Positions 1 through 64,000 of a DNA stretch of 64,000 nt are shown here, piece after piece (positions within the stretch are counted from its first letter, which is position 1; the number at the start of each line of letters is the position of its first letter). The stretch is from the NCBI RefSeq assembly GCF_000003815.2, contig NC_049983.1:17819515-17883514 (forward strand), read 5' to 3'. The translations under genes and the position numbers were made by a program. Origin of the DNA: Branchiostoma floridae. Its lineage: Eukaryota; Chordata; Leptocardii; Amphioxiformes; Branchiostomatidae. The notes under the pieces are model-generated. The model was given only the letters and a program-made list of their open reading frames with translations, was not told where the DNA came from and did not search any database.

Positions 1-744
1 GCTAGCGAGGTCCAGAAACAACTCACAGACCTGCAAAGTATGACACAATTTAATCACTACTGACATTTGGGGAATTTTTTTTTATGTAGCGTATGATATG
101 TGGCTACAAGGGATTTGGATAGTGATTTTAAACACCACTATTTCCAAGCACAAAGCTAACACTTTTTCCCCAAGCTTTTGATCAGTCCTCTGATCTTTCT
201 CAAGTAAGAATGGCCAAAAGCCAGTGTCACATGACCTTAATGGAAGTATGATGTCAGCAACTGGTCAAAGGTGCCAGGCAATCCGTATGACTCCCAGAAA
301 GCTTGCTAGTAAGCAATTAACTTGTGTATGGAATACATGTAGCATTTATAATCTTCCAAATGTTAGTTATGGTCATACATGAACTTTCATTCCAATTGAT
401 ATAATCTGTTCGGTCCTTCTGCCTTGTCACCTCAACTTTCATGTTATTTGAAATTCCGGTGGTTGGACCCTACTGCATTTCTCTAATATTGTTCCATAAG
501 CCACGCTCTATCTTTGCCATAAGGTCCAACTAGTTGACCTGTAATTTTTATCAAACTGGTGCATTGCGTCGCTGATTGTTTTCTCTCTTCTCCGATTGGT
601 TTAGACCTGAAGCTGTCCTTCACCAGTCAAACAGAAACACTGACCACGAAGACAACGGACCTGACAGAACTGCAGCGACGAATGGAGACCATTCTACAAG
701 AAATCACCACCAAGGCCACCGAATACAGCACCTGCACGACATGA
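1..744 (+). CDS. Laminin subunit beta, C-terminal end (partial, last two exons)
   Basis: Partial coding region; exons 1-37 and 605-744, stop at 742-744. The first piece ends in phase 1 before GTATGA and the second starts after a TTTAG acceptor, giving one continuous frame. The joined tail is a polar heptad-type coiled coil (QKQLTDLQ, then TELQRRMETILQEI) that ends in EYSTCTT. Laminin beta chains end in the same way: a coiled coil, then a hydrophobic/polar helix and a Tyr-x-Thr-Cys tail whose Cys is disulfide-bonded to the gamma chain. The protein would be a secreted basement-membrane subunit assembling with alpha and gamma chains. Everything N-terminal lies outside the window. The family call rests on about 58 residues, mainly the terminal ILQEI..Y-STC pattern; beta-1 versus beta-2 type cannot be decided here. 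Confidence 0.8.
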
Positions 745-1120
745 GGCTGCTTCCGTCACGCCAGTCTTCTTCGCACGATTACAAACATCCGGATGTATTT
801 ATTTGATGAACTTTTGAGATTAAGAAACGGTATGAGGCATCTCTCTACAAGCGCAGAACACATTTCTATTGTCAGCTGTCTCATAAGTAGCCTTAGTCTA
901 AAGGTAGTGAAATATTAAACATTGTTCGAGACCATCTGTGGGCTCAATGATGAACCAAGCTGTACATTCACTTCAGAAAATGTCTTTGCTTTCTCCGTGG
1001 AGGTTTAGTCTCCAGCCATCTGTATATTGCTATTTTAGAGACACAGCCAGTCTTTGTGAGCTACGGGACCACCAACTTCTATTATAGCCATGTATATCAT
1101 AACATATTCATCTTTATATC

Positions 1121-1220
1121 NNNNNNNNNNNNNNNNNNNNNNNNNNNNNNNNNNNNNNNNNNNNNNNNNNNNNNNNNNNNNNNNNNNNNNNNNNNNNNNN
1201 NNNNNNNNNNNNNNNNNNNN
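1121..1220. other. Assembly gap (100 N) flanked by a near-identical duplicate
   Basis: Exactly 100 N, the usual placeholder for unknown gap size. The 84 bases before it (1037-1120) and the 85 bases after it (1221-1305) are nearly the same sequence, both ending in CATCTTTATATC, with a few small differences. Confidence 0.95.
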
Positions 1221-3013
1221 AGAGACACAGCCAGTCTTTGTGAGGTACGGACCCACCAACTTTCCTTATAAGCCATGTATATCATAACATATTCATCTTT
1301 ATATCCTAAAGCAAGAAAGTTCTCTGGTGAAACATGTTGCATAAACCGTTGTCTTCCGTAACATAAGATAGAAGAAGTAACTGCTGATTTTGCAATACAA
1401 GTTCCCACCCAAGACCCTTCAGATAACAAATGCAAGCTTTTAAGTTGTATTGAACTTTGATTAATTAAGATTTTTTGGGTTGTTTTTCTCTTCTGTGTGT
1501 ATGTATGAAATTGCATAATCATATTTTGGTAAAATGGCAAAAATATACACATGTAATGGGGGTGGTATATTTTTTACTCTTGTAGTTTTTTTTAGTACCT
1601 TGGCAGAGTATTGTGTTATTTACTGAATCTTTTTGACTTGATGCAAATTTGGCAATCACACTTTTAAATTTTGGGGGCTTTTTTATACGTTTTGAGGAAA
1701 TGTAGAGACTGGCATGGTATGATACCCCTGTCATGCTACACATGGAAAGTAGATGTTGTGAAATTATGGTCATCATGAAATTATAATAATTTCATATTTA
1801 TGGGGCACATTCTTACTGGATGGGTCATAAAACCCAGGGTATAGCTATGTAATTTCAAGTTTTTGTTTAATTAGATAATCAAGGATGAAGTCTTGTAATT
1901 GGTGTACATTATACAGAGAGCTTTTGGTTTTTAAAGTTATACGTAGGATAGTGGGACATGATGCTCAATTTTGCTTCTAATCTTTTCTTACCATTCTTTT
2001 ATGTTTGAATCTCAGCAACCTCAACACTACACAGACCACTTCGAATTATACCCTTCCGCCTACCACTTGCCGATAAGAACTGAGCATCTTGTCCCTGTAG
2101 TCGTAGTAAAATAGATTTAAGTGTTGGATTTGTCACTCCTCTAGTCACCTTAGTCCATCTTAAGTAAGGCTGTATTTATTGTAGGTAGTCTTATGTCCAT
2201 TTTACATGGTGTGGTGTCCTTATTAAGTATACATGAGAACTACTGGTAACCAGCTGACCAAGCTCTAGACAAGAAAGAGTTGGCCCTGTACACCCTAGCA
2301 TACCAGTGCAGTAATGCAGTAGTTTTGTTACTGCTACATCAAGAAGGTAGTTCACAATGTGCTAAAAGTCAGCACACTGTTAGGAGGTAAATTCAGAAAT
2401 GGCTAATGCCCAACGGGACTATATTTACATAGCTTTCTGACAAGCATAGAATCATGACTTAATTCACATGTACTTTTCAATGATTTGTGAAATTTTGCAT
2501 AGAACCCTTAAGAGAAGATGCCATACAATAATGTGAACAGAATGTGCCGAATTACATTTATTCAAATTTGTCTCTGTGACAGAGTGTGTTCTTCATCTAC
2601 TCGCACACTATATAAAAACAGTGGACCCTTACTCTACTAGTCTTCAGACATAGGGATTAAGTATAGAAACAAATTACAGAAACATTACAAACTAGAATTG
2701 CAGGCGGTTTGTTAACAAACAGAGATAATTTTTGGAAAGGATGTTGGCAGATCTTCAAAGAGAACAAAAACACAGATTTGCATCTATTGTTTTTTGTCCA
2801 GGACAAATGAATGAATGTAATTTTGCCACTATAGCTGAAATTAACACAGGTATGAAGTAGGGTGTACAGTGTACATGTTCTGACATTAAACAGGGAGGGA
2901 TCCGACATAGGGGATATTTTTATATCATTCAGTGACCATGATAAAGCTGTTCACCAGGGTGAGGTGCTATTGTGAATTTTTCAGTTCCCTGTACTTTTTA
3001 CTTCTGTGAGGAT

Positions 3014-3019
3014 AATAAA
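3014..3019 (+). terminator. Polyadenylation signal AATAAA (laminin beta gene)
   Basis: Canonical hexamer with GT/T-rich sequence 30-60 bases downstream. It is the first strong signal after the laminin stop. Assignment to this gene is inference. Confidence 0.4.
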
Positions 3020-3040
3020 GTTTCCATATTCCCTATTGTC

Positions 3041-4888
3041 TGCATCTGAACTGTCGTGCTTGTTCTGTTATTGTTGATGATGAAATATTTCTGTGACTTT
3101 GTCATTGAAATAGTAGAAATGATACTAAGTACCTGAAAGTGCACATAATATATGTAACTTTTTTATATTCGGACAATGTATAACATTGACAGTTCTATTC
3201 GTAAGATTATGAGCCACTGAAACTGAAAGTTATCAAGTAAACTGAGAAATTCTGTACATAGGCACTCTACTAGTTGTGGCTTTCAAACGATCGGAAATTT
3301 TATACCGGGAATATCAATAGCATGGAGATGCACTTGATGAGAATGTAAGGAGTATGTATCAAGAAATTTCACCGGCCGTCACTTTCACAATTGGACTATA
3401 ATTAAATACACCTATGTTCCTATAAAGAATCACGTGCGCTCTGGAGCTAAATGTCTAATTATAGGTAGCAAGGTTTGAGGTTATAATTAAATCACATTAC
3501 GAGTCCTCCTCACGGATAAACCCTGTGGCGTTAGTGACCGTGGTTCAGTCACTCGTCAACCACTCAGCGATCTAAAAAAATTATCCTCTACCTCTGCTGA
3601 AGAAAGCGACTCTTGACGCTCTAGACGGGCCTGTCATCCCTTCTCCTGCCAATCACCTTGGTTTCCTCTCTAATCATCTCTAGGAAACGTGAGAAGACAA
3701 CTAAAACTGTGAAATCTAGTAACAACATGTTTACGGCGTTCAAAAACTTTAGAACTTGACCGAGTGCGCAGGCGCCACGCCCATTCGTGACACGTATGAC
3801 AGAACATTCGAGCGACGGTTCGTTTTCGGTAAAACAAAGTCAGCCGTAGTCGATGTCTAGCGGACTAGGTTGGGAGCTACTCCTGTATTTGGGTCGGTCC
3901 GAGGGTTGCAACGTCTGAACGTTACGATCTTTTTCGACCGTGACATCAATCTCAAAGACTGTGAGTCCTATGCTTTCGTAAAAAAACGTGTATCGTATGC
4001 TCACATGGTCTGTCGTACATGTATTTGAAACATAAGATCGATTTGTGCATAAAAGAAAGGACTTCTTCTTAGTTTTTAGCGTAGAAGTAATGTTACCTTC
4101 ATAGCTAACATAAGGAAACGTAGACGACTACCACTTTCTCAACCCTTTGACCTGCCTTGTAAAATAAGATAACTGTGTGGACAAATCAAAGGGGAACTGG
4201 GCAGCTGAGCAGTGAGCCGCTGAAAAACTGTTCCCTGATTTCGGTACTTCATCAGTTCTCTAACGTTACCTCTCCCTTCATCTGTTATGAGACAGAGTTA
4301 CTCGGCGAATTATGTCATATGGTATGAGGTCGTAATCTAGTTTGTAATGTTGTTAACTTCGGAACTGTATAAATTTTATGTTATATATTAAGTCAAGTTA
4401 AGATATCTGGTTGTAACATTCAATACGGTAACAATCAGAAGTGGACACACCACTCTCCCTCACAGTGTGAGATTGTGGAACACGTGACTAGTCTAGGCAT
4501 CTGGACACTTGTATGAACTGTCAATGTCATGTTTCTACACTGTCTTCTAGGTCACACCACCAGCTTTCATTATCAAGAAAGGCCCACCCCAAACCAGTTA
4601 CCCTGTCATATGCATACTCCAGGATTGGAGTGGCTGTTCACCACTTTTGAATCCCTTGCAATGTGGCCCGGTTCGTAATTTATGTAACGTTACTTAGGCA
4701 TGGCCGCACAGCCACAGGCATGGCGCGTACGTGTATTGTAAGTCTGGAGATCATAAGGATCATTCTGTCATTTAGATCTGTGGAAAAATGAAAATGCGAC
4801 AGAGCAAAGACATCAAAGTTTCGTCACAATAGATGAAAACGGGTAGAATTAAAATGAAGAAGTTATGGTTTGTTCTTAGGTAAACCGT
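3041..4888. other. Intergenic, no gene seen
   Basis: No open frame with recognisable family features and no clear tandem structure. Around 3750-3960 the sequence is richer in CpG than its surroundings and could be a regulatory region or an old repeat; nothing more specific can be supported. Confidence 0.4.
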
Positions 4889-4891
4889 TAA

Positions 4892-5225
4892 GGCCACACC
4901 AATTTAATTTCTTGGTTCACGGATTTTTTCATAAAAAAATATGGAGCGAGAGGGCGAAATAAAAATTGTAAAATGGTTGGGGTAAAGGTAACGGCTAATC
5001 CAAAGAAAAAAGTTTTCAGCCTGAAAAAAGTACAAAAACACTATCATTGTACAGTAACAGCACATGTACCCACACTTTAAGGAACTTATAATATAAAGGC
5101 CAGTTTGCTAAACCAGAAAGTTGGTGAATGGTTTCATTAATAGTGAAAATTTGCTGAGTGGTAATTTTTTTCCAAAAAATAGTAGCGAGCGAATCCGTGA
5201 ACCAAGAAATTTAATTGGTGTGGCC
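4892..5225. mobile_element. PIF/Harbinger-like MITE
   Basis: A 334-bp element bounded by imperfect terminal inverted repeats of about 35 bp: the left end begins GGCCACACCAATTTAATTTC and the right end is its reverse complement with one or two changes (ends GGTGTGGCC). It is flanked by TAA on both sides (4889-4891 and 5226-5228). A 3-bp T-W-A target duplication with GG-starting ends is the known signature of PIF/Harbinger elements. No open frame for a transposase, so it is non-autonomous. Confidence 0.8.
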
Positions 5226-5826
5226 TAAAGGATGTTAAAAAATGTTGATGTCTTGTCAGATGTGTCCAGAAGTTTGCTTTTCATCAAAAGACTGGAATTG
5301 TTACTCTCAATCCATGACAATTAAGCTTTGTCCTGTTTATATATAATATAACGACACTCTTTGTCTCTGATGCTGACTGTATGCACATGTGCTTTGGATG
5401 CCCAAGTACTTGACATATAACACGTCAGTTCACCTTTAGTCGCAGGGTAACCTTTCTCCGTGGTATTTAACACCAGGGTATTTCGGGCCCGGGGATGTCA
5501 AGTCGACGGACGGTAGTCTCAAATTTAGATTGAAACAAGAAAGCTTCTGAAAAAAGCTGCCCGGTGCGTATTTTGGAAAAGGCCTGAATGTTAAACAAAA
5601 TCACATGAAAAAAAGAGTTTTTAAACATCGAATTACTGTCTGTCCTCTATTAAAAAAACATTACATGACATTTGTCTTACACTGAGAAATGGACAGTCAT
5701 GTTATTTGTATTTATGAAAGATCGTGCGTTCCTTCAGTGCGTAAAGCGGAAACTTTAATATCGTTCCGAAATTTTCTTAAAATGGGCAACTTTTAAACTT
5801 TTTTGGGCAATTTTTTAGTGAAAAAG

Positions 5827-5963
5827 GGACCGTGCGGGTCGGAGCTGGGACGTGTGGGCCGGAGCTGGAACGTGTGGGCTGGAACGTGCGGGCCGGAGCT
5901 GGAATAAGTGCGGGCAAGAGCTGGACCATGCGGGTAAGAGCTGGACCGTGTGGGCCGGAGCTG
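5827..5963. repeat. 20-bp GC-rich minisatellite
   Basis: About seven head-to-tail units resembling GGACCGTGCGGGCCGGAGCT, with one 14-bp truncated unit and one 22-bp unit. The GC-rich block stands out sharply in AT-rich surroundings and produces open frames on both strands that have no other coding support. Confidence 0.85.
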
Positions 5964-6984
5964 GAGTTGTTCTCTGGGCACAAACCTGGTGCTACGCACC
6001 GGGAAAAAATGCAATTTGAAACCATGCACAGTCCATCAACATGATATCCATAAATATCATGTTTTAGGTACAACGGATACAGGTTACCCCATGCACGAAT
6101 AAAGGTGAAATAGCGTTACACATAAATTGAATCGATAAGGTCGAGATTCGGTCATATTATCATATAAACATACGGCAATTGCAGAACAATGGAAAGCAGG
6201 AGACGCTGTAGTTGTTAGATGTGTCCCGAAGTTTGCTTCTTAAAAAGGCAATTATAAAAAAAGTACCGAACCACACTGCTTTTATAAGTGACAGGTAGGG
6301 TTCTCTGCTAAATAAAATGATACTGAGATTTATTTTTGTTAAGCTATGACTGTTTTTCCAGGAGCAATTCTATGGTTATGATTTTCTTGAAATGGAAATA
6401 TTGGTTTACTCTCGGGTACACAGCGATCCGTTCCGTAGGAGGCCCAAACTTTATTTTACATATGATGTATACAAAGGTTCGAACTATAACTGTGCCAAAA
6501 ATCAAGCAAATTGATTTGCCTGTAAATGAGCTAATGGTCAATAAAAATGGTCAAAAAATGGATTTTTGTGCATTTTGGAAATTCACAAAAATACGTCATT
6601 TTTAAACATCTGCTGCACCTCACTACAAAAACATTTTGAGCATAACTATAAATTATTTTTCTTATTAGAATATGGGTGATAACATATGCGAGAATCAATA
6701 AGATAACTGTTTATTTTGGGCGGCTACAGGAGTCCAAATAATGTCTATCTTGGACGAGACTAAGGCCTTCCCTTGGTGAAAATCCTCCATTTTGAAAAAT
6801 GGCCGTTGCCATGGCAACTGGTGAACGCAGATCTAAAACATTGGCATTTTTGTAAGTTTGGACCAAGGCTCTACCACCACACAAAATTTGAGGAAAATCG
6901 TCTTTTTTAGTTTGGCCACCCTATGCTTAGTTTTTACAGACAGAGCCTCTTAACAGTTTCATAACTACTCATGCATTTATTTTC
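5964..6984. other. Intergenic, no gene seen
   Basis: AT-rich sequence. Open frames around 6336-6605 on both strands lack splice context, family motifs or codon bias. Nothing further is supported. Confidence 0.35.
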
Positions 6985-7055
6985 ATACGTCGATGTAGGT
7001 TAGACATCCATGTAATAAGATACGCCAAAAAATAGTTACTCAAGTAACTGGCATA
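6985..7055. repeat. Copy of a dispersed repeat (TTAGACATCC / AGTTACTCAAG family)
   Basis: Contains TTAGACATCC, GTAATAAGATACGCCAAAAA and AGTTACTCAAGTAACTGG in the same order as copies near 24.1, 50.4 and 58.5 kb of this window. This copy is partial. A separate 36-bp near-perfect palindrome (ATATTTCA..TGAAATAT) follows at about 7069-7105. Confidence 0.7.
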
Positions 7056-7139
7056 TTTATTTTCATAATTATATTTCAGCCATACCATAGGTATGGTGAA
7101 ATATATTGTATTCGTAATGTTTCTTTCTTTCTCCTGTCA

Positions 7140-7690
7140 AATCTTCAAATCGATTCAACCCCGTCGTTCCTGGACCGAATTAATTGAAATTTGGCAAAAG
7201 GGTAGAGTGGCTCAATACACAGGTGCTTTTTTCTCATTTTTTTCATATCTTCCTTTAAAATGATTTTATTCTTGTTTTTTGCAATTTTTATGTACATTTT
7301 GCCCCCCTGTTCCCTGGTGTTACAGCCAAATGACCTAAAATTTGGTACAGAGGTGCCTTGATCATATGCCCACAAAATTCCAAAACCAATTTTGGCATAT
7401 GGTACAGCAAAATGCTGAATTTTGGCATTTTTTGGCATTTTTGCCCCAGAAATGACATTTTTTGGCTCCTATACCCCCATTTTACAACCAAATGACCTGA
7501 AATTTGGTATAGGAGTGCCGTCTACATATGCGCACATGAATTCATTGACACCTTTGGCATACGGTACAACAAAATGCTTAATTTTGGAATTTTTTGGCCA
7601 GTGTTTGACCAAAAACGTACGCTTTTGGCTCCTGTTCCCTGGTCTTGTAACCAAATGACCTACATTTTGGTAAATAGGTGCACTAGATAT
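7140..7690. repeat. Tandem array, about 162-bp unit, 3-4 copies
   Basis: The motif CCAAATGACCT recurs at 7326, 7488 and 7651 (spacing 162 and 163) with the same context (ATTTGGTA, GGCATA(T/C)GGTAC, AAAATGCTNAATTTTGG). A more diverged first copy is visible near 7164 (GACCGAATTAATTGAAATTTGG). Open frames here are products of the repeat. Confidence 0.8.
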
Positions 7691-7914
7691 TCATTCAAAT
7701 GACCCATGTATAATTTCTGGCATAAACCACTTCAAAATGATATATTTGGGTACTTTTTTAGTAATTCTCCACTGGCCAGAGGTCGTTGACCTCTCCCACC
7801 TGAAGACAGCATGTGCACATGTCTATATATACTAGTAACTTGATTAAAGAGGCAACCAATCACGTAGCCTGAGTCAACATCCCGAAGGGGATTGGCAGCC
7901 AATCAGTGAGCCCG

Positions 7915-8660
7915 GTGTTATCTGGATGGGTCCATTCTGGCACGGAGGGGGTACATATTTTTTAAATTCATCTTTGGACTGTTGATTATATAATGTCTCT
8001 CAATGGGAGTATTTTTGAACTGGACTATTTTGCAATTTTACATGGGGTGTACTGGAAGAGTCCATTCTTGCATGGAGGGGGGCATTTTTTTAAAATTTGT
8101 TTATGGACTTTGGTGATTTGATATGTCAAAGTGTTTCAGTGTGGTTATTTTTTGACTGGTCAACTTTGCAATTTTACATAGGTTGTGCTGGAAGAGTCGA
8201 TCCTTACATGGGGGGATTTTTAAAATCCATTTTTTGGACTTTGGTGATTACGTCCAAGTCCAATTTTAGCGGATGTATTTTTGGACTGCACCACTTTACA
8301 TAGGGGCATCGTAAAAAGAGTCCATTCTTGCATGGGGATGTTTTCAAATTTAGTTTTAGAAAGGTGATAATTCAATATTCCATTTTTAGTGGAAGTGTTT
8401 TTGGACTGGTCTATTTTACCTTTTCATGCGTTTTTTGCTTAGTTCAACCTTGACCATGTTTTCAGTGAGAGTATTTCTGGACTGGTCTATTGTGCAAATT
8501 CACATGAGGTGCACTGGAAGAGTCCATTCTTGCACTAGGAATTTTGTAAGATTCATTTTTGGGTGTCATTAAGTGTCATTAGTGGAAGTGACTTTTAAAC
8601 AAAAGTGTTCGATTCTTGCACATGGGTGATTTTGGAATAGTCTGTTGTTGCATGGGGAGG
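7915..8660. repeat. Diverged tandem array, about 130-bp unit, 5-6 copies
   Basis: The motif GTCCATTCTTGCATGG, preceded by ACTGGAAGA and followed about 60 bp later by TTTTTGGACT, recurs at 7930, 8060, 8196, 8320 and 8522, with a decayed copy near 8610. Spacing is 124-136 bp apart from one longer interval that probably holds a decayed unit. Confidence 0.75.
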
Positions 8661-8713
8661 GAGATGGCTGAAATATGCTGCATTTGCTCTCAAGCAAATG
8701 TCGGCCTTTCTAG

Positions 8714-8719
8714 TTTATT
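8714..8719 (-). terminator. Polyadenylation signal AATAAA for the NXPE gene (read on -)
   Basis: TTTATT on the + strand, AATAAA on the - strand, about 265 bases beyond the NXPE stop codon. It gives a 3' UTR of ordinary length. Confidence 0.5.
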
Positions 8720-8982
8720 ATCTAAGTCTATAATGAGTGATTGAGCAACAGCATGCACTCCCTACTCCACAGGTTTTGTTCTTTCAAAAAACAGTCCCAT
8801 AGATGTATTACTTAATTTCCTAGTAGATCTCAGGGTAGTAGTGGTATCGTAACGTTTTCTTATTGCTCAAGATGAATGACTACTGTCCTGGATGGGCAGC
8901 TAGAATAGGAAAAGTTCTAATGAACATCCATGTTATTTGTTTGCTTCATCAGAAACCAACAGAACAGGGTGTTGGCACGAGT

Positions 8983-11900
8983 TTACAGTGGACAAATGAA
9001 AGAACACAGAAATTCAACTTCTTGTACGATGATGTCACTTGTAGGGTGGATGGCGTCCTTGTGCCACTGTTGTGCGCTTGTCATCTCCCATGCATCCACC
9101 AGTACCACATCCATCCCCTCAAACAGCTCTCTCATGACCTGATCGAATCTGTACGCCAGCCAGTCTCCGCCGTTAACCTCACCACCAATGAACGTGTTGG
9201 CAGACTTGATGACCACCATGGTCCTCGGGCTCCTCTGCTGAAGCCGTTGGATGGCAGCTCGGATGGCCTCCAGCCTCTCCCTGTACAACTCCACCGGGTT
9301 GGCGGTGAGGTGAGACCAGATGGTGAGACCAACCACGTCATCTGGTCCTCCCTTGATTTCATCAATGGCATTTGCGATGTACTTGATGTTGGTGTTTCTG
9401 GTAGGGCCTGTCCGAATGGGAGGTCCATGCGTGCGGTATCTTAATGTTATGTTGTTCACGGGGTCTTCAGCAAACAAGGGGCCAGTCTGATGGGTTGCCT
9501 CTGGAAGCATAGTATCATTAATTTCTAATATCTTAACGAATTGTTCGTACCATTGTCGTATGGTTGAGTCTCCAAAGAAATGTAAGTTTTTGCCCCTCAG
9601 ACATGACCTCCACTCTAATTGGTTGCAGAAGTGTCTGTTGTGGCAGACCAGAGAGTTCCAAACACCTTGTTGATAAAACCCGTTGATCTGTGGAGTCACA
9701 AGCCCTGGTAGGCAACGCTTGCGTTCGGCCAAAATATCCAGTCCTGTATGTTTGAATAAGTCTGAATAAGTGATACTAGTACCATCGGACACAATTACAC
9801 ATGTCTGAAGCTCATATTTTCTACCAAAAATAAATAGATAAGAAAATTTGATGGGGTGGGATTATGACGTAAGCATTATAAGCCATACTGGTTGGTTAAA
9901 CCTGGGAGTTGCCAGACAAATTTGAAGTGGCATTTTACATCATAGTCACATGACATTGACATCATACGCGTGCAAATCTCTAGGCCTTACTCAACCAACC
10001 ACCATGCGAGATTTGACGACACTTGAAAACATCGTACGGTTTACCAAGGCCATTATATAAGGTGCTTGGGTTTACCATTGGCAACGGTGATAGTAGATGG
10101 TGATCCAGATATATCCAGTCTCTGTGTTCTGTAATGTACAAAAATATGCATGATATAACAACTGACAAAATGATCCAGGCCGGCGAGAACACTGCATCAT
10201 TTCATTACCCAAAACTTGCATATACTAGTACACAATTGTATCTCAATTTAAGTCAGAAAAGGGAGAAGAAACATACTCGAAAGTTTATGATTTTCAAGTC
10301 GTAAGTAGTGGTTTGAAGAGTCTATGTATTTCACCACTTCGAATGACTGAAGTCGGAGTGGAGGTAGCCTTCTCCCGCGGAGAGCCTAATACAGTATATC
10401 TTTGAGAGGCTCCGCCCAACCGCCGGAGGTTTCCACGTTCCATGCTGATCAAAGTATTGGCTATATGTAAAAATAACATTTGGGCAAAGTTTAGAAGAGC
10501 CTACCCAACACGGGTGTATTGAATAGACTACGGGCGATGCTCTGCATAGGAAAATGGGAAAGAACAAACCTCCCAACTAGCTTCTCTTCCCCTGGCCTCA
10601 GCACGTTCTTGGCTCCGCCACCAAGAATATAACTATGGTACCCAGGCTCCTCGCAGGAAATGTTAGCGGCCTTCTCACAGTACCACCTCCCACCCGCATG
10701 TGGGTCGGAGTAGTCACAAACTGGCCTGGTGCCGTTGAAGACGACCGGGTCTATGTTACATCTTGTATCTACTGAGACTCTACCGACGAGATATCGCCTT
10801 CGAAACGTGACCTTGTCGAAAGGATGTTCTCTGATTGTTCTTTCTATGACGTCTATAGCCTGGCGCGGAAGGACAAGCTGGACCTTGATCTTGACCTGTC
10901 CCTCCCACAACAGTCGGAAGGTTGCCGTGTAGGTGCCGTTTTGGTGGTCGGTGATGATCCCAACTGCGCCGGACTTGTTCTGAAGTGTTGAGATTGATGC
11001 TCGGAAATAGTCGCCAATGTTTGTGATAATCGCATTGTTTTGTTGATCTTTGGCAGAGAAAACTACGCGTATGGTGTCGCCTACCGAAAAGTCCACATGA
11101 GAGTTTGACTCTAGAGAAAATTGCAGTTGTTTGGCGTAAGCTGTTGCTGTCAATACACTTTTATTCGGTGTTTTGGTAAGAGGAATGGGAGTTGTTGTGG
11201 ATTGATTCGTCGGTTTTGACGAAAGAAACGTTTTGGGGTTGTGAGTTCCGTTCGTGGACGAAACTAATTTTTGCTCATTGTTTTGTGTCAAAGAATATTT
11301 TGTTGATTTTGAAACTTGGTTGAGATGAGAAGATGTTGCCTGTTCATTTCTTATTTTTGGAACAACTTCCTTGATGCTTATCTGGGATGGTTCCTGTAAA
11401 AAAAAAGACACGGTGTTTATCTAAGGTAGAATACTTTTACGGAAGCCAACCATCCAGTAACTGGTCTTTTTCACTGACGTGACTGCAATGTACGATGTAA
11501 TGTTTTCGGCCATGTTGGAACTTGGATGGTTAAACTTGGAGAGGAAACAATGGATTTGAGGTAGAAGAACACAGTTTTCCCGGACTGACTCTGACACGGT
11601 AAATATATAACATTGCGCACTAGTGACATGCTACAAAAGAATATGTTTGAGTTTAAGTTAACATTCCAAAAAATATTTAGAAAAAGTGTCTGGGCATCGC
11701 TCTTTTACGCCCTCTTTGATATCCCACTCTGTGGAGGTCGAATATCAAACTACAGCATGCTCACCCCAGAAAGACAGTTGGGTAGTGAGTAGTTAACCGG
11801 CCTCTCTGGGGTCATTAGCGTATAAAGTTAGCCTCTACCAGGCTTCGTGGTTTGATGGTCTAATTGTCGAAATTGGACAAATAGAGTCACCGTACGCTAG

Positions 11901-13427
11901 GGGAGTCAGCCGGCCGAGAAGGTCCATTTTTCAAACCAGGCTTCGTGGTTTGATGGTCTAATTGTCGAAATTGGACAAATAAAGTCATCGTACGCTAGGG
12001 GAGTCAGCCGGCCGAGAAGGTCCATTTTTCAAACCAGGCTTCGTGGTTTGATGGTCTAATTGTCGAAATTGGACAAATAAAGTCACCGTACGCTAGGGGA
12101 GTCAGCCGGCCGAGAAGGTCCATTTTTCAAACCACACATTAGTCGACTACAAAGACGATGTCGACTGCGCACAGGCGTNNNNNNNNNNNNNNNNNNNNNN
12201 NNNNNNNNNNNNNNNNNNNNNNNNNNNNNNNNNNNNNNNNNNNNNNNNNNNNNNNNNNNNNNNNNNNNNNNNNNNNNNGCCCTACTAGGCCGGCGGACTC
12301 CCCTAGCGTAGTATTTACTCTATTTGACCAATTTCTACAATTAGACCACCAAACCACGAAGCCTGGTAGAGGCTATATTAAAGTTGGGGGGGGGGGGGGT
12401 GCTGTAGGTCGATTCGCGAGAATACGGCAAGAAGGAAAATACGCCGCGAAAGGAAAAATGCCGGGAAAGGAATACTCGTACATGTAACGTTATCTGCCAG
12501 GAAGCTTGTACTCGCTCCCGGCAGGAGTCATTTTTACTTTCGCGGCATATTTTACTTCCCGGCGTATTCTCAGTTAAAAATTGCGACTCGAGCGCAACTT
12601 TGATACGCCAATGCCCCCAGAGAGGCAGGTAAAGGAGGCTAGGTAATCAGGCTCATTTTTACACGAACTGGAAACCTTCACAATCCAATCTCAAACATTG
12701 ATTCCTTTACTACGCAGCACACGTTATAACGTTACCTGGCTGCCTCTCAAATCTTTCTGTCAGCCTTGAACAATTGTATCCGTATTACTTTTATCAATAA
12801 TTAACGCTAAGTCAATTACTCGCGTCATAAATAAGGTTTATTTTTTAAACCCGGGCCGCGTCGAGCATAAATACTGCGCCCTGCTACTTTGTTGGTGTAA
12901 TGGTAACCTCCACGATTGTTGAAATGGCACCCACGGTTCCCATGGTAAACAACCATCCGTTGACTGGTCTTTGCACTCACGTGACCATGACGTATTGTCA
13001 TCCATGATGGGTGGTTAAATCCGGAAGTCGCAAGGTGTGTTGTGTAAAGACGAAATGAACACATTACAGGACTGACTCTTGCAGGTTGTAGTAACCAGCA
13101 TGGCACCATGAAGCGGTGTGAAGTACAAATATCTCAAGTCATGGATGTTATGTCATGCGATGCGCGAACGGTCTCCATGACTTCCCCGAACCGAAATTAC
13201 CGGACATTTACGGAGTTTACCGAAGAAAACCGAAATGGACCGAACCGGGTTCGTCGATCCGTAGTCCCGCAAACAATCTCTCAAGGCAACCAGTAGGTCA
13301 TCATAATATAGATTCGTATACGCACCTGTACAGAATACAGCAGCAAGTATCCAAGCGCCGCTGCCGAGACCACGACTAGGAAGAAGCATCTTACACTCCC
13401 AGTCGATACCTTCTGTGTTTTCGCCAT
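8983..13427 (-). CDS. NXPE family member (neurexophilin and PC-esterase domain protein)
   Basis: Three coding exons on the - strand: 13427-13326, 11393-10570 and 9820-8983, giving 587 residues; phases match at both introns (0 and 2). Exon 1 encodes a short basic cytoplasmic tail and one hydrophobic segment (about residues 14-31), a type II signal anchor typical of Golgi enzymes. Exon 2 holds a Ser/Thr/Asn-rich stem, then a neurexophilin-like domain (about 120-300) with CNIDPVVFNGTRPVCDYSD and RWYC..NISC. Exon 3 is the PC-esterase (GDSL-like) part: HFFGDSTIRQW (Ser394) and HKDAIHP near the end (Asp564, His567), the expected catalytic residues. Length matches the family (about 550 residues). 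Vertebrate NXPE1 has been reported as a sialic-acid O-acetyltransferase; the substrate here is unknown. Intron 1 carries many foldback repeats and an assembly gap. Confidence 0.88.
11447..11592. repeat. Dispersed repeat, copy 1 (CAACCATCC..GGATGGTTAAA)
   Basis: Shares CAACCATCC, GACTGGTCTTT, CACTGACGTGAC, GGATGGTTAAAC and GGACTGACTCT in order with 12939-13085. The ends form a short inverted repeat (CAACCATCC / GGATGGTT). Lies just upstream of NXPE exon 2, in intron 1. Confidence 0.6.
11828..12374. repeat. Foldback element with three 98-bp tandem units and an inverted fourth copy across a gap
   Basis: Three direct units of 98 bp begin at 11840, 11938 and 12036 (each starts AGGCTTCGTGGTTTGATGG and is over 95% alike). 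After the N gap, 12279-12373 is the reverse complement of the same unit. The outer ends are inverted: left AGCCTCTACCAGGCTTCG, right CGAAGCCTGGTAGAGGCT. The whole is a foldback (inverted-repeat) element, and the gap lies in its loop, as expected for a structure that is hard to assemble. Confidence 0.8.
12179..12278. other. Assembly gap (100 N)
   Basis: 100 N placeholder inside the foldback element in NXPE intron 1. Sequence and true length between the arms are unknown. Confidence 0.95.
12417..12577. mobile_element. Hairpin MITE-like element with about 65-bp arms
   Basis: Left arm (12417-12483: GAGAATACGGCAAG.., TACGCCGCGAAAGG, ATGCCGGGAA) and right arm (12504-12577: CTTTCGCGGCATATTTTAC, CCCGGCGTATTCTC) are imperfect reverse complements with a short AT-rich loop. 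CpG-rich compared with its surroundings. No open frame. Confidence 0.65.
12939..13085. repeat. Dispersed repeat, copy 2 (CAACCATCC..GGTGGTTAAA)
   Basis: Same order of motifs as 11447-11592: CAACCATCC, TGACTGGTCTTT, CACTCACGTGACC, GGTGGTTAAAT, GGACTGACTCT. A weaker relative may lie at about 9880-9930 (GGTTGGTTAAACC). Confidence 0.6.
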
Positions 13428-13734
13428 TCTAAAGAGGAAGGCGTAAAGGAAACACAGTTTGACAGTGGCGTGCCGTAGTCCAGAAGTGTATCTGGTTGAT
13501 CTAGTGCTGACAGAGGTTGTTGTCTTTCGACAGAAGGTGCGTTAATTAAAGGCGAACAGGTGCCCGGTCGGTTATTGGCTCATAAACAACATGCGGTTGC
13601 AAAATCGATCAGAACACTCAATATCAACTCTAGATCTTATAATCAATTCCACCGTATGCCATTATACAATACAAATGGAAACAATACATGAATTTAAAGA
13701 GATGCAACAATGCAATATCAGTATTACCGAGGTA

Positions 13735-14212
13735 TACGAGGGATGATCAATAAGTTCTCGACCTCACCCAGAAAAAAAGATGCAGAATTCAAATTTCGAA
13801 GCATAGATGCCAAGTATAAAGTCTTTTCTGAATGTCTTCCAAAATTCAAATCAGTTTCATCATTTCTTTGCAGGCTAGAGAAGACAATTGAGCAGTGCCC
13901 TGGGTTGTCCGGGTCAACTTGCTCTGCTGAGAGTCAGATACGTTTACCCACTTCTTTCTGTTTAAAATGTGGAAGGGTATCATTATCAAACATTTGACAA
14001 TGTCTCGACCCATACATGTCTGAACACATGTACAGTTTACCCTTGTTTTTCTTACCAATTACCTACTGATTTTCAAAAAGACGTCAACTGGAAAGTAATG
14101 ACTTCAACGATTAGAAATTTAGAGAATATTGATAAAAGGTTTCATACTACTAATATGATGTTGTACTTATTATTTCCTGGTGAGGCCGAGAACTTATTGA
14201 TCACCCCTCGTA
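13735..14212. mobile_element. Tc1/mariner-type MITE
   Basis: Terminal inverted repeats of about 40 bp: left begins TACGAGGGATGATCAATAAG, right ends CTTATTGATCACCCCTCGTA; about 37 of 40 positions match. Flanked by TA on both sides (13733-13734 and 14213-14214), the target duplication of the IS630/Tc1/mariner superfamily, whose ends often read TACGAGGG..CAATAAGT. At 478 bp with no transposase frame it is non-autonomous. Short open frames inside it are not genes. Confidence 0.85.
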
Positions 14213-14729
14213 TACAGGTCAGATAATTTAGTCCTTTCCACGGCTTTGGACACGAGCAGTAGAACTGATCCAAACAATGTTACACCTTCAGGTAATTTAA
14301 AATTTAACTATTGTAATTGTGTCATACTTGTGACAAACACGAAGACTTTGAAAACGATCAATGTCTTTCTGATAATACTAATTTTTTACCTAGCTCTTTT
14401 AACCAATTTTCTGAGTGAGTTTAATGGCTTTGCCTACTTTGTATAAAACAGCGCCCATAATATTGTAACTAAATAAGGAGTTGTTGAGAACTATTCAAGC
14501 AGAGGTTAGGCTTTTGGAGAGTAGACACAAAGAAAGAGAGTACAAAGAAATTTTGATAGAGAGCCCGACAAGAGCGCCCAACATAAACTTTTGTGTGTAG
14601 AGTAGGGAAGAAGTAGTTAGATATTTCCACAACGTGGAGCACTATATTTAATGTTACCAGTGTGCTGACCATTCGTAATACTTCATAGAGGCTGGCCAAA
14701 TATGGCGCTCGAGGCAAGCAGGTGCCCAG

Positions 14730-15480
14730 TCACGTAATGGCTTATATTCACTATTATACCCCATTTCCACTGCGACCTTTGTGTGTTTTGTTGTCTTCTC
14801 GGTCACACTTTTACGTTTTGTAAGATATGTCCAGTGTGAAAGCGAAAGCTACACATATCCTATTTAGGTGGCAATGAGAGCGCAGCGCGTCACCGTCTAG
14901 TGGAAAGGGGCCATTACTGAGGTATAGGTACTTTAGATAATTAGTTGTTCAAGACAATCTTGAGAAGACCTCTGTAACAATGTTTAATATTTGGCGTGGT
15001 GGTATTATGGGCCCCAGAATTATGGGAGTTGACGTTATAAATTACATCCCGTTTAACCAAGTACACATTATGTCCTTGTTCTAACGCAGTAAAATGAAAG
15101 CTGTCCTTGAGTTTACCACTTCGTGATGACGTGGCATAGCCATTATGGCAGTATGTGTGTGTCGCGCGCAGTTTTTGAAACTGAACGACCCACTATCAAA
15201 GCTATTTCCAAAAATGCTTGATTCGCCGTATTGGCTGCGAAATATGCTTCCTCCAGTACAGTAAAGGTGACTAGTCTAGAACAGGTTTAGCTTACAAGTA
15301 TAGGCATACAGTACGACTACATGTCTACTACTGTAGTACAAACTTTCAACTTGCCACTTGTGGGAATCTAAGTGTAAACACTAGCAAGCTAAACAATTTG
15401 TAATGCACTGCGGAAAGTAGCAAACGTTGAAGGTCTTGACCCAAAAAAACGAATACTCCAATCCAAATCTTGTTAGGCTT
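14730..15480. other. Intergenic, no gene seen
   Basis: No convincing coding frame, splice chain or repeat structure could be recognised. Confidence 0.3.
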
Positions 15481-15506
15481 TGATTGCTCTCACCTATCAT
15501 GGATCA

Positions 15507-15590
15507 TAGCTAATCTCCCAGCAGATCCTACGCCAACTCTACGATACTATATCTTATGCCTTACCGTAGGATCCGCTAGGAGATTAGCTA
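15507..15590. repeat. Strong 26-bp-arm hairpin
   Basis: Arms 15507-15532 (TAGCTAATCTCCCAGCAGAT..) and 15565-15590 (..GGATCCGCTAGGAGATTAGC) pair at 24 of 26 positions around a 32-base loop. Probably the inner part of a MITE. Confidence 0.7.
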
Positions 15591-15654
15591 ACACTAGTTT
15601 TTTGCAAGTCACATTCCCGCAGAGTACCTTTCCTAAAACACGACGTGGTTCACT

Positions 15655-15960
15655 CTCAGTCTGTCGGGTGTGTCCCTGGGGTGCCAGGGTGGGCTGTAGC
15701 TCGCTCTGTCGACACGTTTCCGGGCTAAATCAAACTTAACAGTCACTTCTTTTATGTGCACTAAGCAAATACTAAGCCTTCAACTCCATCACCCAGTTCG
15801 AATGCCGGTGAACCAGTTGCTATTGTTTATTACTGCTCCTTTGGAATAAAGGCCGTCCGACTGGTCAACTTGTGGCAGGGACGTGGATATACTGATGAAT
15901 CGAACATAGTGGCCATGGGCAGGGAACTCAACTTTGTTGATTCTGCAACTCAGTATAGTA
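15655..15960. mobile_element. Decayed retroelement fragment, paired with 16215-16345 and 16735-16925
   Basis: 15655-15795 shares GGTGTGTCCCTGGG, GTAGCTCGCTCTGTC and TTTCCGGGCTAAA with 16215-16345. 15805-15960 carries GGTGAACCAGTTGCT, CTGCTCCTTTGG and GGCCGTCC, which also occur in order in the LINE tail at 16735-16810. This is a second, more decayed copy of the same kind of LINE 3' end. Confidence 0.45.
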
Positions 15961-16499
15961 GTAGCAGTAATAGTATGCGTTTTACTGGGTCAATCAGACA
16001 TTTACTGGTCAGGAAAGTGAGTTAGTATATGAATAACAGACGACACTGCCCATGCACTCAGAGTAGTAGCTAGGCACTGTGACAAACTAAAAATCACACC
16101 AAACTGCAGAGGAAAAAAGTATATGCTTTACCCTTCGGTTCTCTAATCCGTTGAAAATCATCACTTTTGGCTACGACGCAGAACATTTTCCAAATACGAC
16201 GTAACGTTAGTTGAACTATGTCAGGTGTGTCCCTGGGTGCGCGGTAGCTCGCTCTGTCACCATTTCCGGGCTAAACTTAATTAACGTTGGCTCCTTTGTT
16301 CCTTTGCACAAAGTTCAAAGTTCAACTCCAATGCTCAGTTTATAATGCGCACAACCATATAACGTTACTACCTTGAGAGCCGTGATTGGTCAGAGCAATC
16401 ATGCATCTCGTGACATTTAGATTGGTGTATGCAAGTGTCATACATAAATCACACATCATAAAAGAAACAAACAACCAAGGACGTTGATGTAACGTCCTT

Positions 16500-16925
16500 G
16501 AAACAACTAATAAAAGTATTCCAATCTTGTGCTGTTTTACATTTTGCTTTACGGCTGTGAGTCGTGGACCATGAATATCTCACAGCCCAGGACGGTTCCT
16601 TCACCAGCCGGGTACGCATTGTATACAACGATCCTAGGTGGGAACACACCCAACAAAGCTTTGAGCTCTATGGGAATCTTCCACCTATCTCTGCTGAAGT
16701 GAAGCGACGAAGCCATGCTGGCCATGTTATTCGTCATGGTGAACCAGTCGCTAAACTGCTCCTTTGGTCCTCAGTCCTTGAATCAAAAAGGAGAAGAGGC
16801 CGTCCATAACGTCTGGTCCATAATTTACACAAAAGAAATACTCTCTCGAATCAGCGACTGGGCCAAGTGGCATGGACCTTACTGATTCTTACTGTGTAAT
16901 GATGAACAATAAAACATAGTGGAAA
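16500..16925 (+). pseudogene. Non-LTR retrotransposon reverse transcriptase, 3' end, frameshifted
   Basis: About 16535-16570 translates to LLYGCESWTM, a typical end-of-RT motif of animal non-LTR elements. After a frame change, 16564-16806 gives TSRVRIVYNDPRW, LYGNLPPISAEVKRRSHAGHVIRHGEP and LLLWSSVLESKRRRGRP, the conserved C-terminal region seen in many marine-invertebrate LINE polyproteins. Only the last part of the element is present, with a frameshift and a stop, and an AATAAA at 16909-16914. It is a 5'-truncated dead copy. The clade (RTE, L2 or other) was not determined. Confidence 0.7.
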
Positions 16926-17014
16926 CTGAACTGAACAAAATTTTTCGACTTTCGCCACAAGGAATTGCACCAATTGAAGCATGGTCAAAAGCAACATGAC
17001 AAGGTATGGCGTCC

Positions 17015-17165
17015 AAGGTGGCGCATCGTGTGGCATCGTGTGGCGCAGTCCGCAAGTTGTTTGGCCCAAACTAATAGGCCCAAACCCCAAAGGTCCCGGG
17101 TTCAAAACCGCTGATGTGCCAATGATGTGCCAATTTAACCTTGAGTAAAGTGCCTGCTGATTGAT
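17015..17165 (+). mobile_element. tRNA-derived SINE-like element
   Basis: An RNA polymerase III A-box-like sequence TGGCGCAGTCCG (17041-17052) is followed by a B-box-like GGTTCAAAACC (17099-17109) within an otherwise degenerate tRNA-like region (GGTCCCGGGTTCAAAACC). It has no acceptor-stem pairing or anticodon arm good enough for a real tRNA. A short duplicated tail (GATGTGCCAAT twice) follows. Confidence 0.5.
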
Positions 17166-17749
17166 ACAAATTTGTCGTCGTAAATATGAAATCCATAGAG
17201 AAACAGCCTTGTTATATTATTGTGTTGGATTAAAGTTCCATTGGGAATAGAATCCCAAAGGACTTGCTATCAGTTACACTGTCTTTGAAATGTTATTTTC
17301 TCACGACACAACAGAAAGTGGCAGACCAATGCACGTGTAGCAATGGCCGGGGAAGCATAGTAAACAATGCACTAAATAGTTTCCAGAAGCGCAAAAGCCC
17401 TCTTGCTTATTCATGGTTGAGTTTTGAATATGCTGGAATTTGTCCGATTAAAGTTCAGTGCCGTTAACGTTAACGTTAGTCTTCCCGTCTGTTTGGTGTC
17501 ATGTCAATTTTTCCACAAATGTGACAAACTAACTAACTGTTTGAACAAAAAAGTCTATAATCATATGCTAACAGTCAGTCATACAAACGTTTTAATGCAT
17601 GGAATGCATGGATTTATTATGTATGGTTGCATTCTTGCTCGGAATCGGCGAGTCCTGTTCGGCCTATGTCGGTACACTTCGTACATGTCCGGTAACTTCC
17701 GGAGAACTACGGAGAAGACCGATCGCAAGCGGTTCTGGGATAGAACAGA

Positions 17750-17940
17750 TATGACGTAAGCAAGCCAGTTTTACAACAGAGCACGACTCGTTCGTCCTCA
17801 GGGAAGGACAACGGAGAAAAAACCCCTAATTTTTGGCACATCCACGCCCCAACTTGTCACTGTGTGATCTTGACGCATTTTCGAAGACATAGAGTGTGAA
17901 ATTACTGACCAAAAACCTTTGTAGTATTCAAGGTAAGTCT
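17750..17940 (+). promoter_or_regulatory. Possible promoter / noncoding first exon (weak)
   Basis: A CRE-like TGACGTAAGC at 17752-17761 lies next to a CpG-rich stretch (17640-17710). About 180 bp downstream, TTCAAG|GTAAGTCT at 17929-17940 is a strong splice-donor match. This could be the start of a noncoding transcript or a remote 5' UTR exon of ALAS; nothing in the sequence decides this. Confidence 0.2.
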
Positions 17941-20900
17941 GACTTTAGCGATTTTCTTGGCTTTTTCCGGCGACTTGCTGTCAAGACGACCTGCCGGCTG
18001 CCCAGGGTCGTCTGTTTATTATGGTTGTACAGTTTTGGTGAACATTACAGTAACAAATAGAGTATTTCTGGGAAGTGTGTGACACCGATCAGGTTGACAA
18101 ATATCTTAGATAGCAATGTATCCATTTTAGAGGGAAATATTGTAGAAAATATGTTGATTTGTGCAACAGTTGAACCTCCGTCACGTCCCTGGAACGAGGT
18201 GACCTCTCGGTCACTTCCAGAAACCGGGTGTCACTTTCGCCTTGAACTTTTGTGGAGATGTTTCTAGATGTGTTCCAGCTGTTGTGTATCGTTTTTTATG
18301 TGTCAAGAAAGAGAAGAAAACAACGATTTATTTATTTGCAGGTGGCTTTTTCAGTGTTACGAAATGATATTACAATTTATGACGTATTCTAGATCTAGAT
18401 CTCACCTGGTTGAGGACACACCCACCAATGACGTGTATTTTAATACATAAACGATCTCGAATGGTGACATTTTTCACACACCCGTTTATTTGTTCTCTGT
18501 AAACCATGCTAGCCTAGCAATTACATCTCAACTCCTTGTTGATATTTTGGTTTTAAGAATGCTAGTTGCTGCTAGCTTTGCTGGCCCTTTCTTTTGCTTG
18601 ACTTCCTTGTTGCAAAGTGCCTACTCATGATTGGGCTGGTGCCAGGCACTGCTGAGCAGTATGCAGGAAGTGTAGCTAATGCTTCTAAGAAACCAACAAT
18701 GAGGGTATTTGTGTTTCTTTGGAACTGTGATTCCCGAACACTGGTCTGAATAATGTAATTTCTAGACGTCATTTGAATCTCCAAGGAGATGTCGGCAGGC
18801 AAAATTTGTAAAGTTATTCCTAACTGAAGAGTCTTCTGTAACAAAAAATGGGGATTTTGAGATTTTGCCTTCTGACATCAGCTTGGACTTGAGGAGATAC
18901 ATCGAGAGGTAGTTGGATGTGGTAGGATATAAAAACCCATCAAGAATATAGAATAATGACTAGTACTAGTAGTAGTCAGGATTTTTACTGGTTCACTTGC
19001 CTCCACGCTCGTACCCAGCGCCGTGAAGAAGCCATAGGTTTGAGATCGTGGGCTTATTCACAATCCACCTCAAGCTGAATTGAATAAACTCTATGGAATT
19101 CACAGCTGTCGTTTTGTTTTGTTTTGTGTTTGTCTCAAAGCCTTAGAAAATCGTAAGTTGTGAGCGCACGCCACTACGTGCGTTTCTACAGCCTGAGTAT
19201 TTTTACAGTTACCGGGTCCAAAACTGGTCGCAAGTTTACTATTTAGGGCACCACAATAGTGGCACGTTATAACAAAGGGAGTTTTAGAATGTACCTGATT
19301 TGGTGGCGCTGTAAGGGCGTTAAGATTATCCCTCTACATTGCCGAGAGGGAGTTATGTCACGGAAGGGAGTTTTGCACGGCGGCGCGTTTGGCCTTCTCC
19401 GCCAGATCACGTTCCCGGGACACTTAGCTCCTCTCAGCATGATTCGCCCCAGGAATGCGTTCTCTGTCCCAGGACTGTCTTTGAGAAGAATCCCAGATGC
19501 CAGTGGCCACCATGCGGCCGTATAATGTATTGCAAAAAGACTCACACGCATATTCAGTGGAATAACACGATTTAATAGGACGCTGTGGAGGAGCGTGACT
19601 TGCCTCAGAGCCGGTAAAAACCCTGACCACTACTATCTCCACAACCCAACCTCCGCTTGGAGAATAACTAGTCCCCACTGTCAAAGCTTTTGTCGAGAAA
19701 GTTGAAAATGTTCCTATGTCAGATAATACAAAAACATGTTCACAAGAATGATTGACTCTACATACACCTGCTGACAAAATTAGCATATGAACATGAATAG
19801 TTTATTTAATTAGATTACTGGGTTGTCCAATCAGGGCTTTAACTAGTGATTTCACATAAGTGAGTGATGGCTAAGGGAATCTTTGGACTGTTCTGGTCTC
19901 ATACCTGAGTTAGACTGTACCATTGGATTATGTGTGTACATACTCTTTTACTAAAAAGTTTTAGAGTAATGCAGGGATGAGACCGTCTTGGGCAATTTGC
20001 TAAGGACAGCCAATGGGGTGATCGAGATGTGAAATCTCTGTGAGAACGAAGGGATGTGTGTACAAGACTATCATTGACACGTAAGGTGTCTCCTAGGCTC
20101 ATCTGAAGTTACAGGTAGCCTTGTTGACCAACTGATAAAGACTTACAACATGCCTCTGTGGTCACCGGTTTGGTAAGATATGTTCAATTTGTCTTCAACC
20201 TGGCATTTTTTTTAATGTGGACACATGGTGATGGTTGTTTATATATCCGGGGTATGTCACATTTAACATTTACATTTCATTTGCAGTCAAAACTTCAAAA
20301 GAATACCACTCAGGGTACTGATAAAATCTGGTCTATGTGGACAGGTAGTCAATGTAGAAAGGATTGTAAATGCTTGTGCCAATGGAAAAATGGTAACATT
20401 GGCTAGGTCGTCCCTATGTAGAGGTTGTCACCTGTACTGGTGTGACTGTTGCCTCTGGGCATTGGTTACTTGATGTTCAACTTCAAGCCAACCAGCTGTT
20501 CAAATGACTGCTTTTCCCCAGCTCCCCACTGGACAGGTTTAACTGTGTTTTGTGATTTCTTTCTGAGAAATCCAGTCCGTCTGACGAAATGTTTATTCTC
20601 AATCTGCATAATATACTGTATCACAGTCTATTAAAGGAATGCTTGTCCATCTGTTCAGTTAATAAGTGTGTGAAATCAGGTGTGTTTTGATGATAAGGAT
20701 GTTTGCATAGAAGGGGGACCTTTGAGATCTGTGGGAACATCTTGCGAAATACCCACTGGGGCACTTGCGCAGTGCAGCCACATTTTGCTTGGCGCAACTT
20801 ACTTTTAAACTCTGTTTGTGCACTGTGCAGATTTTGGGCCTCAGATCTCAATTTTGCGGTAAATTGACTTGGGCAAAGAAGAAATAATGAGCAGAGGCAG

Positions 20901-23900
20901 GTGACACACTTGATGTAGAGTTGAAACAAATGCTCTCCTTACAAAGAACCATCGCATCGCTACTAGGCCCTACATTATCTCCTGCCCTGGCTCTAGAGGT
21001 TGATAGGCTATTTATAGCTTTTTACACAACAGGTTCTCATTACATCACCTGCTTGGACCTGAGCAGCAGTGCCTCCTAGAAAGGTTGGGATGAATTGCAG
21101 GCCTTTATCACAGTATCTGTGTTAGTCTGCTGTGTTGTTAGTTAGGGAAAACTACACAGCCCTGATAAGGTGTGTTTGAAAGTGAATCACATATCTTTTC
21201 ATTGACTTGTGAGAGTAATTTATTTCCAGCAACATTTAACTGAATTTGGTCTCCTTGTATCAGTCTTTCTGTGTTGGTCCTCCAACTCTCTAGAACAACA
21301 TTGAAATGTTTGACGTATCTGTATCTATATAGACGGTATAACTGTCCTTTGGCATAACACACCATCTTCACACTCATGCAGCACGTGGTTTACATTCTTC
21401 TGATTAGAGACCTTGGCCTTGATAGAGAACTCAGTGGCGCACACATATGGAATTTCTCTGAGCAAATAGACCTTGGGCTCAGTAAAGGTAGCAAGATACA
21501 TTATGATAACTGGCACTGTGGCACAACCATTGACAAACATCCTTTACAAATTTACCATAAAGAGCCTGTCAGTACCATATGATAACACTTACATATCAGT
21601 GACGTGGGCCTCTGACGTCCAGCTAGGACCATTATCCAACATGTCATTATATGACCAGTAGAATAGCCAGCCTATGTACAAGGGCTTCTTTTCAGAATAA
21701 TGGCCCTACCATGTCTAAGGTAAGATGTCATTTTCTTAAAGATAAATGCCTGATGTTCACTCGTAACTTAGGGAACCAGTCAAATTGTAGTTTGTAATTG
21801 GCTCTTTGATTGGAGCAGTTTCCTTTAAGATTCAAGTTCTGCTCCATTCAGATTCAGAATATGTTGTATTTTATGCAGCTTGGGTTTTTGTAGCACAGCT
21901 AACACAAGTAAAATGGTTTTTCAAAGTACTGTTGGAATTGGACATTTTACATTTGTAATGTTGCATAATGTACATGTGTATTCCACAACGAATCAAGCTT
22001 GTTGAATCAGTCCAGATTTACGAAAAAAAGAATCTGAAAAGAAGTCAAATATCTATGTTTTGTTGTTTTTAATCACATCAATAATGCTGCTATTGTTTCA
22101 CTTCTTTCTTATTATAAATCTGCTGTAAATATCATTTGTCAAGTATGTTTTGAAGCACCAAGAACATGGATTTTGTCATGGATGTTGGTGATAAACTGTT
22201 GAAATCCACTGTTCGGATGATTATATTTTATGATGCTACTATTTAGATTTTGCATGATATTTTGCTTCAGCTTTGTAGGTTATATAATGTATTATTATCC
22301 TACGTGTTTATTGATGTATCATATGTTGTTGCAATCCCATAATTTAAAAAAAAAATCATGTTGACTGCAGGTTAGACTGCAGGCCCCTTTGGTGGTGGCA
22401 AAAACTGATTCTTGACAGAAAGGTTGTAACACAGAACCGGGCCACTAACATGAGACCTCAGCCTGATGATCTCAATGATATCTACACATTTGTATAGTGC
22501 AGGGTTTAGCAGGGTCCAACTCAGGGAGCCTGCTGTAGAATTTGCTTGGGGACATGTTGGCCCTTGAGCCAAGGAATTGTGCTGTATGGGCCCTGGAAAT
22601 AGTCTGGCATCCAGGCTAAGAATCCACAGATTTATGCTACCACAACTAAATGCACAGCACCAAGCCTGGATTTTCAGGCTGCAAATTTGCAAGTTGTTAA
22701 ATCCAATTGTGTACCTGACACCTGCAATCCTCAATTGTAGATTTCAGGTTTCAGAGGTTGCATTATGATTTTTTGTTTGTCTTGAAAAAATAGTAGGCAA
22801 CATGACACTGAGTAAGAAAAGGATTGAAATCCAAGATCGTTATGGCTCCTTTCATCTTGGTGAACTACTGACATGGCCCTGGGGTGTCTGCCTGAGGTAT
22901 TTGTAACTCCCATATGTAGATGTGCTGCTGGTCACGTAGACTTCTAGTCTTTGCCTGCTGTTTTGCTGTCCTGAATTGGAATGAGCACAGCAAAGTAAAT
23001 GCCTGATCATTTTTCCACTCCAAAGGAAGGCTTCTGAGGTTTGTACCAAAGCGTTCTAATCTTCTTATGCATCATAAGGCATTCAAAAGTCTTGATTTGA
23101 ATGGAAAGTTGCTTAGTAATGCCATTAGTGTATTCAAGTGTTCAAGGTGTTTTCTCTGGGCCTTACAAATTTGGCCTAAGTACATGCCATGGAGTTACAA
23201 GGACCTTTCTGAATGTTACCCTGGAGTAACAGAGAACTATCCAGTTACGTATGTTTTTTTTGTACTAAAATTATTAGATCACATTGTCTTTCGATGATAT
23301 ACTTCTGTGATCTTGTATTATCTAAAATTCTAAATCAGTCTCATTGATTCTGATAAAAAAATTCAGTGAGAATGATTATTGGGGCTCCAGGGGTTATCAT
23401 CCGTATAATCAAGTATTAATGTGGATCATCAGCTGCAAAAACAGCAGAACAAGAAGTAGTGCCTCCACTCTTGAGGGCTATGGTGCGAGACATATTTGTT
23501 TAGTAACAGAGTCTCTATGTGCTGCCCTATGCTTGAGGGCGCCTTCAAGACGCTTACTTGAAACTCCTTCTAAAAGTGGCAAGACGTTCTCACATTTCAG
23601 TGGCCAAGGGTGCGTCTTAGTAGAAAGGCAGCATAGCTCATGAGGATTTTTGTGGTGGACTGAATCTCGGTTCTATATGATGTAAGTCTTGTCTTTTCTA
23701 CATGCCCCTGTCTGTAACTTTCATAATCTAGAATCTTATGTTACTTACATTGTAGGTTGTTTCCTACCGGTGTGTCTCAAGAAATCATTTACACCTGCTT
23801 GAAACTGCTTGTTTATGAGTTTCTAAAATTTTGGATAGAAACTTAGGTAATCGGTATATATTTTGCGAAAAGTAACAGTAAAACACTTATTTCTTAAGTT
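17941..23900. other. Intergenic, no gene seen
   Basis: Only short open frames with no family resemblance or splice chain. Small items: (TTTTG)n near 19106-19130, an AATAAA at 19083-19088, a duplicated AGGGAGTTTT at 19278 and 19365. The GC-richer block 19310-19520 has overlapping frames on both strands but no recognisable protein. Confidence 0.35.
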
Positions 23901-23916
23901 GTCAGTCATTTTATGC

Positions 23917-24120
23917 CAAAAAGCAGTAAGAAACTGGTCTTTTATATCCTAACCATGAATGAGGACAATTTGAGTTAGGATGTAAAAGACCAGTTTCTTC
24001 CAGATCACTTTAGTGTCACTGATGAAAACTAGTGGATGCTAGTTGAAATGTCTGACCGTTTCCAAAATCATATCAAGTTGCTTGAGTAACTGCTTTTTGG
24101 CATATCTTATTACCTGGATG
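23917..24120. mobile_element. Foldback element containing the fullest copy of the dispersed repeat
   Basis: The ends are a perfect 16-bp inverted repeat: TATGCCAAAAAGCAGT (23917-23932) and ACTGCTTTTTGGCATA (24088-24103). Inside, a second hairpin pairs AAGAAACTGGTCTTTTATAT with GTAAAAGACCAGTTTCTT (about 23932-23998), followed by TAGTGTCACTGATGAAAACT, TGTCTGACCGTTTCCAAAAT and TTGCTTGAGTAACTG. Related copies are at 6985, 50320, 56975 and 58450. Confidence 0.7.
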
Positions 24121-24869
24121 TCTCATCTTCCGTCGGCGTGTCAGTCATTTTGTTTGGTTGTTATATTGTAAGCAAGCGCAGCATCAAGATAATATTTCAA
24201 TCTTCTTCCTTTTATCCAGTCCAGTAAGCCCTTTCTGATGTGATGTGTTATTGTACAAGTTCTATAACTGTAAAATAGCCTTAATTCTCCTTAATCAATG
24301 TTTTCAAGATGCAGCTTCCTTCTTTTATATTGCTGGTTCTAAAAAAGAAAATATGATTGAAGTACTAGTGCCTAAGGTGTTTTAGGCACTGTTCACATTT
24401 GCAACATTCAAATCGAATTTTCTACCGTCTATTATGAAAAGGATTTTCATTTATTGCATTGCCAGCCTCTTGGCAATCTCTTTGAACACAGTTTCCTTTC
24501 ATACAATTATTGGTCCAAGGAAGGAATAGGACCTTAACATGTATATACATAGTAAAATCAACTGTTACTTAAGCTACATAAGGATAGATCTACCTGTACT
24601 AGTACTCAAGAGAAGATGTTCAATTTAACCTCCAATCTGCTGACTCAGAGTCAGAGGTAACCTTTTGTACTGGTTATTGGGTTAGGCTGTAAGGAGTTAA
24701 GGTCTGCAACACAATATTGTGTGAAAAATCTAATTTGACAATGGATGTTCTTTAATGTCCAATGGGTGACAGGAAATACATTGAGAACTAAAATGCATTT
24801 AAGGATTTTGCCGTCATCATATTTTGCTCCTATGTCGTTTACGATAGAGTTTAAGTAAGGTCAGTGCTC

Positions 24870-25260
24870 TTAATTTCTGCATATATAGTAAATATAGATA
24901 TATTATAAAGACATAAAAATCAGCCGTGCATGCGCCAACCCCTTGCAGAGCCTCTTATGGTAGTGACCATAGCGAATCAGCTCGCAGCAAACAATGTGAC
25001 GGTGAATTGGGTTATGGACAGAAACCATGTTGCCGTGGTAACACATCAAGGAGGAAAGCGATTGGGTGGGATGATCCACGGTGGTACCGTGTCGTGACAA
25101 CCTTCCATTTCAGACGAGCTAGCCGTGCCTTAACGTTCTGCCTCTGCGCCGTGCCGTCATCTTAACGTCGTAATTGTCTCGTAGAAGGAGGTGGGACGTT
25201 AACACGATGGTGTTCTCTCTGTTTGTCCGCAGTCGAGGCTTCATCCTGCGGACCTGCACC
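24870..25260 (+). promoter_or_regulatory. Candidate ALAS promoter / 5' UTR
   Basis: Directly upstream of the ALAS start. It holds a TATA-like GCATATATAGTAAAT near 24877, a GTGCATGCGCCA at 24926-24937 resembling half an NRF-1 site, and inverted CCAAT boxes (ATTGG) at about 25006 and 25061. NRF-1 control is established for vertebrate ALAS1. A pyrimidine-rich tract ending in CAG at 25230-25232 could be a 3' splice site, making 25233 the start of the first coding exon and placing the true promoter farther upstream. No iron-responsive-element hairpin was found. Confidence 0.35.
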
Positions 25261-28200
25261 ATGGCCGGGATCACAGCGCTCCGCTGCCCCTTCCTGACGC
25301 GCCTCCCCATCAGCTTCGTGCGGCGGGCGGGAGCCTCCCTCGTGCCGTACGCGGAGAAGTGCCCCATCATGGGCGACGTGATGGCTCGACACATTTCATC
25401 CATGAGTTCCGGAGGTAAGTCATCAGATGATCTGTTACTAAGTGACCTTTCTTTGAAACTGAAAGACTTTTCTTCGCTCACATTTGCCCTGGGCTGTTTC
25501 CAGCTTTGAATTTTTTTCCATACCACTCATTGTTTTTAACCCATGTTGTTAAGTTTCGTTGCTGAATTTGGTATTTGATAAGCTTACAAAAATACATTTT
25601 CATCAATTTTGTGTTAAGATTTTGTGGACAGACAGAGAAATTTTTGCCCGTCCCAAGAAGCCAATCTCTTTCCTGGGATTGAGGGATGGGTCCTGGAGAC
25701 AGCCCTGGGTTTTACCAAACAAGCATGCCAAACATGGGAAAAAAAGTTCTGTTTCTCTGGCTGTGTTCTTCACTTCATGGTTACTGTAATCTGTATGATG
25801 TTTATTTTTCTGTGTTTCTGTGTTCAGAAGATACGGATGAAACGCTAGTTTGTCCCGTCACACGTATGTTCTTGAATCTTCTCTGCATCATATTAACAAC
25901 AACTGAATAAGCACACACAAAGTCCTTAATCACATTAAATTATCCGGGCCAAATTCACTATTCTTTGGTACAATGTGTCTCTAAGTGTGTTCAATTATAC
26001 ATGTATGAGGTTCATAACTGATTTTTCACTCTTCACTTGTACAGCATACGTGTATAACAGTTACTATAAGGTCAGGTTACCTTGTTATAGCCATGATTTC
26101 TGACAGTGTACAGTAAGTGGCTCAGCACGGCAGCTTGCCGGATAAATGACGTTCAAGCTGACATTTACAGAGAGAAACACAGAAAGGCGGCTAGTTTCTG
26201 TAAGCCAAAGGCAAACTCAAGTTGCACAACACATTCTGCTAAAAGTCCTGGTAAATTTCTGTCACTTCGTTTTACCAGGAATATTTTTTGGAAAGTCATT
26301 TTTCTGCTTGTAATTTAGTCTCTTAGCACAGATTAGAATTTCATGTATGTTGAAGATAAATGTCATAATTTGTTGAGAAGGACATTCTTACTGAAGGATA
26401 CATGTGGTATCATATTGTTTGTATGTAGCCCCTAATCCAGTCATCTGCAGCTTCCATCCTCTTGAACCAAATTGCTCTGCTCAGCTGTTAATGACATGGA
26501 GAGACTGCTTGATGAGCTAACAAAAGCAAGACAAGGCTAGACTCCAGGCTATTTATTTTATAATTGCCAAAAGAAGTGTACACTACTGCATTCTGAGCAT
26601 ATCAAAGTCTAGAATTCATTATGAGCATATCAAAGTGTAGAATTCCGCCAGTCTTCCAGTTAATTAGCCTTGCTTTTCTGGGACAGATATGTTTCATGGC
26701 TCATTCTCATTGGCCTGGAAAAATTCATCCTGATCTGTTCTTTGTAATGTATGATTTCTAATGCTGATGCTGTTTTATTTCAGCTTGTCAAATTCCAGAT
26801 GTTTGTATTAAAAACAAGGATTTCAATTCAAACAGGAAAAAAGAACAAAAAAAATGTCTAATGAACAGGTGTCCACTCTTTGAAATTGTTCATGATGATC
26901 TAAAACTTCACACTGAAAAAAAAATTACATCATTTGATGAAATACAGTGATAAAACTGCTACATCTCCAGAATCCCAAGCATGAATTAATGAAAGTATAT
27001 CATGATCATTAGTTTTTTTCCAGTAAAAAGTAAACAATCAGAAGTACTGTATTTTTGTTCTGGTTTGGGTAGTAGAAGATGACTACCAACAGTAAGGTCA
27101 CGAGAAGGCCCCCAAAAGCTGATGAACATTAACTGACCTCAGTCTGCTCGTGTTGTTACGCTGGTCACCATGACACGCGCTACGCATTATGTCGCTCTAG
27201 TTTCTCTCCCCAAACGGTGACCTTTAAGTCGGTACTGAAGTCTGCAGGTTTACGCTAATGGGTTTACAGCGGGGGGCTTACCGTCTGGCGTCCTTTCTGT
27301 AACTCTGTTTCAATCCGATAATGCTGGTGTTGTGCGTTCAAGCTCTGTGTTGTGCAGACCCAGACAGTAACATGAGATACCTGCAAAGGTAAAACCCTGC
27401 TACTAATGGTTGTGACATTTGGATGGATTTCTCACAAGGAGTTCTGTAAATTTGTACTACTTATGTCGAAGTGACTGCTAGGTGTACCAGTTTGTCAATG
27501 ATATTTCTACGAAGTTCTTGCTATGTATACTAGCGATATAGGTTTTTTCATTCAAATGTCATTTTAAGTGGTTACCACTTACCACATTAAGTTCTTCAGG
27601 CTTTTCCTTGGGAATGGCTTAACAGTTTGCCCCCTCCCCCACATGCCTGTAGGGCATTTTCTTATGATGACTTTGCTGTGCTTGCCGCCATGTTGGTGTC
27701 CCTATTTGCATTTCAGTGAATCATGCGGTACATGATTCACTAATTAAAAACATTTACAGCATTTACAGATGTTTAAAGATCCTCTTTTTTAAATGTCTGT
27801 ATCTCAAAGGAGAGAGTACCAGAAGATTCGCTGATAGAACAAAAAAAAATGCTTTATATAAGTGTTAATTTTTCTTCCGTTTTTGTTGACAGGCGCTGAG
27901 AGCGATGGAGGTCCCAGCAAGTGTCCCTTCCTGGCAGGCACCAAGTGCATCAGGGAGGTTAACCCTGCCACCACCGAGGATATCCACACCAAGGAGCAAG
28001 GTCAGCATCAGAATCTTTCAACATTTCAATGCTTTTGCTTCATGACTACAAGAACTTTGCAACAGACCTGCCTTAGCTTACATATGCGCGCTATGTGGCA
28101 GAGACTGCCATTCTCGTATAGGACTGTTTAGTCATAGTCATAGCTGTAGGGCTGATATGTATTGCATCCCCAAGAAACTACCTTATAACGCACTAAGCTT

Positions 28201-31200
28201 GTAAAATGTAATGAAAAGTACAAGCTGCCTACAAATGCGGATCTATTTGATGTGGAGGTTTTTTTAGAGTTGTAAGATTTTTCTGACTCCTTTTTCTAGA
28301 CGGCCCGAATTCTGATGCAGCCCTGAAGATGGCTGACCTCTCTGTGGCCAATCAGCCGCAAGGAGACGGCATACCTGGTACGTCAGTGCTAACCTTTTCT
28401 TATCAAAAGTTAACTTTAGAAACCTAACTGTAATATTGGAGCTTTGCTTGAATTTATTGAAACGGAAGCTTACCAACCTTACCCCAGCAGGAAGCATGAA
28501 ATGCCATACCATGTTACGCTGTTAGTTTGACATTTCATGTTACACGTATAGCACATCACTTAAGAGTGACCTTTCCATGCCTAACAGGAAAGCAAATTCA
28601 AAATAGAATGAAATATAGAAGGAATGTATATATGATAAAATTATGTTATTATGATTAGTGAAGAAGAATTATATATTAAGAAAATAGTACTATATTCCTT
28701 TGCCTGGCTTGCTCAGGGACTGTCATTTTGCCACAGCTGGAAGAATTCCCACAAAGACAACCATTAATCCTCTTACCCCTGAAAATTATCTCCGGCAGTA
28801 GATAATGGGGCTATGCATGGGGGTTAACAGACCACAGGAGGCTAGGGAATTTTCCAAGGTGGCACAAGAACATTTGGATGAATCAGTTTGAATGTTACAA
28901 TCCATATTATCTAAAGATGATAGATTTGTGTGAGTGCTTGGTTGAAATTTATCAGGAAGCAAAAGAATGAATGCTCTGTCAATGACATTGTGTCCTCCCT
29001 AACAGTTTGCTTCAGAAGTTGAAACAACATTGCGTGGGGAAAATCTCTGTAGAATTCAGAAAGAAGATTATAGTTTTCCCATAGGCACTAAAACTGTGAG
29101 TCAGCAAAGTGGTTAATGGTGTTAAGGAACCCTTTTCTGTGCTAAGCACTACATTAAGAGATTTGAAGCAGATTGACTTTTCTGTCATTAGGTGAAAAAT
29201 GGTCTGACCTAAAACATGTTTGTATGATTCTATGAATGAGGAAAGATGCAGCTTGAGAAAAGCAAGGGTTCCTAAAAACAAAAGTTACTTCATGCCATCA
29301 TCTTTTTGATGTTTTTACTGTTGAATATTTTGTACCTTGCTTAGTATTTTGTGAATTGCTAACCTTGTGAGTCACTTTCAATAAGAAAGTGTGTCTGTCG
29401 GAGTAAGTCCATCTTTTGATTCAAGTGATATTTGAACTATTTATGATATTATTTTCATAGTTCTGATTTCTTGATAGGAAGAATAGATTTAATATGCCAG
29501 AAATCTTGTATACCAAATACTACCGATGCTATTGTGTAACCGTTAATCCTGACCTTCTAATAGCCGGCTTACTGTATAACCATACCAAATTTGGAGAACA
29601 AATGGCAACCTTAGCGGACTGAAGATTAATGGCCTACATGTATGTGTAATTTCAGAGAAATGCCCGTTCTCTGGTGAGGTCATCCGTCAGATGGCTGCGT
29701 CTGCTTCCCCGCTGCCTGCGACTGTTCCCACGGCAACGGATGTGCTGCCACCTGCGGCCGACAAGAATGTGGAGAAAGCGACGGCCAAGAAAGTTGACAC
29801 GCCGAGGGGACCCCTGAAAGGTTTGACATCTCGTTTTTCAGACATGAATTAGCTGGTGATCATTTTGGTATACGGTGCTCAAAATCCTTTTTTCACCCAG
29901 GTTGCCCAGGCGGCATCGGAGTCAAAAGTCAACATTTCAGGTTGCCCCACTTCCAAGTTATGACTTTCTTCAAATCAGCTACTTATCAATTATCTTTTCT
30001 TTCAGTTACATGTAACTCCGTAATAATATGTTTTTCCTTATCAAGGAATGAATACAAAAGCTTATGCACATAAGTGGGGGAAATGCGGTGTTCAAACTGC
30101 AAAATTTCAGGTTGCGCCAAGCAAAAGCTAGTTGTGTTTGTAACTGTGCTAGTGGGTATTTCGAGCTCTGGGTATACAAAGACCCATTTGTGTACTGCAA
30201 TGATGTCATTCTTGTTCACCCAATACCTTGAAAATTTTACATTAACTAAAAGATTTGTGCAGTTTTTGCCTAAGGTGCAGTGGCCTTGTAAAACATGATA
30301 AAGAAGATGATGCCATCTATTTTTATTCTCATAATTGCATCTCTTTTTGTGACTCAGAAATAATGCTCTTACTGTAACTTCCTGCTTCTAATGAGTAGTT
30401 CCACACTCAACAACCTTTAGTCTTTAACAATTGTGTTTTGTTCCCTTCTGTGATGAAGAAAGCTCATTCAGGGATCTTTTGCATCAAATTGGTGCTGTAA
30501 GTGCCTTTAGTTAATCAGGATAGAGAGACGGGCTAGGGGATAGGTGGACAGAAGACAGAACAAGACATTTCTTGCTTTTGAGTTTTCAGTGAAGAGCTTA
30601 CTACCATAAACCACACAAAACATTAAACTAACTGAAAAATTTCAACATTAACAGTAAATACAATTAACATTTCAGCTTTGTTAATTTTTGTACCATATAT
30701 GTATACATGGATGTACATTTGTATGTGGTCACAATATCAGCATCTTAGCTGCCTATTGCCCACATTGTATTGTCACTGTTGAAATTCAAATAAAGTCACA
30801 GTCATACAATAAACCTTACAACCCTGTCTCATTGTTTCCTTCAGGCGATGGAACATTCAACTACGACAAGTTCCTGAAGGGGGAGATTGAGAAGAAGAAG
30901 AAGGACCACACCTACCGTGTGTTCAAGCGCGTGAACCGGCGTGCCCCGTTCCCGTTTGCCGAGAACTACAGCGAGGGGAGTCATCCTGGGGAAGACGTGT
31001 CCGTGTGGTGCAGTAACGACTATCTGGGCATGAGCAGGCACCCAAAAGTGGTGGAGACCATCGTGTAAGTACACAATGTAATACTAATAGTTACTGTTTT
31101 TTACGTGTATGGTCTCTAACCTTTAGCTTACCAGAGTAACCGTTTGGCGTGAGTAAACCGTGACGGGCATAGGCAGCAGGGAGAAGTTTAACCTAGGATT

Positions 31201-34200
31201 GATCTTCTTCCAATATGTTCCCCAGAATTCAAGTTACAAGTCTTGTCATCTAAACAAAGAAAGCCTGTTATATATCTTATAACTATATTAGTCCAGTAAA
31301 ATTAACTTGCTTTCTTTTCAGAAAGTCCTAATGAGTCTTATAAGTTTATATACACAATTTTACATACATTGAACAGTGATGTTTGTACGTTTCCAGTGAC
31401 ACTGTGAACAGGCGCGGTGCGGGGGCGGGTGGGACCAGGAACATCTCGGGAAACAGCATGTACCATGTGGAGCTGGAGAACAAAATGAGAAATTTGACCA
31501 GTAATGTTGTACCTTTCCAGTGACACTGTGAACAGGCGCGGTGCGGGGGCGGGTGGGACCAGGAACATATCTGGAAACAGCATGTACCATGTGGAGCTGG
31601 AGAACGAAATGAGAAATTTGACCAGTCATGTTGTACCTTTCCAGTGACACGGTAAACAGGCGTGGTGCGGGTGCGGGCGGGACCAGGAACATCTCTGGAA
31701 ACAGCATGTACCATGTGGAGCTGGAGAACAAAATGAGAAATTTGACCAGTCATGTTGTACCTTTCCAGTGACACGGTAAACAGGCGTGGTGCGGGTGCCG
31801 GTGGGACCAGGAACATCTCTGGAAACAGCATGTACCACGTGGAGCTGGAGAACGAGCTGGCGGACCTGCACCAGAAGGAGGCTGCGCTTCTCTTCACCTC
31901 GTGCTACGTCGCTAACGACTCCACCCTCTTCACCCTGGCCAGGGCTTTACCTGGTGAGGACGAACATACTGGAAATGCAGGAATGTTTGTGGTGGTTTTA
32001 TGTTTGCAGTTTTTGAAAGGTAGTCTTACCGCGAACTTTAAACAACCGCGAACATTTTTCCATTACAGTATGTGACTACACTGTATGGCACTGCCACAAT
32101 TTTAAAACCACCTTGAACACTCCACTTTCCTGCTAACACGAAATTAAATTCCAGTGAATTGAAATGCATTAATTTTACAGTATTAAAGAATAAACCCTGA
32201 ATCAGGCTGAAATATTTACAGTTTTTGCAAAATTCTTGTTTGATTCATTATTTTGAATTTCTTGCTGATGCTGTCAAATGTATTTTTCTCCAATGGCCCT
32301 CATAAGGCAACAGACATGCATGTTACTTGAAGTTGAAAATTGAAGACAGGAAATTAGATAGCATATTCTTGGAGCTTTGACCTGACTTCCAGTCAGTTAC
32401 CCCAGAAATCTGCCTGTAGAGGACAATTTTGACCTGAAATTTGACCTCCACTTCTACACTCCTTAGGAAGCGCATTTTGTCTTTGAATACATAACAGAAG
32501 CCTGGATGAAATACATGTAGCTGTGGTTTACATGTGCACTTTATTTACATTCATCTTATTTCCAGGATGCGAGATCTACTCGGATGCGGGTAACCATGCC
32601 TCCATGATCCAAGGTATAAAAAACAGCGGCCAGCCCAAGTTCATCTTCAAGCACAACGACCCCATTCACCTGGAGGAGTTGCTGAAAAAGTCAGACCCTG
32701 CCACGCCCAAGATTGTTGCCTTCGAGACTGTGCATTCCATGGATGGTAAGCAGTACTTTTGATTTATGTTGTTTTGTTGTTGATAACACGGGACACTTAA
32801 AGTTGAATGCCATCTGTAGAATTACTAGAAAATGAATGCAATGTTGAAATTGTCATGACCCAAAGTTATTGAAAAATGGGTCAGCACCTCGAATAGCTTG
32901 CACTGCCAGTCAAGTAAGAAACATTTTTCACAGCAACTTTGGAGTGTCTAGTTTGTCACCTACATGTATGCATTCTTTGCTGTTTGGCCCAATCTTTGTT
33001 GTCTGAATGTTGAAGTAATACATGTGTTGTTATCTGTTTTGTAGGAGCTGTGTGCCCGCTGAACGAGCTGTGCGACGTGGCACACAAGTACGGTGCCATC
33101 ACCTTCATCGACGAGGTCCATGCCGTGGGGTTGTACGGAACCCGTGGGGGCGGTATAGGGGATCGCGATGGCCTCCTGCCCAAGATGGACATCATATCTG
33201 GGACCCTTGGTAGGCAGTCATCTGAAATTTCACAAATCTTATTGCATCAAAGCTCTAGAATCAATATATTGACACTTCAAAGGCTTTCAATTTAGCCTTG
33301 CCAGCTTGGTTAGGTGTGATGGGTCGTTCAGTGTAATATAACCAGCTGCTGCTGCGCCGCATGCCTGCGAAGCTAGTGTGTTACGCAGAAGGGCGGTTAT
33401 AGGGACTACATACATGTAGATACAGATAAGTCCTCCTATCATCCTATCTAAAATAATCACTGCTTGAAAAGTAACATTCACATGTCTCTGTTTTTCTGCA
33501 GGTAAGGCATTTGGCCTTATAGGAGGGTACATAGCGGGTTCGTCCCTCCTGGTGGACATGATACGAAGCTACGCTGCCGGCTTCATCTTCACCACGGCCC
33601 TACCCCCCATGGTGCTGGCCGGAGCACTGGCTTCCGTCAGGGTACGTAGGAACATGCAACATAAGATTTTGTGTGATGTTTGTGCGGCATTGACATTGTC
33701 TGAAAATAACTTTTTCCATATATTTTATTAACTAGCTCAATATTCTAGAAATCTGATGCTTTCTAGCAAGGCTTTTCCCCCTGACAAAGTGAAGAAAATC
33801 TGACCAAATATGCTTGAATGCATGCTATGGATATTTGTTGTACATATTTATTATTTGGATAGAGATTGCTATTGGGCAGCAACAGTGATTCTATGGTAGA
33901 GATCATAACTGGAATCTTTGGTTGGGATCTCTACTGGGAGAACTGTCATCTGTACTGCTAGTTGTGCTTGTAGACCCCCTGATAGTAATACGTGGCAGAG
34001 GCTCTGATCACGATCGTATAATTGCCAATTCTGCCACTATATCATACGAATGAGCATTTTAGCTAAAAGAAAATGCAATAGAATGAATGTGTGAATAACA
34101 TTGACCACAGATTCTGAAGAGCGAGGAAGGAGTGCAGCTGCGCCGCGGACACCAGCGTGCGGTGAAACTGATGCGGACCATGCTGATGGATGCTGGGCTG

Positions 34201-35569
34201 CCTGTGGTCCACTGCCCCTCCCACATCATTCCTGTCAAGGTGAGTTCTACATGCACAACTCAAGCTTACAATGAAAGCAATCACTGTTGATGCCAGTGTT
34301 CTAGGCAGCCTGAAATATTTTTCCAGGATTTTGAATGGAAATCCTGTCGAAGGCATGACAATTTTAGGAAGGCCCGTTGTGAAATCTAGACCCTTTGAAA
34401 TGCTATTTCTTTATTTTGAGGGGCTAATTTTACTGGTAGACTCAGCTTGGTTCAATTAATATCTTTACATGCCGATTTTTGTCAGTCACAGTGGATGGAG
34501 TGGGCAAAATTTTTGCCCATATCCAGCATCAAAATTCTGTCAAATGACGGAAGGACGGACACTGGCTAGAACCCTGGTTGATGCCTTGCTGGGTTAAGTG
34601 GATAGCAATCTTACTGCTTGAATACAATGAAAGATATTCCAAATCGTGATCACAGAGTTGTGAGCTCACATGTGCACGCAATGTGAAGGATTGCAGAATT
34701 GAAAAAATAACGATGTATGTTAACGATGTACACTAATGATGTACTCTGATACTGCACTCCCTGTACTCTGATACTGCACTCCCTAATGATGTACCTTAAT
34801 GATGTACGCTGACAATGTATCCTAACGATATGCCCTAATGATATGCCCTAATGGTATGCCTTAATGATGTATTGACGCAAAAAAAATCTTTGTGTTCGGC
34901 ACCGGTTGCTATTGTATTTTTTTGTCCTTGCTGTCAGGTTGGTGATGCAGCGAAGAACACGGATGTGTGCAATGACATGATGACCAAGCATAAGATCTAT
35001 GTGCAAGCGATCAACTACCCCACGGTGCCGCGTGGTGAGGAGATGCTCCGCATCGCCCCATCCCCCCACCACACCCCCGAGATGATGAAGTACTTTGTGG
35101 ATGCCTTGGCCAAGGTTGCTGGTCTTTACTGTTTTAAGTGTAAAAGGCAAATTTTGTTTTCCCAATAAGCAAATTTCCATCCTTGGATGGGTCCAGGAGA
35201 CAGCCTCGTTGAAATGTCTCTTTCTTTACCAGTTATGTTTCGTTAGCTTAAGATGGAATTGTATTTTCACATGATTTCAACAGTTTGCTCTTATTTTTAA
35301 ATAAGCGAGTAGTTAGGTTATCATTTTCATTTTTAGATCATGAATCATGTAATGTTGTAAAAAAGTGTTGTCAATATACATGTGTACAAAGAAAATGTTT
35401 TATTTCCTCCCAGGAGTGGAAGGAGCACGACCTGGCCTTCGAGAAGCACTCGGACGTGGAGTGTCACTTCTGCAAGATGCCCATCCACTTCGAGATCATG
35501 TCCGCTCGCGAGAAGGAGTACTTCGCCGACTTCGCCCAGAGCAACAACCGCGTGACGGCACAGGCCTAG
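25261..35569 (+). CDS. ALAS1: 5-aminolevulinate synthase, mitochondrial
   Basis: Twelve coding exons: 25261-25414, 27893-28000, 28300-28377, 29656-29820, 30845-31064, 31769-31953, 32566-32745, 33045-33209, 33502-33641, 34111-34239, 34938-35114, 35414-35569; 1,857 nt, 618 residues (vertebrate ALAS1 about 640). It condenses glycine and succinyl-CoA to 5-aminolevulinate, the first step of heme synthesis, in the mitochondrial matrix, with pyridoxal phosphate. The N-terminus is a basic presequence with Cys-Pro heme motifs at residues 9, 34, 62 and 116. The core shows [46 protein letters not shown] and SGTLGKAFG with the PLP lysine (about Lys420), and ends in TAQA. ATG 25261 has a CACCATGG context and sits at the family's usual distance from the first Cys-Pro. 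An in-frame upstream ATG (25207) is less likely. Exon 6 is preceded by three truncated copies. The symbol is by similarity; the animal may have a single ALAS. Confidence 0.96.
31382..31768 (+). repeat. Three tandem truncated copies of the ALAS exon 6 acceptor and 5' half
   Basis: Copies begin at 31397, 31521 and 31645, and the full exon at 31769, a spacing of exactly 124 bp. Each repeats a TTTCCAG acceptor and about 88 coding bases ([20 protein letters not shown].. up to ELEN), then about 36 bases (AAAATGAGAAATTTGACCAG..) leading to the next acceptor. None of the three has a donor. Reading through any of them meets the TGA that begins the next copy. Copies 1 and 2 resemble each other (GACACTGTGAACAGGCGC), as do copies 3 and 4 (GACACGGTAAACAGGCGT). 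Confidence 0.9.
34705..34875. repeat. Minisatellite of about 13-bp units in ALAS intron 10
   Basis: Runs of the loose unit (C)CCTAATGAT(G/A)T(A/G)C, with variants such as TTAACGATGTA and CCTAATGATATGC, plus a 22-bp block (TGTACTCTGATACTGCACTC..) repeated twice at about 34740-34785. Ends about 60 bp before the exon 11 acceptor. Confidence 0.75.
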
Positions 35570-35753
35570 CGCCACAGCTCGCCATTTTCAGATTGTCTCA
35601 CTCGATCGGCTTGCCCACGGCTATTCTGTCCTTTCGAATTAACTCACTACCTTCTTTCAACATATCAGAAACTTCATGCTATTTCTTCTTGTGGACCTTC
35701 TTGTGGAATTTGATAGTTGTGGAAGGTGTTATTATGACTATGAGAATCCTCGT

Positions 35754-35759
35754 AATAAA
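35754..35759 (+). terminator. Polyadenylation signal AATAAA (ALAS, proximal)
   Basis: First canonical signal after the ALAS stop, 185 bases downstream, followed by TATATATATATTGT. A second AATAAA at 35851-35856 could serve as the distal site. Confidence 0.55.
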
Positions 35760-35859
35760 GCTATATATATATATTGTAGATATAATTTTAGTAATTGTTT
35801 TTAATCGCTTCAGCCTGATGCAGGATAAATAATTATCTAGGTGCAATGAAAATAAAGGA

Positions 35860-36800
35860 TTCAGTTTAGCTGATGGCTTGGTGATTTTGGGAAAAAGCTC
35901 AGTAGCTTGTCAGTGATAATCATGTCATTATTTACTCATCAATTATGGAAAAATAGATTCAAGTCATTTGTGACATCTTTGTCTTGCACACAATTTGCAT
36001 ATGCCTGGTGTATTACAGTTAGTGATCTGAATCAGTAGGCATGTAAGATGTAATGAAGGGTGACTGTACTATTGGCTGAAAATGAATATTTTATTATGAT
36101 ATTGAAAGTAATCTTGTAGTTTTTCCTCAGCTTTCTATCCTTTACCTTGGGCAAGTAAGACCATAATGTGACGGGAAAAATCATGTTCCCAGTTTCGAGA
36201 GTGGAACTAATCTAGAAAACGGCGATGGTGATACAGTAACTGCTTCTTCTGCATTCAAATTCGTTTCCTGACAGTAAAAAATAATGAAATGCCATTTAGA
36301 TTTTGCAACAAAATTTCCCACAGTACCCCCCTAATTTCAAAATAGATGAACCCTTTAACTTAGTTTGCTCCTTTTGGATAGATTCACTTCTGGTAAGAAT
36401 GGATTTCTGCTAATGTAATGCCCCCTTTGAATCACCTGAGGATCTCATGGCCTCACCAAGGATATCATGGCCTCACCTCTGTTTACCAATCACAAGATCC
36501 GGGCATTATCAAATGTCATCATTCCCTTCCTGCACCGTGTCTCGAATTAGAACAAAACACTCCTAGTTGGCAAATATTTGCGATTTCAGGTTACCTTGAA
36601 TCGTGTGTGCCTTAACCCAATAACCCAACACTAGCCGTGTAGAATGATGCAATGTTGCAGGAAACATGTTTGAATGCAGAAGCGATAGCTGCACCTGTCA
36701 GTATAAATCTGAGGGGCCTGTAGGCAGAATGAAGGGGCTTCACAAGATTTTACCATCATTGTACATAAATTTTACCAACATTGAAGTAAAACTGAAGTAA
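35860..36800. other. Intergenic, no gene seen
   Basis: AT-rich sequence downstream of ALAS without a supportable gene. A small duplication (ATCATGGCCTCACC) occurs at about 36447-36480. Confidence 0.35.
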
Positions 36801-36805
36801 GATTC

Positions 36806-36923
36806 CAACCTTTTTAACTGCTTTAAACCTCATAAAACAAGAATGTATTCAGTAGGGCTGGTATTCTTGACTTTTACTGAATACCTTTTGTTTTATGAGG
36901 CTTGAAGAAGTTAGAAAGGTTTG
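36806..36923. repeat. Long hairpin, about 48-bp arms (pre-miRNA-like or MITE)
   Basis: Left arm 36807-36853 and right arm 36874-36922 are near-complementary: AACCTTTTTAACT pairs with AGTTAGAAAGGTT, CCTCATAAAACAA with TTGTTTTATGAGG, and TATTCAGTA with ACTGAATA. The loop is about 20 bases. It lies between two tail-to-tail genes with no coding potential. Confidence 0.65.
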
Positions 36924-39532
36924 GGACCAGTCGTATTCATTACTTCCAAACCCCTTTCTGCCTGTATGCTCCGGACAATTTATGCTGACAGTTACGCAAA
37001 GCAAGGAACGGTTTCACATTCCTATAAGGACTCGGCCGAGATCTGTTCGCTGCACACAGGTTCATTCTGTTGGTAATATCATTGCAGTGCAGAAAATGCA
37101 GGCTTTGCAAGAAAGAAGGCCGTGGTTGTAGTGCAAACATCATGGGTCAAACAAAGTCATTTCAGGAGTACTTTTTTGCCATTGTTGAAATTTGTGGTCC
37201 ATCCATACATTTGTACATGACTGTTGTACTGTCAACAGGTTGTGGTTGTCTGAACAGGGCTGTCTCCAGAACCTATCCCTCTATCCAGGTAAATTGTGTG
37301 TTGGGACAAAAATTTCACCCCGTTGATCAAAAAAATTCTGAGCATCTTGACATAAAATTAATGAAAATGTGTTTTCGTAAGCTTAAAATGACAGATTTAA
37401 CAAAGAAAGTCAACAACATTGCCCGCCAAGCTATGAGTGGGAAAGGAAAAGAAAACCTGGCAACAGCCCTGCTTCTGAGATGCCAAAAATGATACAGACA
37501 CATGCAGAACAAGATTGTTTTGGAAAGAACACAGTAGTACAGATGCAAAAGTACATGTATCTGGCACAAGCATATGGGATAAGAACTTGCTTGCAGGAGC
37601 ATAGAAGACGTGTGCTGTTTGGAAGATATTGTTTGAGTTTGGAAAAGAAAACGTCCAAAATGTACTGTTTTCTTGTAATGAAAATTGTACATGAAGCACA
37701 GATATTGGGATACGTGTTTGTGGAAGTATATTTTGGTACAAAGTATTGTGTATATGTCACCCTCACAAATGTCAACTGTATCATGTAACACCAGTCACAA
37801 ATACTCTCAAAATTGGAATATTTTTATGAGAAGAAAAAAAAAGAAAAGTATTTATGGTGGTGAAAAAGACAGCCTTAAAATGCAGGTGAATCTGCAGCTG
37901 GTGAATGAGGTGCTGTATTTCCCAGCAGAGTTTGTGAGAATGTGAGAGGACAAATTGTCTGCTGAGGAAGGCAGGCCCATGCAAACTTGACATCACAATA
38001 AAGAAGGAATGTGGAACTGAAACTACAGTCTGCTGTGTTGTTTATTTTAGTCATTATTGCTTACAGAAGATAGGTGAAACACCTTTTGAAGTTTCTAATA
38101 CTAGAAATAGCTTTACATCTGATTTGTTGATCCATGGAGGTTCTTTTTTTCCATCTCCTTGATTGATCACATTCAATCTCAAAAGATTGAAGAGTAATTT
38201 TACTTTTATTAATCTAAGTATGTCTTATTTCCTACTAGTTCCAATTCTATTTTTGAAAACAAATGTATGAGCACATATACGTACGTGCATAAACTGTAAT
38301 CTCCAAGCAGATCCTTCAGTAGCCGGCCTAGGAGTGTTCATTACTGCACTGGTTCAAGTTTAAGCATTTTCTTATCGTAATAGGCATACAAAAAAGGAAT
38401 GTCAACACTCGTAGTTCAGCCGAATACAATAAGACTGCCATACACATTACAATCATATAAACACAATACATAAACTAAATTTATATGGTCCATATAACAA
38501 ACGGAATACATATTTGAATACATTCTGAGGTGCAGAATACATGTACATGGTATTGCTTTCTTTTTATGACATGTGCGTTCTCCACAACACACACAATCAA
38601 TCAAACTATGGTGTCATAAAAAAGACAGGAATTGTGGGAGCATAAATTGCAACATCTGAATCTGGTATTGGGGGGTAGACAGGGGCACACTTCAGACACG
38701 CTCAAACTATTCTATGGAAGCCCATGGAATACCAAAAAAAAAGACCTGTTTGGAATACCTCTGTCAAACAGCTAGGTATGACAAAATGATATACAAATGT
38801 ACTTATTACATGGGTAGTATAATTATATTGCACAAGTTTCTACATTCAATAAGTACAAAAACAACAGTTGTTTCAAGTAGAGAAAGTCATTTTCTAGATT
38901 CCTATTCCATCTTGAATAGAAAATCGCACCTTTATTTGTGGTGGAAAAAAAATCAGAATTCTTATAGGAAGGGAATTTAATTTTTATATGACATTTGAAG
39001 CTGGAAAATTATTTTACTTATTATTCAATGTCATTCAGCATTTCAGGCACCATCTCTACATTCTCTCATTCTCACTACAGGAGCAACATTGTTTTCTTTC
39101 AGAAAATAAACCTGAATTGAAAAATGGATAGAGTTGCCTGAAAAGGTAATACCGGAACATCAGTGTTGTGCTAAAAACAGGAAGTTTGCTCCAGTCACAT
39201 TTGCTTCTATTTTCAATCTGTTCTTTTCTACCTACAATGTATGTTGTGGTTCTCTCTTTTTTTGTAGCTTTAATAAATATGTTAGTATACATGTCATAGA
39301 GTTCTGGCAAAAACACTCAAAACTTGGAGTGCCAAAAATGCCTAACTTTTGCCACAACAAATAAAAAAGAAACACAAATGTAGAAGTAAGATTGACATTT
39401 TTAGAACTGAGAAGTTCAAGTCAAGTACTGTAGGAAGAATTGATTGCGGTACTTAGAATGTAATTATGAAAATAAGTTATATATAAACTACTGGACAGGA
39501 GCAACAACATGAAAGGACCGTGTATTGTAGAG
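36924..39532. other. Intergenic / probable CCDC115 3' UTR, no gene seen
   Basis: Open frames on both strands at 37070-37800 lack splice structure or recognisable motifs. On the - strand, AATAAA occurs at 38938-38933 (TTTATT on +), a possible end for the CCDC115 transcript. A plus-strand AATAAA lies at about 37995. Nothing else can be supported. Confidence 0.3.
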
Positions 39533-42500
39533 TTAGGCAGATTGTTGCACTAGCTGCTGTTTCTGACGGAGAAGCTGGCGGTACTCCAGTCGCAACTGGT
39601 CAATCTGGGACTGCAGGCTGGCCACCTGGCAGGACATGGCTATAACTGCAGGGGAAAAAATTATTACATGTTTGTTTATCATTATGGTCAATGGTTGCCT
39701 TGATATGTAATAACTGTATGGGAAGAATTAAGAGTAGAGGAAAGATTTGTACATACAATATACATACAGCCAAACCTGTACAAATGATCACCTCTACATA
39801 AGGACCATCTGGACAAAATGACCACTTTTTCCCACCTGTGCACATAGACCAGATTTCATTGATTCCCTGGGTGGTTTTCTTGGACAGCTTTGACTGTATC
39901 TACATCAAGGACTGACAAGGAGGTTAAAAAAGCCCTAATAATAGAGATAGAGGTGGCAGTAAAGGTAAACAATGCACAAACACCCTCTTACAACTTACAT
40001 AGGAATTGCAACATGGTCAAGTAAATACATGGCAGATAGGAGAAGGAAAAGGCATACCCTGGGAGAAGCTGTGTTGCCCATGTCTGAGACAGGGTGGCAC
40101 CAGGATACCAAACCACCTCAGGGGGTCCTGCAGGCTGTGGGGGTCAACGACCTGATGTAACTCCAGATCCTCCACACCGCTGCTCAACTCTGCAACCTCA
40201 TCATCCTCCTCCTCATCAGATCCCTCCCTCTGTTCCTCATTCTCCTCATCCCCTCTGCCGGTGTGTCTGCGGCGCACCTTGCTTTCTATTATGTGAATTT
40301 ATAATTAATTACATGTAGAGACAGATTGCTTTAATTACATTGCCTGATTAATTCTGTTTCGTCTTTCTGACCTAATCTTTAGTGGGAAATTCAAATGAAT
40401 TAAGGAAGCTTTCAATCCCCATATCTCTCAAAATAAACAATGAATTTCTTACCTTGGTCATCAAAGGAAACTTTCTTGGCAGCTCCAGAGCTGGACTTGT
40501 TGGGAATGATTCTGTCTAGATTGAATTTGCTGCAGCTATCTTCTTCACTGTGAGATATAGATGGAAGATACAATAGAGGATTTATATTAAGCTCAGCCTG
40601 GGTACCAGCCTTTTTAGCTCTCTCAATCATTTCCCTGGATGCCAGCCTTTTAGCTTTACTCCTCTGAGGCTTTCTCTGTTGTTTCATTTTTATTTTAACC
40701 ATCATTACCATATGAACAAGACAGTGACTGCATTATTCAGCCCTGTGCTTCAGAGTCTTTTACCAACATAGCTCCAAAAAAGTAGTTAGTTCCATGCAAT
40801 CTATTGAATATTTTGTCAAAACATTTGACTGATTGTTTGAATAACTGATTGATTGAGAAAGAGAGAGGGGTAAGTGAAGGCAACAACAGTTTCTAATAAT
40901 TATGCAGTGTTCCATATACATAATCTTGCTCCATCATGAATACATCATTGGCAATTTATCAATCATGCAACAATTACGGGTTTACGGAAAAGGCTGGGCT
41001 GTCTTCCTGGGCTGTCTTCCTGGGCTGTCTACCTGGGCTGGCTATCACGTCAGGCTACTTGGACCTACGAAAGCCCATTGGGACAAAAACTGTTTTAGCA
41101 GTAGGGTTGTTTGTGCTCAATGAATACGCTATGTGTGAAGGAACTGTATTTGAATGGGCTGTATGTGAAGGAGCTGTGTTTGAAGGAGCGGTGTGTGAAG
41201 GGGCTTTGTGTGAAGCAATTGTGTGTGTTAAATAACCCAGATGTTCTGGGTTCAAATCAGTTGATATGCCACCGATCTTGTGCCGTTGGGAAGAGCTATT
41301 AACACGATTTATTGGGCTGATTGGATTAGTCTTAATACTGGTGGTTAGTTTGTCAAAGGCGTCCAGGAGCCATTCTTTAGTGGCTGTCAGGGTCCTTCTA
41401 CGCCATACATTAAGATCGACAATTGAATCGTTGCTAAAATTGAATTCTTTTCGTTCGAATGTTCTGTCGAAATGTCGCATTGCTTACAACAATTGTTTCC
41501 GTATGATAATGAATTTTCCTAGATCTTGTAGCGCAAGTGAAATGTTTGTATTTAACAATACGGATACCTTCGACGCCAGATGGCGCAAACAGTGCCATTC
41601 ATTTGTAAGTAGGCTTTTCAATTCATCCAATACCATTGTGCAGTCTGTGCTCAGGTCCGACTCTTTTTACCACAATTCTTTCTTCCCCAATCTCTGCCGG
41701 CGCCTCTATACTTAGTCATAATATTTTCATGATGGTCTAAAATGTTGTACATATTTTATGTTTTTCATGTTTGTCCAAGTGTCTTATGGGCCAGTTAGAG
41801 CCTGAAATAAAGTAAAGTAAAATGCAAGGGTCTAGAACTGCTGCCATTCGGTGCTAACGTGACCTCAATACGACAGCAATTACCCCAGGTGTAGCCATAG
41901 GACTTAAGGTTTTGAACCACTTACACTGGGAAGGAAGGACCCCTAGTCTTTTCCGTAAGTCATTTGCCCTATCTGAGGGACCCTTATAATTACCGAAGAT
42001 AGGTACTCTTTTTAAGAGCCCTTCCCAAGTGTACAAAATCGGTGGCATATCAACTGATTCGAACCCAGAACCTCTGGTTATGTTACATACACAGCTCCTT
42101 CAAACGCAGCTGCTTCACACACTGCCACTTCACACAACTCATTCACATAATAACACACATATCCTTCAGACACAGCTTCTTCGCTGAGCACAAACAACCC
42201 CTACTGCTAAAACAGCTTTTGTCCCAATGGGCTTTCGTAGGTCCAAGTAGCCTGACGTGATAGCCAGCCCAGGTAGACAGCCCTGGTAGACAGCCCAGGT
42301 AGACAGCCCAGCCTTTTCCGTAAACCCAACAATTACCTGACATGTACATGAACCAGCGGCTCCATGATGGCTGCATACTGGATCTGTCCTACACCCTTCA
42401 CACCCAGGGAGTACCGAGCTTTCGCCAGGTTAAAGTAACCCTGAAATAATAATGACAAATACATTGTTAGCCAAGGGTGGCAAAGTGGCCTTATCATGGC

Positions 42501-43034
42501 TACTTCGGGTGTTGACTTAGGTTCCAGGTTCTAATCCATACCAAGGAGTTTAAATATCATGATTTTTAACCTCCTTGTCCATACAATTCGTCAGGCCTTC
42601 TCTACTTATGCTTTTCAACCACATACACACATACAAACGCTACCAATAACATAGCATTCTAGCGAAGGTAGCATACAAACAAACAAGTTCTCTTCAATCA
42701 TAATATTGATTTTCATATGATTAATCGTTCTATTCATGAGTTTTTTGCGAAATAAAATGTACACGTATTACAAGCAGACAAATTAAAACGCCTAGCATAC
42801 TATCAATATAACACATTGCTTGTACTCATGCTATTCAGAAAATCAATACAAGCTACATAAAAATGTCAACACCTCTGCTGAAAATTATCGCCTGACCCCG
42901 CCCCCCTCCCCACCTTTACCAACCTGCTTCAAATGATCGTCCATTCTCTTCCTGGCCGCAGTGAGAGCCTCCAACTTGTCAAACAGTTCAACAATAAGTT
43001 CATCCAGTCTCTCACACACCGTAGATATGTCCAT
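39533..43034 (-). CDS. CCDC115: CCDC115 / Vma22 homologue, V-ATPase assembly factor
   Basis: Five coding exons on the - strand: 43034-42924, 42440-42337, 40727-40453, 40285-40058, 39645-39533; 831 nt, 276 residues, all phases consistent. Known role of the family: ER/ERGIC factor working with TMEM199 (Vma12) in assembly of the V-ATPase Vo sector. Visible here: an N-terminal coiled coil (VCERLDELIVELFDKLEALTAARKRMD), then GYFNLAKARYSLG..QYAAIMEPLVHV in exon 2, a charged linker, and the signature DPLRWFGILVPPCLRHGQHSF (about 217-237), closed by a helical C-terminus (MSCQVASLQSQIDQLRLEYR). The human protein is 180 residues; the extra length is the basic and acidic linker of exons 3-4. The exon 3 acceptor (GCAG before 40727) is weak and was chosen by phase. 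The exon 2 donor lies in a transposon target duplication. Confidence 0.9.
40978..42327. mobile_element. Long-TIR element (Mutator-like) with 9-bp target duplication in CCDC115 intron 2
   Basis: Left arm 40978-41305 and right arm 42005-42327 are inverted copies of about 320 bp: ends GGGTTTACGGAAAAGGCTGG / CCAGCCTTTTCCGTAAACCC, then GGGCTGTCTACCT subrepeats, TCACGTCAGGCTACTTGGAC, GCCCATTGGGAC and a SINE-like GGTTCAAATCAGTTGATATG. Both ends are flanked by the direct repeat AACAATTAC (40969-40977 and 42328-42336). Long TIRs plus a 9-bp target duplication are typical of Mutator-like elements. No transposase frame; the centre holds a LINE 3' fragment. Confidence 0.75.
41410..41820 (+). pseudogene. 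LINE (CR1/L2-like) 3' end inside the long-TIR element
   Basis: The frame ending at 41715 contains RIAYNNCFRMIMNFPRSCSASEMFVFNN, then DARWRKQCHSFVSRLFNSSN and a stop, a pattern typical of the C-terminal end of non-LTR retrotransposon polyproteins (A-YN-FR-I--LPR-CSAS-MFV). A short 3' UTR follows, ending in AAATAAAGTAAAGTAAAA at about 41807-41823, a simple-repeat tail. Only about the last 100 codons remain, so it is a 5'-truncated dead insertion. Confidence 0.65.
42468..42560. mobile_element. tRNA-like SINE fragment in CCDC115 intron 1
   Basis: TGGCAAAGTGGCC (A-box-like, about 42479) and GGTTCTAATCC (B-box-like, about 42527) are spaced as in a tRNA-derived SINE head. No proper cloverleaf is visible. 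Confidence 0.4.
42570..42900. other. Rest of CCDC115 intron 1
   Basis: AT-rich intron DNA; no feature recognised. Confidence 0.3.
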
Positions 43035-44811
43035 ACTGGTTATTCACAGCAGAAACGATGAAAAATAGCGTCGAAAATCCGATCGTCTCGTCCGTGAGTT
43101 GAATATGACCTAATGACCCCGTAAGACAGTTCTACTAATATTTTAGGGTGGAGGTAAAATTAAGAAACCCTTTTTTTATCGAAAATAAGCTAAGTTACGC
43201 TGAAATATCAATATAATATAGCAATTATATTTATATAAAATTTATAAATTGAATATGTTGTAGTTTTTGCTCTTGATAGGGGATGTAAAATTCTATTCAC
43301 CCTGTTTTGAATTGGTACAGTCCTCTGATCATTCTCATGTGATCATACGAACTTTCGAATCATGGCCTCACAGAAGTTTGCCTGCACAAAAGCCTTATTA
43401 TGTGATCCATGACAACCTGAGAACCTTGAAACAAGCTACCATGGACGTCCTATTCTATTGGAGCTTTGGGAAAAGGTTAGTTCTGAGCTCAGATTTGTCT
43501 CAAAGATGCTAAAACTGTTTCAAAACAGCTGATTAGGTCACGTCTTGTTTGAGCTATATCTGTCAGCTAATTTTAGTCCCAGCTGTTTTTGATATGCAAT
43601 ATTAAAGATAGAATTATTCTCTGAAGGGCGTGGCGGTAATTTAACTATTTCGATATGCATTTGGACCAGATTCGTCCCAGAAGTTTGAAATGTTTTGGCG
43701 TGATTCTTGTTATTTTCTCAGCGGGGAACGGTAAGTTTGGCGGGCGGGCATCCGGACAAAAACATTGCAACATTGTCACAACTGTGAACTGTGAAAGGGA
43801 CCATTGTGTTTGGTAGATGGTGTTGAACAGAAGTTTGACGGTACAGCCTTTTCAGTGTTATAAGAAAGAGTGTGAGGAAAAGTGATTATTTGATTCTAAG
43901 GAGGTATACAAAACTCCTTGGCGTAAGTTCTAAGGTCACATGCTTTGTAACTGCTAAGAAAGTTATGACCAGTGACCTCATTTAACCCCTGCTGAGTCAA
44001 CAGGTACAGCTAGGGACGGCAAACTTGCATAAAGTGGCTTTATTATTTACGACAAGTGTTGTTTACCTTGTTGTTGAGTTCTATGGAGACTGAAATATTT
44101 GGAAAAGTTTTAATAAACTGTGGTGTTTTTTAGTGGTCCATGTCCTCAAAACACCTGCTTGCCTTTTTTCATGTCCTCAAAATACCTGTGTCTTTGAAAC
44201 TGGGACAGATGGAGTCAGCTGTGAATTGTCAAATGTGATTTCTTTTACCCTCTGGCTATAGTTGCTTTTATAATGTGCATTTGAAACATCTTCAACCTCA
44301 ACCAATTACTGATTAACATAATTAAGACATCTGGTCACCATCTTATTTGTCAGTTTGACCAAGGACATTAGTTTGTCTGTCCACAGCAGACTCCAGTCAT
44401 TCCAGTTTCATGGTGAAAAAAACACAGGTATTTTAAGGACACGCTATTCGTCCTTACCTGTCCGTACCTGTCCTTACCCCAAAAATGTCACACAGCTTAA
44501 CTAAAACCTTGGTGGCAAGGTCTTGTGTAGCCAGTGGGTGCTATCCGATTACTAATGGGGCCGCCTGCTATAATTCCGGTTGCTATAATTCCATGTAGCA
44601 TGTGATTTCTTTGAGACTTTTTAATTGCACAACGGATAACCGCACACTTCTGTTAATTGCATGACTTCCCCAAATCCCAAACCGGTGCAGTCCAGCTGGA
44701 TAACTTTGCATTGTTGCACCATGTACCACCCGGATAATTGCATGAAATATGCTGGAAAATGAGGTGTGCAATTAAACGGCTTCTTCTGTACTGTTCTAAT
44801 GTCTATTCCAG
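43035..44811. promoter_or_regulatory. Divergent intergenic region between CCDC115 (-) and LRRK (+)
   Basis: The two start codons are 1.8 kb apart in head-to-head orientation, so both promoters must lie here. CCDC115's 5' UTR is short or ends near 43100 (CpG-containing GATCGTCTCGTCCGTGAG at 43081-43098). An acceptor TCTATTCCAG at 44802-44811 shows that LRRK has at least one upstream noncoding exon, not located. The last 230 bp (44560-44796) look like an old TIR element: CAGTACAGAAGAAGCCGTTTAATTGC on the minus strand resembles pogo/Tigger-type ends. Confidence 0.45.
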
Positions 44812-44847
44812 ATGACTTGTAGATAGCCCAAAAGAACTCCACCAGCC

Positions 44848-47800
44848 ATGGAGCCCTTAGCTCCAGCTGAGACCAAGAAGGACCGAACCTTGGACCTGAT
44901 GTTGGTCTTGAAGGAACACTTCGACCCCAAACAGATCTGCAGTGTCCTGAATGAGCTGATGGGACTGGTAGAAGATGGTCTGTACAAAATATTTAAATAT
45001 GTAAAAGAGGTTTTCTTGAATTCATTGTGGAGCATTTTTGCGCATTGTCAAGTCGAATGCCATATTGCACCAAACTAAGCTTTGGGAACATTCAGTTCAT
45101 GGGATTTTTCATTTTTATGTATGGGGTGTCATACTGTCTAGCAAGAGTAGTCTGTGGACACTGACACAATCAGACCTTTTCCCCAAAAGTCACAACGGAG
45201 CATCCAATCACGTGTCAGCATCCACAGTTTGGCTAGACACGCCATGAATACAAAGGAACAAGCTAGTGAACTTGTTTCCAATGCCTTTCGCAGTAACAAC
45301 ATTATCTACTGTTAGGCATTGCCAAGTTACACTTCAGCATTACCAATGTACCCCCATGTCAACCTTGAGTCAATAAAAATATTATTTATTTGTTGGTTTG
45401 GCTGTTCAGCATGCACAGCCAGGGCTGCCCAACTAGGCTGTGGCTATGAGAAATTGCCAGCCCTGCTGACAGAGACAAAATCAATGTTACACTGACAATA
45501 CAAAACAGCTGAACCCTCTAAGCTAATGCTTCCCCCCTCCCCCTGCAGGCCCCAGTCTGGAGTGTATGGAAGACTACCATGTCCACCAGCTGATTCTGGA
45601 CCTCATGACACAGTTCAAGACAAACCCAGATGTACAGGAGGTAAAGTGACATTTCAGTTGCCCCCAATAGCAGATATTCTTGCAAATACATTTGTAGATA
45701 CAGCATACCACCCCGACGCACGATGCAATAAATATGACTTATCCTCCTTTACCTGTTAAGAATGATGTTTCCACACTGAAAAAGGAGCTTGTGCCCCACC
45801 TTTATGTGTATCATTTTCTTATTGTTATCTATACCTTCGTTCTCTACATAGGTCGGCTGCAATGCCATCTGGAAACTGTTTCACCACAGCAGTCGACAGA
45901 GAAAGAGAATAGACAAAGCTGAAGCATACAAGTAAGAAATCTGAATTTCATAAATATCAAAGTAATAAATCTGAACTTCATAAAAAAAAATATATACATG
46001 TAATATAATGGAATGTTTAACAGTATTTAACACAACTAGTGTGCTGAGTAGAGAACTAATATTGGGTCAAGTTTTTGCTGTTGATGTGGCTTACCTTGAT
46101 TGCTTTTTGATATGTTCATGTGAAACTTAAACAGAATGTGAAGTTTGACTTAAAAAAAACAGGTGAACAACCATGTGAAAAAACGGCCAAATGTGAGCTC
46201 CGTAGATGATTTTACCCTTGTGTGATGTGTTGTCTTCCCCTGTACCAGACTGGTTATGGAGGCCATGGAGAGACACAAGCAGGTGGAGGCTGTGCAGGCA
46301 GCAGGACTGAGGTGTGCGGCTTACCTGGCAATATCACGTAAGTTTCACATTTGTTTTTCAATCTTATGGCTGCAACGTTGACCTTGTTGGTACAAAATCT
46401 TACACAAACCAAAATGTATTGCCAAAAATTGAAGCCAAAAGCTTTCATCCAAAACAATACAATAAATTAGTAGACTCTTCCATTTACCAGTAATGCCATT
46501 AGGGTTCATAGATGAATAATTCTACCAACTCTAAACTTAACTTACTCCTACAACTCTGATGATTTGGCCTTCTCTTCCTGTTACTCTGTGATATAATAGA
46601 AATGAAGAAATAAAGAAAGACAGACACACTGAAAGCAGTTCCTCTGTACACAGAGAGAAAATGAACTGAAGTGGCTTTATCAGTTCTAGGTACAGTGCAG
46701 TAACTGCTGTGTTGCACTCTGGCAGTGTGCATGACAGAAATCTTGTATTCCTACAGGAACAACGCGGGCCTCTATGCTGGAGAATGAAATCATGGATCAG
46801 GTGATCATCGCCATGACAGCGTTTAAAGAGAACCCATCGGTCCAGGCCAATGCCTGTCAGGCTCTCACTCACCTACTGTTTGATGGTAGGTTTCACACAG
46901 CAATGTGGCTTTGGGACACAGTGAAGGTTTAATCCAAGGTTGGCCCTAGCTGGATGTGCTGTAAGGGATTGTATCTGTCTTTTAGGATGATGATGTGAGC
47001 GCGATTCCTAGATGATAACAATTGAGGTACCATATTTGAAAAGACATAACACAAGCTGTCTGATAATACAACAACCCACATTGCAATGCTAATCTTTAAG
47101 AAAAACAATGGGCATATACGATCAAGGTAATTTTTTTGCGTGATCTACACATATGTAGCCCTGGTGCTCAACCCATGAATGTAAGATCATAACAAATAGA
47201 ATGTCATTGGAAAATAATGTAAGGGCAGTAAATGTCTTTTCCAAAGCAACTGATAAAGTAATAACTGAAATTAAGTTTATGTTCATGCAGTCTAGTACAT
47301 GTACCATAATGTGCTAAATTTTATCTTCTATATTGAGATGAGAGACACCTGACAGAGCTGGTCAGCAGTAAAGGCTACAAGTTGATTGTGGAGGCAGCTG
47401 CACAACATGCCGACTGTGCGGCTGTCATGGAGCAGGTTTTGTGGGCCCTCAGGGTGCTGGTCACTCCAGGTGACTATCATTCTGTCTATCATGAACTGCT
47501 ATCCTGTTCAGCTCATATATCTGTCTACATAGGCCAGATCACTCATACATGTGCTGTTATCAATTATAATATTATGTTGTTGTGTATGTAGCCTCATAGT
47601 ACATTTGTTTATATAACTAGTATATGTAGTTGTTAATGTTATACGAGCGATCGCTGTCCGGGGTATTCGACGGCTGGTGCCTAATAGTATGCCAGTAGTT
47701 TGCATTAAAAATTGATATTCAAATTAGCAGATCAAATTACTGGTTAATATATAAATCAATATTTTTGCCTACCACTGCGTCATTTAAAAAAATGGTGTAA

Positions 47801-50800
47801 TTGGTGTCTCCTCGAGAATGTCTTGAACACCAGGATATCTGAAGTGTGTATTCCTTGGCGATTGCTGATGTTGCATAAGTAGAGCTCTTTAAATTCACCA
47901 AAAGTACAATTCACCACAGCTAAGTAATACTTTCCCCTAACTATCCAGAGGTGAACAGAAGAATGCTGGAGACTGAGAGGTTGTACAGATATGCCACGTC
48001 AGCCATGGGGAGGTTTGCTCATGAGGGGGAGGTCCAGGCGGCCGCTTGTGGAGTCATCGAGATGCTGTCCACTGATGGTCAGTTACTGTAAATCCTCAAA
48101 TATCTGGAGTAGTTTCATTTTTGCAGCAGGCACTGTAAAATTAAGTTGCGGCAAATATGGGTGTTTGTGCTTCAGTATTGTTTTGACTGCAAAGTTAACA
48201 CACAAAGGTTCAAACATGATTATATCCGACTTTTAGATAAAGGAGTTTATAGTTTCTTTCTTTCCTTTGGTACCAAATGTTCTGAATTATCTCAACACAA
48301 AAAAGCTAACAACAAGTTAGCAAGGAAACTGGTAAATTATGGGAAGATATTGTTGTAATCTCTTTGTATGTAAAAATTTTGCTGTGTTTTCTTTTATTCT
48401 GCCAGTGTTTGAAAATCATTGATCTAAAATGTTTTTTCTTTCTTCTTTATCTATGCATGTTCCCATAGTCTTCCCTTTTATTATAGATTTCCTGTCTGCT
48501 CCCTTCCCCTTCAAATAAGCAGTTTTCATGATACACCACTTGAATGTTTTTCCAGAAACCTGTCAGAGGCAGATGGTAGACGACCATGTGCCTGAGCTGG
48601 TGTTCAAAGGAATGCAGGCCTTTCCCAAAAATGCCTTCATGCAGACTTTTGCCTTGAGCACCTTAGCCTACCTGGGTAAATGTGATTAATTGCATAGCAC
48701 CTAGCTAACCTTTGTTCAAGCACAATAATTGCAACACAGTTCTTTTCTTCAAGAGACAATTCAGCAGATTTCGTTATAACAAAATGTATTTTCTGGAGGC
48801 AGCAAGCCTATAAAGATGTATCAATATACAAAATGGAGTGAACATACATTATCAGGTACAGCAAAATACAAATATATCGGGATCAGACTATATGCTACTT
48901 GTACCTTTACTGCAGGTGATGCATTGAATGCCTCTGACGATGAGGACACGTTTGAGAGCAGGCTTGTGACAGGACAGAACATATCCTGGCTCGAGGACAT
49001 CTTCAGTGCCCTGACCAATCACGCAAGTGATCCAGCTGTACAGGTCAGTCCCAGAATGCACTTTGTCAATGCTTCAACACTCTGACTACATGGAACGTTT
49101 TCAAACAGTGCTTTTTAAAAAGCACCAACTTCTTCTTTGTGTTTTTATCTGTCTTTTTATCTGTAGTTGATATTTTCTTGTGATGTTTGGTTGCTTATTT
49201 GTCATTTTAGGAAGCTGGCTGCAGGTCCCTTTGCAAACTTCTCGAGCACCATCCAGATCTAATTAAGCATATTGGGGAGGAAGACAATCAGTAAGTCCCA
49301 AGTATGCAAATGAAGCATACATTCTAAATATCATTGATTGTTACCACGTCATAATTTTAGAATTGTTATTAGGTGATAAAACAAAGATTATGGATGAGGT
49401 TATTTCATCAAAATGCAGAAATTGTATGTTACTTAAAGTATGTTAACCTTTCCACTTACTACATTGAATGGACATTATCAAATGAATCTGTTAAGTTCGC
49501 CATAAATGTATGATTGGATGTAATTATCCATTCCTACACCTTTGATTTGAATTGCAGGAAAAAGAAGAAGGTAGCCACACATAAAAGGCTGGTATCTCTG
49601 TCCTTTTGTCATTCTGTTGCTGCAGCTTCAACATAGTGTTGTTAACTCACTAAACTCATCTGTCCCCCTCATTAGTTCCCCTTCCAACAAAACATTGTGA
49701 GACATTGTCTGTAGAATTAGCATGGAGTCCAGCCTTGTTGGCTTTGGTCCACTTCCAACAGTTGCTACCCTGCCTGGTATAGCAACTGTTGGGAGCAGCC
49801 CAAATCTAATAATCTAGGACTCAAGGCTACTGTAGTATACATTAAGCCTGTTCATGGTTCCATCTGCACTTTGGTAGAGGTGCATTTGGGGTTTCATGTC
49901 AAGATGAAGACCCCTGACTTTGTAGACCATCGATATTTGATACTGTTAGCTGAGTTTTTAATGTTTGTCTAGTAGGGCTTCACCTTTGACAACCTACAGT
50001 GCAACCTGCTGTGCATGTGCAGTTGGAACCATGGACAGGCGTATATAGTCATCAGACATGTGTAACATTATTACTGTTAGATGCTATATTTCAGCTGCAG
50101 TAGATAGAGGGAAAGCCTAGAGAACATATTCTTTCTAAACTGTTGTTTTGTTGTGGCTTTAACTTTCTTTTTTTGTGAGAGTAGTGACCAAAATTTCAGC
50201 TGGCATAAAGTACTTCTTGCTTGGAGAGAGATGCTGTGTGGTGTGAGCTGAATGTGTGTTTTTTACTGTGTAGCCTGCTGTGAGATTAGCCTGACTTAAA
50301 AACTTAGTGGTATCATATGATGATACGTCAAGAACCAGTTACTCGAGCAACTGGATATGATTTGGGAAAATTCCAAAATCATATCCAGTTGCTTTTTGGG
50401 AAAATTCCAAAATCATATCCAGTTGCTTGAGTAACTACTTTTGCGCATATCTTATTACCTGGATGTCTAACCTTCATGGATATACATGTAACGTTATGAT
50501 GATATTTCCTTGTTGTACAGTAGCTAGTCAGATCTCACACTCATTGTTGTCATTCTGTGTTTGTTTGTCTTTTAAAAATTAAAGATCAAGTAACAGTGAA
50601 TGTGTAACTGTCATTGACATTGTTTTTGCACTCTACATGCCATATTCTTCAAAGACTAGGTTTTGACCTTGAGTAGATAAAAGGAAGTACACTCAAAAGT
50701 GCTGCTGTATCAGTAACTTAACAGACAGGATGACCTGAATTGAAGTGAACATCATTATGATAGGTTTTGGTGTTTAGAAACTTTTGATTTGATTAATGGG

Positions 50801-53800
50801 CTCAATAACTTTTGGCAATCAACAGCAGGTCTTTTTAATACCAAGAATAGTAAATTTTCTCAGTGGTCTCGACTAATTGACTAAATTTAAGTCTCTTACT
50901 AAATTTAAATTTAGACAAACTTGAATTACGTGCCCCCCTCCGCAGGATGCCCATCCACTCTGCAGTGCTGGCAGCCATTATGATGCATGGAGAGGACCAG
51001 TATGTCTTCAAAGTGGCTTGTGAGGCCATCTACCATCTTACAGCCGAATGGGGTATGTACATTAGATGTTCTTTAAGGGTTCATCCATTTTAGATATGCC
51101 AGTATCAGAAAGTGTTGCTTATGGTTAAAGTGCTGTTATAGATAAGCTTCTCCGTAATTCATATGGCATCTACCTAGTGTGAAAGAGTTGTAGTCAAGAG
51201 CCTATGTCATTCTAATAGTACTGGTCTTTTACTCAACTACTGTTTCATTCCTTCATTACTTTAAAATTTCTGTCAAACAATGGGAGTTGGAAGGTGGAAA
51301 ATTGCAGAAAAATAGAATCATTATGAAAGAAAGTCACATTTTGACACCTCCACACATGATTCTTTCATAACCAGTGTTGTTTTGCTGCTGTGTGATTGCA
51401 GAGCCTTTGCAGACCTTAATGATGAACAAAGGTGCCTACCTCAGCATCTTGAACTACATGGGTCATCATGCAACCATCCCGGGCGCACAGCAGTTTGCCT
51501 GTCGGGCCTTGAGAGGACTCACCCTGCTGAAGTAGGTCAAAACTACAAGCCAGCTTTGATCATTCCTCTATGCAGAGACATCCAACGGTGCCAGCAAGCT
51601 GCCTCTTGTTTGTGCTCTGCTATCTCAACCGTCACCATCAGTTCCTGTGGGCGTCGCCACAAACCAGCTGTCAGCCAATCAGAGAATAGTCCTTTCAGTT
51701 TTCAAAAGGGATATGTATAACTCATTGATATTTATAAGCAGGGTAGTCAGGAACTAATGGTGACTGTTGAGATAGCAGAGTACAGACAAAAGGCAATTTG
51801 CTGGCGCCGTTGGATGTCTCTGCATAGGAGAATGGCTATGATTGGTTTAACTCTTTATCTGTTAGTCCTGAGCATGACAGCCTTTGTTACAGAAGTTTTG
51901 ATGGCACTTCTTGATCCTTTTTCCACAGTGATGATCACAAACAGAAGCTAGCGGAGGTCAGTGCCCTCAGTCTGGTGGCGTCGGCCCTGAAGCGTTTCCG
52001 TGACGATGTCGGGGTGCAGGAAGAGGCCATCGGTGTCATAGCAACCATGTCTGATGTTGGTAGGTTTAAAACTAAGTTTTTTTTCATCCCCAGTTATAAA
52101 ATGTTAGCAGTAAGTGAACACTTACACATGCACTATAATCTTCTAATACATATAGTTTTATTGCACAACAACTGTACGGGGTACAAAGTATGGCATCTAC
52201 ATTTATTAACTACAGTTCTATAACTTAACGCTTATCTAACTAATACAGAAGTAACTGTTGTAGTATGGGATAAATTTCTTACAGTTGTTGGAGGCTTTTA
52301 CAATCATTGGAGGAATTTCTAATGTCTAAACCTTCTTTGATATATTTTCCTATATCTGTCATGCAGGGATTGTCACATGTCATGATGTATTTGAATTTGC
52401 ACTTCAGGTCCATCGAGATAAAAACTTGTGTATAAGATGACAGCCTTGTGTACAGAGAATTTCGTACATGATATTATGGACTATTTTGGTGGTTGCACAA
52501 AATTGTGTGGCCCAAGGGCTGTTGCAATGGAGATGGGTACCACCCTATCACCCTATCACCATCTGGTGCATACTGATGATCTTATATTTTCCAGCCATAG
52601 TGCGGCACCAGTGTATAATAGAGAAGGTTCACACCATAGTTCTGGACTCCATGAACAAGTTCCTGTTATCCAGGGATGTACAGGACCTGGGGCTGGAGGC
52701 ACTCGGTGTTCTCTCATTGGCTGGTAGGTCAAGCCTTTTATGTACTTAATGATACATGTACATGTACATTAGGGGCTTTGTTAGTAAGAACAGAAAGGGC
52801 ATGAGACTCCGGACTAATCTGTCTAAAGATATAGTATGACAAACAACATGGATTTGGTGCGCCAACATCTGCACATTTGCCACTAAGAGCAGTATTTTTT
52901 ACTGATACATTTATCCACAGGAATTCAGATCTTGACCTGTTTGTTTTCTCCCCACCGTAGCCGGTGTTCCTGCCATGTTGAATGAAGCTGGGGCCCTGCA
53001 CACTACCATCCATGCCATGGAGAAAAACCCAGAGGATGACTGTAAGTCATCTTAAGTGTGTTGTAGTGTGTTGTAATCATTGAATAAAACATATAGAACG
53101 CCACTCACATTAACCCGGTGATAAAAGAGAAAGTAGATTTTGTGATACACATACATTTGCAGGGCTCGAAATACCACCTGCATATGCAGGTTAGTGCATG
53201 TAAAATTTGAGCTGTGCAGGTACAAAATGTATTTCTGGTGTCTACCTGCACCTAACCTGCACTGGTATATGTACTGGGTTTTATACATAAATGTCCTATA
53301 ATGTAGCTGTATATATATTGTTATTAGTTACATTGACTGTTACCACCTAGAAAGTATAAAACTAAAAGAAAAAATAGCAATGGTTCCTGAACAATTTTAG
53401 TATGATCCATACTTCCTAAATTCAAGGTGGTGCAGGTAAAATTTGTCAGGTGCAGGTAATTTTAAGTGTTACCTGCATAGGGATGCGTACCTAAACCCAC
53501 GTTTAGGTACAGGTCCGGATTCGAATCCAGAGGTTTAGGTACAGGTCCGGACCTAATGAGTCCGGACCTAAATGCATGCCATTGAATATTATATCATAAT
53601 ATTATATTATGATATGTTACAACGGCAAGAAATGTATCAAAAAGGGTAGAAGCATGTTTGAACCAATAAAAACGTGTTTATTATGGTAGACACATGATGC
53701 AACAAAAATTTGACCCTTGTTGTTTTTCCCTCACTGGGGCTCAGAGACTGCTATGGTGATTTCACAGTAATTTTATCTGTCAAAGTGGCCATCTCCTGAC

Positions 53801-56800
53801 CTGTTATCCTGCCTGGCTTGCACTAATTAGATACAGGTCCAGTACCGGTACACCAGGGTTCGGTATTTTTGTATCTGTACCTACTTGATTGTACCGGTAC
53901 TGTATCGGTACACTGTACCGGTACACATCCCTATACCTGCACCAGTGCAGGTATGCAGAAAAAAGTATTTCGAGCCCTGATTTGTATATGCTGTGAATCC
54001 ATTTTCGTAAAATTAGATCCTCGTAAACTTAAATTCATTTGCAGTGTACTGTATGGAGTCTTTCCTTGTCATGATCAGTCACTGTGGAAGAGCACTTTCC
54101 CAATATTTGGTAGTTATTTAAGCTAATTTTAGTTAGTTACAATACTAGAAATTTCTTTCAAGTAAACACAGCATTGTCCCTTTTTCCTGCCCCCCTCCCT
54201 CCCAGCTATCCAGTACAAGGGGCTGATCATGCTGCAGGTGCTGGTGGATGAGGAGAGGTTCAACAGTCCTCAGGTCTGTGAAGAAGTCGGCAAGCTGGTG
54301 GTGGAGGCCATGAGCAGATTCAAGGACATCATAAGGATACAGGAGGAGGTGGGGTTGCAGACTAATACATATTTACTACAGTAACTGATACACATTTTCT
54401 ATTGATTGCATGTATGATTACATGTCTCAAAATTTTGATACTATACACCAATGAAACTACTGGAACTGTATCTACTAATGACAAGGTGGCATAGTAGCCA
54501 TGTGGATAGGGTTGTTGACTCAGAAACTGAAGGTACAAAACTGGTATATTTTTTGCCTGGTACAATTGTTTTACCATAAATGCAGCACAAACAAACACAA
54601 TCTAGGTGAGGACAACCTTTAAGATGAATCTTAAAAAATCAAAAGAATGTAGAAATGGCTCCAATTTTTTTTCGAAATACAGTGTATACATTGTATAGGA
54701 CTTCTGATTGAGGAAAAAAAACATAAAAGAAATATGGAGCATTGTAGTTGATAATCTAAAGAATATTTTCATTCTTACAAAGTCTTGCTTTCCCAAACTG
54801 ACAATCTAATGATTCCTTAAAGTCTTCATGGACCATCTTGATGTGTTGTTGCAGGGCTGTGTTGCTATCCAGCTGTTGGCTGAGATGAGTACAGACATGA
54901 GCCAGGTGTTGGTGAACAATGATGCTCAGGAGTGTCTCTTCCACATACTGGAGTGCTACTCTTACAATCAAGGTAATAAACTGATCTGTAAGCCCCACTC
55001 AACTTTATCAAAATGTAAATGTGAAAATAAAGACGTAAAAATTTGAATATTTGACCAACATGCAGCTACTCTCTCATTGGTTCAACATCGAATTGCCATG
55101 TTATCATTGGTTAAATTCACTAATTGTGAATACTTGGTGTATTACAAAGCTCATGTATTACACAACAGGTCTGTTATGCCAAATGGTAGTTATGGTTATA
55201 GTACTGTTACAGATACAGACAGTCAGCACAGCCTATTTTTGCAGGCTGCAAAAAGTTATACATTCATTTATGTCAGTACCAGATTCAAATTGAGCAGTCC
55301 TACAAGTTTGGTGTTTGTTAACTTGTTTGTTTGTTTGTTTGTTTACAGGTCTCCTGGATGTTGCGAGTGAGTGTCTGTACGTCCTGAGCTGTGAACTTGA
55401 CCTGAAGCCCCAGATGCTGCTGTCTGCTTGTAGTAAAGGTTCCATCAGGGTATGTGCCTGTCATGTTCATTTTCAAAACTTATGAGTAATACAAACACAA
55501 TGTACATTGAGTGGAAAGGTAAAAAATAGGTGCAAAGTGTCTTGTTGCTTATTTGATAGAAATAAATTATTCTTAACAAATTTAATCAGCTATTTAACAT
55601 TTAGTCTGTGTAGGGTCTGTAGTATTTTTCAGGTTATGGAGTATCAATCAGGCTTGTTTCTCAGACGTTATGCTACTTTTTATGAAAATGATTTTTCATC
55701 TTTTTTCTGTTTGATGAATCTTTATTTTTGTTTTAATTTCTGATTATACTTTTATTCACCATTTTCTACAAAAGCAAGAAGTAAGTTCTCAGATTTTTTT
55801 CATCTTTGCAAAAACATTTTGCTTGGTGTGCTTTTTGATTGGTTTTTATTTTTTGATACTCAAATTTTACCTAGCGGTGCTCCCATACTGTTAAGGGAGG
55901 TGGAGCCCTGTTAAACTAGCAAGGATGGTACACAGGGTAAATATTACCTGGCCTGCACCAACCTACAGATACAGGTGATATTTCAAGGCCTGAGCGTGTA
56001 CATATACAAAAATATAAATCTAACAGACTGAGTGTACATCCCTTGACCAGGGTGTGGAGTGTCTGATCCAGCTGGGTGCTGATGTCAACACTGGGGAGGG
56101 ACACAACACGCCGCTCTGTCTGGCCTGCGAGAGGGGAGACGAACACTTAGTCCACTTTCTGCTCAAACAGGTAACTGTAATCATTAGTATTTAGGAGAGA
56201 AAAGTTTCTGTATATTTTCTGTTAGAAATAGTTAAATTTCAAGGATGATTTGCATCTTGTTGTAGAGATACTGCTAGAGGCTGTTATTCTGTATCTAACA
56301 AATTGTCACTCACAAGCTCAGTGCATATCCCAAACTAAGCTTTGTTTTTAACAAAATGTAGACATAATTTGGGCTTTCCTTTTGAACTGAGTTCAATCCC
56401 CGGCTGAGTCATACCAAAAACTTTTAAAATGGTACATGCTGCTTTCTCTGCTTAGCACTCAGCACTAATGAGGAAGCTTAAGAGTATGGGAGTTAAACAC
56501 ACATCATTACCAGCGGACTAGCCCCCTGCCATAGTGGCTTGCATAGATGTGTGGCATTGAGAGGATACAGAAATGGAGATGGGCATTTGTTACCGATGTA
56601 CGGGAACTTTAGTTTTAAATTTGTTTGTCTTTCTCCTCCAGGGTATTAGTGACCTTCAGCCTGCTCTCCAGTTGAGTCTGAAGAAGGAACATCACAGCAT
56701 CATCGGCCTGCTGCTGAAACACATGGGGCACGACCGCGAGGCCGGCGTGGTGTCCTGGAGCGGCCTCAGTCTCGGCGGGCTGAGGGCCGAGTGGTTACAG

Positions 56801-59800
56801 CCCATGCTGGTAGACAGGAACATCACCAAAAACATGGATGGTAGGGACTAGAATGCTTATTAACAAACCATCAAAACATATGTATACTACAAACTTGTCA
56901 ATCCTGTGACTACATCTGTCTATGTTGACCATCTTCACAGCTACGATTAAAAACTATTTTCAACAAGATTTCTCCAGTGTCACTAATGAAAGACACAGAA
57001 TAGCTGTTTGAAACATCTGACCAGTTCCAAAATCATAATTTCCAGTTGCGTCAGTAACTGCTTTTTGGTGTACAGCTGTTTGCATAAGGACAACCTGGCC
57101 ATTGTGGCCACTAAATGGTAACCACTTTTATATCATACCTGTGACACGAAAACGTTCGATACGGGTGTTCCGGACCGGGCCATAACTGCCGTATCGCACA
57201 GGTTCGAAAGGCATATCACATGGGCTCCATTCGAATAAATCGAACTGTTTCGAGCGGGCCGAGTGCGGTGCCATCGAAAGTTCGAATGCCTGATTCGGAC
57301 GTTGGAACATTACTGTTGCAACACTTTCTGTCCCTCGGTCCCAGCCCTCCCGCGGTTCGAATCACCCTCCGGCGGTCGGGCAATCCGACCCGCGGCGGTC
57401 GGGCTGGTACCTCGGGTGATACGGAATACACCGTGTTGTATATATATATTCTATATATAGATAATTTTACCCATTGATGATACAAGCTGTTGTCAGTTGT
57501 CATCGATCCTCTGTAACCATTGTCATTAACAGACAGAAACTCAACCAAAATCACCTTTCTTTTTTGTAATGTTCCAGGTTCGGGTGTTGCCATGGCAGCC
57601 ATGGTGAAACACGTCCGTAACCGGCGGGAGATGCGCCCCCTCCCGCTGACCAGGAACCACTTTGGAGGCAGCGACCCGTCTCTGGCTAAAATGTCCTTCC
57701 CTCTGGACGACTCCACGGACAGGAGATTTCCACTCTACCGTTCAGGTATGTGGTGTTTGTGACGGTCACCGCTGATTTTCAATTGATCAAAATTGCATCT
57801 ATTTTTGAGAGAAAGCTTAAGATTAAATCAAGATTTTCAAAATGTTTTGCATCAACTATCACATTAAGATTAGCAATGATATATCAATGGAGGAAGAATG
57901 ATAGTAAATAGTTTGTTCATTTATATTGTAAATAAGAATTATAGCATTTTGTTGGTGGGAACGCACATAGTGAAGAAAATGTAAAAATGACAACTAAATC
58001 CGAGATAGATGCACATGTTTTTTTGTGTATTTGTTACCTTGCCATTGTACAGCAGTGGTATAGTTATTGTAGATTGCATTTTCTATAAACGACTGTCGAT
58101 GTTTGTTCAACGGAAAACACACTATGATGATTAATTTGTCAAAACAGTGCTGTTCATTGTGCCTTGAAACTATGTACAAATGATAAACATGTCAAGTCTC
58201 CATGTCTACATGTACGTGTATACTGGCATCCTCTAACTTAAAGGTAAAGCCTGTGTCACACAATCCAGACCTCCCCAGGACTTTGCTCCCAACCACTTCC
58301 CACCCAAGGCTGGTGCTAGGTTAGGAGTAGTCAGGAGTCCATCCAATTCTAGCTCCTGTTTGATCCTTCGATAACATCCAAGCAGAATCTGACCTTCCCG
58401 ATTTCCTTGATTTTTCAAAATCTATAGCAAGCTGAAAAGCTGAAACATGTTGATGTAGGTTAGACATACAAGTGATAACTGAAGATACACCAAAAAGTAG
58501 TTACTCAATCAACTGGATATGGTTTTGGAAATGGTCAGACGTTTCAACTACTATCCAGTAGTTTTCGTAAGTGACACTTAAAAGCCGACAATTCAAAAAG
58601 AACTAATTATGGTCAGCAACCTTGCAGTCAAACTCCCAACCACAGATGACCTTGCTCACACTAGCTCCCAGCCATGGTCTGTAGAAGGTCTAGTGGAAGT
58701 GGTTGCAGCTATGTGTGACAGGACTTAAGGCACTTTTCTCAGTTTCTTGCTCTACTTTTCTCCTGCAGTTGCCAGACCAGATGATACTAACCAAGGTAAA
58801 GGGTACTGCACAACTTTCCATTCTGCAAACCTTTCTGAGAATTTTGGTGCTTTTCTTTTTAGTAATCTTGACTTTGAAAACTTACCCTTCAGCCCTCTCT
58901 CTTACACTCTTTACTAACATTTTCAGTTTCATCTAACGACGAGACTAAAGGTAGACGTCTTCTTCCTTTTGTTTGTCCTCTTTTGTTTTGTGCTTGTTAG
59001 TGTTAGTACTCACTTAGGACAAGAAATTTGGAAACTCGAATTTGATAATCATATTTTCCGTTTTCGGAAAGCTTATATATGAATATGACCCTTGGCAATG
59101 ATACTGTATTTTTATGATCCTGTATTCAGAGGTTGAAGACCAGACCTACATATACAAACACAAGCAGAAACAGAAATAAGAAATTGATGCCAACATTTAT
59201 TTGTACAATTATAACAAAAAAGATTTCATTTTAAACGCCAATTATGCTCCCCAATTATGTATGATACAATGTATTTAATAGAATATTCACCAAGATGATT
59301 GACCAAACTCAAGTTTTGAGAATTCTTGTGTCAAGCTTTATTGTGTTGATTTGAACTTACGTTGTTGTAATATGTTGCTTGCTGCATGCCCTGCTGGCTT
59401 GCTTGCATGTATGTTACATTTTTGCTTTGCACATAAACAGGTGTTCAGCGAGGCAGTACAGTTAGAGGTACTGTTTGCTCATGCTTGTTGTACTAGTTTG
59501 CATCATTTGCGCTTTTGCTTTGTGTGTGCAATACACACTAACGTTGCAACTTTGCTTTCTGGTAACAATGTAATTGAAATCAGTGTGACTGTGTGTGTGC
59601 TACTAATTTCATGTACTTGAAGTCAAAAGTTCGGTGACATCATTTCTTGAGTCATTGCACTTACTTTAGACAGCTGAGTTTGCAAATGGGATCATGTTCA
59701 TTTTCTAGCAAGCATAACCAGCGACACTTCCTTTGACGGGTACGAGGTCCAAGACATCCGGAGAAAGAGTTTCGCTTACGCGAGGTCTCCCTCAGAAGAC

Positions 59801-62800
59801 AGCTTGCTGGGTAAGTCAGCAGAAGTCGGCAAAAGATGTACTACTTTTCCTTGTTTTTGTCAACCTTTTCACTTTTAGTGTTGTCTGTTTGTAACACTCA
59901 TCTGTTGCCTCATTATAAAGTAGGCGTGAAATATGTTTTGATGACACCTTAGGGTTGGGCCCTTCTTTATTTCATTTAACTTGTAATATTAACATTTAAC
60001 TTGCAAATTTGAATTCTTTTAGAACTCAAAAATTGCTTGCGAAGTTGTTTATGTTTTTCTGCATTAAATGTTGTCCAAAGTAGCTCAGTTCTCTTAAGAG
60101 CCATGTCAAACCTAACATTAATGTACTATCATAATGCATCTATGTTCAAAATTTGAATTTTGAGCGGAGACGCAGTCACATTGAAGTCTATTTCTTTTTA
60201 CAGTGCCCTTGATCAAATCTATCTGTTGACGGCTAGTCTTCAAGCAGACGTTGGGATGGACAATCATAACATTTTCTGGCTGCCGTTTTCTGACAAACAA
60301 CGATCAGCCAAATAAGGGGACTGGAACACTATAAATCCCAACATCTGCTTGGAGATTACCAAATGATGCTGAAAAATTTCTAGTATATAGTCATCTACTC
60401 AAATGTTTATATTTTTCTCCTTTCCTTCCACTTTACCTGTTCTTTTCCAGATGACAGGATTGACGCCAGCCGTTCTGATAAATGGTGGAACCGAATGCTC
60501 TATCCAATCTTCTCTGTCTTCTCTGGTACCTACAAATCGTCTCTACAGTCAATCATCATACTTGCTTTTTTCAATCATAAGTATATTTCTGAATCGTTCT
60601 TTGCTGCAATGCATGTGTTTTGCCTGTTGTTCTGTTTGTATGCTGGGGACAGGCCGGTGGGCATCCTACTGTAACAGTTAATGTTTATCTGTGGGGTAAT
60701 CTATTATCGTTGTGTTTAAAAACAGGGTATTATATATATCAGGTTGGCTAATTCAAAATATTGAGGTTTGAAACTACCACTGGTGACTTGATATCCCTGA
60801 ATAGTCTGTTTTGAAACACAACGGATATAGATTACCCCATGGATCTAGCATTACATTGCATGTATTGGGGAAACAAGTGCATTAAAATTGAATAAACTTT
60901 TGTACTAGGTGGATCATTTAAAACACTCAGGTGTATGCAACCTCATTACACTTAGGGATGGCTTGCCAAGGACTAGAGCAGAGGATTGGCCCAAAAATGG
61001 AGAGACATTACTGAATTCCCTTTGGAAAAAGATATCTTATACACAAAAGACCAGATGTACCATTGACAATTAGTTGCATATAAATAAGAATTCTGCATAG
61101 ACTGGTATCAGGAAAGAGATTTCAGATCCCCTCTCATGCTCCATGCCATTCCTTTGTGATCCGTTCCTGGTTCTACTATTTGTATTTCTAACAATTGACC
61201 ATTTCTGTCCTGTGCTTCTTTCTAATGCTTCCACATAGGAAATAGAAGCAAAGGTAATGCCTGTTGGCAACATTCATTGATAATAATAGATAACTTCTAT
61301 ATTTCTTAACATCTTTGTCGATACTAATATACACTGTTTAACAATTTGTCACGGTGATGTAGTCATATGTTATTTATTTATTTTCTGTTTTTTTTTGTCA
61401 CCCAATAACTTTCTTTTCTTTTCTCACAGTCATATTTTAACAGGCACGGATGTATCTTGGGATGGCATTGTATTTAACATTTGATTTCTACATTTGTTGA
61501 CCGTTGCTATTTGCTGGTACATGTGCTTTTAAAATTTTCTCAATTTTTAGAATATAACCTTTCTGCATTTCCCCCAGAGCTGACTGGGTTAGGGGATTCC
61601 TCCAGAAGACTGTCTGGGGAGAGTGACCTCGAGCTAACCCCGGCCAAACCAAGGAAAAAACTGAGAAGGAAGTACAGCAAGACGGGCTCCGAGATGCCGT
61701 TCAACCGCTGGGATCCGCGCAACATGACGGAAAAGAAGTTTGGCCAGGCGCTGGCCACGATACCTCAGGGAAAGGATCGGCCTCTTGTAACAGCAAGCTC
61801 TCTCGGCTTCAGCCCGTTCGCACAGTCGAGGACAGGGTCTAGTGTGGACAGTAGCCCCACACAGTTGACACCTGTGGGAACCCCTTACACCTCAACTCCC
61901 ATCCGATCACCTTCTCCTAATGTTCTTCGAAGAGAAAGGACTTGGGTAAGTTTTATTTTGAGGTCATTCATATGAAGGAACCACAGTAATACATACTAGT
62001 GTGATTGGGTTTTAGGAGTTCCATTGTCCTCGAAACCTGAAAACTCAAAAGGAGCATATGGTTTCCTGATAAGTACAATGTAATTACTGTACTTGCAAAG
62101 GGGTCTTTCAGTTTGTAAAATTCTCAACCTTTCCTTATACATTCTTCAAGACAAAAAACATAATTGTGTTATATGGACATGAGAAAACTCACTTGCTTGT
62201 GATGAAATGTTCTAGATTATCATTCTTCTTGCACGAAATAAATCAGAAAATATACAAATTTTGCAGGTATGCTGAATAAATCTTTCCTTTTTTCCCCAAT
62301 GCTTCCATAGGACTGGTTGCGAGAGGTGATGTTGATTGATATTATTGCCTCTACAGGGTGATGGTGTTAATGGGTGTAGTGGAGAAGGTTTAGGTGGTGA
62401 GGTGGCTGGGATAAGGGGTCTTTTAGAGTTCAATGTGCTTACTCCTGTTATAGCACACTGCACGCCATGTACATATTTCTGCATACTGTATAGAATATAC
62501 AGTCAAGCCTACGTGCTAATGACCACCTCTATATAAGCACCATCTGGCCATTGTGGCCTATTCTAGGTGTTGCCTAAGACTATTTTGACCCAAGCACAAA
62601 AAATCCTGTCTGCAGTGGCCACATGTCCTCTCACACTAAAAAATCACCAGCTGTGGCAATTATAACTAACTGATGATTCTCCCACAATCAGGTCTCTATA
62701 TCAGAAGCTGAAGAAACGGATTCCACTGTGGAGGAACCACTTTCTCCCCAAAGGGACAGCATGGATCAGTCCAAGTCACCCAGCCTAGCAGTCCCCTCCC

Positions 62801-64000
62801 AACCACATGCTGACCTCCCCCATAAAGATAGCATGGATCAGGTCAGCCCTGGTCAAGTAAAAAAGCTGTCTTTAATGAAGATAGAAGAAGACAACAAGCA
62901 GTCATTCAGGAAACGGGCCTTCACGTCCGCCGACAAGCCCGTTCGGTCACTGTCCACAAACACGGTGAGGCTCCTCGACATTTCCGCCAACGGAATCGTC
63001 TCTCTTGACGGCCTCACCAAATCTGACACGAACATCCTGAACTCGTTGGTGGCGGTGGAAAAGCTTGATCTCAGCCAGAACAGTCTGAAGGACTTCCCGT
63101 GGAGGCTGTGCCAGGCTCTGCCCAAACTGCAGAGTTTGGATCTCCACAGTAACAGCTTCACGACCTTTCCCGCCCATGTTCTCGCCTGCCAACACCTGGA
63201 CTCACTGGATCTCTCACACAACAAGATCGCAGATCTGACCAAGAAGCCATCTAAAACCAGCTTCAGCCTCAAGGAGTTCAACATCTCCCACAATTCCCTG
63301 ACGGCGCTGCCATCTTGGATCGGCATCTGCATGCCCATGCTGCAGGTTCTGAATGTGGAGGGGAACAGAATAGCCAACATCGACGACGAAGACTCGTTCC
63401 AGCTCAGGAGGTTGAAGTTCGTGAACATCTCAAAGAACCAACTGAAGGAACTTCCCTTGAAGTTCTTTCTAGGATGTCCCAAGCTGGAGACATTAGTGGC
63501 ATCTTGCAATGAGCTAGGTGGGTACAAATATTTGTTATCTCAGTCTGTAAGGTTTGAACTGCACAGCTTGAGGTCAAAGGTATTATCCGCTAACTTGTAA
63601 GCAGTTCTAAACATGTTTTGTTTAAGTCTGAGGCCTTCAACTTTGACAGTGCTCATGCAGTTCAAAACTGCGAACCAGCTTGTTAAAGAAAATCATTATG
63701 ATAATGTTTCCAGCAGTATTGGTTCATGATCAGGTTGTATAAAAGTACAAAAATGGGTACCTTACTCGTTTGACAGGTCGAAGGCAATCGAAGAAGAGGA
63801 AACACCCAGTGCCAGCATTCTACTACCCCTATGGCCTCAAAAAGGCAGCTACAGAAAGGCTATGTGACTGACTACCTTTACCTTCTGTGTTGTCCCCATA
63901 GATAACTTGCCGTATGATGCTGCAATGAAGCTACAGAACCTCAGCACAGTAAAGCTAGCCCACAACAAGCTGGCGGAGCCTGAGCCCACGTACATCCCGC
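44848..64000 (+). CDS. LRRK2: Leucine-rich repeat kinase 2 (LRRK2) orthologue, 5' part (partial)
   Basis: Exons, phases all consistent: 44848-44977, 45549-45640, 45852-45931, 46249-46337, 46757-46885, 47338-47469, 47949-48077, 48556-48675, 48916-49043, 49211-49290, 50946-51052, 51402-51531, 51929-52059, 52595-52723, 52961-53041, 54206-54348, 54855-54972, 55349-55449, 56051-56170, 56642-56840, 57578-57745, 58769-58795, 58927-58950, 59441-59467, 59709-59810, 60451-60525, 61239-61253, 61578-61945, 62311-62325, 62692-63517, 63902-64000 (cut). About 1,371 codons: armadillo-type helices (1-680), ankyrin-like repeats (VECLIQLGADVN..TPLCLACERGDEHLVHFLLK, 684-790), a basic/Ser-rich linker with 14-3-3-like sites (RRKSFAYARSPSED), then LRRs (LDLSQNSLKDFP, LQSLDLHSNSFTTFP, LDSLDLSHNKI). 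ROC-COR-kinase-WD40 lie beyond the window. An in-frame TAG at 44824-44826 fixes the start. The armadillo region favours LRRK2 over LRRK1. The kinase acts on Rab GTPases at endolysosomal membranes. Confidence 0.92.
50320..50490. repeat. Dispersed repeat copy in LRRK intron 10
   Basis: Contains AGTTACTCGAGCAACTGGAT, a palindromic partner ATCCAGTTGCTTGAGTAACT, a local direct duplication of GGGAAAATTCCAAAATCATA, and CATATCTTATTACCTGGATG. Same family as 6985, 23917, 56975 and 58450. Confidence 0.7.
53160..53979. mobile_element. Outer TIR element in LRRK intron 15
   Basis: Ends CAGGGCTCGAAATA (53160) and TATTTCGAGCCCTG (to 53979) are perfect inverted repeats, flanked by ATTTG on both sides (53155-53159 and 53980-53984). 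The interior is rich in ACCTGCA/TGCAGGT motifs. Without the nested insertion it is about 356 bp. CAGGG ends suggest hAT, but a 5-bp target duplication is not the hAT length, so the superfamily is left open. Confidence 0.65.
53478..53933. mobile_element. hAT-like MITE nested inside the outer element
   Basis: 456 bp with ends TAGGGATGCGTACC / GGTACACATCCCTA and a perfect 8-bp target duplication TACCTGCA (53470-53477 and 53934-53941), the length expected for hAT. It contains repeated GTTTAGGTACAGGTCCGGA and GTACCGGTAC motifs in both orientations and no transposase frame. Confidence 0.85.
56385..56560. mobile_element. SINE-like fragment in LRRK intron 19
   Basis: A B-box-like AGTTCAATCCCCGGCTGAGT is followed by ACCAAAAACTTTTAAAATGG, GCTGCTT..CTTAGCACTCAG and AGAGTATGGGAGTTAA. 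In my reading this is the common 3' domain of tRNA-derived SINEs in marine invertebrates. The tRNA-like A box is not recognisable. Confidence 0.5.
56975..57075. repeat. Dispersed repeat copy in LRRK intron 20
   Basis: TCCAGTGTCACTAATGAAAG, CATCTGACCAGTTCCAAAAT, TCCAGTTGCGTCAGTAACTG and CTTTTTGG occur in the same order as in the 24-kb copy. Confidence 0.6.
57140..57430. other. CpG-rich island in LRRK intron 20
   Basis: Unlike the AT-rich intron around it, this block is dense in CpG (CCGGACCGGGCC, CCCTCCGGCGGTCGGGC) and holds TTCGAA four times. Open frames exist on both strands (to 166 codons on -) but no protein family is recognisable. It may be a recent repeat or an internal regulatory island. 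Confidence 0.45.
58450..58590. repeat. Dispersed repeat copy in LRRK intron 21
   Basis: Inverse orientation to the 24-kb copy: TTAGACATACA, CCAAAAAGTAGTTACTC, CAACTGGATATGGTTTTGG, GGTCAGACGTTTCAACTA and GTAAGTGACACTTAAA. Confidence 0.65.

Follow-up and report, generated by a model that had tools for sequence, protein, structure and literature searches.

Why does the gene for 5-aminolevulinate synthase (ALAS), a rate-limiting and tightly regulated enzyme, carry the beginning of one of its catalytic exons, the one for the glycine-rich loop, four times in Branchiostoma floridae, each time preceded by a splice acceptor, and what would this mean for its message? The locus lies within the window, i.e., the whole stretch of 64,000 nucleotides analysed here (C5:17819515-17883514 of a 513.4-Mb assembly consisting of 431 contigs), and positions below are counted from its first letter. 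In our judgement it is highly probable that the array represents a lancelet "mirage", in which a tandem duplication resembling a minisatellite spans an intron-exon boundary, and that it is mostly inert.

From its sequence, the host gene looks intact and appears to be single-copy in the assembly. When exons 5-12 (numbering of the present analysis) are joined through the fourth copy of the array, they encode 449 residues without an internal stop. The best match of the joined protein among solved structures is human erythroid ALAS (ALAS2; E 7.5e-212, query residues 3-438), and the score against TIGR01821 (5-aminolevulinate synthase) amounts to 621.2 bits, the cut-off being 338.55. Exon 5 (30845..31064), which is assigned from its open frame, its splice sites and the alignment to human ALAS2, ends in ATC GT and is followed by the donor GTAAGT at 31065. 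Downstream of the array, boundaries inferred from frame and homology place exon 7 at 32566-32745, exon 8 at 33045-33209, exon 9 at 33502-33641, exon 10 at 34111-34239, exon 11 at 34938-35114, and exon 12, with the stop codon TAG, at 35414-35569, all exons lying on the + strand. The inferred donor of exon 11, AAGGTTGCT at 35115, is unusually weak on a rough matrix and the true site may differ. Upstream of the catalytic exons, a short open frame at 27916-27948 (+) encodes a peptide which we take to resemble a heme regulatory CP motif; it is a candidate only and its status as an exon is putative. A search of the assembly with the ALAS protein, in which 18 of the 18 best candidates were scored, gives 16 matches, 11 of which correspond to the gene itself (8 to exons and 3 to array copies) and five to relatives that are only 35-44% identical. 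There is no second ALAS among these 16 protein matches, and a second ALAS or a retrocopy as source of the exon variants is rejected on the same grounds. A 572-bp query covering the array finds one place in the assembly.

A single tandem array is recognized by TRF at 31369..31853 (+), with a 124-bp period, 3.9 copies, 95% matches, 0% indels and a score of 835. Each of its acceptors, ending at 31396, 31520, 31644, and 31768, joins an intron end to an exon start, and the first exon bases at 31397, 31521, 31645, and 31769 follow each other in exact steps of 124 nt, the shared exon part comprising about 85-88 nt. On the + strand, the array begins with acceptor 1 and its own left flank (31369..31396), delimited by alignment to the internal intron tails, with which it agrees in 24 of 28 aligned positions, the remainder being 3 mismatches and 1 gap. 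Then follow copy 1 of the 5' half of the exon (31397..31484), which is truncated and lacks a good donor, and an internal intron tail with a branch-point-like TTGAC and acceptor 2 (31485..31520), which can be delimited from the exon part only approximately. Copy 2 (31521..31608), the internal intron tail with acceptor 3 (31609..31644), copy 3 (31645..31732), and the internal intron tail with acceptor 4 (31733..31768) come next, and the array leads into functional exon 6 (31769..31953), which has a length of 185 nt, ends in ALPG and is followed by the donor GTGAGG at 31954. All four copies read the same 28 residues. In copies 1-3 the peptide ends in (K/E)MRNLTS(N/H)VVPFQ and meets a TGA at 31521, 31645 or 31769, respectively, which in each case consists of the first three bases of the following copy, so that the start of copy 2 stops the frame of acceptor 1, that of copy 3 the frame of acceptor 2, and that of the functional exon the frame of acceptor 3. 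The frame hits TGA at the start of the next copy because the unit comprises 124 nt (124 = 1 + 3x41). Thus, what had been claimed in a sequence-only reading of this DNA holds for the four exon starts at exact 124-bp spacing, for the last base of exon 5 at 31064, for the last copy as the only full exon with a donor, and for the three good acceptors that must be skipped, each being followed by a TGA. Two of its phrases need qualification. The acceptors, called near-perfect, are locally identical in the case of acceptors 3 and 4, whereas acceptor 1 is close but not identical, and the path from acceptors 1-3 "straight" to an in-frame TGA does end at the start of the next copy, but only after 41 whole codons.

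How, then, might splicing find the right acceptor? Acceptors 3 and 4 share the same 38 nt upstream of the junction and the same first 30 nt of the exon, and with sequences identical over these 68 nt around the junction, a choice between the two cannot rest on the site itself. Counting pyrimidines in 17 nt gives 11, 11, 12, and 12 for acceptors 1-4 and no clear ranking. Masking of acceptors by local RNA structure was considered and rejected, since the predicted mean unpaired probability from -20 to +3 is 0.316, 0.376, 0.336, and 0.343 for acceptors 1-4, so that there is no contrast in accessibility and acceptor 4 is not favoured. No known RNA element is found in the whole window at Rfam gathering scores; a permissive Rfam search of 20000-36500 yields three matches, all to microRNA families, far below gathering scores and located at 23922-24005. 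Exon length does distinguish the sites, as an exon reaching the donor at 31954 would have 185 nt from acceptor 4, and 309, 433, and 557 nt from the other acceptors. Exon definition is well established, and, argued from exon lengths only, it would favour acceptor 4, which alone gives a short exon of normal length. The spliceosome would then pair acceptor 4 with the donor at 31954, and the upstream units would be removed as intron. Splicing to copy 4 is assumed here, and copies 1-3 are most likely skipped. Any leak to acceptors 1-3 would lead to a premature stop, and the array should be mostly harmless because such transcripts should be cleared by nonsense-mediated decay. Having two acceptors that are identical over 68 nt, the array offers a natural test of how the spliceosome chooses among equal acceptors.

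The same features can be read as a switch, in which a regulated share of transcripts, e.g., depending on heme, is spliced to acceptors 1-3, meets TGA and is destroyed, thereby setting ALAS output. Such poison acceptors would suit a gene under tight regulation with a rate-limiting product. Over 68 nt, acceptor 3 is the same as acceptor 4, and every upstream choice leads to a stop (at 31521, 31645 or 31769) that lies 185-433 nt before the donor and would be expected to trigger decay. Known poison exons resemble the ALAS array in that the choice of another acceptor would bring in a premature stop. However, they are usually complete cassette exons with a donor of their own and are often conserved, whereas ALAS copies 1-3 are without a good donor. 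Passages of the lancelet globin study point in both directions. On the one hand, many repeats of this kind contain splice signals and could serve as cryptic splice sites (PMC3087553). On the other hand, Adh3 data and RT-PCR of globins suggest that regular splicing is undisturbed (PMC3087553), and, as far as excerpts of the two relevant papers go, the arrays of Adh3, globins, and troponin C (TnC) are reported without disturbance of splicing or aberrant mRNA, while for PGBD5 this is only suggested (PMC3087553, PMC3902484). Also, haplotypes differ in the copy number of such arrays according to the same passages (PMC3087553), which makes these arrays a poor basis for a set point, and arrays of long period are frequent in the genome (see below). 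We therefore regard a poison-acceptor switch as very improbable. A related proposal turns the variable copy number into the active principle: each extra acceptor would act as a brake that diverts transcripts to nonsense-mediated decay, and the length of the array would vary ALAS output between individuals. We give this equally little credence; if it were true, unequal crossing-over would become a dial for the output of the enzyme that limits the rate of heme synthesis. The array can be explained without a regulatory role.

The differences between copies allow a view on how the mirage at ALAS might have formed. Nine columns vary within the 28 shared codons, and 9 of 9 are third positions and 9 of 9 are synonymous (hypergeometric P 1.9e-5 by position, and P 2e-6 from a synonymous fraction of 0.234, both under the assumption of independent changes). 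Columns 6, 9, 18, and 27 separate copies 1+2 from copies 3+4, and the remaining ones are private, i.e., column 51 to copy 1, column 48 to copy 2, column 33 to copy 3, and columns 30 and 69 to copy 4. In the 84 codon bases, copies 1 and 2 differ at two positions, copies 3 and 4 at three, and copies 2 and 3 at six. The differences would most likely have arisen in working alleles and have been combined by unequal exchange. A misaligned exchange between two diverged working alleles could have placed a second copy of the intron end behind an exon start, and four units would then have resulted from additional unequal crossing-over. An origin of the units in such an exchange would account for the all-synonymous differences, for the split into 1+2 and 3+4, and for the deviating flank of copy 1. 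That the shared codons diverge only by synonymous changes suggests that the units preserve a record of old alleles exchanging sequence. Some details fit less smoothly. The inner copies, 2 and 3, do not form the pair with the greatest similarity. Copies differ from each other at as many as 7 of 28 third positions, a number that seems large for alleles. Among copies 1-3, variation at third positions (7/28) exceeds that in the noncoding tail (2/39; Fisher P 0.028), which requires that the tail be constrained or homogenised. Intron 5 was also considered as a source of the remaining internal tail and is rejected, as outside the last 24 nt its comparison with the rest of the internal tail scores 16, which does not go beyond shuffled sequences (mean 14.4, maximum 23).

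An identical reading of 28 residues in four copies, with 9 of 9 differences synonymous, is also what would be expected if copies 1-3 were under present coding selection, some full-length ALAS mRNA including their exon halves. Three differences occur in a single one of copies 1-3 each, and none of the three changes an amino acid (P 0.013-0.017); small as these numbers are, the private changes appear more orderly than free decay would give. However, the same pattern results if working alleles were under constraint before there was an array, and deviations of such small numbers do not seem to require selection on the extra copies. Inclusion of copies 1-3 also meets mechanical obstacles, since reading through gives TGA, there is no AGGT in 31369-31853 that would permit splicing in register, and the copies are without a strong donor. 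Donors that would turn copies 1-3 into exons score no higher than 2.2 on a rough matrix based on general knowledge and are rejected; on this same rough matrix, the seven inferred donors of the gene range from -2.7 to 8.4, and two of the seven fall below 2.2. Present coding selection on copies 1-3 is thus extremely unlikely.

Before a mirage is accepted, it has to be considered whether the array exists in the animal at all. Reads of two haplotypes could have been mis-joined in an animal that has one copy, and several circumstances make this a legitimate concern. B. floridae is described as highly heterozygous in passages of PMC3087553, its reference as not haplotype-resolved in excerpts of PMC12373286, and repeat numbers of the PGBD5 arrays differ between assembly versions according to parts of PMC3902484. 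The window itself contains two runs of 100 N, at 1121-1220 and 12179-12278. Against an artefact, the four copies stand at an exact 124-bp step and carry private differences in each, whereas two single-copy haplotypes would supply two versions and not four. For PGBD5, moreover, original and new reads agreed (excerpts of PMC3902484), and this assembly contains a globin array that agrees with the published one in unit length and copy pattern. An assembly artefact is thus very unlikely. The sequence-only reading had likewise preferred stepwise duplication over a simple assembly error, and both parts of this view are supported, the former by the split between copies 1+2 and 3+4 at the four columns given above, and the latter by the differences proper to each copy and by the documentation of this class for globins and PGBD5.

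This globin array served as a control. A globin-family search gives at least nine matches, and among the nine loci analysed with TRF one (L038) has an array of period >=30, the other eight having none of such a period. The array of L038, with a period of 158 and 4.2 copies, lies across the start of the matched exon; exon starts at 1036, 1190, 1348, and 1506 (steps of 154, 158, and 158) amount to three extra acceptor/exon starts. From the exon start onwards, copies 2 and 3 have the same sequence throughout the 158-nt unit, and the outermost copy is diverged and frameshifted and shows amino acid changes. Likened by unit length and copy pattern, it is very probably the published BflGb6 case, and it points indirectly to a lancelet as the host. 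Before the frameshift of the outermost copy, 7 of 10 variable columns are third positions, a lean similar to that at ALAS but weaker.

The frequency of such arrays was estimated from 20 stretches of 10 kb at fixed places (200 kb). They contain 18 arrays of period >=60, counted regardless of overlap with exons, in 10 of the 20 stretches. These arrays cover 11,492 of 200,000 bases or 5.7% (bootstrap 2.5-9.8%), a share that falls to 4.3% when the locus with the longest array is left out. With long-period arrays so common in the genome, an intron-exon boundary inside an array is unsurprising, unless selection strongly removes such cases. A sampled piece of the genome shows a 117-bp unit with about 28 repeats and 99% matches (L021:4766-8015). 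Elsewhere in the window, a 98-bp unit occurs in three copies with 98% matches at 11837-12134, shortly before the N run at 12179-12278, and a reverse-complement stretch of this unit beyond the gap suggests an inverted mobile or palindromic repeat. It was considered as a second mirage and rejected because of its position beside the N gap, the reverse-complement stretch beyond it, and the lack of a clear exon in view. Other observations in the window concern two open frames on the - strand (8983-9861 and 10491-11420) that match the C-terminal domain of NXPE4 (PF24536) and neurexophilin (PF06312) and probably belong to one NXPE-family gene, and a leucine-rich-repeat open frame at 62677-63600 (+) near the window edge (LRR_8, E 9.5e-29).

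The ALAS array is very probably a further case of a known lancelet feature. Repeat units over intron-exon boundaries are described in passages of PMC3087553 for Adh3 (10-72 bp), BflGb6 (150-160 bp), and BflGb9 (157 bp), where such structures are termed mirages; Adh and TnC are cited as further cases in parts of PMC3902484. At ALAS, four units in 124-bp steps each contain an intron-exon boundary, the unit length falls inside the overall range of the reported cases, and one authentic boundary keeps the gene intact, the frame being open via copy 4. Among the literature matches listed in full-text searches, ALAS was not found to be named as a mirage, and it would thus extend the short list of lancelet mirages by an essential enzyme gene that is apparently single-copy. 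The array might also serve to test whether lancelets tolerate the duplication of splice sites unusually well.

In PGBD5, tandem repeats of 60 and 108 bp extend over splice sites, the larger unit being close to the 124 bp of ALAS. Unlike at ALAS, its repeats partly abut 5' splice sites, and they are treated as coding in one predicted exon model (both according to excerpts of PMC3902484). Outside the lancelets, the origin of human introns in tandem arrays (Zhuo et al., 2007) and internal gene duplications that create introns (Gao and Lynch, 2009), as cited in passages of PMC3087553, resemble ALAS in that tandem duplication multiplies the splice sites of a gene. These studies claim intron creation or alternative splicing, whereas no such claim is made for ALAS. 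The closest match is BflGb6. Globin mirages have been documented by RT-PCR and by comparison of haplotypes, and their turnover by unequal exchange is described as leaving inner units alike and edge units deviating, as in haplotype 2 of BflGb6, where two of three repeats are alike and the edge one deviates (passages of PMC3087553). Alike inner units are not clear at ALAS, where the flank of copy 1 deviates, the exon parts pair as 1+2 and 3+4, and 6 of 84 positions separate copies 2 and 3. Also, the outermost globin copy is frameshifted, whereas at ALAS the peptide is the same in all copies and indels are absent. Unit identity of BflGb6 is given as 81-100% in the same passages (PMC3087553), compared with 95% matches at ALAS. 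In both genes, however, the 3' end of an intron and the 5' part of an exon are repeated in tandem, the unit is of the order of 100-160 bp, and the authentic unit adjoins the rest of the exon.
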